A DNA stretch of 64,000 nt. Origin: Trileptium ribeirensis. Taxonomy: Eukaryota; Nematoda; Enoplea; Enoplida; Thoracostomopsidae. Below are positions 1 to 64,000 of this stretch, one piece after another. The stretch spans positions 62,001 through 126,000 of the forward strand of contig JASANE010012636.1 in assembly GCA_030248225.1 (NCBI GenBank), given 5' to 3'. Position 1 is the stretch's first letter, and the number at the start of each line of letters is the position of its first letter. The position numbers were made by a program, and so were the translations under genes. A model generated the notes under the pieces. That model was not told the origin of the DNA. It saw only the letters and a program-made list of their open reading frames with translations, and did no database searches.

Positions 1-2377
1 CAGTCACCCTGCCTCGTTAAATACCCTGCCTCGTTAAATATAGTTATAAGCAAAGGGACGCGGACTACTTCGTTTCCCTCCGGCATTCTACTTTCCACAC
101 CTCGGACCGCACATTCTTCGTTGACGAATCCCTTCCCCAATTAAATATAATATACTAACCTCAAAGAGTTAGTTATGCACATTTACACTTATATATTTAT
201 ATAATCACATGTCTATTCATGTGTATTATTAAAATTTATTATATTTTTATGTGTTGTGTGCGTTTGTTTATTGTGTTTATTATTTGTTCTCGTGTGTATT
301 ATGTTATGTTGTATGTTTTCGTATGTATTTGTCTGGGCTCTCCATTCGTTGAAAATTTTGCCAGGGGGCATGAACCAGGGGGCACCGAAAAATGACAGGG
401 CCCCCCACCCCTCCAATTTGGAGAGCCCAGTTTGTTGTAACCTAATTTACATCTTTCATTTCAAAATTTTAAACTTCTTTTCTTTTCTCAATCAGTCTAC
501 GATTTTAGAACACGCAATGCACTCGGACGTTTGTTTAAGTTAGATTATATGATTTTTGGGGATAGATTTTCTGCTATATGGTATTTGTCATGAAATATTT
601 ACATACTGAGCATAAGAATTTGTGTTCGACGTCATTGCTTTTCATTTCTCTTAGGGCAAATTGGACGATTTCATTGATCTTTCAGAAGCTTTGTATACAC
701 TAGCGGTCAGGGCTTCCATTTTTGATATTAGTGTTATTCGTTTATTTTATTGATAACAATTTGGAGCAAAGAACTTGTTATCGTGTTTAGTGTAAACGGC
801 AATCAAAACCCAACGGATCTACAGGGCACATTGAAAATAAAACCCAGTAAACTATGTTATATTATCTGATGCACGCTATGAAGTGACGTTGGGTCACACT
901 ATCCGACGGTTACTTACAGTCTTCGATGACTAACTGACTGAATTCAGTAGTGGAATTGCGCGCTGCACAACTCACCACATAGTGACCACGCTTGTCATTA
1001 TTTCGATGTAATAACGATTTTTAACAACATCACCCAGGGTTCCCGCGAATATTAGTATGGACCCAGACTATTTTATGGGACCACGGGCAGCGGAAAACAG
1101 CAATATTCTGAAGCGGGCCATTATTTTTCGACTATTGAACGATATTTGTCAAAGCAAAAACGAACTGGTGTACAAGCGGGGCACAGTTTAATAGCGATAA
1201 CGAAAATTTCTGAACAATATTATTGTTGCTTACCATAATAATTGTACTGCTTGTGGACACTTTCTGTAAATATTTTCGTTGGCAACAAAAACTGTACTCC
1301 AACGGCTTGAAATCCCAAAATCCGTGCTGGAATGTGTACCAGTAGATTAATTCATAAAACCGTCCAAAGAGATTGCGCGGGAAATCAAGAACCTGGCTTG
1401 TATTTTGACTTTAAGAACAGTTAATGGTGTCATCGCTATCATCGGTAGTGTTCTATTTACCGGTCGTTTGTAAGTTATAATTTGCATAGTTGCATTTTTA
1501 CGTTGCTCTATACAGTTTCGAGGTTAGCATTCGTTACAATGCGGCAGGTTTTAAATTCAAAATGCTGTCGTAGGCGTGATTCTGCACAGATGGAAACTTT
1601 TGATTTTTACGAACGTCGCACCATTTCCGAGTTTGATCTAGTGCTCAACAACAAGGGCGATTCGGTTGTAATTAAGCCCATTTTGTTCAGAAAGCAAAAT
1701 CTCTATGTAGCTATATGCGGTGCTTTGCTATTTAGTCAGTTGTCTGGCAGTGTTACATCATGATATGTTCATAAATTGGCCTCTTGTGATCCCGAAGATA
1801 CTAAGTTGGTCATATTTTCTCAACGATTATAGCCACTGTCTGTGGTTGCGCTTATTTTGTTTAGAAAGCAAAGCTTATTCGCAATTTTTACACTCAGAAT
1901 TAAATTTCTTGACTGTGAGACAAGTCCCTAGTATAAACTTTTTTAATTTATTCATATATTGCCAAAATTACAAATCCGGATGAGTCAAACATCGGCTATC
2001 ACAATGAAGTCTTCACTACATTTATTTCCTATTGAGGGAGCTGATATGTCTGTAATCTTGTTTATATTTGATTCAAAACTCACAAATTTCTGTAGTCATA
2101 ACTAGACAATTGTTTTTGTCATAAATATCAAGATTGTTGTTAAATCACTGCAAAGTTTATATTTGACGGCGCGGTCAATTATAGATTTCGTAATTTGCTA
2201 AATAGTTTTACATGTTTAGCTTGTTATTTCGGGGGCCCGGTAATAAAGCAAAATATTGTATATAATGTGTGAGCTCATTTTAGGTGCGTGTATCAAGTTC
2301 GTTGTTTTGTCAAAATCACGAATTGATTCAAGCAGAAATTCCTGTTCATATTTTTCGCCATTTATATTTTCTTTTTT
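1..2377. other. Intergenic, no supported gene
   Basis: No coding region could be supported. A 17-bp unit (ccctgcctcgttaaata) is tandemly duplicated near 7-40. A 98-bp segment, 333-430, is bounded by a perfect 12-bp inverted repeat (ctgggctctcca / tggagagcccag) and may be a tiny foldback element. Short open frames here have no recognisable domain. Confidence 0.5.
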
Positions 2378-2508
2378 ATGAACGCGAACATGGATTCTTG
2401 TGATGTACGAATGGAATTCCCGTTCGCGAACATTTGTCCATGTCGCACGTTTGTCGAGTTCATCAAATGTCATTCTGAATCAGACAGCAATGTTCGCGGT
2501 CTATTTGT

Positions 2509-3537
2509 ATATACAAAGTGGATCAGTGGAAATCTTTTGTCTTGGATTAGTAACTTTTTATCAAACCGTACACGATCTGTTATTATCGGTGACGCCCGAT
2601 CCAACCGTTATTCAGTTTCCAGCGGCGTACCCCATGGTAGCTCATTGGGGCCTATCCTGTTTCTTTACTACGTTAATCAAATCGACGGTTGTGTTTCTAG
2701 TGTGATTTTAAAATTTGCAGACGACTGTAAAATTTTTCGACGCATTCCGAAAACTCCAGTTTCTACATTAGTGGCTACGACGGATATGCAGACCGATTTA
2801 AATTCCCTTTTGGAATGGTCGAAATTATGGTCTATGGACTTTAACCTCGACAAATGTGCAGTGATTAATTTCGGGAGATCAAATCCCTGTATCGATTATG
2901 AAATGGGAGGACAGACTTTAAACTCTAAAGAGTATGTGCGAGATTTGGGTGTATTAGTTGCCTATAAGTTAAAGTGTTCATTTCACTGCGCGGATGCAGT
3001 CCGACGCGCCGAGCGCGTCGTAAATTGTATTAGTAGAATAATTCACAGCAAATCCGTGCCTATTATTCGGAAACTAAACAAGTCTCTCGTTAGGCCAATT
3101 CTCGAATATTGTTGCACTGTGTGGTGTCCGCACTACGACCGTGATATCGAAATCATCGAAAAAGTTCAGCGTAGGATAACTCGGGTTCCGGGATTTAATG
3201 ACCTTTCTTACGAAGAACGTCTGCACCGATTTGGAATACAGTCACTCAAAACGCGACGTATAGGTGCCGATCTTATTATGGTCTACAAACTCTGTCACAA
3301 TCTGACCGCTCTACCAGTACATTTATTTTTTGATCTACACCCGACTGTTCAAACGCGTGGTCACCGATACCGTTTAAACCCAAGTTCACTCCACGGTGGA
3401 ATTATGCCAGGGACAGTTTCTCATATCGCGTGATCGAACTTTGGAACCGATTGCCCGACATGGTTGTCGCCGCGCCGAGTTTGATCAGTTTCAAAAGGCG
3501 TCTCCACGACTCAGGTCTACTGCCACAACTTAGTTAG
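2509..3537 (+). mobile_element. 5'-truncated non-LTR (CR1/L2/Jockey-type) reverse transcriptase remnant
   Basis: The open frame covering 2,378-3,433 contains the C-terminal half of a LINE reverse transcriptase. Visible are a WISGNLLSWISNFLSNR segment, a GVPHGSSLGP motif (usual form GVPQGSVLGP), and an intact FADD catalytic box near 2,714, followed by the thumb and the RPILEYC region. The conserved C-terminal block (SYRVIELWNRLP...FKRRL) lies in another frame after a shift near 3,400 and ends at 3,537. The endonuclease and the N-terminal half of the RT are absent, so this is a dead 5'-truncated insertion. The residues before about 2,509 do not look like RT. The exact clade is uncertain. Confidence 0.85.
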
Positions 3538-4076
3538 CCCTGTCTGCTGCCGCCTTATTTTTGCGTCAGAATCAATCTTGCATACCGCAGCTTGACAACG
3601 ACATGACACATGGTACCGATTACGGTGTCTTTAATTCGGAGGCATCGCTATTGGCAAATTCTCTCAACAATCAAATTGCGAAATGATGCCGGCCGGTGAG
3701 CATATATATATTAGAGCATAGGAGAAAATACGCAACTGGTAATCGTGTTTGCACTTGTATCCGGTCAGCAAAATGCGATGCTAAATTCCAAAATAGTGAC
3801 CGCGTATAGCATATACGCGTTACTGCATCGCAAATCGTGTGAGCATCGTGATTTTTTCGCGGTCATCGCTTTTGCGGTCATGAACTGACATGACAAAAGA
3901 ACAACCCAGGTGTACGCACCTAACATAAACTCACGTATAGGTGTTCTTTAATTTGCCTATATTTGGACATTTAAAGTTCAATATCAATTTTGTCTGTGTT
4001 TTTTGATAGATATAGAGTTCAGGTACTTTAAACATTGACTTTATCAACCAATTTATGTACATATACATAATGCGTA
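3538..4076. other. CIAO1 upstream region
   Basis: This is non-coding sequence between the LINE remnant and the CIAO1 start codon, and it presumably contains the CIAO1 promoter and 5' UTR. I see no clear TATA box or other element that I can support. Confidence 0.35.
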
Positions 4077-7000
4077 ATGTCTGTATCTCAGTATAGATTT
4101 CTTGAAAAATTGAATGGCCATGAAGATATTGTGTGGTGTGTAGCATGGAACTATGTTGGAACATTGCTCGCATCTAGTGGGAGTGATCGCTCGATCAGGA
4201 TGTGGTCAAAAATCGGTTAGCGTTTTCGTTTGATTTTTTTAAATCCATGATGTTACATTGATCACCATGTGCCACTATTGAATTTCATTTTTTGACGATT
4301 TTCTAACCTTTTAACTTGAAAATTTATAAGAAATTTCTTTAATAAATTCGGTTTGCAGCACATTTTTGTTGCAAAATTGAGTTAAAATCATCGAAATGCG
4401 CTATATATTTTAAAAATACAAAATATTATTAAGTCTGGCTTCTTCAATTTGCCAAAATTGTACCTGGAGGCTTGAACTGGGAAGTCCCCAGTTCGAAACT
4501 GGGGATCCGAAAATATCTGTGCACGATCACCCCCTTTTATCTGTCGGTATCCCAGTTGAACAAGGGAACCATAAAGAAATGTTACTGTTAGAAAACGTCA
4601 AAAACATGTAATGTAGCAACTAAGTGCAATTATTGTTGTTAATAATAAGTATATTTTAGCTATTTTCAGTTTCACATGGGAAAATTTGGGGATGTTTAGT
4701 CAAAACATGGAAAAATTCGTATTAGTTTAGACCGTCAAAAAATTTGGTTATTTTTACTCGTACACGAAAGTACTTGGAGAAACTGGGGGAGACCAAAATC
4801 TACTAGGGGGCATGAACTGGGAGATCTGGGGAAGGTCGAAATACTTGGGCGCCGTATTTGAGAAGCGATATTACGCTGGTGTTTTTTAAGACATGTCATC
4901 GTAAAGCAATTCAGTTATATTTTTAGGGTGTTTTTATAGCCACTTAACGTATGAAGTATTTCCACACGACTTTTAGTGTGGTATTGTATGTATGAATGCA
5001 TTTGCGGACAATACGGATGCCGATAACTTTACTTTGTCTGTCCTAAAAGCCGTTGACGTTTAAAATAATCCGTACGTGCAAAATGTGCACTTATTAATTT
5101 TACGTCGGTGCGACGTAACTGTCTTGGCTTTTCATTGTGTTGATTAGTGGTGTACATACTGTAAAATTTTTACGCTGCCAACTGGCAAAACAAAAATATT
5201 AAATCCCAATGACTGTGATTAAAAATGCATGTATAGATTGTTTGTGATCATTTAAGCGTGGTTCACTTTTCGTTTAGTGAAGTAACACATGATTTTATAT
5301 CTAGTCGCACGATGATTTATAGTTACTATAAGTTTATAGTAGAGTTGCATCCGAATCCTGCAGGGAGTAACCGGAATTCCGGTTCCGGCGAAAATCGTGT
5401 TCCGGTTCCGGCAAAGGGCAAAAACCATACCGGAACCGGAATTCCGGTTTAAAAATTTTGTTTGAAATTTTCCACGTTTTTCCTTCATCCTGTAATCCAA
5501 ACATATGTAATATATATTATACAATGATCAAGCTCCAATACAACCAAGCAAGAGAAAAGATTAACAAACCAATTAGCCGTGTGAAACGTAAGTAGGGCAC
5601 ATAATTTGAGCAGGAATTTTTCATAATAACCTGCAGGAGTTTGTTAAATCAAAGCCAGGTCGATGCCTGTAGCAGCTAGTTTACACATCCAGAAGTCTGT
5701 GGGATACGTTTGAATTAACCGGTCCAACTCGGTAACAGAGTATGGCTTACGCAGAAATACTTGGGGTATGCTCGGCTAACATAAATTGCGTCAAGCACCC
5801 GCCAGTGTGCTTGTAAACTTGGTAAATCAGTCTAAATTGAAGTAAACTAACGTTATCTGCAACGCAGCTAGAAACTGCTTTCTTGGCAATGAACTGTATT
5901 TATTGAAACTGTGCGAGTAGCATCACAATGTGTCTCATTTATAGCATTCTGATTATAAAGTTATCATCATTATGATCTAACTGACGGGCACTGTTTGTCC
6001 AACGAAAGCCTAAAACAGTGTCTCTGACCACTGATCAGAAAATTGCCTTCTATCTATTATTTTCTCTTAGAATCATATAAACTACAACTAGGTTTTACTT
6101 ATCACACAAGAACATCAACAAACATTATGTGTAGTAAAGGGAAGCGACTAGAACAAGCGAAAGTGTGTATTACGCTCCAAGCTTTTTCAGCGCATTCGAT
6201 TTGACGCAGTATACGCAATGGCGTGCTATAGTGGAAGACATTTTTTGCTCTGAATGTCCGAAAACCAACATATTTGATCGATAATAACATTATTAGCTTC
6301 CTCAGTCTCTTTAAAGTTTCAAAAGCAATAATACCATCGCAATACGTTAACTTTAATGTAAAAGTTATTTTTAATGCATTTTAAATCCACCATACCTTAT
6401 TTCTTCCATCATCTGTTTTACTATATATAAATTTCAAAGACCAGGTTAGATTTCCGGGTCCGGTTTTAAATAAACAGTTCCCAGTTGCTGGTTCCGGTTC
6501 CGGTAAATTTTGGTTCCGGTTATTCCCTGCTACTAGGCTTGACTTATCACCAAGGTGGTGAGTTCTGAGTGCGAATATATAATTTAGAGAGATATGCATA
6601 GCTATATGGAGCATTAAATTAGAAACTTAGCCACCGAATATCAGCCACGTTGCTGGAATAGTTGAGAAGATATACCGATTATTGTGCTCGCAATTTTGAA
6701 GCACATGTAGGATGAATTCCTCTACAAAATGAGACCAAAAACACTTATATAGCTCAAGTGATTGAAGAGATATTACCATCTTTATATGCTTTGGGCCCGT
6801 GGCCCCACAGAAGACCCTTTTTGACCCAACCTTGTAGTGTAAGTAATTACAATAGTGGCACACTATTGGCAGCTACATAGAAGATGAGTTTCTCTACAGA
6901 ATGAAATCAAAGTTACCTAGATAGCTCGGAGGTTGATGATATATTACCATTTTCATGTATTTTGGAACACGTTGGCCAATTTTAGAACCCGTTTTGACCC

Positions 7001-10000
7001 AAATTCGGCATTTTAAGGGGACCGCATAGTAATTCATCTGTGTTAGGGATCGACCGAATATTCGGTAATCGGTATTCGACCGAATATCAGGGTATTCGGC
7101 CGAATGTAACACTATTCGGCCCGAATACAGAATAGCTCCAATAGCCGTGAAATGAACAAAATATATTGTGGCGGTTTTTATTACAGTACATGGCCCTGAT
7201 CGCATACGATGTCTCCAAACGTTGCGATATTAAGCTATACTAGTGAAGAGCTTGAAAAGTGACCATGGGGTTTGCATTTACGACGAGCGGTGAACAGTCT
7301 GAAATGTGGCGAGGTAGTGGAGTCTGGATGTAGTGGAGTATGTAACTGTCATCAGTTGGTAGCTACACTTTAGTGACGTCTACCAAACTTGATACTACGT
7401 TCCGACCGCTGGCGGTCTACGAATAAAGTCTAATCTAAAGCAGAATAATATTACTCGTGTCGTCATTATCTTTTGCTGTATCCATTTCTAAATGACTGTA
7501 ACCTCGACAATTTCAAATTATCCTCCTCTTGTAGGTGGATGCGCGACGAAAGTTCAGTCATGCAATATTCGTCCATTTGCTGAGCAGTGACATGCGAGCA
7601 GACTGACTACCAGATCAGCACATGGGATAATAAAATATAGCATTCGATTTCGAAATTTTCCTGATCGCAGCTGAGGAGGCAACAACACACCACAATAACC
7701 GTCTCAAGTTACGATATACAGCAGTACAAAACAAGTATTCGATATAAATATTCGGTATTCGGCCGAATACTAAATACCGAGTACTAGGTATTCGGTATTC
7801 GTTCGTTCCCTAATCTGTTTATAATCTATATACAGATTTATAGTGGCTTGTTTGCTTTACAAAATGAGCTTAATTTGACTCTAATAACTACTCTGTTTGT
7901 CAAGTGACAGTCAGTAAGTAACGTGATTTTTGAGCCCCTTCGGGACCCGACCCGAGCCTCTTTGATTCGTTTTTTCGGGAGGCATACGTTGGAATCGAGC
8001 TTCGCTCATAACCAAAGGGCACAAATAGACATTTCACGCTTTCAAATGGGCTATCGCGCGAGTCAATCCGCTCAGGCGAAGTAGAGCTATGCGTGTTACA
8101 AAAAACTCAGAAACAGACACCGTCGAAATTTACCACTCTGGCCAGTGAAAATTTTTGCTTTTCTCGTTGCACTCAGTCAGAATTCAATTTTAGAGCGACC
8201 GCTGCCGAAAATTACAAATAATCAGTGGTATTTATAAGCTTTACTAACAGAAAATCCGGCCTACGGCCGCGGCGACAGGCATTCGGCCATCGTGAGTGTT
8301 TTCGCCCCACGCCGAGCCATAGCTAAAGTTATGCTGGCACTTATTACACTACATCAAGTTGTGTTGTTGAGTTAAGCCGTTTTTTTGCTTGGTCGTCATT
8401 TTTGGCCAAATGTTCCTTACCAAAAACCCCACCTTATGAGGTGAAGATGACCTAAATCCATCCAAGAGTCCAAAAAATGTGGTCCAATAACTAAGCTACC
8501 CATACCAAAAGTATGAATAACTATAAATTAATACAATAATTTTGTGACAGAGCAGGAGATGTAGACATTTATTTCGTTAAGTACATAGATATAGACATTC
8601 ATTATAATTTGTGGTTCTCGTATAGCTGTGAAAAATGTGACAGAATCTATATCTTGCCGTTGGTCCGTTTTCAATATTATCTCTGATATTTACGATGCCA
8701 TCCACAACGGTTGTAAATAAAGACGGTTTTGTAATGTACATTTCAGATAATAATGTAAGTACCACTGCAACTCGACTGTATCGTATTGTATTTTTCTAAG
8801 GCAATTCATGGACTTGTGTTTCAACGCTATCGGAACAGCATTCCAGAACAGTGCGTTCGCTTGCATTTTCGCCGTGTAATCAATATTTGGCGTCTGGAAG
8901 TTTTGATGCCACAATTTTAATTTGGCACAAGAAGGAGTACGTACCTAAACTTATTCGTAGTTATAATTTACGGACATCGTAATATAAATCTATAAAACAA
9001 AATTAAAGCGGAGTTTAATTCTTGATATATCGACATGGTTCTTAATCATAAAGAAATAACTACAAGCTATTTATGCGGTGAATAGAAACAGAGCGGTTGT
9101 GATATTCTGAGGTCCCAACTTAAGTTTTTTGTGCCACTTCAAGGTCCAAAAATAAATTATGTTTATATTTGGAATTACATTGTTTACATTTAAATTATTA
9201 GGATCTTTCGTCCTACAGTACCAGCAAAGCCGTATTTATGAATCGTTAATTTATAAATCTCAACTTTCAAAAATTGAATATATTGAAACTAATTTTCACG
9301 TTGTAGGACTTCAGCGCGTACAGTATTGGAAGCATGTTCTTCAAATGTACATAATTATTGCCTTCGTCGTTTTCAACAACGCCGAGCGCATGCGGATTCG
9401 TTCTCTCTTTGCGTGCAACTAAATTGAAAAATGTCAAACTCTGACTGTATTTGGCGATTCTATTCGACATTTTAGTTTCCCACAGCTTTGCAATAAGTTT
9501 TGTACTTATAGTTAGATTGGAATTTGTTAACATGTGTAACGATAACATTTCTTTAAACATGAAGTACGTCAAAACTGCCTCTGGAGATAAGCATCACCAA
9601 ATTTGGTAGATTGTTGGATAAATAGTATACTTTTCTTAGATGAAAATAAATTTTTGACTTAGTCGGTTACGGAGCGAAAAATGCAGTCCGGACCGAGAAA
9701 TTAATTAAGGTTGTATCACTAACGCATTAGAACTCTGCTTACCGAAATTACTTTCCTACAACTGTTACAGATCAGACCAGATTTTTTGCTTCACCACATA
9801 GGAGATGCTGACTGGGATTCTTTAATTTTAATATGATATAACAATGTATAGTCTACATTAGCAATTTCTGATTTAGACTATCATAATTTATACTGTTATC
9901 GGGTTGATTTCGTATAATCTGACAACGGGTGTCTTGTGTATTTTGTTGGGATTAAAATTGGGGGCTACTCTACACGGCCACTGTGGGCAGGCCTTAATAT

Positions 10001-13000
10001 ATATAGTATTTTTGTTTTTCTTTTAGGACTGAACCAGAGTATGACGTAGTTGCAACTCTGGAAGGCCATGAGAATGAAGTAAAAACTGTTGCTTGGTCGC
10101 CTTCTGGTCAATACATTGCTAGCTGCAGCCGTGACAAATCGGTTTGGGTTTGGGAAGGTACGTTTTACAGCAGTTATTCGTAGAACTCGATGCTACATAA
10201 AGATAGCGCATTGACTTTATCGTTTGTTTAGCTTTATTTTTTTATGGAATTATATTATTCGCGGATAAGATTATGCATTTTTTCATCTCCTAAAAATTTG
10301 CACTGAAGGACAACTGAATTCAGCATTAACCAAAATGTAGTTAGTTGCGACCACTGGTATTTTCCGAAACTTTTCGATAACCGGGTTCAGCTCTGCTTTA
10401 TAAATTATGACTACCGCTCGACTGTCAAATGACAAGAAATTTTGTTATTTTTCTATCATGTGCTTCATTTATGTATAGACAATGAAGTCTGAGTCAACAT
10501 GTGTTAATTTTAAAAGCTGGAAATGTATTGTCAGTCTGTCAAATGATAATGGTAAAATACGAATTTAATTGGTCAAAAACAAAAGTTTTTGTCATTATGG
10601 TCAAGCCCCATTTTTGGATCGATGTAAAGTAGCATGTAGAAGCAGGGACATAGCTAGGATTTTAAAAAGGGGTCTAGTTCCACTGACGTCGGCGTAAAGG
10701 GGTCCAAGGTGGTGTTTAACAAAAATTTTTTTTTCGTGCATTCACAGTTTGTAACAAAAATGGTCTGTAACTACTCCGTCCACAGACAATGTAATATTTA
10801 GTTTTGTGTATATAGATTCGGCGAATTTTAGATGTAAGTTCTTAGCTTCATATTACAACATTTCTAACGTATATAATACTTTCTTTGTTTCTGCAGCATG
10901 ACAAAAATGGAACAAATTATCGACCAAAGAGCGGGCCTAGATTCCCCTCCTGGCTACTCCCTTATGTAGTTGTCAAGACCCAGCTTCCAAGCCCTAGGTT
11001 CATCATCAACTGTAAAATAACGATAATTGTACTTGAAAACGCTGAGATTATTATGACCGGAGCAAAGAAAAACGGATAATGGACAAAATAGTGGAGGCCG
11101 AATTATTGAGATAGGTTTGAAATAGAATTTGATTGAGGTCCACTCAAGTATAGAGAGGCCAGCGCACCGAACTTCGGAAATCAGAATACATGTCTGACCG
11201 AAAAACATAACGTGACCTAAACACATGAACAGTCGTTTTCGCGAGACTAGTAGCCTTAACGCATTTTTGTCGATAACACTTATATTCCAAAGTAAACTTA
11301 ACGGATTTTATTGAAACGGAGTAAGCGGAGTGTCCACTTAGGGCCCTAGGGCGGAAAATCGTGAGAAAAATTCGTTTTTGTCTTTCGCTGTCATTCATTG
11401 TTCATTTTCGGGTGGACGGATTTCGACAATTTATTGTTCAATAGCAAAAATGACGAGGATGTGCGTTTTAGTTGAAACGCGAACAGCTTGGATCCCCTCT
11501 TCGCAGTCAAAATGACAAAACGTGTTTTTAGGAGTCTTTGCCAAATCTGGCCATACGGGTACCAATCTTTCGCAGCCCATATTTCGCGACACAGGTTTCG
11601 CATCGAAAAATTGAGACCACCATTCCATCTGCTCATCGAGATCTACAACTTTGCGGTCTAAGCATTTTTTGTGGGACCACTCCCATGGCCGCTGTGGGCG
11701 GAAAATTTTTCATCGAGCCTTTGCCATAAATGTTATAACTTTTTTGCCGTATAATGAGTGTCTATTAGGTTATCAAGCACGCTATATACGATGGTTTTGC
11801 TGTCTAGAGTCAACTTGATTAAATTTTATTTTTTATGAGGTTTTAAGTGTTCTATGGTCGCCGAACCCGATTTATAAAATATACGTTTCATTCGTCTGAT
11901 TATGTGTTGCGTGCACGGCATCAAGAATGGTCTGTATATAGGTATTTCTGAAGGCTGAAATTATGATTTGGTTATCTTGAATCCAGTGTGCATATTTCAA
12001 GCCTTTTCAATGGGTTTATGATCAATGGACCCATTTTCAGAAAGGCTGAATACTATGGTTTAATTATTTAGAAACCAACACAAATACTTGCTGCGTTGTC
12101 AGTTGTTTTAGATGGGTTTAGGATCGACAAAGTTCTAGGATTTTCAATGTATTCACGGTTTAAATGGTTTTAGGGTGGTATATACATCAGACACAGCGTG
12201 TTACAGGTGATTAAACAAAATAACATAAAAATGAAACCACGCTCGCTCCGTTTAATCATCGCGTGCAAGTTACTAGTAATGTTGCTCTTGGAATTTGCAG
12301 TGCTACCTCTTGACTTTGTGTTATGACGTAATTCACACGCAACTACGTACATGCAGTCCATATTGACTGCCTGTGAAACACAACAACTGAGCGAGCAACA
12401 TCTTTGTTTGTGTTATGAATAAACCTTATTTTTGTTTGCGAACACAGTTGACGAAGATGAAGAGTTTCAATGCTGTTCGGTGCTTCCGGTGCATTCACAA
12501 GATGTCAAAACCGTAGCTTGGAAACCTAGCGTTGATGTAAGGCATATTTTAATCTCAATAACTAATGTTTGCAAATTAATTTTAGTATTTTACATACATT
12601 TTGCCCAAGTTGCATCACTTTTATTAAAGTTTTGACGTTCTAGGATAACGGTACCGTCCTTGAAAATGTGATTCAATAATTAATTTGCGTACCTGATTGA
12701 CCTAGGTATTAATGTGGCGAATGGTAAACAGTGCTTTGCACCAGGTTTTTTTTCAAAATTCATGTTGTGCTAAAATGTGTGTTTTTTTAATTTACCTGTG
12801 TTTTTTAATTAACCCTCAAATACCCTTGTTTACAGGGAAGGTCAATCAATGGCAATTAACCGGTAACTACGTAGCAATTTTATATTGATGTATGCATTAT
12901 ATATTTATACAATAGACCAATCAGTTATATTTAGCACCAATGATTTCATATTCCAGAATTTATAGACTTAAGTTCCACAGTTATAAACATAGTCGGTCAG

Positions 13001-16000
13001 TTTATAGGCATTCAGCGTTTAAAAACATTTGTTTTTGTAGCCTTTTAATTAAACAGTTCAGGTGTGCTACATTTTGTGTTTTTTGAAATTTCATTGTGTT
13101 TTTGCACTAACAAAAACACAAAAGCCCTGCTTTGCACCATAAGTGTTTTATTACGTACTGCGCTTAGGTTAGTGAACTCTGGGCGTACTGAGTGAAACGA
13201 GCGAGGCGAACAATTCTTTTTAACCGTATAGTGGTGCACACTGTATAACTTTGGCATTATCCGTCATTGGGTTTCATAAGTTTACACGCATAACTCAAAT
13301 TTGGCTGGGCGGATTGCTTCATGCCATAGGTCATTTGACAGCATGAAATATTTGTGTCCGTAGATTCCAAGTTGTTATTCCTGAAAAAGAGCTTAATGGG
13401 CTTGGGTCGAGTAGCGAAGGCCCAAAAATAAGTTATTTTATCTAATCAACCCGTTAAATGTTTGAGTCAAGTTGATCTCATTTTGTAAAGCAAATATGTC
13501 TCCATGAGGCTATAATTTGCGCCGTGCTATGCGACTGTTTCAGGAAGCAAGATTAGTGTCAGAAGGGTTTTAATTAGGCCCATAAAATCCAAAACACACA
13601 AAGGACAATACCTTCGCTACCGCTCGAGCTATATCTGTGCTATTGGTATTGTTACATAAATACTCGCCAGAAATAAGTGCTGTTCTTTCGATAAATCCAA
13701 AATTTTGTTCGAAATGTCTTCGAACTTTGTTCGAGATATGTTCGAAGTTTTGGGGCGCTTTGATACATTTTGTTCGACAATCTTCGACATTAAATAGATA
13801 TTGTTTGATGCCTGTTCGATGTTCGTTCGTTCGAAAGGTGACACTAATTTCTGGCGAGTACTGTATTTGCACGTGCGATGCAGATATTTTCATCATTTAC
13901 GCTACAGCGTTGATTCAAAATAGGTTCTTGAATGGGCTCATGGGACCCAACATGCTCAAAAATGATAATATGTACACAACCCCTTTACCCGTATGGATGT
14001 GGTTCAAATCATTTTGTAGGGCCAATTTATGTTCTATGTACTTGCTGATTTTGTGTGTGTGTCTAAATGCGCAATAAGCTGGCATATTCTCCAGCTGTTC
14101 GGACAACATGGCTGGTATTTTATCTTATTTTGTAAGTTAATGCTCAACATAGCTGCTTTTGTCTCGCTAAATTACATATTGGATACTCAGAATATCCACC
14201 ATCTTGGCGATAAGACAAGATAATTATTGTGTTGAGATAATATGCTTATTTAATGTTGAATCGTCTGGTAAGGACAACGTTGTTTGAATTTCTCTTATCT
14301 GAGCATTGGCATGACAGCAGTATTGTAATGCCATCACCGCTTTAAATTTGGAGATATAATAATTACAGATTCTGGCATCGGGAAGCTATGATGACCCTGT
14401 CAAATTGTATTGTTTCGATGGGGACGACTGGTCGGAAACCCATTCTCTATCTAACCATGACTCGACTGTTTGGTCGATTGCATTCAATTCGACTGGAAAG
14501 CGATTTGTAAGCGGCAGCAGCGATCAAAGTCTTAAAGTGTGGCAAGAATTTGAATCGACAGAGAGGACTGGTAGGTTGGCGTGATTGCAGTGTTATTCGG
14601 GTTCATTTGCCTTTGGTTTTGTTAGGAGTCGTGTCGCCGTTAGGTGCCTACGGCATGATTCTGCGGGCGTATAAAACAAATGATCGCACATGGCCGTGAC
14701 TGTAGTTTAACAGAGGAGAAATTGGTAGATACCTCCCAGATTTATCAATCGAATTTAGTTAAGGCTTAATATTGTTAAAAATGTTGTCAGTTTGAGCAAA
14801 CATGCGCTGAAGTGCTACTGTGTTTTAAAGAAGACTACATGGTAGGAGAGAAACACAGGCGCTCACCCTGAAACTTACTGTACAATCTCATGTTCTATCC
14901 ACAGAACTCATATATATTTGCGACTATTAAAATATGGCATTTAAAATTATACATCAAAAGGTTGAGCAACAACTGCAATAGTTTAAGTTAACACAATTCT
15001 ACGCTATTTTTCATGTGGCTGTGATCAAAAACTAATCGTCGATCTGGATATTTTCACCTTCCCGTTATGCGCAAATGTAGTTGCTACCACAAGCTACTTC
15101 AAATATGATTGCAATATAAGTCGAAAAGGTGAAATTGGACATTTAAGTTACCCACCTTTTGTTCCGCTGCAAGATGTGATGGCAAGTATATACATTGATT
15201 TTGAAATTTCACTCTCCTTACAGAAGACGACACAATTGACCCCTGCTCGCTCACAATTTACTTGAGGCAAAATATACGTTTATCTTGTAATTTTGCAGTT
15301 TGTATTGATTCGCTCGCACATAAAAGGCAACAGTCTATGACGTCGAGTACTGTATGACCTGTAATGCTTGGACATGTCTACAATAACTATTGTGTATTAG
15401 TGGCACTCCTGAAACTTGCAATCATAACAAATTGATTTTTTTAAAATTTTCAGACGTATGGTAGTTCATTGGCCAATTGTAGTACTATTACTTTTGTAGG
15501 TATCTTTTCGACTAAACAGTCGTCACAATGGCGCTGCGTTGCCACGATAACTGGTTACCATAACGGAGTTATTTATTCCGTAGACTGGTAAATTTATTAG
15601 ACTATAGAATGTTTTAGTGGCATAGCGTTGTTGAAATAAATATATTTTTCTGTGAGCGCTAAGGCTATAGGTTTTATGTTTGCAGTATTATCGACGGTTT
15701 AATTTGTCTACGCAAGAATAATGTACTGTTAACATTTCTACTACTGGGTTATCAGCAACATAATCTTTTGCTTCCTTTCAAGTCTAACGGTGTTTCACGG
15801 AGGTTATTTTATTTTCAGCTTTTTTCACCATAGTATAATTGTTATCTTTTTGAATTTCGAATAATTAAATTAAATTATAGTGCATGAATAGGATTCCATT
15901 CAACCCTATGTTCTAAGAAGTATTATGCGATAAACCGTGCAATTTTTACTCCACCTGACACGGACGAAGCATCGAATACTATTTTTGTCACTTTGCTGAC

Positions 16001-17513
16001 TTCCGCGAAGGACTTATACCGAACGCGTCCTGGGGTTATGGTTGATTTCTAAGAAATGCACTGAACACTTCGTCATATTTTAGATTCAATTCTAAATGAA
16101 TTGCTGTTATAGTAGTTATTTGTCTATGTCTTCCACAGTAAGATAAATGTGCGTACAGCTCAAATATGCTCAGAACAACAGCTGCATTCTTCATTGAGAA
16201 AGTTGCGATAACATAATGCTGGGCGGGAAATTGTTAATCGTTTTTCGTTCTATGCCTATAGCTCAGGATCTGCCCGATTGTGCTTTTGTACTGAACTTCA
16301 AGATATGTACTACCTGAGTGCAAAATAGTGATTCTCAACCACGTGTTATGTTGTATCATTCCATGGCGTATACTGAGCTCGGTTGTAATGTCTTGTCGGA
16401 GGGATCTTGAACAGTTCCAAATAAATCGCTGCGCTATGGTCTACGGTCTTGAGGTCAAACAATGTTTGGTTATTTTGATAGGAAAATTCGCAATAGGTGA
16501 CAAAATGTGTGAAGAATATTCAAGGCCCCTTTGTTATAAATAAACACAGGTGCTAAAGACCACGAAAAAATGGAGTCGGATTTTGGATTTTGATCCAGAA
16601 ATTATTGTAAAGCTTTCGTTAGCTATTGCCACTAGGAAGAACATGAGGTGTCAAAATCTTGACTCAAGTGTTAACTATGCTTCAGCTATGCAATGGCAAA
16701 AAATATAACTCGGTTTACCCAGATTACACAGAACTGTGATTATGTGTGAGATTACACAGAACTTATGAATACATGATTAGAGGTCTTTATTTTATACTAA
16801 AATAGGAAAAGCGCAGCTTCCATCAAATTAGGTCGCAAGATAAATTTTAAAGAAAACATTACCCTCCTGAAGGCTCCGCATCGTCCACGCCGCATGTCGA
16901 AGTGGCGCAAAGGTCTAAAATTGACAAAAATAGGGTAATTAGGAATTTAACTCAAATTGGCACAAATTGTGAAAAATTTTGAGTTCCTGAAAATTTCAAT
17001 AATTAGCCCCATTGATTGTACTATTTAGCACCCTTATGCACCTAAGCCTTATATCTCTCACTGGTCTCGCATATTATCGCCGTTTTGCAATGTAATGGTC
17101 TGTTGTGTTGTATATCTGAAGCGGGAAAAACTATTTTTAGATGCGTAGGTTAGTTACATAAAAGCCTCATTAGAAATTGCAGTTTGTAAAACATTTCGCG
17201 CTTACTATATTGTAAGGACATTTTTTCTCACAAACATGTTTACCTTAATCATGTTTTCGATTCTAGGTGTAAGAACTGTGATCTCATAGCCACTGGCTGC
17301 GGTGACAACGCTGTTCGAATATTCCGAGAATGTGAACAAACACAAGGATCTAACGCTCAACAGCCGACCTATGAACTTGTCTTATCGATCGATAACGCTC
17401 ACGAGCAGGATGTGAACTGCGTTCGATGGAATCCTAAGGTTCCTGGACTGCTAGCTAGTTGTAGCGATGATGGATTTGTGAAGCTGTGGGAAATTAAAAT
17501 CGATTTGTTCTAA
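4077..17513 (+). CDS. CIAO1: CIAO1, cytosolic iron-sulfur protein assembly WD40 protein, complete 7-exon gene
   Basis: CIAO1 is the WD40 beta-propeller of the CIA targeting complex (with CIAO2B and MMS19), which delivers Fe-S clusters to cytosolic and nuclear apoproteins. Exons: 4077-4215, 8801-8936, 10027-10157, 12448-12536, 14369-14570, 15500-15587, 17267-17513. Every junction is GT-AG and the phases agree, giving 1,032 nt and 343 aa (human protein about 339 aa). Seven WD blades are recognisable: exon 1 [11 protein letters not shown]...IRMW, exon 2 [12 protein letters not shown]...ILIW, exon 3 [13 protein letters not shown]...VWVW, exons 4-5 [10 protein letters not shown]...VKLY, exon 5 [10 protein letters not shown]...LKVW, exons 6-7 [11 protein letters not shown]...VRIF, exon 7 [12 protein letters not shown]...VKLW. 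The start at 4,077 (MSVSQYRF) is chosen because it reads straight into blade 1 at the length expected for the family. No lesions are seen. Confidence 0.95.
5361..6529. mobile_element. hAT-like non-autonomous element (tentative)
   Basis: The left end begins cagggagtaaccggaa and the reverse complement of the right end begins cagggaataaccggaa, a 16-bp TIR with one mismatch and the CAGGG start common in hAT elements. Both ends carry subterminal runs of ccggttccgg. No transposase frame is present. I could not find a matching 8-bp target duplication, so the boundaries may be old or the ends may belong to two copies. Confidence 0.5.
7044..7812. mobile_element. hAT-family non-autonomous DNA transposon (769 bp)
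   Basis: The 17-bp TIRs read TAGGGATCGACCGAATA (left) and TAGGGAACGAACGAATA (reverse complement of the right end). Subterminal arrays of the palindromic core ATTCGGCCGAAT occur at both ends. The flanks are ATCTGTGT (7036-7043) and ATCTGTTT (7813-7820), an 8-bp target duplication with one mismatch, the length expected for hAT. No transposase is encoded. Confidence 0.75.
8937..10026 (+). other. CIAO1 intron 2
   Basis: The intron runs from a GTACGT donor to a TTTTAG acceptor. It is AT-rich and I see no gene or identifiable repeat in it. Confidence 0.65.
10158..12447 (+). other. CIAO1 intron 3
   Basis: The intron runs from a GTACGT donor to an ACACAG acceptor. Its second half is copy A of a roughly 1-kb interspersed repeat (11,313-12,254). 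A segment near 10,640-10,745 (GGACATAGCTAGGATT, AAGGGGTC) also looks like repeat sequence. Confidence 0.65.
11313..12254 (+). repeat. Interspersed repeat family R1, copy A
   Basis: This copy matches 17,879-18,899 and 53,555-54,613 over most of its length. Shared blocks include a tggacggatttcga segment, a gatctacaactttgc segment, gtggg(a/g)ccactc and gcaccaggc-type blocks near the 3' end. The ends are short inverted sequences of the type GAAAC...AGCGAGCG...GTTTC, so it looks like an old non-autonomous DNA element. No long frame is shared by the copies. Confidence 0.6.
12537..14368 (+). other. CIAO1 intron 4
   Basis: The intron runs from GTAAGG to ATTACAG. It contains the 196-bp Tc1/mariner-like MITE at 13,663-13,858 and is otherwise featureless to me. 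Confidence 0.65.
13663..13858. mobile_element. Tc1/mariner-type MITE, 196 bp
   Basis: The TIRs are CTCGCCAGAAATAAGTG (left) and CTCGCCAGAAATTAGTG (reverse complement of the right end), 17 bp with one mismatch. TA dinucleotides flank the element at 13661-13662 and 13859-13860, as expected for this superfamily. The interior is rich in TTCGAA/GTTCGA words and has no transposase. Confidence 0.75.
14571..15499 (+). other. CIAO1 intron 5
   Basis: The intron runs from a GTAGGT donor to a TTGTAG acceptor. I see no gene or recognisable repeat in it. Confidence 0.65.
15588..17266 (+). other. CIAO1 intron 6
   Basis: The intron runs from a GTAAAT donor to a TTCTAG acceptor. It is AT-rich and I see no supported feature in it. 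Confidence 0.65.
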
Positions 17514-17878
17514 TTTTTTGTTTCATAGAAACGGAATTTTTGCGCTGTTTAGATTAGGTCGCTCATGTGATAGCCTTATTGACTGTTATGATGCCTTACT
17601 GTACTCGGAAAAAATGAGTGCTGTACGCTCGACGTTCAAAAAATTCAAGCTTTGCTAAAAATTTGCGTGCTTTTTCACATTTTAATAGCTTCTTTTATTG
17701 ATAAAATTCTTCCTGCTCGCGGTTAAAACTTTGTACGTGTTCTGTTTTATGTTCCTTCATCGAAACGCGTCAGTCGTTTCTAGCGGTACTAAAATCTGTA
17801 GTGAACTACTAAATTGCCTAAATTTTACGACTAATTGTGCTTCGTTTACGTACTGGATATGATAGGAACAGAGCTAGG

Positions 17879-18899
17879 GAATCGAGTGAACTTTCCACTA
17901 AGGTCGCTTGGGGAGGGGGAAGGTCCTAAAAATTTCTTTTTGTCTGTCGCTGTCGTTCATAGCTAATCTTTGGATGGACGGATTTCGATTGGTTTTTTGT
18001 TCGATAGCAAAAATGAAGATGTACCATTTAGTTGAACGCGAACAGCTCCGACTCCATCTTCCGCGTCAAAATGGCAAAAAACCGGCTTTTTAAGGATTCT
18101 TTACCAAATTCGGCCATAGAAGTACCGGCGTGTCACGACCTATATCTCGTGACATAGGCTTCGCATTGAAAAGGTTCATCTACTCAGGTCATGAAGACCC
18201 ACAACTTTGCTGACCACGTCTTTTTTGTGGGGCCACTCTCTGGACCGTTCGCCGACCCTTTCCAGAAATAGCGACTTTTCAAATTTCGTCGTTTTATTGC
18301 TTGTTTTACGTTATCAAGCGCGGTGAATACGATTGTTTTGCTTGCTAGAATCCAACTTGACATTTATTATACTCTTTCTTGGGATTTCAAGGGTTTTAAA
18401 GAAGTCGACGGACCCGCTTTCCAAAACGTAGGGTGTTTTCATTTGTCTGATTATATATTGCGTGCAGGGCATCAAGAATTGTATTCATAGGTTTTCCGGT
18501 AGGCAGAATACAATGATTTGTTATACAGAGTTCAGCGTGCATATTTCTTGCCCTTTCACGTTTTTTCAACAGGTTTAGAGCCAATGAACCCGATTTCCAT
18601 AATATAGTCTATGTTTAATTGTTTGGTGACGTATTGCGCATAAATCATCTATAATTGTGTATATAGGTTTTGCTATAGGCTGAATACGATGGTTTGCTTA
18701 TCTGGAAGCCAGCACAAATACTTGATGGGTTGTCAGTTGTTACCGATGGGTTTAGGATCGACGAGGTTTTAGGATTTCCAATGGATTCAGGTTTCAAGAG
18801 GTTTTAGTTTGGTATATACTTCAAAATGTTCTACATACTGTTACAGTTACAAGTGATTAAACAAAATAACTGAAAAACGAAATCACACTGGCTGCTTTT
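17879..18899 (+). repeat. Interspersed repeat family R1, copy B
   Basis: This is a diverged full-length-looking copy in the same orientation as copies A and C. It shares the tggacggatttcg block, the catcaagaat(t/g)gt(a/c)t block and the tttaggatcgacgaggtttt(a)gga block near its right end. Confidence 0.6.
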
Positions 18900-21134
18900 C
18901 TCTCTCTCTCTCGCATAAGAGATACTAGTTTTACTATTTTTCAAAGATTGATGTATTCGAGGACAAGTTTCATGGGAACGTATTTCCCGCTAGAATGGAG
19001 GTTTTGACGACTGTACTTTTAATAATACGATTATTTGTTGTTGACTTTTGCCGATCATGGACATGCAATAACGACGCCTCAGAAATATTGTTTTTATTCG
19101 GAAGCAAAAATTGAATATGGTTCGATCAGTGGACTTTTTAAGACTTCTATCGTCCGTGGTGCAACAACTCTACTTTCTCCCATCTGCCATAATTGACCGT
19201 CGCCTTGCAACTAACGAGTGAATTATAAAATTCGAAATAAAACTTTCTTTTGCTGCATGCAAGTTGCAAGCGAAGTCAATTATTGCGTCAAGTACTCTAA
19301 TACTGTGAGTGAGCATGAATTTAGTAGCGAGAAACCAATACACCTTAGAGTTTTTAAATACTTTAACGGTTGAAAAGATATATTGTATAGAAAGTTGAAA
19401 GGTCAGTGTGTTGGACCTGGACGACAAGCAACCAAACTTTTTGAGTTGTATTGTTTTGACTCCGTACATTCCAAATTACCGGTGGAGGCTATATATGCGC
19501 AATTTTCTGTGCTAATGCGTAGTGGGGTTTAGCATGTACTATACTCGCCATAATTGACAGCTGCTCGCATGCAACTTGATTGGAAAATAAAATTTTATTT
19601 TGAAATATCTGACTTGTCCACAGTGTGGGACCACCAAATTTTTAAATCCATGTTCATGTGATTTCCCCCATGCCAGTCCTCCCACTCGGTCGAAACCATC
19701 CATGTTCAACTAAATCTAACAATGTTATGTCTGCAATTTTTATGTTTTTGCATGCAAAATGATTTTAATCATTAATTTACCATTATTTGAAATATTAAAA
19801 TTTTTTATCGCTTGAAAATACATGCACGGCAGTAAAACTAAATAAAAATGTGGAAAAAGTTAGTATTTTTAAGCAAAATTTATTCCCCCACATTAAATAT
19901 TGTGACCAGTGTAGCTTTAGGCGATACATATACTATGTACAACTAGGCTGCTGTTCGCTAAAAATATTTGCAAATGCAGATGTGGGATGCTTAAAATTTT
20001 AATATGTTCGGCTTACACCAAATGCTTGATTTACGTACATACATTGGAGTGTGCATATAGTGAAAATGGTCAGTGACATGCTTGTTTGGCTCCGGCTAAA
20101 TTGCATAAATTAAAAACAAGACAGAATATATATTAAGTAATAATGCTTTTGTAACGAATTTTTAATTCGTTCCATCATCCTATACTTGCTTAAGACTCAG
20201 TGCAGTTGTAAAAAAAATAGAAATAATGTAAAATATTTTGTATTTATATCGATTTACCTGAACGATAAAGCATAATAATGAGATGTCAATGTTAAGTCGT
20301 CCCTTCGTAGTACTCCAGCACTAAGCTGAGTAACGTTAAAAACTGTGCTAGCTTCAGTTGACGGATTATGGGAGCAGTGTATTTTTAAGGGCGGAAATGA
20401 AATATATACATGTATGCCGTTCTCAATATTTCAGCGTAAGATCCATATAATATATTATGTATTGTATAAGGCTAGAATAGTTGTAAGTCGACGTCTTCGC
20501 TCCCTCCCCTCTTCGGCGAACCCGCTACAATAATCTGTTTTTTTTCTATGACGTCCAACCTTAAGGGTGACATGGGCCGGTTTGATTTTCGGTTTTTATT
20601 ATCAAATATTATGTCAAAAAACCGCCCCGTTTGAAATCGAGCGGTACTTATCGCACTGTTCGGGCTTCCTGCTCACTCACGGATGGTACGGCCCAGGTAA
20701 CCCTGGAGGGCGAAATAAAATGCAGGACATGCCCTTCTCGATATCCTTAGCCTGAGCTAAGGTTCATATGAGACACACTAAGCCTATGCGACATACACTA
20801 AGCCTGCCGCTCGCGCAACCCCGCTCTAAGCTGTTGTTTTTTTCTAACGTTATAACGCACCACCCTAAGGGTTACCTGGGCCGATGGTCCTATGATTCTC
20901 TGTAAAGAGTAAATGTGTCTCGGTTTTTCGGAGATATGTTTTCTGTTTTTGAACAGTTTACTCTTCCATATTTTATTTGTTTGTAAATCTAGTAAGGTAA
21001 GAAGCTTTTTTATAGGTACAGGCAATTACCAAGTTTCCTATACAGTCAACTTACATAGATTCCAGTATTTTTACGGAGAGTCCAATTTACCTTGTTTTCC
21101 TGTTCTAAAAAATCCCGATTATCGTAACAACTGT

Positions 21135-21345
21135 GTCATTTTCCAATTTTCCTTTTATCAATTTGCGTGGTTTCCCAATTTCCCATTTCTCCAATTTTCC
21201 GAATTTTCGATTTCACAATTTCCTTTTTCCGTTCTCCAAATTTTCACATTTCTCAATTTTCTGATTTCTCAGTATCCCATTTTCCCAATTTTCCGCGTTT
21301 CCAATTTCTAAACTTTCCGTTTTCGCTCCAGTTTCCCGATTTCAC
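21135..21345 (+). repeat. Degenerate polypyrimidine tract (TTTCCCAATTTTCC-like)
   Basis: About 210 bp is built from variants of ttcccaattttcc/ttctcaattt on the + strand, nearly free of G. It produces long but spurious open frames full of Phe, Pro and Ser. Confidence 0.7.
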
Positions 21346-23405
21346 TATACGGCACACAATTTACCCATTGAAAGTTGAGAATGCAAAAAACCCTCATACT
21401 CCACTGAAAATGAGGTATTGAAAACAATAGATGCAATTCAGTGGGTGTCAATTTTACATGACATACATGTTAATCAAATTTCCCGCAGGAAAAGGTTAAG
21501 CCCCGGAAGTTGGCATGGGCCAACAATTTGGATGTAGGTGCTGTCTATACAAGGCATGTGGAATATTTTTTGTTATGTTAATATGTGTACGTATATTTTT
21601 AAATAAAATTATTTCAGTATCTGATATACTGATATGATAGCTTACATGAGCAGATCTATTTACATGGGGGGTGGATTATGATCCCGGAGTTTCTAGGGGG
21701 ATCAGGCTACGTTTCAGGTGGATGCAGCGAAACCCCGAAGGCTTATCCTAAACGGTATAACCCTCTTATGTGCATGTATGTGTACTGCTATAAACAACAG
21801 TTGACAAACTCGTGTATGGCAATGGTTATTTTACCAGTCATCCCCTGGATTGCGTTTGCTGAGAGCATTGCCGGGGCTCGAGAAAAGGACTCGATCAAAT
21901 GAGGTCTTCGAAATTTTAAATGTCTTTACATACAGGAACACATCGGGGAAAACGAAAAAATAATACAGATATGTCAGAAACACTCCTAAATGTTCTAAAA
22001 GAATAAACCGCACTGAAATTTTACGTAATCCATGAATTAGGTTCACAACTGCATTGTGGTCAATATTTTATGTTAACGAGGGGGAGGAAGAATTTAGTCA
22101 GAAGTCGAACCAGTGAGATTCAAAATATTACCAAAATGCACAAAAATGAGAACACCAGTTTTGAATCAGGGTGCTTCATACAAGCCGGCCCAAACTTCAA
22201 TTTCCTAAGTACAACCAATCTGCTATCTGGCCCAGGTAACTCGGATGGCAGGTACGCTAAAAAACAGCTCAGATCGTTGAGCCATAGTCCCACGATTTCT
22301 TAGTATATATGTCAAGAACGGCATGGCCTGCATTTTATTTCCGCCCATGATAGCATTAGTATCTTATATATAATATATTTAATATACTGTTAGCGATAAA
22401 ACGCATAAGCTGTACCTAGCGTGTAAAAGCAAATTGGCTGTTGACAATAAATAATTACAGGGTCTGAAATTTTAAAATGCAATGAAAACTATTTGACACG
22501 TAGGGGCCGTGGAGCATACCCATACTGTGGATGCCAACTCAGCTAGGAAAATTTAAAGCAATAAATATCGAACATAAACATAATTACACTGCCATCTTAT
22601 AGAGTACAATCCATGACTCACAACTGGCTTCAGTTACAAATATTTAAAATGTAAAAAGTGAAAATAAATTAACAGGTTAATGCTCTACCTAAGAACAAGT
22701 TCCTCCGTGCAGTATTCCGAAATTTACACGGAAATAAAATTTTGTCTGACGCAGGCTGGGTTGACTCACATTAGGTCCTTTTACTATATGGTTTTAACGG
22801 TGCTTGAGTCTTAACAATTCCATACCCTTGTATGATACCCACATCTGAAGATGCGTTGGATTTTTTTCTTAATCATCCTGACTTTCCAAATCCTCAGGAC
22901 ATACAACAGTTGAGTTTAGGATAATATTTATTCGAAGTAAAAAAAGCCATATATTAATTAGTCGTTTAGATTAATTGTGGATTTGGTGCAAAAATTGATT
23001 TGTCTCGAATATAGTAAACTTTCCTAATCTGCGACACGCCCTAATGTGCTGCGCAGAGTTGGACTTTAAAGCTGCATTCGTGTGCACTTTAGAAAACATA
23101 GCGTAATTTAGCGTCGATCGAAAGCTGGTCATTAGCTCTATAAAACGCTGTGTTATTTTTATTATTAATTTACATATTTTACGTCGTGTTATTTGGCGCT
23201 CAATATCCTTAGTTCATCAGTGATAAAACTGTAAATATGAATTGAGTTATTTACTACTTAGTTTTTTAGCTACAAAATCCGCAGTTCTGCAAGTAGGCAG
23301 TTGATTTTGGTATCACGTTGAAGCCCGTGATGGGATCTATATTGTCATATCCTCCATTTTTAATTTAGTTAAACTTGAGTTGCCGTAAATTGACTATACC
23401 CGAAA

Positions 23406-23468
23406 TTTCCTAATGTGCGACAAAGTTTCCTAAACGTGCGACAGCAAAATTTCCCAAATGTGCGACAG
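23406..23468 (+). repeat. Short tandem repeat, TTTCC(T/C)AAxxGTGCGACA
   Basis: Three adjacent variants of a roughly 21-bp unit ending in TGCGACA lie here, with a related copy at about 23,025-23,040. The same words occur in the opposite orientation at 40,381-40,455 and near 40,660, on the far side of the Maverick. Confidence 0.6.
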
Positions 23469-24204
23469 CCAAACAGGATGTATTGTAAGTTCCGCAGCAA
23501 CAGGGTGGGCCCTTTCACTTTTTGGACAGTCCCGCTAGATACTGAATTAAGTCAATCTTAAATGATATTTAAGCCACTGCCCCTGCGTGCCCCTTTAATT
23601 CGTTAAAGGCTTGCTGTGAAGCATTGTAGTGTTTGGTTGCGTTAGTAATTGCGTACTTTATGATTATTACTAGTAACTCTATCGAGATTGTAGAACGTAA
23701 TGAAACTTAGCTTAGATACACCTACACCTTTTTGCGTGCACAGCCAATATCAGCTCTCCATAGCATACATCGATATGCTATATGTGGATATCACACAATA
23801 CCGCACAAGTTAGAACAAAACTAACACCGGGAATAAGGTTCTTATGCCCGAACCCCCCCCCCCCCAGTGCAAACTATCAGTCTCCCAGGACGTCGCAATA
23901 AAATTGGGAATTTTGGGTCGATGAACCATGTGGGCGCCATATCCGGTATCCATGGTACCATTGGTCGCGGAGCAAAATCAGCGCCGACAATGAGTTTCCC
24001 ATGCCCAAAATCCCCCAAGTAAAACTTTTCAATTGTCCAGGACGTCAGAACAAATTTTACAATTTTACCACGAGGGTGCCATACCTCAAACCCAATGAAC
24101 CGGAGCCTTAATCGGAAAACAAAAAAGGGGCATCGGCATTTATCATTTTAATATGAAACAAAACCAAACAGAGAAAAAAATCGAAAGTTAAGATAAAAAT
24201 AATA

Positions 24205-24736
24205 CGCGAGTAAACTTACTGTGACCCCGCCAACCATCCTATTTTGCAATTTTGCATAAAATTTGTTACGGAACGCTTTTTGTTCAATTTGAATTCCGCG
24301 CAAAACTGTTCACGAACACAGCGCTTGCGATTGAAATTAACCATTTTGTGTTCGGCGAAAATTCAAGTAAAATTAGCCAAATTTGTAGTATCAAAATTTG
24401 TTGATTTGGATTACAGTTTTGTTCGGGAACATCGAGAGATTAACTATAGGATCGATTTGATTGTGACGTCACTTTTCCATTAAATCTATTCGCGAACACC
24501 GAATAATTCCAAGTTAAATTATTAGGTATTAGGGAACAGAATTTGCAAATTGAAATCGCCGAAATTCTGTTCGAGGACAAGTCTAATTTCTGGCACTTGA
24601 ATTTCATTTTGCCAATGTTCGGTTAGCGAAAAACCGAATGAAATTAAGCCCTTTTTCCTTAACAAGGGTTTACGATTCGATATCGGTAATGACAAAATAG
24701 GATGGTTGACGGCGTCACTTTAAGTTTACTCACGCA
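24205..24736. mobile_element. TA-flanked MITE nested in repeat R2 (532 bp)
   Basis: TIRs of about 38 bp read agtaaactta(c)tgtgac(c)ccg(c)caaccatcctatttt on the left, and similarly in reverse complement on the right (gtgacgccgtcaaccatcct). TA lies immediately outside both ends (24203-24204, 24737-24738). The related R2 copy at 48.9-49.3 kb runs through this point without the insert. There is no transposase, so it is a non-autonomous, probably Tc1/mariner-like element. Confidence 0.75.
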
Positions 24737-24913
24737 TAACCTTGCTTCTGTGAAGTGTACTAAACTGGTGTAAAATAGGGCAAAAACACACATTTTGACC
24801 CCTGACCCAGGAAACAGACACCAAATCAAAAAACACTAGGATCGACTATGCCGGTTCGAACGAGCCCAAGATCATGAAAATCGGTCAAGTCGTTCCCGAG
24901 TTATGGCCGATCA

Positions 24914-24919
24914 CACATA
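24914..24919. repeat. Maverick left target-site duplication CACATA
   Basis: Six bases, CACATA, directly precede the left TIR (AGTAGTAGG). The same six bases directly follow the right TIR at 39,862-39,867. Six-base duplications are characteristic of Mavericks/Polintons. Confidence 0.95.
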
Positions 24920-25308
24920 AGTAGTAGGAAAAAGGGGGGTTCTACTCCAGATGATTAATGACCTGTCAAATTTTTAGGAGAAATAATGATTAATTACCCC
25001 GGGTCACGTGACGTCATCCGGAGGGTGATTAATTAGCATATCTAGCTAATCAATCAATCGCAGCTGTCAAACCCAACAGTCCCAGCACAGCTCTCAAACC
25101 CAACAGTCCCAGCGAAGCTGGGTTCCAGAAGCGAGGATAATGAATAATTAACCCAAAGGGTAATTATTCATTATCTGAGATTGTATAAAATAATGATTTA
25201 TTAACAAACAAACACCCCTACCGGTCACCATCAGCCGCAAGCCATAGGTCAAGCCTATGGTCAACAGGACCCAGCGACCGGTAGGATAATAATAAAACAA
25301 TAACAATA
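24920..25308 (+). repeat. Maverick left terminal inverted repeat
   Basis: This repeat is near-identical to the reverse complement of 39,474-39,861. Differences are confined to a G-run about 15 bp from the tip and to a few bases at the inner edge. Inside it are two copies of CAAACCCAACAGTCCCAGC, a 40-bp near-perfect palindrome (25,136-25,175) and a second hairpin-forming block around gccataggtcaagcctatgg. Confidence 0.95.
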
Positions 25309-25357
25309 AAAAAATTTTTGTATTTTTTCATTATCTTCAGTTTCGCCACCCAATGCC

Positions 25358-25660
25358 CTACGGATGATAGTGCAGGGGACACACATCTTCCCCGAAGGCG
25401 TTTGCATAGTGATCGAGACAGTAGTCCACCACTATCTCAGGTACTTCGGCAGGATGGAACCACATACATTCATGTGGCTCGTACTGACGTATGTGCTCCA
25501 TTATCGCACACAAAATTGGAATGGCAATCCCAAGATCACCCAATGTCATATCCGCCCAGACCACCGAAATATCGTGAATGAATTCCGGATGATCTAATAT
25601 GATATGCGCTAATGCCATATCAATTGAAATGCTATCATTACAAATAAAGCAGATAGTCAT
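25358..25660 (-). CDS. Maverick minus-strand small zinc-finger protein (100 aa), divergent from PolB
   Basis: The frame is open on the minus strand, with the first ATG at 25,660 (MTICFICNDS). It shows one C2H2-like finger, C4-x2-C7-x11-H19-x4-H24, followed by a Trp- and His-containing acidic region ending VCPLHYHP. It is transcribed away from the polymerase gene, the typical layout of a regulatory gene in a compact virus. The minus-strand word ACATGAAGTG, 8 of 10 matches to the element's ACATGAAAAG motif, begins 43 bp upstream of this ATG. I do not recognise the family. A DNA- or RNA-binding role is only inferred from the finger. Confidence 0.55.
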   Translation of the reverse strand: MTICFICNDSISIDMALAHIILDHPEFIHDISVVWADMTLGDLGIAIPILCAIMEHIRQYEPHECMWFHPAEVPEIVVDYCLDHYANAFGEDVCPLHYHP

Positions 25661-25831
25661 ATTTATATTATCTAAAATATAAAAATTCACATGCACTTCA
25701 TGTGCTTACTCACATGTATGCTAAATGTTAATCACATGAAAATACCTTCTAGAAGTTACGCTTCGCTGATTTTATTTACGCTTCACTGATTATTATAGCT
25801 TGAGGCTATGTGTAGGTGTACATCAAAAGGG

Positions 25832-25838
25832 TATATAA
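25832..25838 (+). promoter_or_regulatory. TATA box of the polymerase gene
   Basis: TATATAA begins 41 bp upstream of the PolB ATG (25,873), at the distance where most other Maverick genes carry ACATGAAAAG instead. No copy of that motif lies in this window for PolB; the nearest variant, ACATGAAAAT, is 139 bp upstream of the ATG. Confidence 0.6.
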
Positions 25839-25872
25839 GTTGCTGTAATTTTCGAGTTTTCATCAGTTTACT

Positions 25873-28800
25873 ATGACGCTAATATCAGAAGTGTTTGGTT
25901 TTATGTTGTTTTTACTTTCTCAACCTCTCAGAGGCTTTCTTGAAAGCTACCAAGTTATATCAAGGTATGCTGTTCAAGATCCTGTACAATTTCTACACAG
26001 CAGCAGAAAGCAGTTGGACGCTCTGATTCAACAAAAGCTGGGTCAATGGAACGCGATGAAGGTCTACGTTGGGATGAAAGTCACCTTCGAAAAGGATTTG
26101 GACCCCTCAACTACGATTACGGCAACATTCTCGGCACGGATTCAACGAATTTTCAATTTCGTCAACATATCACGCCAGTCAACAAACATTTTTCAAGAAA
26201 TTATAAATAACATCGATAATTTTGTTCAACGCGGATCTGGCTGGGTCATCAGAAATGTGGACAATCTCGATATTCACCTGGCGAAGTACGTTGGACTTCG
26301 AGGCTCAACCTATGCGGCTCTCCCTAAGTCGGTTCAAGCAAAGAGGGCTATTATTAACGTAGTCAATAATGACAATAAATGCTTCCTTTGGGCTGTACTT
26401 TCTGCCTTATATCCTATTCCAGAAAAAGACCATCCTGAGCGTCAGACTAAATATGAACCGCATCTGAATAATTTAAACTTTAATGGCATAAATTTCCCCG
26501 TAAAAGTATCACATATCGACAAATTCGAAAAACTTAACAATATAGGTATAAGTATATTCACTTGGCATAACAGTAACGTAATACCTTTGCGGATATATGA
26601 AGGTAACTGTAATAAAGTAATAAACCTAATGTTGTACAAACAGCACTACAGTTGGATAAAGGACCTTGATCGACTGCTTTCCACCCAAAGGAATAAAAAA
26701 AGCAAAAAGCACTTTTGCCAACGCTGCCTTATTCCAAAGTATTCTGAAGAAAAGCTCAAGCAGCACTATGAAATGTGCAAGCTCAACCAACCTACTAGGG
26801 TCACATTTCCAAAGGACAAAACGCTTCAATTTCGAAACACTCATAGAATGCTCCGGTCTCCGTATGTTGTATACGCTGATTTTGAATCGTTGCTACTACC
26901 TATTCACTCAGCACAACCATCACCATCCACTTCCTACACTGAAGCATATCAGCGACATCAAGTATGTGGCTACGCTTTCATAGATGTCTTCCAATGCTGT
27001 GACAACACAACGCGTGAGCTTGGAGTCCCTGTTGTTTATCGTGGTGAAAATGCAATTGAACACTTTATTCACAGACTTATCGAATTGGGTAAACAGTATC
27101 AAGATCGCGTAAACAATATAATCCCCCTTGACATGACAAAAGATGACTGGTACCAATTTAAACTCGCAACTGATTGCTTCATTTGTGGAAAAGCATTATT
27201 ATACGACAGAGTCAAGGATCATTGTCATTTATGTGGAAAATTTCGAGGAGCTGCCCATTCTGAGTGCAATATTGGTTACAAACTCAACAGGGATGTGAGC
27301 GTCTTCTTCCACAACCTCCGGAAGTATGATGGTCATATGATTATGCAACAAATTGGTAAAATCACTGCTCAAAATAAACTCTCTCTCGACTGTGTACCCA
27401 AAGGGGCTGAGGATTATTTGTCATTTAAAATCAAACTCAAGCATGAACAGCCCCAAATTCCAACTATCAACGTTCCAGCTATTGATCCAAATAGCCACCT
27501 CGCTCATCTGTTTGCAAAGCATGACTTACTCCAGCCACACAACACTCCACATCTTATTCATAATGTTACCGAAGAAGAACTGTCTGATGACGATGATCTA
27601 GAAATGGATGAAGAAAGCGATGAGGACATTTGCGAGTTTGTTGATAATATGGCCGAAGTGGAGAACACTGAAATCAAGGATGACAAACCAAAAATTAAGA
27701 AATACACCTGGTCCATCCAATTCAAAGATAGCCTACAGTTTCTACCTTCTTCCCTCCAAACGTTGGTCGATAACCTGAAGCAAGGTGGAAACTTTCCAGT
27801 AATGGAAAAACAATTCGGAGATGCGACAACGTTAATGCTTGGCAAAGGTATTTATCCCTATGATTATATGAACAATTGGGATCGTTTCAACGAAAACTGT
27901 CTACCTCCTATACACGAATTTCATAGCAAAATTAACAATGAAAATATATCGGAGGAAGACTACCAGCGTGCTAGAGAAGTTTGGTACAAAATGAATGTTA
28001 AAAATATGGGAGAATACCATGACTTGTACGTGTTAACAGATGTTTTACTGTTATGTGATGTATTTGAAAACTTTAGAACTTTTGCTCTGGAAAATTACAA
28101 ACTGGATCCGGTACACTATATAACACTACCCAGCTTTGGTTGGGATGCCTGTTTAAAACTGTCTGGTGTAAAGCTCCAGTTACTGAGTGATCCTGACATG
28201 TATATGTTTTTTGAACAAGGCATTCGAGGTGGTATTTCTATGATTTCACATCGATATGCCAAAGCAAACAATAAGTATATCGAAAATTTTAATTCATCAA
28301 TAATATCAAGTTATATACTGTACCTGGATGCCAACAATCTTTATGGATGGACTATGGTGCAGAAGTTACCAGTAGATGGTTTTAAGTGGGTTGAGCAATC
28401 GAGGCTGGCTGCCCTAGATTGGTGTAAGGACCAGGATATAGGCTACGTATTAGAAGTAGACCTTGAGTACCCAGAGCATTTACATCATATTCATGCCGAT
28501 TACCCCCTCGCCCCCGAATCCTTAGAAATTGGAGACTCAATGTTATCACCATATTGTAAGGATGTCAAGCATAAGTTTGGTATGAAGAATTCTTCGATTA
28601 AAAAATTAGTACCAAACCTAAGCAACAAAACAAAATATATAGTACATAGCAGAAACCTTAAACTGTATGTTGAGCTAGGTCTTAGAGTAACGAAAATTTA
28701 CAGAGCAATACAGTTCAGGCAAAGCAAATGGATGGAACCTTATATAACCTTCAACACGAAAAAGAGACAAAATGCGAAAAGCACCTTTGAAAAAGATTTG

Positions 28801-29427
28801 TTTAAACTTCTCAATAACGCTGTTTTCGGTAAAACTATGGAAAATGTAAGAGCCTATAGGGACATCCAACTGGTAAATTGCCCTAAAAAATTTTCAAAAT
28901 TAGTTGCTAACCCAAGATATGATGGAAGCACCATTTTCGACGAAAATCTTGTAGCTGTTTCTATGAAAAAGGCAAGCGTATGTCTGTGTAAACCGATATA
29001 CGTCGGGTTTACTGTCCTTGATCTTTCGAAAATGCTTATGTATGATTTCCATTATAATTACATTAAAACTAGGTTCAACTGTCAATTGCTTTTTACCGAC
29101 ACGGATAGTTTATGCTATCATGTGTATTCAGAAGACGTGTATGAGGACATGAAAGAAGATATAAACCTCTTTGATACTAGTGAGTACCCTGAGCAGCACT
29201 TTTTGCATTTTACTGCTAACAAAAAAGTGCTTGGAAAAATGAAGGATGAAACAGCAGGGATCCCTATAGAGGAATTCTGTGGTTTGAAGCCTAAAATGTA
29301 TACCTTCAGAGTGAAAGGTGGGAAGGTTCATAAGAAAGCAAAAGGTGTAAAAAATAACACGCCTAAGTCAGCTGTAACCATGGAAGATTATATAAACACT
29401 CTAAAGGAGACCACACATGCGGCATAA
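25873..29427 (+). CDS. Protein-primed family B DNA polymerase (PolB), frame lost at C-terminus
   Basis: This is the replicative polymerase of Polintons, copying the linear element from a terminal protein. Visible in the 1,184-aa frame: Exo I YADFE (D336, E338), Exo II FFHNLRKYD (479-486), Exo III Y719/D723, motif A YLDANNLYG (D819), motif B KLLNNAVFGKT (978-988) and motif C DTDS (1076-1079). Extra modules are an N-terminal region with DNKCF (C170) and QHY (H258) that may be an OTU-like cysteine-protease fold, a C2HC finger C282-C285-H298-C302, and an endonuclease VII/HNH-like zinc cluster (C435, C438, HCH 450-452, C454, H462, C465) between Exo I and Exo II. All exonuclease and polymerase acidic residues are present. 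The conserved C-terminal tail lies in another frame just downstream, so the frame shown ends wrongly. Confidence 0.95.
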   Translation: MTLISEVFGFMLFLLSQPLRGFLESYQVISRYAVQDPVQFLHSSRKQLDALIQQKLGQWNAMKVYVGMKVTFEKDLDPSTTITATFSARIQRIFNFVNISRQSTNIFQEIINNIDNFVQRGSGWVIRNVDNLDIHLAKYVGLRGSTYAALPKSVQAKRAIINVVNNDNKCFLWAVLSALYPIPEKDHPERQTKYEPHLNNLNFNGINFPVKVSHIDKFEKLNNIGISIFTWHNSNVIPLRIYEGNCNKVINLMLYKQHYSWIKDLDRLLSTQRNKKSKKHFCQRCLIPKYSEEKLKQHYEMCKLNQPTRVTFPKDKTLQFRNTHRMLRSPYVVYADFESLLLPIHSAQPSPSTSYTEAYQRHQVCGYAFIDVFQCCDNTTRELGVPVVYRGENAIEHFIHRLIELGKQYQDRVNNIIPLDMTKDDWYQFKLATDCFICGKALLYDRVKDHCHLCGKFRGAAHSECNIGYKLNRDVSVFFHNLRKYDGHMIMQQIGKITAQNKLSLDCVPKGAEDYLSFKIKLKHEQPQIPTINVPAIDPNSHLAHLFAKHDLLQPHNTPHLIHNVTEEELSDDDDLEMDEESDEDICEFVDNMAEVENTEIKDDKPKIKKYTWSIQFKDSLQFLPSSLQTLVDNLKQGGNFPVMEKQFGDATTLMLGKGIYPYDYMNNWDRFNENCLPPIHEFHSKINNENISEEDYQRAREVWYKMNVKNMGEYHDLYVLTDVLLLCDVFENFRTFALENYKLDPVHYITLPSFGWDACLKLSGVKLQLLSDPDMYMFFEQGIRGGISMISHRYAKANNKYIENFNSSIISSYILYLDANNLYGWTMVQKLPVDGFKWVEQSRLAALDWCKDQDIGYVLEVDLEYPEHLHHIHADYPLAPESLEIGDSMLSPYCKDVKHKFGMKNSSIKKLVPNLSNKTKYIVHSRNLKLYVELGLRVTKIYRAIQFRQSKWMEPYITFNTKKRQNAKSTFEKDLFKLLNNAVFGKTMENVRAYRDIQLVNCPKKFSKLVANPRYDGSTIFDENLVAVSMKKASVCLCKPIYVGFTVLDLSKMLMYDFHYNYIKTRFNCQLLFTDTDSLCYHVYSEDVYEDMKEDINLFDTSEYPEQHFLHFTANKKVLGKMKDETAGIPIEEFCGLKPKMYTFRVKGGKVHKKAKGVKNNTPKSAVTMEDYINTLKETTHAA

Positions 29428-29581
29428 AATGCGCAAAATTGCCAATAAGCAACATGAGTTGTATACAGTTGAACAAAACAAAATAAGTTTAAGTGCATAT
29501 GATGATTAGCGATATCTTTTGTTAGATGGTGTAACCTCCGTGCCATATGGCCATTGTGATATAATGGATTGTTGTGATTAA
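29417..29581 (+). pseudogene. Out-of-frame C-terminal tail of PolB
   Basis: Starting near 29,417, in the +1 frame relative to the main polymerase frame, the translation contains HELYTVEQNKI and YLLLDGVTSVPYGH, the characteristic end of Maverick polymerases. An in-frame TAG at 29,507-29,509 interrupts it between SAYDD and RYLLL. The polymerase gene therefore has two lesions, a frameshift near 29,415 and a nonsense codon. The domain core upstream is unaffected. Confidence 0.8.
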
Positions 29582-29758
29582 ATGTTTTGTGTGTTATGCT
29601 ATGTTTTATAAGTAAATGAGTTTACGTCATTAACACTGGTATATCTTATATTTCGCAACGAAACAGAGTACATAAGAACATATAAAATACTCTAACATAA
29701 TTGCGGGATACAAATCACCCAAGAGAAAGTATGTGTCTTGTATCCTACAATTTTAAAA
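29582..29758. other. Short Maverick spacer after PolB
   Basis: This is AT-rich sequence between the end of the polymerase tail and the first late-type promoter motif. I see no coding signal. Signals for 3'-end formation of the polymerase transcript would lie here, but none could be identified with confidence. Confidence 0.4.
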
Positions 29759-29768
29759 ACATGAAAAG
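29759..29768 (+). promoter_or_regulatory. ACATGAAAAG motif 1 (membrane protein gene)
   Basis: Exact 10-bp match beginning 36 bp upstream of the ATG at 29,795. Its internal ATG is out of frame with that gene. Confidence 0.7.
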
Positions 29769-29794
29769 AGAAATTAATTTAGTATCTTATAGTC

Positions 29795-30409
29795 ATGGAA
29801 TCTAAAACAGTATCCTTCACTGAACCGTTAGAGGAGCTGTCGTACGAAAACGCTGGTAACTGTGGAAAAAAGTTTGATTTGAAAAAGGTCGTGGTTATAA
29901 TCGGAACCCTTTTAACAACTATAGTTTTAGAAGCTGGGTTTTTAATTGATAAACATAAAAAAGACAATTGCGTTGAAGGTATATCGTTAAATGGTCCCTT
30001 ATGTTTTGAAGATTGGACCAAGCCTCCCATTGAGTCATGGTATCCTGAACGAGGCTACAATATACACTGGGTTAATAGAGGTACGGAGAATTTGCAGTTT
30101 GAAATTATACTGCATCTACCTCGTACAGCAACTCTGTGGAGTGAAAAAGTACTCTATATATTTGATATTTCTGAACATTTATTCAAAACATTTATAGTAC
30201 CATATAGTAACCTATTAGTTCTAATTCAAACTGGTAGTGACTACCGCGGATTTTATATAATAAACTGTAATATCGGCTATACATTTGTATCTAAATTAGC
30301 TACATTTGATTTAAGTAGCGTAATTAAGAACCGTCTTATTCGAGTAAATATTAAGAATGCTAACGTATTCCTTCCACGCTCTAACGAAACATCGACAGTA
30401 CGAAAATAG
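29795..30409 (+). CDS. Maverick membrane protein, 204 aa, unknown function
   Basis: The frame is intact and starts MESKTVSFTEPLEEL. A charged N-terminal segment of about 27 residues (ending GKKFDLKK) precedes one hydrophobic span, VVVIIGTLLTTIVLEAGFLI (about 32-51). The remaining 150 residues are a beta-strand-like, Cys-containing domain (CVEG, PLCFEDW, YIINCNIGY). The topology suggests a single-pass type II protein with the C-terminal domain outside the cytosol. I do not recognise the family; a virion surface or membrane role is only a guess. The gene is preceded by a correctly spaced promoter motif and lies between PolB and integrase. Confidence 0.65.
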   Translation: MESKTVSFTEPLEELSYENAGNCGKKFDLKKVVVIIGTLLTTIVLEAGFLIDKHKKDNCVEGISLNGPLCFEDWTKPPIESWYPERGYNIHWVNRGTENLQFEIILHLPRTATLWSEKVLYIFDISEHLFKTFIVPYSNLLVLIQTGSDYRGFYIINCNIGYTFVSKLATFDLSSVIKNRLIRVNIKNANVFLPRSNETSTVRK

Positions 30410-30486
30410 TGTCACATCCTGGTTTATTCTAACAGAAGAATCAAGATTTTGGATAATTGAAGAATGTTTGAAGAAATACTCAACCA

Positions 30487-30644
30487 TGAAATATATCGGA
30501 AATGATGAATTTGTACTAGAAAAGCAGTTTGATGACATTGTTGGTGTTGTAATGCCTAGCGGAATTTTAACCAAAACAGCTCGTATAGTATATGATGTGT
30601 GTAAACATAAAATTATTACATGTTATCCAATAAAACAAACATGA
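30487..30644 (+). CDS. Possible small Maverick protein (52 aa from an internal start)
   Basis: A frame open from 30,357, overlapping the membrane-protein gene, continues to 30,644. The first ATG clear of that gene is at 30,487 (MKYIGNDEFVLEKQF). The translation is balanced and contains TKTARIVYDVCKHK but has no family I recognise. No ACATGAAAAG motif lies at the expected distance upstream, which weakens the call. It may instead be a decayed longer gene. Confidence 0.3.
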
Positions 30645-30648
30645 AAAG
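30639..30648 (+). promoter_or_regulatory. ACATGAAAAG motif 2 (integrase gene)
   Basis: Exact match beginning 38 bp upstream of the integrase start chosen at 30,677. Confidence 0.7.
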
Positions 30649-30676
30649 CTTTGTTTTTATTTATCTAGAAACCAGA

Positions 30677-31739
30677 ATGAAACTGAGTGAAATTTATTAT
30701 AATCATAAAAACCCAGCCTCGTACGGAAGTATCAATAGACTATGGCTAGCTGCCAAGAAACATGGGTACAAAAAAAAGCAAGTTGTTGAATGGCTACAGG
30801 CACAAGACACCTATACCTTACATAAACCTAAACGCAAGCAATTTAGACGAGTTTGAACTGTAGTTAAAGGTCTCAATGATCTTTGTGCAAATTGATTTAG
30901 CTGATATGTCAAATATTTCTAAATACAATGAGGGTTTCAAGTACTTGTTAGTTGTTATCGATGCATTATCAAAATTCCTACGACTATCTCCAATAAAGTC
31001 AAAGACATCTAATTCGGTTTGTGAAGTCATGGAAAACATGTTTCAACAGCAAACACCCACACATATTTTCTCTGATCGAGGAACGGAATTTGTGAATATA
31101 AAATTTCAAAATCTCTGCAAACGCTACAAAGTTATTTATTATACTGCTCAAAATGTTGAAACTAAGGCAGCCATGGCAGAAAGATGTATTCGAACCATAA
31201 AATCCAAACTATACAAATACCTAACAAAACATAATACGTATCGTTACATCGATGTAATACAAGATATTGTAGACAACTACAATCATACAAAAAACCGTTA
31301 CGGCTTCCGCCCTGTTGATGTTACCACACAAAACCAATCTGATATACTGCAAATACTTCATCCATCAATACCACATCGCCAAATTAACTACAAATTTAAG
31401 CTGAATGACTCTGTACGGGTAGCTGGGAATCAGTATGTTTTTGAAAAGGGGTACCGTCCACAATGGTCCCAAGAAGTCTTTTACATTACTAATCGTATAC
31501 CATCTGATCCTCCTCGGTACAAAATTTCAGATTACCATGGAGAAAATATTTTGGGTACCTGGTATGAACCTGAGTTGCAACAAGTTCGTGTAGGACACAC
31601 CTTCAAAGTGGAAAAAATACTACGAAAAAGGACTGCTAAAGATGGTACTCGCCAGTATTTTGTAAAATGGCTGGGATATCCTAAAAAGTTCAACAGCTGG
31701 GTTAACGAAAAAGACATGGAAAGGGTAGAGACAACTTAA
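30677..31739 (+). pseudogene. Chromodomain integrase (c-IN), broken by a stop and a frameshift
   Basis: This is a retroviral-type DDE integrase of the Polinton class, which inserts element DNA and creates the 6-bp duplication. The N-terminal part, 30,677-30,853 (YYNHKNPASYG...KKKQVVEWL), is cut by TGA at 30,854-30,856. The remainder, 30,876-31,739, lies in another frame, with a shift between about 30,880 and 30,890. In the 287-aa downstream frame the catalytic acids are visible: D7 (IDLAD), D67 (FSDRGTEF) and E102 (AERCIRTIK). The last ~45 residues form a chromodomain (FKVEKILRKR...FVKWLGYP...SWV) typical of Polinton integrases. The catalytic core is intact but cannot be joined to the N-terminal domain as the sequence stands. 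Confidence 0.9.
31714..31723 (+). promoter_or_regulatory. ACATGGAAAG, one-mismatch late motif (ATPase gene)
   Basis: Nine of ten bases match ACATGAAAAG. It begins 34 bp upstream of the ATPase ATG and lies inside the 3' end of the integrase frame. Confidence 0.6.
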
Positions 31740-31747
31740 TATGAAAA

Positions 31748-32365
31748 ATGGAAGCAATTCCTCTAGAAGTTCCTTTCACCTGTATAGTATCTGGAGCCAC
31801 AGGAGTTGGTAAAACACATCTAGTGGCTGAATTACTACGCAGGAACCTATTTGATAAATCATTTGATAAAATTATCTGGTGTTACGGTATGATGCAACCA
31901 TTATACCACAAGTTAGGGAAAGAAATAACGACTTTAAAGTTTGAAGAAGGGTTTCCCGACAGTTTAGAACATTACGATGGGCATTCACTCTACATTTTGG
32001 ATGACTTAATGGAATATTCAAACGATAAAACCCTTGCAACTATGTTTACTAAAATGAGGCATGCAAACATTAGTACCATTTTTATCGTACAAAACTTTTA
32101 TCATTCTGGAAAGTACATGACTGAAATTTCGAGAAATGCTCAGTACTTATTCTTGTTTCCAAACCCTCGTTCAAAATCAATGATTGCGACTCTTGGAAGA
32201 CAAATATGGCCTCTTAAACCTAACTTTTTGTCTACAGCATTTGAAATGGCAACTAATAGGAAGCCATACAGTTATTTGATGATTGATCTTAAGCCAAATA
32301 CACCTGAAGAATTGCGTGTTAGAGAAAATATTTTTGGACAAACTGCAGTATACAAACCAACATGA
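31748..32365 (+). CDS. FtsK/HerA (A32-like) genome-packaging ATPase, 205 aa
   Basis: Predicted DNA-packaging ATPase that would load element DNA into a capsid, as in PRD1-adenovirus-lineage viruses. The Walker A motif is VSGATGVGKTHL (about residues 13-24) and the Walker B motif is SLYILDDLM (about 80-88). An MFTKMRHANISTIFIVQNFY block with a sensor-type Gln and an FLFPNPRSKSM block follow. Length is typical for the family and the frame is intact. The stop codon overlaps the ATG of the next promoter motif (ATGA). Confidence 0.92.
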   Translation: MEAIPLEVPFTCIVSGATGVGKTHLVAELLRRNLFDKSFDKIIWCYGMMQPLYHKLGKEITTLKFEEGFPDSLEHYDGHSLYILDDLMEYSNDKTLATMFTKMRHANISTIFIVQNFYHSGKYMTEISRNAQYLFLFPNPRSKSMIATLGRQIWPLKPNFLSTAFEMATNRKPYSYLMIDLKPNTPEELRVRENIFGQTAVYKPT

Positions 32366-32369
32366 AAAG
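32360..32369 (+). promoter_or_regulatory. ACATGAAAAG motif 3 (small Polinton protein gene)
   Basis: Exact match overlapping the ATPase stop codon. It begins 35 bp upstream of the ATG at 32,395, which argues for that ATG over the in-frame ATG inside the motif at 32,362. Confidence 0.65.
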
Positions 32370-32394
32370 GTTTATTGGAATGCCGTGTGTGAAG

Positions 32395-32697
32395 ATGGAG
32401 CGACATTCTTCAACAATCTCATTGGCATATGCCCTAGTAAGAACTGACCGCCGATGCCTTAAAAGCTTTATGAAGGTTGCCCCTCGTTCATTAATTAGGT
32501 CATTAAGCGAAATTTGCTACAACATTTTATACGGTAATTTTCCTTTGACGCCTCAGCAGATAAAACAGTTACGCAGGCAGCGTACTGCAATTTACCGACT
32601 GGCATCTATGAAACTATCTGATAACATGAAAAGACAACACATTACCATAGACCTTCTCAAAGCATTGATTGCAATATGGCCAAGCGATACCTATTAG
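32395..32697 (+). CDS. Conserved small basic Polinton protein, 100 aa
   Basis: The protein begins MERHSSTISLAYAL from the start chosen by promoter spacing (112 residues if begun at 32,362 are also open). The block ICYNILYGNFPLTPQQIKQL followed by RRQRTAIYRLASMKLS resembles a short, Arg/Lys-rich protein found widely in Polintons and adintoviruses. I suspect a virion core or minor structural role by analogy, not from a motif. The hydrophobic C-terminus (LLKALIAIWP) fits that family's pattern. It overlaps the next gene by 22 bp. Confidence 0.7.
   Translation: MERHSSTISLAYALVRTDRRCLKSFMKVAPRSLIRSLSEICYNILYGNFPLTPQQIKQLRRQRTAIYRLASMKLSDNMKRQHITIDLLKALIAIWPSDTY
32624..32633 (+). promoter_or_regulatory. 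ACATGAAAAG motif 4 (LVP-type protein gene)
   Basis: Exact match inside the previous gene, beginning 52 bp upstream of the ATG at 32,676 and out of frame with it. Confidence 0.6.
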
Positions 32698-33086
32698 TGC
32701 CCCCAAGCTGGCTTGAAAAACAGACGCAAAATGACAATGAGTCCGTGAAAATTAATGTCGATACTGTTGAGGACAAGCCGAAAGAAGAGATTTCAGCTCT
32801 GTTTTCAAAACGTTTGCAATCAAAAGTGAAATTACTCTCCAACCATCTGAAACCCATAAAGCAAGATGCAAATAATCGTGTTGAGTATAATGACGGTTCC
32901 GTAGGTTCCACTCTGTATGATATAATAAGGTATTTAGTAACTGACAGCGGAAAATTTTCTGCCCCTCGTCCAATAGATATTGAGCAATTTCGAACAGAGT
33001 ATATGCAGGGTGTACCAAATGGAGCGTTGGGAAAGGGTAAAGAAGTACATGAAAAGCAAAATATAGATTGGAAACGTTTATATTGA
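32676..33086 (+). CDS. Polinton-type protein with N-terminal K-R-Y-L-L-V-P, 136 aa
   Basis: The N-terminus MAKRYLLVPPSWLEKQ matches the start pattern of a protein regularly found beside the small basic protein in Polintons and adintoviruses. The middle is charged (EDKPKEEISALFSKRLQSKVK) and the C-terminal half contains YDIIRYLVTDSG and PNGALGKGK. Its function is unknown to me; a virion-associated role is plausible from position. The frame is intact and overlaps the preceding gene by 22 bp. Confidence 0.65.
   Translation: MAKRYLLVPPSWLEKQTQNDNESVKINVDTVEDKPKEEISALFSKRLQSKVKLLSNHLKPIKQDANNRVEYNDGSVGSTLYDIIRYLVTDSGKFSAPRPIDIEQFRTEYMQGVPNGALGKGKEVHEKQNIDWKRLY
33047..33056 (+). promoter_or_regulatory. 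ACATGAAAAG motif 5 (NADAR gene)
   Basis: Exact match inside the previous gene, beginning 45 bp upstream of the ATG at 33,092 and out of frame with it. Confidence 0.65.
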
Positions 33087-33091
33087 TCGAT

Positions 33092-33625
33092 ATGTCGACT
33101 ACATTCAAAATTTGTGAATCGAAAGATGGACGACCCTTGGCCTTGTTTGCCACTGGTTATTGTCCGCTGAGCAGTGTACATGTTGCTGATTTCAAAGTGA
33201 ACGACATGACATATAGCAGCATTCAACAGTATTACGAGTCAGAAAAAGCTAACTACTTTAACTGTTATGAAGCTAGATATGAAATTTTGATGGAGCGTTC
33301 TCCAAAGAAAATAATAAACATTGGCGATAATCTGAAATTTTTTGAGCAACCGGAATGGGACAAGGTAAAGTATGACGTCATCCTCAAGGCAATGGAGGCT
33401 AAAGCTAATCAACATAATGCTACCTATGATTTGCTGATGTCTACAAATAATGCTGTGATTGCGGAGGCAAGCAAATTTGGCTATGGAATTGGATTATATA
33501 TAGCAGATACAAACGTAAATGACACTAGTCTATGGACTAGAGACAATTGGTACGGTCGTCTGTGGATGTCAGTTCGCTATGGACTTCAAAATAATCAACT
33601 TAGTGGTAAAGACTGCAACGCATAA
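33092..33625 (+). CDS. NADAR (YbiA-like) domain protein, 177 aa
   Basis: NADAR proteins are N-glycosidases acting on ADP-ribose-type or riboflavin-pathway substrates; some remove ADP-ribose from guanine bases in DNA. The family signature is visible in order: FATGYCPLSSVHVADF, then MTYSSIQQYYESEKA, then WDKVKYDVILKAMEAKANQH, LLMSTNNAVIAEAS, GYGIGL and W...NWYGRLWMSVR. The first helix has QQYY where most members have E-x-x-Y, and the usual W-G-I-G reads Y-G-I-G, so activity needs testing. The start at 33,092 is preferred over 33,068 by promoter spacing and lies 6 bp after the previous stop. It overlaps the TBP-like gene by 47 bp. I know of no standard Polinton gene of this type. Confidence 0.85.
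   Translation: MSTTFKICESKDGRPLALFATGYCPLSSVHVADFKVNDMTYSSIQQYYESEKANYFNCYEARYEILMERSPKKIINIGDNLKFFEQPEWDKVKYDVILKAMEAKANQHNATYDLLMSTNNAVIAEASKFGYGIGLYIADTNVNDTSLWTRDNWYGRLWMSVRYGLQNNQLSGKDCNA
33495..33502 (+). promoter_or_regulatory. Possible TATA box for the TBP-like gene
   Basis: TATATATA (33,495-33,502) lies inside the NADAR gene, 84 bp upstream of the TBP-like ATG at 33,579. The usual ACATGAAAAG motif is absent upstream of this gene. AT-rich words are common here, so support is weak. Confidence 0.3.
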
Positions 33626-34097
33626 CGAAATTAATTTGCTACAGCTAAGCAGGATTCTACACCGATTAACGTATAACCCTCAACGTTTTCGTGCTGGAAC
33701 TTTGAAATCTTCACACGGAAGTGTAATGCTATGGCCAAATGGCAAACTAGTCTTTCTGGGATACAAGTCAATGGATGATGTGCGTTTGGATGCGAACAAT
33801 ATGAAGAAAATTTTGAAAAATTTTGGATATCGGACAGATGAATTTGAATTTGATATTTGTTCAGTAACTGGACTCTGCAACTTGAATGATGTTATAAATT
33901 TGACTTGTTTATATGAGAAGCTGAGAGGCTTTTACACTGTTATATATTTACCTGAATTATTTCCAAGCTTGAGCTTTAGATATAAAACTGGTACCTTATC
34001 AGTTTTTAGAACAGGAAAAATTGTAATAACAGGTGTAAAGTCCCTCGGTGATATGTATGATATTGTCGATGATGTATGTGAATTAATTTTGAAGTAA
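33579..34097 (+). CDS. TATA-binding-protein homologue encoded by the Maverick, 172 aa
   Basis: Both imperfect repeats of the TBP saddle are present and nearly nothing else. Repeat 1 has I-x-N-L-V, YNPQRF (32-37) and WPNGKLVFLG (52-61). Repeat 2 has LPELFPSL (124-131) and FRTGKIVITGVKS (143-155), followed by the final helix ending ELILK. The DNA-kinking aromatic positions of TBP are occupied by F37, W52, F128 and F143, so three of four Phe are kept and one is Trp. There is no N-terminal extension. Length equals the TBP core (about 180 aa). It could recruit host Pol II factors or compete with host TBP. The start at 33,579 is chosen because the homology begins four residues later; the frame is open from 33,519. 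The gene lacks the promoter motif found before its neighbours. Confidence 0.88.
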   Translation: MDFKIINLVVKTATHNEINLLQLSRILHRLTYNPQRFRAGTLKSSHGSVMLWPNGKLVFLGYKSMDDVRLDANNMKKILKNFGYRTDEFEFDICSVTGLCNLNDVINLTCLYEKLRGFYTVIYLPELFPSLSFRYKTGTLSVFRTGKIVITGVKSLGDMYDIVDDVCELILK

Positions 34098-34116
34098 AGA
34101 TAAAACAATAGCACTA

Positions 34117-34126
34117 CATGAAAAGG
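34117..34126 (+). promoter_or_regulatory. ACATGAAAAG motif 6 (84-aa protein gene)
   Basis: Exact match beginning 37 bp upstream of the ATG at 34,154 and out of frame with it. It lies in a true intergenic gap, 20 bp after the TBP-like stop codon. Confidence 0.7.
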
Positions 34127-34153
34127 CTATCATAGTGCAGATAAACAGTTAAA

Positions 34154-34408
34154 ATGGAGATCATTGTTGTAAGAAAACTAAATGATTTGAAAGTGCAGCT
34201 TCCTATACCAATACAAGCCACTTTTGTTAACGTAATTGGATACAAGTTAGTTGGTTCAGTAGACAAAAATAAAATGCCTTATATGGTAAAGGCAAATTTT
34301 ATTGAAGCTAAAATTTTAAATTCAGGTTTTTCGGAAACCTTATGTGTTTTGACAGGACAAAAGGTAGATACGTGCTGTAAACTAAAGAGTATATACATAT
34401 ACCTCTGA
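34154..34408 (+). CDS. Small Maverick protein of unknown function, 84 aa
   Basis: The frame is intact from MEIIVVRKLNDLKVQL to CCKLKSIYIYL, with beta-strand-like alternation and no clear motif. It has a perfectly placed promoter motif upstream and is followed by a 135-bp gap with the next motif, which supports it as a real gene. I do not recognise a family. A truncated structural protein is possible. Confidence 0.55.
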   Translation: MEIIVVRKLNDLKVQLPIPIQATFVNVIGYKLVGSVDKNKMPYMVKANFIEAKILNSGFSETLCVLTGQKVDTCCKLKSIYIYL

Positions 34409-34497
34409 ATTGTTTTTTTGAAGTTACAGACAATGCGGGAAACGGGCTTTCTTCCCTTGCGGATAAAGTTTTGTACTTACATTTAAATTTTATAAAA

Positions 34498-34507
34498 ACA
34501 TGAAAAG
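34498..34507 (+). promoter_or_regulatory. ACATGAAAAG motif 7 (basic core-like protein gene)
   Basis: Exact match beginning 46 bp upstream of the ATG at 34,544 and out of frame with it. Confidence 0.7.
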
Positions 34508-34543
34508 GAATTAAACATTGTCTATTAAGCATTGTTCAAAACA

Positions 34544-34761
34544 ATGTCTATTAGTGTGAAGATCAATCCAGTGTTTCAAGGACAGAGATTAAAAACCAAG
34601 CGCAAGATTTTAAAATCCAAACGCAAGACTATGAAATTCAAGAAAAAAATCTAAAAGCCAAACGTCAAACGTTGAAACGAAAAAAGCTCAAAGTAGTCGG
34701 ACGAAGGTTTAAAATACATGAAAAGAAACTCAAACACCCAAAATCCAAGAAAATTTTCTAA
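34544..34761 (+). pseudogene. Lys/Arg-rich core-like protein, interrupted by a frameshift
   Basis: From the ATG at 34,544 the frame gives 36 residues (MSISVKINPVFQGQR...), then a run of KTKRK/KSKRK repeats, and stops at 34,654. The frame open to 34,761 (KAKRQTLKRKKLK... KSKKIF) continues the same basic, heptad-like repeat pattern. The two share an A7 run at 34,643-34,649 where a single-base change would swap frames. Such composition suits a DNA-condensing virion core protein (protamine or adenovirus VII/mu analogue), but there is no diagnostic motif. It lies immediately before the capsid gene. Confidence 0.55.
34716..34725 (+). promoter_or_regulatory. ACATGAAAAG motif 8 (capsid gene)
   Basis: Exact match inside the basic-protein gene, beginning 47 bp upstream of the capsid ATG at 34,763. 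The internal ATG is in frame with the capsid gene, so an upstream start at 34,718 cannot be excluded. Confidence 0.65.
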
Positions 34762-34762
34762 C

Positions 34763-36071
34763 ATGGACAACTGTGCAGTACAAAACCTTGACTGGAGTAG
34801 AAAACCTAAACAGCAGAATGAGATTGAAAGCTGTCAACTTGTAGAGTTTACAAGTGTCAGTGGACAGCAAATTGAGGATGCCGCAACACCATTGGAATTT
34901 AAGATTCCAAAATCTGACTACCTGGTTGATATGAATCAGCTATTTCTCAAATTCAAAGTGAAACTGATTGCTAAGCCAACCACCAGTCAACAAATCAACT
35001 CCAAAGAAGGTAGAAAAACGTCAAGCCCTTGGAAACCCAATTATGCATTGTAATCAATTTGGTTATGCAATATTTAGCCAAGTAGATGTCAAAATCAACA
35101 ACGAAATAATAACTTCAAACCAAGCAAACTATCCTTGGATGACATACATCTTAAACCTTTTACATTACTCTAGCGAGGAACGAAATTGCCATCTTCGAAC
35201 CGCTCTTTGGTTTCAAGATAGTGCCTATTCCATGGATAGTTTCGAAGACAATGATGGTGCTACAGCTAGACAAGCCTACTTTTTCAAGAGCGATGAGTGT
35301 ACTCTGTATTTACCGGTTGTTACTTCGGTTATATTCAATGGTGGATATCTACCACCACAAACGGAAGTATCTTTGAAGTTTTCCCGGAGCGCTCTATCTC
35401 AAATTGTTCAAACAAGAGACAATGCGCAATGTAATATGATTATCAGTGAACCGATACTCAAAGCAAGTCTTGTGAAGCTCAAAAGTGCCACGCTAGATTA
35501 CTGTGAAAAGTTATATCGATCGAAAGGAGCTCTCTACCCCTGTGTGACGGATGAACTGCGAACATTTGGATTAGGGAAGGACAACCAAAATTTCGATTAT
35601 ACAGTTTTCGAAGACGACTTGCCTCGACGGATATTCGTATAGATGGTTTCAAAAGACACTTATAATGGAAACGTTAGCAAGAATATCTTCAACCTAAAGC
35701 TTCCAGAAATGTCAAAGTTTCAAGTGCTTGTAAACAATCTAACATTACCAGGACAGACACCGCTCATCGTCAGCTCAAAAACTTGTCCTGAGGTTTATGC
35801 TAATTTGCTCCATGGTCTAAACTACCGGAACCGTGATCTTGGGTTTTCACCAATCGATATGTTTGGAGGATTTGGTGTATTTGCTGTGGATGTGTCTCCA
35901 GATCATTCAAGCAGCTGTGGAAACTACATTTCTAAAGTAAAGGATGGAAATCTAAGGTTAATAATAGACTTTGCTAAGACGCTAAACGAATCCATGGTCC
36001 TATTTGTGATGTGTGAATTTACGAAGACTTTGAAGATAACTAAAGATGACAATAAAATTGAGTGGTTGTAA
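34763..36071 (+). pseudogene. Major capsid protein (double jelly-roll, hexon-like), broken by frameshift and TAG
   Basis: Homologue of the Polinton/adintovirus capsid protein that would form the icosahedral shell. N-terminal part: EFKIPKSDYLVDMNQLFL, the first strands. Middle part: FGYAIFSQVDVKINN, then YPWMTYILNLLHYSSEE. C-terminal part: GNVSKNIFNLKLPE and GGFGVFAVDVSPDHSS, then LRLIIDFAKTL and LFVMCEF. The first segment ends at a stop at 35,051-35,053 and the homology continues one frame over from about 35,050 to 35,639. A single TAG at 35,640-35,642 then separates this from a final in-frame segment to 36,071. Total span, about 435 codons, suits the family. Neither stop looks programmed. 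The assignment rests on pattern order and not on an alignment score. Confidence 0.8.
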
Positions 36072-36133
36072 CTTTGTGTTGTATCTTATTGTATCCATTT
36101 GTGTATTTTTAAATAAAAAAACAAAAAAATAGC

Positions 36134-36143
36134 ACATGAAAAG
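36134..36143 (+). promoter_or_regulatory. ACATGAAAAG motif 9 (58-aa basic protein gene)
   Basis: Exact match beginning 44 bp upstream of the ATG at 36,178; an in-frame ATG also lies in the motif (36,136). Confidence 0.65.
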
Positions 36144-36177
36144 GATTGTATCCTGTATATATATTTATATATTCATT

Positions 36178-36354
36178 ATGCATGCAGTACGTAAATTTTT
36201 CATGAAGCGTAAACGTGATGAGGATATTATTAGGGAATACAAACGACGGATTGCCGAATACAAGGAGCAGGAGGCTCAGGGAATGGACGTACCGGACACA
36301 TTTCCACCCTCTGTGGAGTTGAGGGAATTTCTGCGAAAACGAGGGAAGCGATAG
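36178..36354 (+). CDS. Small basic Maverick protein, 58 aa
   Basis: The protein starts MHAVRKFFMKRKRDED and contains a Glu/Arg-rich, probably helical stretch (REYKRRIAEYKEQEAQG), ending REFLRKRGKR. It is intact, with the promoter motif in place. Function is unknown. Charge and size would suit a virion accessory or nuclear protein, but nothing is diagnostic. Confidence 0.55.
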   Translation: MHAVRKFFMKRKRDEDIIREYKRRIAEYKEQEAQGMDVPDTFPPSVELREFLRKRGKR

Positions 36355-37562
36355 TTTATTTTGATTTTGGATGCTTTTTGCATCCAGCACAGATGTATGT
36401 AGCATGTCTACAGATGTGTGAACAATCTACTGTTACTTGTAATCAACAGTACAAAATAATTATGCTTGAAATTTAAATATGTTGGCTGCTTATTTTTGTG
36501 ATTTGGGCTCCCAGTAAGGAGATAGAGCCCGTCAAAGGTTCATACTACAAACTCAAAATTTGTTCAAAGTGCCCCAATGTCTACATTTTTGGATTCCCCG
36601 TACCCGAAAACCTTTCTTCAAGTTTTACAAAATTTGGTTATTTTTGGGATTTGGGCTCCCAGTAAGGAGAGAGAGCCCGTCAAAGTCCTAGGGAGCAAAG
36701 CTATTACTTGTCCAAATAGCGTCAATGACTACATTTTTGGATACGATGTAACATTGCTACAAGTATGTAACTATAATGTGTTGAGATACTTATTTAGCGG
36801 CACTTAAATCAGAGTGAACAGTAATAGCGAGAAACCCCCTATAAGCAGTAACAGTACAAAATTAAATAAGGGAATGAAATCACAATCATCGAAAATTATG
36901 AACCAGATACGTGTAAAACTACTAGGTTAAGTGCTTAGAGCAAAAGATAACTCGAACAAACAGTGAAACTACTTCAAAATAATATGATTTAAGACAATAA
37001 GACAAAATAAGACAGACATAGCTATAAAAGCAGGGAAAAGGTTAAGGGCTGAAGCAGCATTAAAAATGCTCTCACGTTACAGCACTCCAAAGTAACCAAC
37101 AAAAGCGTACAACTTGATCAAAGACACAGGCAGTAATCTTCCTAGTAGCGTAAATTGAGAATGAAAATTGAAGGGTTTATATAGTATAAGAATTTGCCTC
37201 GGGCGTTATTTAGTTAGTGGACCATAAAATCGGATGTTTGGAGGTGGGTTAAACGATAGTTTTAAAATCGGATGTTGAAAAATTAAATATTTTGCCAGTT
37301 GAGATCATTAATTGTAATTAGGAATTCCCAGTTTCACGTGAATCACTGCAAAATCGTATGCGAATAAACTTCACCTTCGTAGGAATTGTACCAACTGGTT
37401 ATTAATCAGACCACGCGTTTTCAATTTCTAAAGGCCTAGTTCACGTGAATAATTACGTAAAGATTCTATTCATAAAACTTCATTTTCGTAAAATTATAAA
37501 AGTTTAAAGTATTTCCCACCTACTACCTGAATTCTTCAAGGTCAACTGTAGGTTGGTATAGG
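36355..37562. other. Non-coding right-hand part of the Maverick
   Basis: I find no supportable gene over 1.2 kb. A unit of about 148 bp occurs twice (from 36,491 and from 36,639); each has the 6-bp stem GGGCTC/GAGCCC around ccagtaaggaga. The rest is AT-rich. The usual Polinton protease and penton genes are not here. Confidence 0.5.
36491..36780 (+). repeat. Tandem duplication (about 148 bp) with hairpin
   Basis: Copies starting at 36,491 and 36,639 share gggctcccagtaaggaga and, further on, ctacatttttggat. Each contains the inverted hexamers GGGCTC and GAGCCC, able to form a hairpin. Function is unknown; 3'-end formation of capsid-region transcripts is one possibility. Confidence 0.6.
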
Positions 37563-37569
37563 TATAAAA
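37563..37569 (+). promoter_or_regulatory. TATA box of the chromodomain cargo gene
   Basis: TATAAAA lies 123 bp upstream of the ATG at 37,686. The gene lacks the ACATGAAAAG motif. Confidence 0.5.
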
Positions 37570-37685
37570 CAGGTGACGCAGCTGTTAGAAACATTTCACT
37601 TTGAACAGTTACTGTTGTCTACATTCTAAACTAGCCATTCGGTTGTGTCGCTATTTGGGTTTCGAGCTTTGTTGTTATTGTAATT

Positions 37686-39564
37686 ATGGATGCTTTCGCG
37701 CTTGCTCCAGTTTTTGACACGTTTGATGTTGAAGACATAGTAAATGTGGTAAGTAAGTTTTGCTTTAGTGTAAAGGTATTTTGATCCTTTTCCTGCATCT
37801 ATTATCCTTGTTTATTGCTTGAAAAGTTTGCCTAATATTGTTTGCTAAGTAGTAAAGCCAAGGTACTACATAGATGAATTTAAATTAAGCAAATGTTGGG
37901 AATATCATAGGTCAAGCATAACCCATTCGGTATGTTTAATTTAAGTAAATTCTTCGTCTGTCTTTAACACGAGTAATTTTCACACATTAAATTGCAGAAG
38001 TACGAAGATAATCAGCTTCTTTTCGAAGTCTGTTGGAAACCTTCATGGGTACCAGAATACGATCTCTACAACTGTGAAAAATTGTTGGCAAAATACTACC
38101 TGCAGCCGAGCACTGTCAACTATGACTATCACCAACAGACCCAGCCACCGTGTTTATCGCAGGACTATGTATCCAGTGAAAAGGAACAATATAAGTTGAA
38201 CAAGATCCTATACTTGGTAAGTCCAGTGTTCAATGGTAGGAAGAGCTACGTTTGATTGATATATAGCAGTATGTCTGATAACTGTTCTGACAGAAAGCAA
38301 CAAAATTGTGAAAGTATGTTGTTTTAACAAAAGAAAAACGCAACACATAAAAAATACAAACCCCGTGCAAGAACAAAATAAACATTTATAAGTATAGCTC
38401 AGCGATGTGCGGTAGTTGCGACCTCACCAGTTTAGTCGTTTCGTATAGAATATTGCAAAATTTGGTGGCTATCAAAATTAATTGGTCGCCGCTGTGGATG
38501 GTATAAATACATAAAATGCGTCCATATGACTGCATAGCTATATCAGACATTCACATTGCTTCTAGCATAAAAATTTTTTCTATTACATAACTGAGAGATG
38601 AAGTGCATTGTATTCGCTGGGTTTATACCCATGATATGTCAAGCATTAGTGTTACTTCGGTGTTGTGTGGTTTCGAGATAGCTTCAGCCTGTGCACAATT
38701 TATTCATGTAGGATCTGACAATTTTGAAGAACCTACAGCTGTGCATACAACAGCGCTACAACTCACCTTACGCAATTTTCTGTATTGCTAGTTTTCTAAA
38801 AATGTTTTTTAATTATAGCTTAGGTGCGTCCTATTGTAGCCAGCTACGGTAGGATTAAATGTTACGTGACCCATTACGCTGGAGCGGAAAGAGGTTCAAA
38901 TATGAAGGGAAACATCCAATTACTTGATTTATAGGCGTTAATCTGCTTAAAAATTTTAGATTGGCTAAGTCGAGACACATAAATACTGAGAAATTTTCTA
39001 TGTCTACAAACACTATTTCCTAAGTACTTTCTCATAATACATTGTCTAGATCCTAGACATAAACATAAAGATGGTGTTAATTGTATGTTATGTACAAAAA
39101 CGTTGTTAAAACATTTTTGATATACTTAAGTATAGTTTAAAAATAAACTTACAAGTAATATTGTCTTATTCAGTTATTATGAAGGCGTGGAGTAAGACTT
39201 AGGAACCAGTTTTTAAGGTTACTGTTTCTAGGACGAAAATGATGACGGTCAAAGCATGGCACAGGTACGATGGGAGAATACAATAGAGCCGCTGGAAAAC
39301 ATACAGGGCTGTGATCGATTTCTATTAAAATTCATAAAATTTGATTCGCTGCCAGTGATAAAGATCTGTGATATACCATTTGAGTGCTACGATGGCATGA
39401 ATATGGAATGGGGGAGGAAGAAGAGAAAATATTTCAACAGGTGCAAAATGATCCACTATGGAAAATTATGGATAATTGATATTGTTTTATTGTTATCCTA
39501 CCGGTCGCTGGGTCCTGTTGACCATAGGCTTGACCTATGGCTTGCGGCTGATGGTGACCGGTAG
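37686..39564 (+). CDS. Spliced chromodomain gene carried by the Maverick (204 aa)
   Basis: Three exons join in phase 0 with good GT-AG sites: 37686-37748 (ends before GTAAGT), 37998-38216 (TTGCAG / GTAAGT) and 39232-39564 (TTCTAG acceptor). The product begins MDAFALAPVFDTFDVEDIVNV and forms a chromodomain across the first junction (FDVEDIVNV, then LLFEVCWKPSWVPEYDLYNC, then LLAKYY). A second chromo-like half (MAQVRWENTIEPLENIQGC, LLKFI) lies in exon 3. The frame runs through the inner edge of the right TIR and stops there; a weak donor (CAG|GTGCAA) at 39,441 is an alternative end. Introns are unusual for a Polinton gene and suggest capture from the host. It may read histone methylation and steer integration or silencing. 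Confidence 0.65.
38217..39231 (+). other. Intron 2 of the chromodomain cargo gene
   Basis: The intron runs from GTAAGT to TTTCTAG. It is AT-rich and I find no additional exon or gene inside. Confidence 0.5.
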
Positions 39565-39861
39565 GGGTGTTTGTTTGTTAATAAATCATTATTTTATACA
39601 ATCTCAGATAATGAATAATTACCCTTTGGGTTAATTATTCATTATCCTCGCTTCTGGAACCCAGCTTCGCTGGGACTGTTGGGTTTGAGAGCTGTGCTGG
39701 GACTGTTGGGTTTGACAGCTGCGATTGATTGATTAGCTAGATATGCTAATTAATCACCCTCCGGATGACGTCACGTGACCCGGGGTAATTAATCATTATT
39801 TCTCCTAAAAATTTGACAGGTCATTAATCATCTGGAGTAGAAACCTCTTTTTCCTACTACT
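39474..39861 (-). repeat. Maverick right terminal inverted repeat
   Basis: Reverse complement of the left TIR with only a few differences, ending CCTACTACT at 39,861. The 40-bp palindrome recurs at 39,607-39,646. Confidence 0.95.
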
Positions 39862-39867
39862 CACATA
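39862..39867. repeat. Maverick right target-site duplication CACATA
   Basis: Identical to 24,914-24,919. Confidence 0.95.
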
Positions 39868-39910
39868 CACACAGACGGGATTTAAAATATTTCAGCCCTG
39901 CAACACAATC
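39868..39910 (-). repeat. Dispersed repeat R2, copy 1 right part
   Basis: The sequence after the Maverick (cacacagacggg, then gccctgcaacacaatct) matches the reverse complement of the R2 copy at 48.9 kb (cacacagacgga, then gcccctgcaacacacaatct). This shows that the Maverick split one R2 copy. Confidence 0.7.
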
Positions 39911-39984
39911 TCCAATTGTTTCTAGCCCACCGTGGATGGAACATGAAAAAACATTTCATTTTATGACGCCACATATTATCAAAG

Positions 39985-40173
39985 GTGTCTCGGGCGGTAC
40001 TAGAAACAGGTCGACGCAGGTTAGTTCCGGTAAATTTAACTGGACAGGAGCACATTAAATCGGTTGGCGATAGAAAAAACTGGAGCCAGTGCAATGAGTG
40101 TGATCAATGGCAACATGAAAACTGCAGTGGAAGAACCACTAAAAGATACTTCTTTTGCATATATTGTTTATGA
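39985..40173 (+). pseudogene. PHD-finger-like fragment
   Basis: A frame with no ATG (first codon considered is GTG) ends in NWSQCNECDQWQHENC and then FFCIYCL. The spacing C-x2-C-x4-H-x2-C-x10-C-x2-C with the Trp before H matches the second half of a PHD finger. The first Cys pair is missing. It lies just outside the Maverick and is probably a transposon or retrogene relic; the source is unknown. Confidence 0.45.
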
Positions 40174-40930
40174 ATATATATTGGTACTTGGTAAGGGGGT
40201 CTGGATTCATAGAACTAACTATTTCTAGCAGCCTGTACCTCCGACTGGTGTTTTTGATTTTTTAAGAGTTTCGATTTTTTCCGATTCTATCCGAGCCTGT
40301 TAGCACATTAACTATATAATTACTGAAATTCTAAACTTTTATAGACTCAAAACCTATTAACTAGAAATCTGTTTTTATGTGCCGCACATTATGGGTATGA
40401 TGTCGCACATTAAGAATACAGTGTCTCACATTCGGGATGGTGTCCTAACCTGCGACGACAACAGGTTTTTTACAGCTGGTTTAAGATTTTAGGTTTTTCA
40501 GTGAACCTAAATCCACGAAATTTAGTTAAGTGAACCTAAATCCACGAACCCTTGCAGAAATTCTCTGCTCAATTTTGTTGTTTATGATTCTTTTCATTAT
40601 TTTGTTATATTTGTTCGTTTCAAGAAGGAAACAATTTCCATTTTGGTTCAATTTTTGGTGTCGCACATTTGGCGACCATACTATATAGTGCGCTAAAGGC
40701 CCAAAGGGTAGGTGGATATAGTTCTTGTTGATCTGTATGGCTGAGGCAGGATTTGAAGCTTGTACTTTGGTAGACGCCGAATAAACTTCTTGTGTCAAAG
40801 CTGTTCGCTGATTTGTCTCAATATTTACGAGTTGTTAATAATCGTTGCGGTAATCGCCTGTGGATTTTCATCTCTTAAATTTTTATGCACTAAACTAAAA
40901 TTTTTTTAAAGCAGAAATTGTTAACTAGCG
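40174..40930. other. SCP2 upstream region
   Basis: No gene is seen. GTCGCACATT-type words occur at 40,381-40,455 and near 40,660, inverted relative to those at 23.0-23.5 kb. The SCP2 promoter should lie here, but no core element is clear. Confidence 0.45.
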
Positions 40931-43900
40931 ATGGACGCTCACGTTATAGGCGTTGGGATGTCCAAGTTTTCAAAACCAGGAACCCGAAGTTATGTCGAGA
41001 ACGCAAAAGATGCAAGTAAGTGTGTGCAGTTCTTTTTGGTTGGTAGTCTATTGTTTCATAGCTCGTAACCCGCCAGTGCCATCGCCTACTTTTTACAAAT
41101 AAATTCTTTCTCATCGAACTTGATTGTTATGGCAAATCCATTGTTGTGACAAAATGTGAAATGCAGCATTACATATTTTTCACGGGTTTGACAAATTTTT
41201 AAATTATGTTTGCAGAATGAGCGTTTGTACTGTTAAAAAGTGGACCGGAGCGTGTTATATTTTTAATTTGAACTTTTTATTGTTTATTGAATTTAATTTC
41301 TATATAATACTTGGCTCATATCACCTTTAGAGGTAGGATGTTATATCGTTAGAAATAAAAACAGCTTAAAGCTGGGCGTTCGGGGTACGTTAATCCCCAG
41401 GTTTAGGGGACTAGTATATCGACAACTGCATAGCATGCTTTTAACTTCCGCTCTTAATAGTTACATTTGCCATTTACTTCATAAAAAGTAACTCGTTATG
41501 ATTGATCGGTTGATTGATTAAGCACCTCCTCTAAAGGTATAGTTTCAAACGTTCGCAACAAACGTTTACAGATGAGTAAAATGTGCTGCATCCAATGGAT
41601 AAGGGCCACTTGGCAGTAACGCATGACCCACGGTGATCCATAGTGATATGACACACAATATTTTATATACTCACCGATGACGCACGAATAGATAGTACCC
41701 CACATAAAATATCATTGCTTGCGGCTATATATACTCGTACAAAACTGATATGCCTATTTGAAGGCCACTAAATAGTTTTAGCTTTGTGTATATCATTATC
41801 GCATAGGGAAATTGTCAGGACCACTCTGTCGTGAAAAATGTTTGTCACTTGCAATTCCGATCACTCTAATAAAATGCATATATTGAACACTCGAAAAAAT
41901 TATGATTTGATTTCTTGAAAGACTGAGGAGCAGGAAGCATATTTACCCAGAGTTTACGATATGTAATAACAACGGTTGACTCACAATGTTTATTTGAATA
42001 TTTAGTCGATCGTATAGATAATATAAGGATTTAGGGATATGTTTTAAGTAATCAACTAAGATGATAAAACAGCGGGGATCAAGCTTCACCTCAGCTTTGT
42101 TTCGAAAATTTTGGTTTAACTCGAAAATTTCATGTTACTCAAATGACACATTTATGAAAACATTGCTTGTGGTCTCGCGCGTCGAGCCGACTTACCAATC
42201 CAGAAATTAGGTGTTCAACTTCCGTCGACACCTCTGTGTGCTTTTAGTAGCCTATGTTCCAGCAAATATATACTTGGGCGCATCACGTATAGACACATAA
42301 TAAGATTAATGGAGCGCTAATTTTTGCAAATTTAATGAAATATTGAGCTTTGAAATAGGATTTTACAAAAATATAGTGTCCATTTTTGTATGAACCGGTG
42401 CTTTACTGGAAGGCAGAAAAAATACCAAGGTAAATTAAACAAGACAGTGCCATTAAATTTGGCTAGGGAGCGCTATCCGGTCTCACCCGTTTCGTATGAT
42501 GAAGAACCGAGAATGCCATAAATCCCAGGCCGGCTAATAATTCTATTTAATTCAAGTTAGCAATAATTATACTGTTGTGTTAATTTATTCCCATCACCAT
42601 CCCGAAAATATTCAGTCGGATAATAGTGATAATTTGTTTGCATTCGGGTCAGATCGCCGAGATGGTTTAGATCGCCGTTTCGTACTATGAAGAACCGAGA
42701 ATGTCATAAATCCCAGGCCGGCTAATAATGCTATTTATGTCAAGTTAGCAATAATTAGACTGTTGTGTTAATTTATTCCCATCGCCATTACGAAAATAGT
42801 CAGTCGGATAATAGTGATAATTTGTTTGCATTCGGGTCAGATCGCCGAGATGGTTTACATCGCCGTTTCGTACCTATGAAGAACCGAGAATGCCATAAAT
42901 CCCAGGCCGGCTAATAATTCTATTTATGTCAAGTTAGCAATAACTAGACTGTTGTGTTAATTTATTCCCACCACCATCCCGACAATAGTCAGTCGGATAA
43001 TAGTGATAATTTGTTTGCATTCGGGTCAGATCGCCGGGATGGTTCAGAAAATATCATTTAATGCCGTATATATGACAAACATTTTTCGATATTTGGGTCA
43101 TCAATGTCATACATTCGTACCTAAAATATTCGAAAAAATTGTTTCTCAATAAAAGTATAATTGCATAAATCAATTGAACTGCATTGGCAACTTGAGTATG
43201 AATCACAACAAAATAAGCCCCTTCATTGGTTTACGGATTATGCGTGTTGAAATAACTGCCTAACCCGTAAGCCTAAGTTGCTAACCAATGGACGGATTTA
43301 GCTGATTTACCGTTAGTCTTACTCGAGTTACTGGTAACCCAAATAATGTGGGAAATGGTTCTGAATATGACTCTAGTGGACACTCTGAACCTCTTCGTCG
43401 ATGTGAGACGGATAGAATCCAAATTATCGCTGTATCTTCAAAAGTGAACAACGCTGGCTGGTATTACGTAGCCAACATTTCATACCATGTTATCTTTCGC
43501 AGAAGCTAATTATTCTGGGAACCATTAATAGTGGTAATATTTAGCTTATTACTTTAGAAATAATTTTCAGCCGTTCTGTAATCTTCATAATGGAACATAA
43601 GCTAAATCTACTTAATGATTTTACTGTATTATTGCTTGTCGCTCAAATAGCGTTTAAATGTGCAAAAATCGACTTTGCCCGTTTATGTCACGTATAAGCC
43701 GTCGTTGGATTGACGGATTTTCGTATTTTTTTCGATGAAAAATATAATATAGTGAGAAAACCTAAACCTACTGCGACAAGGGAATTGAGCTTTGTGTTTG
43801 CGATACTTTCGGTGTTTTTTGACCAAATTCTCATAAAACTGCCTCAAACTGGAGAGAGACTTCTGCGACATCGGTTAAAAATGGCGACTATTGGTCGTAA

Positions 43901-46900
43901 TGCTTTCACTAAGAGTAACTAACAACTTTACGGTTACACAATTTTTTGCCAGAGAAACCGTTTTCGACGGAGATAAAGCAGTTAAGTTTCGGCACCAAAA
44001 AATTATATGGTTTTTGTGTTTTCAATTTAGCTGTGCATTGAAAGTTAGAATAGGTATATAAGTTTTCCGGCTCAGTATGATGCAAGCAGTTGCGATTGTA
44101 CGGTATGTATCCAACATACGGAATTGCTAGCTGACTAGAGCTATAAAAATAGCACATGAAACTATAATTTCTATTACAAGATGTAATTCGTAAATTTTAA
44201 ATTTTTCGTCTTTTTGCTCACTGGAGGTAGAAATATAATGTTCTTTCTATGGGTTTTGAAAAATGCTAAATATTGCCGTAATGTTGTTTTTTAGAAATAG
44301 TTTATAGTATCATTGTCTTTTTGGTACTTCGAAGGGAGTTGAAGCGGCTAAATTTGGGGTTTTGAAATTGTCACTGAGCGGAGACTAGTTAAACTCCGCT
44401 ACTCTTCGCTTTGTTACCAGCTGGCAATTTATTTAGTCGCAGAAGAAACGACGTTGGAATGAAATTTAGGGCGAAATAAGTACTAAAATTTCCAAAATAT
44501 TGCAATTAAAAATCCAGTATGAAAATTAGTTGCAATATCTAGCGTATTTGATCAGAAATATGCATAATTGTATCAAAATATGAATTAACGGCAAAATTCA
44601 CAAACTAGCGCGTTGTATAATTCTTATTCGGATTAATATGACAACATGCACAATCTTTAAATTGAGGAAAATATATAATTTATTATAAAATTTAGAGTTT
44701 GTTTAAAATCTGTGATCAGCGGTAATCTCTTTTCATTCTTGCAAAAAAGCTACGAGTTCTTAATGAATAATAAAATACTATAACGTTAACAACTCATCCA
44801 TTGTAAACACGCCATTGTTTTCGACTCAGCTTGTGCTGCTTTATTGTTTTACTAAATTATTAATATACACAAATTGAACACAAATTCTAAGGTCAAGCTG
44901 CATTGCTTAAGGCGTTAGTGCATTTTCATTAATTACAAAAAGCGTACGAGACGATCCATAAGCTGGAAATTTACTCCGTCTCACTTGACTCACAGCAATG
45001 CGACCCACTGTGATTCATCAAAAATGACAACCCATAACCCACCTTCCATTCCTGGCTGTATCGATGATCTATGAACTACGTAGGTCGAATTTAGTCAATA
45101 CATGCAGCAGTTTTAATTTTATGTATGTATATGTCAAAGTATGATCCATCCGTATTCAATACTTATTAGCAATTGTAACCTATGTTGGGCACAGGCCGAA
45201 ATTTTCGTTAGCCAGCTGGCGGGCTATCCGGTCGGGTGGTCTTCCGTCAGGTATCTCGTCGATTTTTCCTTATATGTATGTCATATTTCGAAGTCAAACC
45301 GTACGTAATATGGCTTTGACAGTGTATAATGTTTTGTTTGACATACCGCACGGACGGAATTCCTCTCACCCCGTTCCGGCTATAATACCGACCTGAATTC
45401 TCATCGGGAATAGGGGCCTGCTTAGCAGGAACATAGCCGAGACTAGGAAGGAATTAGGCCATCCGGCCGTCGGTTTTTCCAGCCTGTTACCAGTACTAGT
45501 CTTAAATCGCTTTATTGCACCTAGAAGAGGTTACCAATTACGCTGACTAAAAATTTGTTCGTTGTAAATATATAATCACAGTTTAACATAGGGGTCAATT
45601 TCATTATTTGTATTGGGATATATGTGATACAAACGCATTCGATTTTATCGTTAGAGCGGTTATCAAAAGTCGTAGCTGTGGATATCAGTTGTGATAGCAC
45701 AACTACATGATGCTTCGAAAGTATAAGTTAACATAGCGGTCAATTTCATTAGTTGTATTGGGATGTATATGATACAAACGCATTCGATTTTATCGTTAGA
45801 GCGGTTATCAAAAGTCGTAGCTGTGGATATCAGTTGTGATAGCACAACTGCATGATGTTTCGAAAGTATAAGTTAACATAGGGGTCAATTTCATTATTTG
45901 TATTGGGATATATATGATACAAACGCATTCGATTTTATCGTTAGAGCGGTTATCAAAAGTCGTAGCTGTGGATATCAGTTGTGATAGCACAACTACATGA
46001 TGCTTCGAAAGTATAAGTTAACATAGGGGTCACTTTCATTATTTGTATTGGGATGTATATGATACAAACGCATTCGATTTTATCGTTAGAGCGGTTATCA
46101 AAAGTCGTAGCTGTGGATATCAGTTGTGATAGCACAACTACAAGATGCTTCGAAAGTATAAGTTAACATAGGGGTCAATTTCATTATTTGTTTTGGGATA
46201 TATGTGATACAAACGCATTCGATTTTATCGTTAGAGCGGTTATCAAAAGTCGTAGCTGTGGATATCAGTTGTGATAGCACAACTACATGATGCTTCGAAA
46301 GTATAAATTAACATAGGGTTCAATTTAATTATTTGTATTGGGATATATATGATACAAACGCATTCGATTTTATCGTTAGAGCGGTTACCAAAAGTCGTAG
46401 CTATGGACATCAGTTGTGATAGCACAACTACATGATGCTTCGAAAGTATAAGTTAACATAGGGGTCAATTTCATTATTTGTATTGGGATGTATATGATAC
46501 AAACGCATTCGATTTTATCGTTAGAGCGGTTACCAAAAGTCGTAGCTGTGGATATCAGTTGTGATAGCACAACTACATGATGCTTCTAAAGTGTAAGTTA
46601 ATGGTCATTCTTTGGTGTCTACTGGAGTCGGATTATCGAGTTCCTTTCCATCAATAGTTAATTATGTTCATGGATATTGGATTTCAGTTGTGGAAGCATT
46701 AGCCGACGCCGGATTGGATTATAGTAAAGTCGATGCAGTTGTAGCTGGATCTGTGTACACAGACTCGACCAGTGGCCAACGCGTTTTATACGAAATAGGG
46801 CTGACAGGTATATATTAGACCCCTATATATACCTATTTCCCAGCATTAACAATCTACTTCACTATGCCGACCAATGTTAGAGCCAGGGGTTTTGACGTCA

Positions 46901-49900
46901 GGCATGGGGGCTAAATTGGGTCACCCACACTTAACCTTGCATTTTCCAGAAGAATTCTGTAAGTTGCTACTTTTATGCCACTAACAAATTATTTTCAGTC
47001 TATCTTTAAACTGTATTTTATGTATAAATCAATAAGAATTTCTAAAAACAAAAATATAATTAAATTCAAAACACGACTGACAAAGGCATGGGTGTTCCCT
47101 TCTTGGCGCCGGAATGACACTTAGCCAAAGGCTTTGATCCCAGGTTTTCAGGAGTTTCGGAGCTCTGGATATATAATGCGAACGGGTCACCGAGAAGGGT
47201 ATGTCGTAGTAGTGTCTTGTGCATTAAAATTTATAATCATAGGTCAAGATTTAATCAGCATAACCGTCTAAGTCTTGAAGAGGATCGGTCCTTCAGGTTT
47301 GACGAATTTGTTATATATACGTAATATATTATGTATATATTTATTTATACGCATCTATTTTTGTATGTTTAAGCTGATTCCAAAACTAAGGAGTCTATAA
47401 AATTAAATCTGGACTTAACGTTGGTGCACTGAAAAACGCTATATAAATAACGTATATATATTCGTCGTCCTTATGTTCTCTTGATCATCACAAAAAGGTT
47501 AAATCAAACTTTGAAAAAACAATTTATAGCACAGACTGAGTCAAAATCTGCCCGGGTGAGTCAAGCCGTGCCTCAGAGTTGTTTAGAGTGTAACATGCGA
47601 TGTTGGTTATTTCTGCTTGTAAGGTGTTTTATTGTTCAGTATTTGCTACAGTATTATAATACAGTTAAGACAAGGCGACCAAGGCTCATAGGCTCAGGGG
47701 GTGTTATAGATAGATAAGTCAGTGAGGGGTTAATTTTCTGAATTTTTAGGAACTCATTTTTATCATCTTCCCTTAATGTTGACCAGTGTTTGCAAATTTT
47801 TGTACACCATGTTTACCAAAATTGTTTGTGTCTTCGGTACGGGGGCATGAGTCTTCGGGTTGTGGATAATATGGCTTGAGGCGTGGGGGTCTGACCCTTA
47901 AGGAGTTACTGTCTACCCAGTACTACGGACACCTATGAGGCTAGAGGTTTTCTTTGAACATGATTACCATAAATAGTTTCGTAATCCGCTGTTAGCTTTT
48001 CCGTTGTATTTTCTTCAAAGAGTATATGCGTTAGCGGTACTTACTATCTTTGTGGATGTTATAATTTGTCTTCCAAGTGATATTTCACATTAACAATTTT
48101 TATACCATGTAGGAAAATTGAATCCCAATTTCGCATTCCCATCAAGATTCAGAAGGAATCTGCTCTTCTGCATTGTAATGTTATGTTATCATCGTGATAT
48201 AATCATTGTGCTGATTCTTAGGAATACCTGTGTTCAACGTAAACAACAACTGTTCCACTGGTTCAAGTGCTTTGATGCTTGCTCGCTCACTGGTGTTAAG
48301 CAATCAATTCAGCTGCGTGCTAGCCGTGGGTATGACAAAAATTTTGTTTAATTCATTTAATGCATGCGTTTGTTTCTAGTCTTGAAACTCCTAATATTTC
48401 GTAGGCTGTGAGCTTACTCGCACTCCGACGCAATGTGCTACTTTAATTTGATTATGGAGTTCAAAAATAATTTTTTCAAAACGTTTCACTGCGTATTATT
48501 AACCGTGGTTGCAGGAGCTTAGCCCCGAAAAATAAAAAGTATCGCTTTAGGTTACTTAAAAGTTCCCTAAGTTACTTAAAAGTCACGCAGCATGGGTTTA
48601 ATTAATCATTAAGCCCAATCATATTATGTAGGGCAAACACAATGGTTAAGATCATGTCAAGTCCACCCTAGCGTATCACGTCAAGTGTTTTCGGCCCAGG
48701 ATGATCGTATAACTTGCGGGTACTCTAAGCCCAACGCTATGCCTATGCGTAACGGAAGATCACAATAACTGAACATCAGATTTTCGTCATACGCTACTCA
48801 TTTAAAGCGTTCCCCACTGCTATAGGAGAAGGGCAGGCTTGATATAATCCATGATTATTTACTAAGTTTTTTGTAAGTCTCCGCTGGGAGCTAAAATCAT
48901 GCATCATTTTTTATCAGAACGTAGTGAAGATTGTGTGTTGCAGGGGCGAAATCTTTTAGATTCCGTCTGTGTGTGTGTGATCGGCCATAACTCGGGAACG
49001 ACCCAACCGATTTTCATGATCTTGGGCTTATTCGAACCGGCATAGTCGATTTACCGTGTACATCCTCCAAGAGCGTTTTTGATTTGGGGTCTGGTTCCGG
49101 GGTCAAGGGTCAAAATGTGGGTTTTTTGCCCCATCTTACCCCATTTTAGTACCCTTCACTGAAGCCATGTTATTTTTATCATAACTTTCGATTTTTTTCT
49201 CTGGTTGGTTTTATTTCATAGTAAAATGATAAATACCGATGCCTCTTTTTTGTTTTTCGATTAAGGCTCCGGTTCTGGATTTATAACGTTTGAAGTACGG
49301 GGATAGATAGGCTACTATATAGTTTATGTTCTGAATAGGCTTTGGACCTCCCCAAATGAAAATTGTAAATACACCAATGTGCTATGCTTAGGATATGTGT
49401 GTTACACATCAATTTGTTTTCATGTGGACATGTGCGTTCAAGGTTTTCTGTGCTGGTATGTTCAATGGGTCATTGAACGCAGAGGTATCTCCGTGTATGA
49501 AATATACTATAATTTTTTGAATTTCTAAAAGGTTTGCTATACTTTAGGCTTAAGGCAATGCGTTTGAAGCAAAATTAAAAAATGCTTAGATATTTCGCTC
49601 AGTATCGGTTTAATTTCGTGGCACTGCGTAGACATGATTTTTCATTTATACGCCGAGCTGTGCAGAAACGGTGCTTGAAATGGAACACAAATAATTCAAG
49701 GTCTCATGGAGCTTAGTTTGTTGTACATAAATGCATAAAATTTGATGACGCCTCTTATTTAATGCTGAAACACCTCTTGAGTTAACTTGGCTATGGAATT
49801 TATCCGTTTAACCCTGGCTTTCTGAAACTGCCTGAGAGTCGCTGGTGAACCGAAATGGGTGGGGCGATAAATTCTGATTCCCCAGGTTGAACTGGGGGCA

Positions 49901-52900
49901 TTTGCGTGCCGGCTTGAGTTTGTCAAAGATTGCGCGATAAACAAATTAATTCGAACGGCAAATTATTAATATAAATATGCAAGTCCTTTATACATATTTT
50001 TATACAATTAAAAACCGTAAGCGTATAATTATTATAACGAAGCATATGTTGTAGTTTAAATGTTCAAGAGTCTGACAATGAGTACTAGCTTTCAAGCCAG
50101 TATGAAGGTCAATATCCTGGCAAGAGACTGCTACCGTGACAAAAATAGAGTTCTCGTCAATAACGTCCACTGCTTTCTCATCGCTTGTTTTTCACTCGCT
50201 GTACGGTACCTAGCTCGAAAATCCAGTGTATTAATTTTCCTACCCTGTGTTACTTACTGTATTTCTGTAATAATTGTTGATTTAGCAGTTTGGTGATGCC
50301 TGAATGCGCCGTATAAAAATTGCAGAATACAATATTTGCAATTATTGTTGAATGTTTATAATTGAAGGATTTGAGCAAATGAACGAAGGACTCGATCCAA
50401 AATATCCGAATAAAGTTTTTCCGCCTGGAGTTCATTTCGATAACCTCAACAAACGCCCCGGTGTCAACCCTGAAAAGGAAAAGGTGAATATATGATATTA
50501 TGATATCCAAGTAATCCTAAATATATTTTATGTGAAAATATTTTTCTTTACACGTCAAACCATTTCTCTAAAATTTTGGTGCCACCATTTAACCCTTTTA
50601 ACATTTAACCCTTTTCTCGCACAGAGTCTTACATTTGTAACAGCGTACATTGAGAAGCGATGTGCTAACCAAGTTTATCGTGGGCCCTGTGTTTGCACAT
50701 GCGTTGTTATTCTCTCGCTTTGTGAGGTTCCTCAAGGAACCGAGTAACAACTAATAAATATTGTAGTGGCGAGCATTATCGAGGCTCGCACTCAAACCAT
50801 CCAAGTTGAATTTGCCGCTACTGCCAAAGTTTGTTCAACAATAGGGGAGTCGCAAAGGGGGTGGGGTACTTTCGTGAAAAAATTAACTGCCGTTCTTATA
50901 ACCAAATGACTAGACAACCGCCCCCCCACGACAGTTTTTACCGGGATCCCGATGTTTGAAGAGCTTGAGACACCCCGGTTCAACATTATACAAAATACAC
51001 ATTAATTCATGCGGGGAAAGGGTTAATTGAAATGTGGACTCTCTCAATTCAGCCTTTCCCGCATAAGGTATTATGTTTGGCAGTGTACATTGCGAATCGA
51101 TGCGCTAGCCGAGCTTTACACATTAATACATGCGAGCAAAGGATATATAAGAACGAGCCCCCTAGATCGCGAGAAACCAACACTATTGCAATTATTCTGA
51201 AACAAATTAGCAAAAAGATTTTTTATAGTCGTCGAGCTAGTAGTTGTATGGTGTCAATTGGATCAGGCAAGTGAAAGTTACCAGCAAAACGGGTCAAAAT
51301 TTCAAAAATTCAACACAGAGTTACGGGTTCTAGAGTTATGTGGTTTGAGGTATGCTGCCCAATGGTTCATCGACTCAAAAATTCTGACGTCCTGGGCGAC
51401 TGAAAAGTTTCGCTTGGGTGTTTACGGCATGGAAAACTTATTGCCGCTGTTGGTTTTGCTCTGTGACCCATAGTCCAATGGGTACGGGGGTATGGCGCCC
51501 CCAAAGTTTGGGATCACAGGTGAAAATACGGGGTTTTTACAACATTTTAGTACCCGTCACGGAAGCAAGTACGGACGTTATTCCTGTTACTAACTTATTT
51601 TTACTAGCCATATAATCATAGTAAAATTCCATATAACGCTCAAGTAAACAGCATATTTTATCGGTACATCTGTCCTGTAAATTATTCGTATTCTCGTGCA
51701 TAGCAGTCGCCAAATAATGTGTAATATGTATGTATTAGAAAAAATCTACTTAAACTTTTAAGAAACAAATCGTAAGTCATAGTTTAAAATCACAGATGAT
51801 AAAAATCGCATGCTAATGACGGGTAACGTCCAAGCGCCCTTTGAACGAGTAACTAGCAAGTCAGAGAATCGTTCAAGTTTTTCACAAACAGACATTTACG
51901 CAAGCACACTATTGAAAAATGTAAAATGAATGCTAGTTATGCGTTGTTACAATGCTTAAACAAACTTAAAATGGCACGCACTAGAGCTGATGTATATACG
52001 TAATAATCCCCTTCGCGGCTAAGACTAGCAACTTTGCGCCAGTCCTTAATAATATTTTGTCCAAAGTCGTATTTTCTCGGACCAATGTCACTTCTGTTAA
52101 AATCCACATGTTGTAGCTCCGCCTTTAATGGTGTGGTTGTGCCTCAGAGCTCTGGCAGGTAAATAACTGGGCGGTTGGGTAACTGTCTTATTCCGATGGA
52201 TAAATGTTTGTATGCGCAAAATTTTTGTGCGCCAGTGCAGCAATGTCCTGCCCGCATTTGTCAGTCTGTGGAAAATGTTGATAAATCTTGAAGCTAGGTT
52301 GATATATCAGGACATATTCTATTGAATATTACGCCTTTTTTATGTAAGGAGCTGCGTTCGGTTATATATCAGTATTGGGTTAATATTTAGAATACGTATG
52401 TTTTCATACAGCTGTGATATATAAGCCTTTTTTGTGCTTAAGATTTTTAGTGTTTTAGCGAGTAATGACTGGATTGGCGGCATACTTTCTCATTAGTTAT
52501 TATTTTAGGTAATAGGCACAGATCCATTCACATCAGATGTGATTCGGCTATTTGCTCATGCAACTCGCGAATACTTATCGCGCCATCCGCATGTAAGTAT
52601 GGATGATTTTGCTCAAATAGCATACAAAAATCGAATCATGGGATCGAACAATCCACGCGCAGCTCTCTACGGATCCCCGTCACCCCGGCTACAAGACATT
52701 GTGTCTAAGCGGATGCTTGTACCACCGATTACGCTACATATGTCTGCGTTGACGTCAGATGGTGCAGCGGCTGCTATTGTCGCCAGCAACCGGTTCCTTC
52801 GCGAACAAAACAAAACGACACTCCAGGCAAGGGCAATAAGCATTGCCGCACAGCATATGCGAAGCGACTTCAGTTCTACGTTTGATTCGACATTTCAAAA

Positions 52901-55900
52901 TATGTGCGGTAATTGGCTTGCCAAAGATGCAGCAGAAGCGTGTTATAGGTACGTTTTGAAGATTATTAACGTGGATGGATATATATTTTAGCTAATAAAA
53001 TTGATAGATCATTAGTAGCAGTATTTTATCTATGTATGTACATTTATATTCATTATTAATTTTCATGACATGAATTGTTTGTCAGATATTCTTTATTTAT
53101 ATATTTATGTTTCAAGAAGCGAAAAAACCGAGCTTCCATCAGTTTTGTACTTGACCAAAGTTCGCTTGCGGGCTAAACCTGGAATGGTACTTAAATTAGC
53201 GCTTTTTCTTAAAAATTGACCAATTACGGGCTGGGGGCTAATCGAAAAGACCCCAGCCATATATTAATCCCTATGACCTCGAAACCAATGGAAATTTCCA
53301 GTTTAAGATTTGACCCGTGTGAGCGTGGCGGGATTTGGCCCGTCAACATCGCACCATTGCCGTGCACAAAATCAAAAGTAGTGATAAGCACAACTAGGGC
53401 ACTATTATGTTTCCTGAAAAACAGTATTATTTGTTATCCTTCGTACAAAGCCGTTGAGTAAATACAAAAAATGGTGTATTTCTTTAATTTAGTTTACTAA
53501 GGTTTCGGTTTCTTTCTAGTTTCATTTTAAGACTCGAAGTCTAATTTTTTTACTGAAACCGAGCGAGCGGAGTTTCCATTGAGGGCGCTAGTCGGAAGGT
53601 TGTGAAAATTTCTTTTAGTCTGTTTCCGTCACATGTGCAAAAGACAAGTTTTTAAGGGTTCTTAGTCAAATTTAGCCATACGGATATGTACTAGTCTTTT
53701 GCAGCACATATCTGGTGACACATACTTCTCGTCGAAAAACTGAGACAGAATCAGCTCATCGAGATCTACAACTTTGCTGACCACTCGCCGAGCCCATGTG
53801 GTTCGTCGAGCGTTTGCCAAAAAAAACGATTTCTCAAATTTCGGCATGATGTTATTTGTTTTTACCTCACAGCGAGTGTCTAATGTTTATTAAGCACGCT
53901 GAAAACGATGATTTTGTTATTTAGAGTCGAACTGGATTACATTATACTTTTTCTTGTGTTTCGAAAATGCAGTAAGTTTTCACCTTCTAAAAACGTTTCA
54001 TCTTTCCAAAATGTAGCGAGTTTCCATTTTGTGTGATTATTTATTGTTTACAGGGTATCAAGAATGGTCTATATATAGGATTTTTCGTTACGCCGAATAC
54101 GGTGGTTTGGTTACCTAGAGTCCAGCATAATATTTCATACGTTGTTAGATGTTTTCGGTGGATTTAGGGTCAATTAACCCGATTACCAGATTATAGTCTA
54201 TCTTCAGTAGTTTGGTTACGTATTGCATCCAGGCCATCAAGAATAGTCTAGGTAGGTTTCTAGGCATGCTGAATATGATCCTGTGGTTATATAGAGACTA
54301 CGACGAATACAACGTGCGTTCTCTGTTGTTTTCGTTGGGATTAGGATCGACGTAGTTTTGGGATTTTTGACGGGTTCAAGGTTGCAGAGGTTTTTAGTGC
54401 TGAATATGATCCTGTGGTTATATAGAGACTACGACGAATACAACGTGCGTTCTCTGTTGTTTTCGTTGGGATTAGGGTCGACGTAGTTTTGGGATTTTTG
54501 ACGGGTTCAAGGTTGCAGAGGTTTTTAGTGCGGTATATAGATTAAGCAAAAAGCCTGGTTACAAGGTGATTTCGCAAAATTACCACTTGAGGAAACCACG
54601 CTCGCTATGTTTCACCCTAGCTTGCGAGTTACTAGGGTTGTGCAGGACAAATATGTCACTGGGTCGCCTGGTTATTTCGGATCACATCTGTGGTCGGGTC
54701 ACTAGGTCACGGTTTGTGACCCGGTACTGATTCAGAGGCAAAAACACTCTCCTCTGCGTTGAACGCAACATAACACAGCAGCGCTTTTGCTTTGTTCTTT
54801 ATCTGCTCAGGTCCTCCACATAAACACATTGGCAGCTCAAGTGCGCTCAAACCAAGCTCTGTGATCACGATTGCTCTAATAATGCGATAAGACGCCAACT
54901 AGAAAGGCGGAAGGTTGGTTGAACGGTGTTGGGATGCTTTAATTGGCACGTTCATGCCGTGCAGTCCGAAAACAAAAGTTATACCCTCGAAAATCAGTAT
55001 ATGTTCCTTGTTAGTAGAGGTGACAAATTAGGCTGCAGGTCGGTTAGAACAATCGAGCGACCTGTATGATATGGAAGAGTGAACAAGAGAGTAGGATTTG
55101 TTTAAGAGTCGTAGTGTATCAGTAATGTATCCTAAAACTTGAAAAAAGTAAAATTTAAAAGATGTAAGGCATTGATTGGTAAAGTGTGAAATTGTGTATA
55201 GATTTGTGTATGTCTTTATTGGAAAGTGTATATAATTTATTTTATGTCGAAAAAAATAATTGTAGAATAAAAGTCAAAGATGTAGGTTAGATAGAAAGAA
55301 AAAGCCCCGCAAATAGGATATGCTTTTAAATAGAAAATTATCGGGAGACTGGGATTTTCAGTTGGAGTGGGAGAAATCTTCGAGGATTCCTCAGTTCCCG
55401 GGGGTTTTTAGTTGTGTGGGTAAGTATAGAGGTAAACTAAAAATGTTAATTAAATGATTGATGTGTATTAAAAGAGATTTAGACATTTTATCGAGGGGAA
55501 ATTGAGATTTTAAAATAAAGGGAATTTTGTGTTATTTCTTGAATGAAAAAAAATTTGTAATTTTTAGTGTGAGGAAGTACTGAGCACTGGGGTCAGATGG
55601 GGGAGAAATTACTGGGGGATTGGCGTGGTCGCCCCCCGTCTTGAGAGAGGTGGTTGAGGGGGGGAGTGAGGGAGTGGTTTTGGGAGTGAAGGTAAAGATG
55701 AAAAAAAAGTGATTGTCGAAGTGGTTTGGTTTTCGCTATTAGTTTGTGTTTTGTGATGTGGGGGTTGGGCGGGAAGGGGTGAAGGCAAGTCTATTTAAAA
55801 TTTAGTTGTATGGAAAAACAAAGGGCGTTATTTCTCCGAATGTATGGTGTACTGGGTTTTCTTTCTGGTGTCTGTTCAATCATCGATTTTTGGTAGGAAC

Positions 55901-58900
55901 TTTATTATGAGTTCTCTTTTGTGGGGGGGAAAGAGAAGGATGTAGAGTTTTTGTTTGGTCTCATCGTTTGGAGAGAGGTATTGGTATGTTAATGGAATTC
56001 GTGATAGTATTGTCTGGCTGTCATAGGGGGTGTTTTATATATATAATGTGGAAATATGAAAGTTTTTCTCTTGAGTTGTGAGCGTTGAGTACGGAGGTAC
56101 GATCAGTCAGTGGCTCCTTGGAGTGCAGCTGGGTTTGGGGGAGAGGGTAGTTTTTTTGTAGTGTAGCATGTTAATCACACGGGGAGAGGAAGTAATGTTT
56201 CAGCTCGTAGCAAATGCTTCGTAGCATAATCTTTTGAACGGGTCCCGAAAATAATTTTAATATAAATTCCCTCTTTTCCGACCTCCACACCCTTCAAAAA
56301 CTTTTACAGCAACTGACCCACCAACAAAAACCCAACAGGGAAAATCCAAACCCACAAAACCAAAAAAACCCCCCCAAACAAATGTGATGGGTTTTGGTGC
56401 GGCAGCCGGCGACTTAGAATTGGACGTAGCCCAACGGCTGATATAAACCAAGGTTAAAAGAATACGACTAAGGCTTAGCCTTAGTACATCGATAAATACG
56501 TGTTACCGTCACCACAGATTTCAGGTCCATCACCACCTGCAATATAAAATTCTATTATATCTAATCTGGAAAATTATGAGACATTTCTGTCATAAAATAT
56601 CACCGAAGCTTTACGTTGACTGAATGGTAGTTAACTCTACTTTACATGTGTTGTTTGCTCAGTTTGCAAGAAACCTTGAACATCACGACAGTAGTGATTT
56701 GCTCATTGAAATGATTTAGTGATTAGCTCGCAGTACTCTATCTAAACATTGATATGGATTATGGATTCGCTATGGTGCGAAAATTTCGTAAAAAGTATAT
56801 GAAATGCACAGTAATGCGGGCATGAAGAGATTAAAAAGCTTGGCGAGCATAAGTTTTTGCAATAAAGTTTCTGCGGTGTAGTGGTTTTTGTAGTATATAT
56901 ACAGGTGTCCATCGGTGGTTTCTAAGTTACTGAGATTAGCAGCAGCGGCCAGCCTTTTCCGCAACAAAATTGGAAGAGAAACTAAAAATGTATTTACACC
57001 TTGATGAAAATTATAGCACAAAATATATTTAGCGTCAATCAAACGAAATAAACACTAAAAAGCAAGAAAATAATATCATTTCCCAACTTTAAATGATAAA
57101 CTTTATGTTATTAGCTTAAACATTTTTCATTACTTTGTTAATTTTTGAAAACATTACAAACGCAATATTAATTAAATAGATTGATTGTTCAACATTGTTT
57201 TAAATTTAAAGCATCAACCGTAGTTGCGAAATTAATACATGAGCGATAACTTTCATTAATTGTACGTCTGTTCAATAATCCATAACGTATGTATTTGATA
57301 TCTAGGCGTTGCTAAAATAGGTTTAACGGATAATATATAAATGTAGCTTAATTAGTTAAATGCACTTTCCAAAATGTTAAAAACGTCATATATCACACGT
57401 CTCGTTCCGCTATACAACTCAAACGTAACCCAACGTAGTTGATCATTAATACATTTAAGGTCAGTATGCGCCAGTGAACTACAATGCTGAATACGTGATT
57501 GAAATTATCCCTCTACACTACACATGAGTAATATGACTATTATACACAAAATATACCATGTACTGTAATAATTTGGACAATACCATTAGGTTCAACCGTG
57601 TTAAGGTAGGACCTTATTCGCATGAATACTTAGTTTCATTGGCGTGGCACTCAAAAATATACCAAATTTGAGAACTGTATAATCATACTAGAGTGCTAGG
57701 TCATAGTTGATTTGTTCAAAAAGCGATATTTATTACCAGCAACCATTAATTGTTCCTCCACTGCTGCGTGACCTTTGGGTAAACTAGACAACTACTACAA
57801 CAATCTTTATTATTTTTTCGGTGGTGGAACAAATTAGAAATACGCATGGGCTAGGAGCTAAAGAGTGACCCAACTCGCCTTTCCAAAAGCGTAGTGGTTT
57901 TGTATCAGGTTTTACTGGCTCTAACAGCAAAATTCGAGTAGCTAGCTTTCCGTATATTATATCTGCCAGGTTGGCCCGGTTTATTGCTGTAAATTACTTC
58001 CTACCCACTCTAAATTATTAAGACTAGAATATCTGCAGCGTTTAGAACCTCTTTAAAAACTCGCACCACAGTTCTAATGACCCGCAATGTAATGCAGGGC
58101 ACGTTTTGTAAAACGAGGGCGAGTGGTCTAGCGCACTGTCCCGTCCTATCAGTCCAAAAGATGGGTGTTCAATACCCGCCGGCATCTGAATTTTTACATT
58201 TGGCTTAGTTTTATGTTGCCAGCAAATAATTAATGCTCTTAAAATATAAAATCATTGTGAGCCTAACATCACACTGGGAAAAAGTGGTTGAAGTATTTGT
58301 TATGTCGTATATTCTATTAATGTGAATTGATGAGCGTGCATTTATATGCCAAATTCCAGACTATGTAGGTTCTTAAATATTAACGAGCAGAACTATAGAA
58401 GCATAAATCATAATATAAATATAACAAGCTTCGGGTTGAACATATGACCCTAAAATTTGGAAACCCAACAATCTTTGCGAATATCTAGTTCTATTGAGTC
58501 AAGCGAGAATCATTAAGTTACCATACCGACAATTTGTAAACGCATGTGAGCTGCTAAAGCTTAAAGCGCGGGCGTTCCAAATATATTGCAATTGGATAAT
58601 TTTTTCTTAAAAATAAATATTTAAAACTTTGCTTCATCAGGCATTATTGCTATGAAATTGAAATATATATTTCACGGTTACCTACAGCGTTTAAGGTTGT
58701 GTTTACATGGAAAAAATTAGCATTAATCGGTGCAGCCACGCTTAAGTTATGGGCGAATACAGCAAAATTTACGTTCGTTAGACAAGAAGTATCTTTTACT
58801 GAATTATTTCGAAACGCAAAAGGAGTCTATATTTTGTCGTAGTGTAAAAAATATATATGAAAAATTAGCAAAATTCGTGCCAACCGACTCCCGCTATGAA

Positions 58901-61140
58901 CAATATTAAAATTCTAACTACATAACTACGACTGATTGTAGCCCTGAGCATAGTTGAAAGCTATTCGTCAACAGGAGTTGCGCACAAAACATGTATAAGC
59001 TCATGTATGGAAGCTTCAACGAAAATAATTGCGCCACTTTCGCTAATTTGTTGCCGACATATAGCTGCTGTAATGAAATTATTTGATTTACTCGTCCTTG
59101 AATAATAGTAAATGTACGTCAGTTTTCCTAAGGACAAAATAGCAATAAAGTATAGCTAGAAATGTGGAGGACTTTGTTGAAGCAGCCCCGAGCCCAGTCT
59201 GCCCCTATCAGGAATTCTATGTTGCCCGGGTAGGTAATATTAGTATACTTTTGATTTAATCGTCCTATAGATAATAGTACTCTGCTGCTATATTTAATAA
59301 TTTATTTCTTCATTTAGTATCGTGCAGTGGAGCTAAAATGATTTAATGAATTCCATTTTTCTTCCATTAACCAAAACTTGTGCTCATACAACCATTGTCA
59401 CCATATAGGTTTATAAATTTTACCTCAAATATAGCAAAATTTGTAGCCCACCGTTTTTGCATTTTTTGCATGCTCCACCTGAAGTTTGTCTCCACGGATG
59501 CGTACAGGGTTGTAGAAATAGAGCACCCCAGTTGAAAAAGACCCACGGTAGTGTCACTGTGAAACATTGTCCTCGAAAATTACGCATTGAAACGGTTTAC
59601 GTGTTTTTATAACTTCGCATCAATAGTACCACGACATTATGATGCCTCATTACTCTAGCGTACATAGCGTACCATAACTCTAGTTGCTCGGGGCCATTGG
59701 CACACTCACAGTATGCTAGTCTCATAAGCTTGCCGGCAGCGTCGAAATCCTGGCCAATACGTTGTAAAGATCGCTCGTGGATTTTTTCAATACCCAAGCA
59801 CGTGAATAAAATCACATGAACGCAATGTCATCTGACGTCTGTGCAGAGATGATGCTGTGTTATGCATAATGATGTACAGGACCCTTTTCTGTTTCAGGGA
59901 TGCAAAGATTACACCGTCGACTATTGATGTACTGGAGGTCCACGACTGCTTTGCGTCGAATGAACTATTTTTGTATGAAGCGCTAGGATTGGCTTCTGAA
60001 GGCCAAGGATGTGATTTGGTTCGCAATGGGCAGTGGTTTAAAAACAGTGCCGGCGGCCAGTATTTTAAGTAAGATCACTCATAGCCATTGAACTAGATGT
60101 AGTAAATGCTATTTCTGGGTCTAATTCACATCACTGGCACACATATACACCTACACACATGTATGTAATGTAAGTAGATTATATATGTACCAAAATAGAA
60201 GGGATTTCCAATTTTTGCCTTAAGTGCTCGAAAGAGTCTAGTTTATATCTGTGCAGCAATAATGTAGCCTTCTCCGTGCTTATGTAATTCAAATTGTTTC
60301 TATGAACGCCTTACATGTAATTAGATACATATGACTCAACTAGTTTAATTTGCATTGTAATAGTTGTAGTACAGCTATCGTGCGTTAAGTGATTTGTACG
60401 CACGGTTGCGACGACTTCAGACGAGTGCGTCAACACCAGTTTGAACGACTTAAACAACACAACCGTGCGTACAAATGACTTGACTCACGTACGGCTGTGC
60501 TACAACTGACTTGTAATATAGTTAATTTAGCTAAACGTGCGTTAAATCATGTTGATGCACGGCTTTAACTATATAAGCTATGTTACAAGTATTTAATATT
60601 ATGTACTTGTTTGGTGCATAAAATACTCAAGTAAATAAATAAACACACTCGATAAGACCGACGGTTGAAGGCTAAGTGTTTAAAACAATCTAGTGCATGT
60701 TAAGAACAAAGAACAAATGTAAAGACCTATATGACACGGAAGTTTCCATAGAAGCTGGACCAATTTTTAGCACTGTCCCGCAGAATCCAGTTATCCAGTC
60801 CGTTTTTTATTATAATATTGCACCCGCCAGTTTTAAAATGAAAATAAAGTTGAACCTGGATTTTACACCTTCAATAACGGCAACTAGCTAAATTAATATT
60901 GATTTTGAGCTTAAAGCAGTCAAATTTTACAGAATAAACGCTATCGGAATCAGCATCTCTAGTATATACAAACTTTTCAACAAGCATATTTGAAGAACAG
61001 AGCACATGTATAGATAACTGTTATAATTGCTCTTTACTGTAAATATACGTGAACAAATTTACATTTCAGAATGAACAATAAATGGGTCGTGAATCCGTCA
61101 GGTGGAATCGAATCCAAAGGACATCCGATCGGTGCTACAG
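40931..61140 (+). CDS. SCP2: SCP2/SCPx-type thiolase gene, 5' seven exons (continues beyond the window)
   Basis: This is the peroxisomal 3-ketoacyl-CoA thiolase that cleaves branched-chain and bile-acid-type side chains, in SCPx fused to a sterol-carrier domain. Exons: 40931-41015, 46688-46807, 48222-48329, 50368-50483, 52509-52948, 59898-60068, 61070-61140. All junctions are GT-AG and in phase (1,111 nt). Motifs: [11 protein letters not shown] at the N-terminus; nucleophile Cys79 in [42 protein letters not shown] in exon 6; and [17 protein letters not shown] in exon 7, with the catalytic GHP. About 370 residues are encoded; the thiolase C-terminus and any SCP2 sterol-carrier domain must lie past 64,000. 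The start ATG at 40,931 fits the short invertebrate N-terminus. Confidence 0.93.
42166..42236 (+). repeat. tRNA-derived SINE-like fragment, copy 1
   Basis: GTGGTCTCGCGC resembles a Pol III A box and GGTGTTCAACTTCC a B box. The segment aligns with 58,117-58,190 through conserved GTGGTCT, TATCA-type and TCCA(a)AA words and the B box. Confidence 0.45.
42489..43046 (+). repeat. Tandem repeat, 3 x 188 bp
   Basis: Units start at 42,489, 42,677 and 42,865 with gtttcgta, share aaatcccaggccggctaata and gtcagatcgccg, and are highly similar. Confidence 0.85.
45582..46596 (+). repeat. Satellite-like tandem array, 7 x 145 bp
   Basis: Seven head-to-tail units start at 45,582, 45,727, 45,872, 46,017, 46,162, 46,307 and 46,452, with only a few substitutions each. 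Each includes ttgtgatagcacaacta, a short inverted repeat. Because 145 is not a multiple of three, the repeated ~60-codon minus-strand frames are not genes. Confidence 0.92.
46808..48221 (+). other. SCP2 intron 2
   Basis: The intron runs from GTATAT to a TTCTTAG acceptor. No supported feature is present inside. Confidence 0.6.
48330..50367 (+). other. SCP2 intron 3
   Basis: The intron contains a copy of dispersed repeat R2 in its unoccupied form (48,925-49,310). No gene was found. Confidence 0.6.
48925..49310 (+). repeat. Dispersed repeat R2, copy 2 (empty site for Maverick and MITE)
   Basis: In reverse complement this copy runs continuously through both points where copy 1 is interrupted: the MITE point (gataaaaataa / catggcttc) and the Maverick point (ggccgatcacac / acacacagacgg). 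It therefore serves as a paralogous empty site. Confidence 0.8.
50484..52508 (+). other. SCP2 intron 4
   Basis: The intron holds a pair of related segments, 50,594-50,700 and 51,010-51,130, sharing GTACATTG(a/c)GAA(g/t)CGATG(t/c)GCTA and inverted AACCCTTT/AAAGGGTT words. It also holds a partial R2 copy at 51,280-51,640. No gene was found. Confidence 0.5.
51280..51640 (+). repeat. Dispersed repeat R2, copy 3 (partial)
   Basis: In reverse complement it shares cccaggacgtcagaa, gtcgatgaaccat and catacctcaaacc with 23.86-24.1 kb, plus a cattttagtaccc(t/g)tcac block with copy 2. Confidence 0.6.
53555..54613 (+). repeat. Interspersed repeat family R1, copy C
   Basis: Bounded by GAAACCGAGCGAGCGGAGTTTC on the left and, in reverse complement, GAAACATAGCGAGCGTGGTTTC on the right, a 22-bp TIR. 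Body matches copies A and B. It contains a 131-bp internal tandem duplication (54,268-54,529) whose two units differ at one base in the part I compared. Confidence 0.7.
54268..54529 (+). repeat. 131-bp tandem duplication inside R1 copy C
   Basis: Two adjacent units begin tgctgaatatgatcctgtgg about 131 bp apart and are almost identical, differing at ggatcgacg/gggtcgacg. A recent duplication. Confidence 0.85.
55060..56400. other. Strand-asymmetric G/T-rich block switching to A/C-rich
   Basis: From about 55,060 to 56,250 the + strand is strongly enriched in G and T with many G-runs. At about 56,265 it flips to A/C-rich with C-runs until about 56,400. No repeat unit or gene is visible. It may be real (skewed simple sequence) or a low-quality stretch of assembly. 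Confidence 0.5.
58117..58190 (+). repeat. tRNA-derived SINE-like fragment, copy 2
   Basis: GCGAGTGGTCTAGCGC resembles an A box and GGTGTTCAATACC a B box with a folded T-arm-like GGGT-loop-ACCC. The acceptor ends do not pair, so it is not a functional tRNA. Confidence 0.5.
60069..61069 (+). other. SCP2 intron 6
   Basis: The intron runs from GTAAGA to TTTCAG and contains the foldback element at 60,363-60,506. Confidence 0.6.
60363..60506. repeat. Foldback (long imperfect inverted repeat)
   Basis: Arms 60,363-60,408 and 60,460-60,506 are imperfect reverse complements, sharing gttgtag(t/c)acagc and attTGTACGCACGGTTG-type blocks. A MITE-like hairpin of about 144 bp with weaker similarity outside the arms. 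Confidence 0.65.
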
Positions 61141-61195
61141 GTATCATTAGTTTATTAACTTGAGTAACATTTCTAAGAACAAACTCACAATACAG

Positions 61196-61265
61196 AATGA
61201 ATATTAAATGGGCTGTCAGTGTGTCAGGTGGAATCGAATCAAAGGAAATCCTATCAGTGCTATGG
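61196..61265 (+). pseudogene. Decayed copy of SCP2 exon 7 (first)
   Basis: Follows an AG and precedes GTATTA, and aligns along the whole of exon 7 (aatgaatattaaatggg; gtcaggtggaatcgaatc). A base is missing in the AATC(C)AAAGG region and the GHP codon for His reads as Asn, so it could not supply a working active site. Confidence 0.8.
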
Positions 61266-61312
61266 GTATTATTAGTCTTTACCTCGAATAATATCTCTTT
61301 GAATACATTCAG

Positions 61313-61386
61313 TATGCAAACTGATCAAATGTGCTGCGAATACGTCAGGTAAAATCAATTCAAATGACATCTCATCGGTGCTACAG
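61313..61386 (+). pseudogene. Decayed copy of SCP2 exon 7 (second)
   Basis: Keeps AG before, tacgtcaggt in the middle and gtgctacag|GTATTA at the end, with several indels and substitutions relative to exon 7. Confidence 0.7.
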
Positions 61387-61579
61387 GTATTATTAGTCTA
61401 TTATTTTCATATTCCAATGATTTAACCGCCATTACTTTCACCTCGGTCATCGGGCATGCTATTCAAGTACTGGGCTCCACAGTAACCTGAGAGCCCATGA
61501 AAGAGAACAAAGGTCATCGTCAAACTGATGGACAGCCGTAACCATAAGGAGACAACTATGATTAGATTCACGATTCTGT

Positions 61580-61642
61580 GTTAACAACAACTGGATTATG
61601 AATCTGCCAGGTAATATGTCGATAAGATATAATATGCTACAG
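61580..61642 (+). pseudogene. Decayed copy of SCP2 exon 7 (third)
   Basis: Retains aacaactggattatgaatctg-like similarity to the exon start and a terminal gctacag, but the GT donor is lost (GAATTA follows). The most degraded of the three. Confidence 0.5.
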
Positions 61643-62787
61643 GAATTAGAATTCTAAAATAGAATACCGCAGTTCTAACGTACCTGTAATGTTTCAGTAT
61701 TGGTATTAAAAACCACAGTCAGAGATTTTTATTAATCGTAGTGCATCGTGAAAAAAATGTGTGTAATTAAAACAAAAACTTTTTCGTGATTTCCGTATTA
61801 TCAGCAAGCAATATTCATCAGACTTTCACACCTATTGACGTACGGCAGTATCTTCCAGGTGTCATTATTTGTTTGTCAGTGTTTTCTTCTTAAACCACAT
61901 AACATAGAAATATGTTGCTGATATTTCCAACAGCGGCACGTAAAAAAATCATTAATATAAACGTTTGGTTTGGAATATGGGTACAGAATTACAAAGCGGC
62001 AGGTAATGCCATCTGCTTAGCGTTGATGCATATTATAATGTTATTAAAGATCGATATCTGAGATCTTGTTCACCGAAAGCGGAATCAGTGCAGCATTGAT
62101 CACATTTTTTTTATATTACTAATGGAATTTCATTTCACTACCTTTCACTTTCTTCAGATAATTGAATTTTCATATAAATTCTAATTATGGTGTTTTTGTG
62201 ATCACACTGAACATGAGATGAGAGATGCGTCTACTTTTTTGTTGATTTTTGTGTATATTTACATTAATAATTTCACTATCTGCAGAAATTTACATACGTT
62301 TGCATTCATAAATTATTTAGACTTGTTTAGGCTTGCTATTCTTGCTATTTTCTTCGTTGCAAACAGGCACGCATTTAGTTTTGTTTTGATACGAATCAAT
62401 ATGCGATTGTTGGTTCGTACAAAGCAAAGAGGCAAACCGCATCCGTGATTTCATTACGAAAATATTCGATAATTAACGTATCAGCATCAAAATAGTAACA
62501 TATGGGTTACCTTTGAACCGTCTACATCAGTAATGGTCCATCTTCACGCTGAAACTATTAAAAACTTAGATTAAGTTTTTCGAGTGCATCAGTTTTGGTC
62601 ATGGAGAAACGTTTAAAATTTCCAGTAAAACAGACGTGCATTTGAGGTAACAGAATTCTTCGTGATATTCATCCTCCTTAATAAAATTTTTGTGTTATAT
62701 ATCATTAGGAAACTTCTGGAAACTTTATTTGCTCAATTTAAAATGGTAAAATTAGTAAGTATTGGACTTTATAAAAATTACACAGGG

Positions 62788-63855
62788 TTAATTAATAAAT
62801 ATGAGCAAAATGATTAAACAGTTGTGGAAAGCTGATGCGTTTCCTTCGGCTTTTGTGATACACTTATTTCGACTATATTTTCATGCAATTAATTTTTCAT
62901 TCTGTACTGATTCCAGAAATCACAGTTTTGTTTTGTCCTCAAGCATTGATTAACACGAGCTGAAAAAGTTATTGTTGCACTAAGCATAAATGTCATTCAA
63001 AAGTGATAGCTTTCGGCAGCCACATAACTCATTTCTGAATATGCACCAACCACTTGTTGAAAATAATTGCATTTTGTTAAACTTGAAACATCAGTCACAA
63101 CAGGACATATCTATCGAACCAAAATTGACATTCATGGAGTATATTTTTTAAAATTCCTATGACAGGACATAGGGTTCCATTAAGTTTATACTTAAGCCAT
63201 TAGTGAATTTCGCATGATTTTCATGTTCGTTATGTGGAAACAATCGAAAATATACTGGCAACATCAAAAATGTCATAAACTTCGAATTCCTCAATTATCG
63301 AAACTGATGCAGCCTCTCCACCAGCCATGATAGAGTTATCCAGGTTAAGCCAAAGCAAGCAAGAATGTTCGGTTTGGAAATTATAAATATAGTGAAAATG
63401 GAACTTTTACAAAACAAGAATCTAACAAATTGTTGGAGTTTATAAATACTTAATTATTAATATGTCCCAGCCACCCCTCCCCCACTGTGGACAGGCCAGA
63501 TGTCTTACTACTACAATTTGTGTAATTTAAGTTATTGGTGTTAAAATATAACGAAATTGACAAACGTTGAATTTTATATTCAACTTTAACAAATTTGACA
63601 AAATTTGACATAATTAATAAATATGAGCAAAATGATTAAACAAATTTTAGAAAGCTGATGCATTTCCTTCGGCTTTTGCGATACACTTATTTCGACTTTA
63701 TTTTCATGCAGTTAATTTTTGGAGTTTATAAATACTTAATTATTAATATGTCTTACTACTACTATTTGTGTAATTTAAGTTATTGGTATTAAAATATAAC
63801 GAAATTGACAAACGTTGAATTTTATATTGAACTTTAACAAATTTGACAAAATATT
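62788..63855 (+). repeat. Duplicated AT-rich segments
   Basis: 62,788-62,900 recurs at 63,608-63,722 (ataaatatgagcaaaatgat and ccttcggcttttg blocks). 63,434-63,602 recurs, with an internal deletion, at 63,721-63,853 (ggagtttataaatacttaat; ataacgaaattgacaaacg). Confidence 0.75.
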
Positions 63856-64000
63856 GCTTATATAAATAACGTCATTTAATCCTGCGTTTAGGTATTAAGA
63901 AAAATTACATATTTATATTTAATAGCATGCATCAGTTATAATTTTAGCTGACAGAAATCATTTATCATTTTTACGCTTTTGACGCCTGAGTTTCATATTT

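What the first reader, a model, noticed from the sequence alone, without database searches (positions are those of the whole stretch)
29759..36143. A 10-bp motif, ACATGAAAAG, at a fixed distance upstream of Maverick genes
Nine exact copies (29759, 30639, 32360, 32624, 33047, 34117, 34498, 34716, 36134) and one single-mismatch copy (31714) lie on the + strand within 6.4 kb. Distances from motif start to the chosen ATG are 36, 38, 35, 52, 45, 37, 46, 47, 44 and 34 bp. An exact 10-mer is expected far less than once by chance in this length. Only some of the embedded ATGs are in frame with the gene downstream, so the motif is not a shared N-terminus. Several copies lie inside the preceding gene. 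The spacing is that of a TATA box with a short leader.
Basis: partly seen in the sequence, partly recalled or inferred. Interest (0 to 1): 0.93.

Follow-up and report, generated by a model that had tools for sequence, protein, structure and literature searches.

The report
Mobile element with private TATA boxes
A virus-like mobile element carries its own version of TBP, the protein that cells use to mark where genes start, and most of its genes are preceded by one shared 10-letter box that this protein is predicted to read, so the element likely runs a private gene-switching system inside its host's nucleus.

Summary
In detail: nine exact ACATGAAAAG (one coordinate off by one) and one near copy, all + strand, 34-52 bp before ten ORFs of a 14.9-kb Maverick (24920-39861; 6-bp target duplication, 388-bp inverted repeats). 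The same genome holds many related elements with such TBPs, and the box differs by TBP family: A ACATGAAAAG (176 sense, 0 antisense; 31 of 31 loci), B mostly ACATAAAAAG, C CTTAAAAAG, D CTTAAAAGG (28 of 28 distinct loci). The two TBP clades changed different DNA-contact residues (F116W in 29 of 29 A/B proteins; F190 replaced in 45 of 45 C/D proteins); the host's own TBP keeps both. In family A, PolB carries the element box plus a canonical TATA box two bases apart. Best reading: the element's TBP reads a private TATA-like box, while PolB can also start from host TBP. Binding and transcription starts are untested. Closest analogue: herpesvirus viral TBP with TATT late promoters. The papers I could search showed no Maverick with a TBP.

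The parts
24914..24919 (.). target-site duplication CACATA, left
24920..25307 (+). left terminal inverted repeat
25820..25829 (+). variant element box ACATCAAAAG before PolB
25832..25839 (+). canonical TATA box TATATAAG before PolB
25873..29427 (+). DNA polymerase B-like ORF (name from recalled motifs; no profile match)
29759..29768 (+). element box, before ORF 29795
29795..30409 (+). unknown ORF
30639..30648 (+). element box, before integrase N-terminal ORF 30677
30677..31739 (+). integrase with chromodomain, in two ORFs in this copy (30677-30856, 30876-31739)
31714..31723 (+). near copy of box (ACATGGAAAG), before ATPase
31748..32365 (+). A32-type packaging ATPase
32360..32369 (+). element box, before ORF 32395
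32624..32633 (+). element box, before ORF 32676
32676..33086 (+). unknown ORF
33047..33056 (+). element box, before NADAR gene
33092..33625 (+). NADAR-domain gene
   Evidence: PF08719 E 1.7e-22
33579..34097 (+). TATA-binding protein of the element
34116..34125 (+). element box, before ORF 34154
34154..34408 (+). ORF labelled penton-like from recall; no profile match
34498..34507 (+). element box, before small basic ORF 34544-34654
34716..34725 (+). element box, before capsid-like ORFs
34763..36071 (+). capsid-like frame, broken into three ORFs in this copy
   Evidence: Capsid_N E 0.14 only
36134..36143 (+). element box, before small ORF 36178-36354
39475..39861 (-). right terminal inverted repeat
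39862..39867 (.). target-site duplication CACATA, right

Best explanation
The ACATGAAAAG copies are likely TATA-position core-promoter boxes of this Maverick's genes, predicted to be bound by a TATA-binding protein that the element itself encodes (33579-34097). Shown by sequence: the TBP gene, the boxes, their strand and position, and the change of box with TBP family. Inferred steps: (1) PolB would be transcribed first through its canonical TATA box by host TBP; (2) the element TBP is made, in family D possibly under its own box (a positive loop), in family A perhaps from the NADAR transcript; (3) it binds the element box, bends it like a TATA box, keeps the TFIIB contact and recruits host RNA polymerase II, which starts about 30 bp downstream and gives short leaders; (4) integrase, ATPase and capsid-like genes are thus switched on together as a later class. 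Because box and TBP change together, each Maverick family would have its own insulated promoter code inside one nucleus.
For: TBP identity: PF00352 E 4.9e-25, two repeats; PDB TBPs down to E 2.6e-16; AF2 model pLDDT 89.3 and Foldseek TM 0.90 to TBP crystal structures. TBP is maintained: dN/dS 0.15-0.31 in 18 of 20 pairs, 0.46 and 0.70 in the others. Box: 176 sense and 0 antisense exact copies in 31 of 31 family-A loci; 98/100 box bases kept between window and C292 copy against 73/100 and 46/100 in the 10-bp flanks. Box changes with family: B ACATAAAAAG 10/0 in 2 loci; C CTTAAAAAG 10/0 in 3 loci; D CTTAAAAGG in 28 of 28 distinct loci, 0 antisense; both CTTAAAA boxes absent from 113 kb of A loci. 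Pieces of the family box are the commonest 8-mers upstream of ORFs in each family in an unguided count. TBP residues at DNA-contact positions (roles recalled) differ by clade: W116, S159, T161, S205 in 29 of 29 A/B proteins; V124, N191 and a replaced F190 in 45 of 45 C/D proteins; E188 kept in 73 of 74. PolB promoters of family A: element box + GG + TATAAAAG, 130 exact in the genome against 0 for the reversed control; of the 100 listed, 76 lie just upstream of a PolB match, which suggests two different readers.
Against: No transcript, start site or binding datum was available. Few independent changes: the tree allows about three splits of box and TBP, so joint inheritance explains much of the match. 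At the TBP-to-next-gene junction of C/D the box overlaps TBP codons (ILKK/ILKR), so there it may be coding; four of ten window boxes also lie in coding ends. ACATGAAAAG also occurs 3/0 in D loci and 4/0 in B loci. In family A no box lies directly before the TBP gene, so how the first TBP is made is open. PolB of one family-B copy shows neither a clear TATA nor an exact box. Within families the box is only modestly better kept than its flanks: rank 10, 4, 1, 1, 19 and 16 of about 102 windows at six junctions. TATAAAAG occurs 33/0 in 25 of 31 A loci, but those sites lie about 10 bp before the start of the gene after ATPase or inside coding sequence, so they are not at TATA distance.
Confidence: 0.72

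Rival explanations
1. The box is a core-promoter element read by a host factor (host TBP, a TBP-related factor or another protein), and the element TBP does something else, such as tying up host transcription factors.
For: The box resembles a weak TATA box; the host has its own TBP; no binding data exist.
Against: Families in the same genome use different boxes at corresponding genes, which one shared host reader does not explain; PolB of family A carries both boxes side by side; the DNA face of the element TBP has changed by clade.
Confidence: 0.15
2. The box is read by a co-infecting virus, as proposed for virophage-like elements, whose machinery differs between families.
For: EMALEs carry type-specific promoter motifs thought to suit different giant viruses (PMC8547959, abstract and one passage).
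Against: The element brings its own TBP under purifying selection, and PolB has a canonical TATA box.
Confidence: 0.05
3. The box is an RNA-level leader signal (translation or processing), not a promoter.
For: It lies 34-52 bp before start codons.
Against: In family A the box contains an ATG that is out of frame or soon stopped at 6 of 10 sites, which would hinder translation if it were in the leader; the boxes of C and D lack it.
Confidence: 0.04
4. The pattern is coding constraint or shared ancestry without regulatory function.
For: Several sites overlap coding ends; box and TBP are inherited together.
Against: In the window the box lies in different reading frames and in noncoding gaps; flanks diverge while it stays; no antisense copies in A to D loci of 2 kb or more apart from one CTTAAAAAG in B.
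Confidence: 0.04

Closest known systems
Beta- and gammaherpesvirus viral TBP (EBV BcRF1, KSHV ORF24, HCMV UL87) with TATT late promoters
   Same: A DNA virus encodes a TBP mimic for a non-canonical TATA box on late genes and uses host RNA polymerase II, while early promoters have canonical TATA (PMC7498053, abstract and introduction passages).
   Different: There the TBP-like domain was found by fold threading, sits in a larger protein and works with five other viral proteins; here it is a 172-aa protein with clear TBP sequence, no partner factor was identified, and the boxes fit C[AT]T[AG]AAA[AG]G.
TBP homologues of nucleocytoplasmic large DNA viruses (such as ASFV B263R) and of mirus-like elements
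   Same: Virus-encoded TBP fold (PMC5825884, abstract; BFVD matches; PMC10675990, passages).
   Different: Large viruses of this kind mostly bring their own RNA polymerase (recalled); no polymerase for RNA was recognised here, and element TBPs form their own group.
Mavirus-like virophage (EMALE) promoter motifs
   Same: Integrating elements of a related class with type-specific promoter motifs (PMC8547959, abstract and methods passage).
   Different: There the motifs are taken to reflect different giant viruses; here a TBP is encoded in the element and the box is TATA-like.
Altered-specificity TBP mutants that use TGTAAA
   Same: Three substitutions in the second repeat let TBP use TGTAAA and other variants (PMC10005294, passage); that L205 is one of the three is recalled, and it is S in family A/B.
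   Different: Laboratory mutants; here natural and family-specific.

Membership tests
Maverick/Polinton | terminal inverted repeats of hundreds of bases | tested here: met
   388 and 387 nt, 383 identical columns
Maverick/Polinton | 6-bp target-site duplication | tested here: met
   CACATA on both sides
Maverick/Polinton | retroviral-type integrase | tested here: met
   rve 1.7e-11, with Chromo 8.8e-12
Maverick/Polinton | A32/FtsK-type packaging ATPase | tested here: met
   Pox_A32 3.5e-7
Maverick/Polinton | protein-primed DNA polymerase B | tested here: inconclusive
   1184-aa ORF with recalled PolB motifs; no PolB profile or PDB match
Maverick/Polinton | jelly-roll capsid proteins | tested here: inconclusive
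   only Capsid_N at E 0.14 in one piece
Maverick/Polinton | adenovirus-type protease | tested here: inconclusive
   no protease profile in the ten ORFs scanned; profiles also missed PolB
TATA-binding protein | two PF00352 repeats and saddle fold | tested here: met
TATA-binding protein, canonical TATA reader | four intercalating phenylalanines | tested here: not met
   W at yeast position 116 in 29 of 29 A/B; H, Y, N, Q or L at 190 in 45 of 45 C/D. A TBP homologue by descent, not filed as a canonical TATA reader
TATA-binding protein, canonical TATA reader | binds a TATA box | not testable with these tools
   no binding data
Beta/gammaherpesvirus late TBP system | TATT box on late promoters | tested here: not met
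   boxes are ACATGAAAAG and relatives
Beta/gammaherpesvirus late TBP system | five further viral activator proteins | not tested
   several ORFs stay unknown

The most novel reading that the evidence does not exclude
One nucleus hosts at least four Maverick families, each running its own insulated TBP-and-TATA-box code: element TBP and box have co-evolved away from the host's TATA system and from each other, making these the first transposons with a private general transcription factor and a natural series of TBP specificities.
Probability: 0.5. Interest if true: 0.95.

Novelty: new variant of a known kind. Interest (0 to 1): 0.85.

Why it matters
How Mavericks time their virus-like genes is an open question. 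A private TBP with a matching private box would explain coordinated control that is set apart from the host, and the four families give natural pairs with which to ask how a nearly invariant protein changes its DNA target. It would also extend virus-encoded TBPs to a 15-kb transposon in which no RNA polymerase gene was recognised.

Tried and rejected
Shared N-terminus: rejected, the box ATG is in frame and open at only 4 of 10 sites. TATAAAAG as a competing box in family A: the 33 sense sites lie about 10 bp before the gene after ATPase (22), or inside coding sequence (11), so not at TATA distance; PolB is the exception. Relatives in viral contigs: the TBP query gave one weak hit (L001 not opened), the ATPase query none, alignment A1 four (L123 and L125 had their ORFs listed and do not look like Mavericks; L122 and L124 not opened), the family-D TBP none. 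Protein search with the family-D TBP: none. PolB by profile, PDB or phage records: no PolB match. Host identity: not found; the COX1 search did not complete. Mavericks without TBP: 91 of 150 ATPase genes have a listed TBP within 4 kb downstream; the other 59 are undecided, since the TBP lists were capped at 150 of 652 and of 764 candidates and some lie at contig ends. The first stretch fetched for a family-B PolB promoter missed it. Rows left out: one search used loci of 2 kb or more, leaving out 44 shorter ones (35 C, 5 D-assigned of which two are host TBP exons, 3 B, 1 A), and L006, which is the window's own copy; L038 and L041 are one copy, so its 99 D boxes in 29 loci are 95 in 28.
Full report
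Observation. The window holds nine exact copies of ACATGAAAAG, all on the + strand between 29759 and 36143, where 0.47 would be expected in the whole window on both strands; the near copy at 31714 is present. One coordinate is off by one (34116). Distances to the next gene start are 34-52 bp. The 10-mer is not confined to Mavericks: the 687-Mb host assembly has 4190 matches against 2199 for the reversed control.

The element. Inverted repeats of 388 and 387 nt (383 identical columns) and the duplication CACATA define an element at 24920-39861. It encodes an integrase with chromodomain, an A32-type ATPase, a NADAR protein and several unknown ORFs. The ORF I call PolB is named from recalled motifs; profiles and PDB sequences did not confirm it. 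'Penton', 'basic' and 'capsid' are labels from recall; the capsid-like frame lies in three ORFs in this copy and the integrase in two. It is a Maverick by its ends, integrase and ATPase.

The missed gene. 33579-34097 encodes a TATA-binding protein: Pfam TBP E 4.9e-25 with two repeats, matches to solved TBPs down to E 2.6e-16, an AlphaFold2 model with mean pLDDT 89.3 from an alignment of four sequences (the five models ranged from 89.3 to 42.3), and Foldseek TM-scores of 0.90 to TBP crystal structures. The host has its own TBP in at least three exons at C9496, so the element protein is not the host gene.

Relatives in the same genome. A search with the window TBP scored 150 of 652 candidate places, one with a family-D TBP 150 of 764. 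I sort what I read into four families by best-matching TBP and by box: A (window-like, about 72-100% identical), B (about 53-59%), C and D (about 31-37%). The gene order ATPase - two ORFs - NADAR - TBP - next ORF - capsid-like is shared by the longer loci read.

The box changes with the TBP. On loci of 2 kb or more turned to the TBP strand, ACATGAAAAG has 176 sense and 0 antisense copies in 31 of 31 A loci, 4/0 in the 2 B loci, 0/0 in the 3 C loci and 3/0 in the D loci. ACATAAAAAG has 10/0 in the 2 B loci and none elsewhere. CTTAAAAAG has 10/0 in the 3 C loci and one antisense copy in B. CTTAAAAGG has 99/0 in 29 of 29 D loci; L038 and L041 are one copy, so 95 in 28. An unguided count of 8-mers 22-62 bp before ORF starts in nine loci puts pieces of the same boxes at the top in each family. 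The boxes fit C[AT]T[AG]AAA[AG]G: a shared AAA[AG]G half and a variable 5' half, near the canonical TATAAAAG.

Selection on the box. At ten corresponding sites of the window and the C292 copy, box bases agree at 98 of 100, the ten bases before at 73 and the ten after at 46 of 100; at six sites of the window and family B the figures are 55, 31 and 20 of 60. Within families the contrast is weaker: at six junctions the box ranks 10th, 4th, 1st, 1st, 19th and 16th of about 102 windows. Some sites are also coding: four in the window, and the C/D site at the end of TBP, where the box encodes ILKK or ILKR; these are not free evidence. The TBP gene is under purifying selection: dN/dS 0.15-0.31 in 18 of 20 pairs, 0.46 and 0.70 in the others.

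TBP residues. In 74 distinct element proteins aligned to yeast TBP, all 29 A/B proteins have W116, S159, T161 and S205, and 28 have R100; all 45 C/D proteins have V124 and N191, 44 have T71, and F190 is H (25), Y (17), N, Q or L. The host exons keep the canonical residues where they cover them. The roles of these positions are recalled, apart from the four intercalating phenylalanines, which PMC10005294 describes (passages). Among 126 aligned TBPs, W116 occurs in six (two A/B representatives, P0001, P0002, P0004, P0009) and non-F190 in four (three C/D representatives, P0058). E188, a recalled TFIIB contact, is kept in 73 of 74, and L189 in all A/B and 28 of 45 C/D. In a tree of 41 rows the element TBPs form one group (support 96/90) with A/B and C/D as halves, apart from the cellular TBPs including the host's; rooting is by midpoint and the bootstrap had not fully settled.

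PolB promoter. In family A a canonical TATA box follows the element box and GG before PolB in 9 of 9 copies read; the box is exact in 6, ACATCAAAAG in the window and C5665, and ATATGAAAAT in C210. The exact ACATGAAAAGGGTATAAAAG occurs 130 times in the genome against 0 for the reversed control. Of the 100 places listed, 76 lie upstream of a PolB match (67 of them at 41-58 bp), 23 are on contigs without a PolB match in the capped list, and one lies elsewhere. CCAATCAGC stands upstream in 7 of the 9 copies and looks like a CCAAT box (recalled).

Mechanism. Different boxes at corresponding genes of elements in one host genome call for a reader that differs between the elements. I therefore propose that PolB can start from host TBP, and that the element's TBP then switches on the remaining genes through its private box with host polymerase. 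In family D (L038) a box stands 25 or 34 bp before the two candidate starts of TBP, a possible positive loop. How the first TBP arises in family A is not explained. Steps from binding onward are inferred. That the families met this host at different times, each with a box suited to an earlier host, is not excluded.

Literature. Searches for Polinton with TATA-binding protein (3 papers), Maverick, Polinton and TBP, Polinton with promoter motif, Polinton and TATA (passages opened in 3, the rest seen as listings), and Maverick with transposon, encodes and TATA-box-binding protein showed no Maverick with a TBP in what I saw; a 2024 animal-virus survey (PMC11071296) has no occurrence of TATA, TBP or promoter. 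Most subscription papers are not in the library. The nearest working analogue is the herpesvirus late TBP with its TATT box (PMC7498053, passages).

Noticed in passing
33092-33625; L003, L005, L036-L039: A NADAR-domain gene sits directly before TBP in copies of all four families by resemblance (Pfam tested in the window and L037 only); no paper in the library held both Polinton and NADAR.
   Followed up: partly
places with open frames of about 330-360 aa: In many C-type copies the open frame around TBP is about twice TBP's length, which may mean a NADAR-TBP fusion.
   Followed up: no
L037, L038, L039 between integrase and ATPase: Short tandem repeats around GGGGTACA or GGGTACATG fill this space in families C and D.
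   Followed up: no
window 24009-24930 and 48961-51423: Three further inverted-repeat pairs (42-106 nt, 83-93%) flank the Maverick, as if it sat inside a larger inverted element.
   Followed up: no
window 55001-56000: One kilobase with GC skew 0.56, far above its surroundings.
   Followed up: no
window 25358-25660, - strand: A 100-aa ORF runs divergently from PolB next to the left inverted repeat.
   Followed up: no
P0022, P0029, P0034, P0036, P0048: Five database TBPs with altered contact residues form a group next to the element TBPs; possibly other viral TBPs.
   Followed up: partly
L122-L125: Four IMG/VR contigs encode TBP relatives; the two opened (L123, L125) do not look like Mavericks.
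   Followed up: partly
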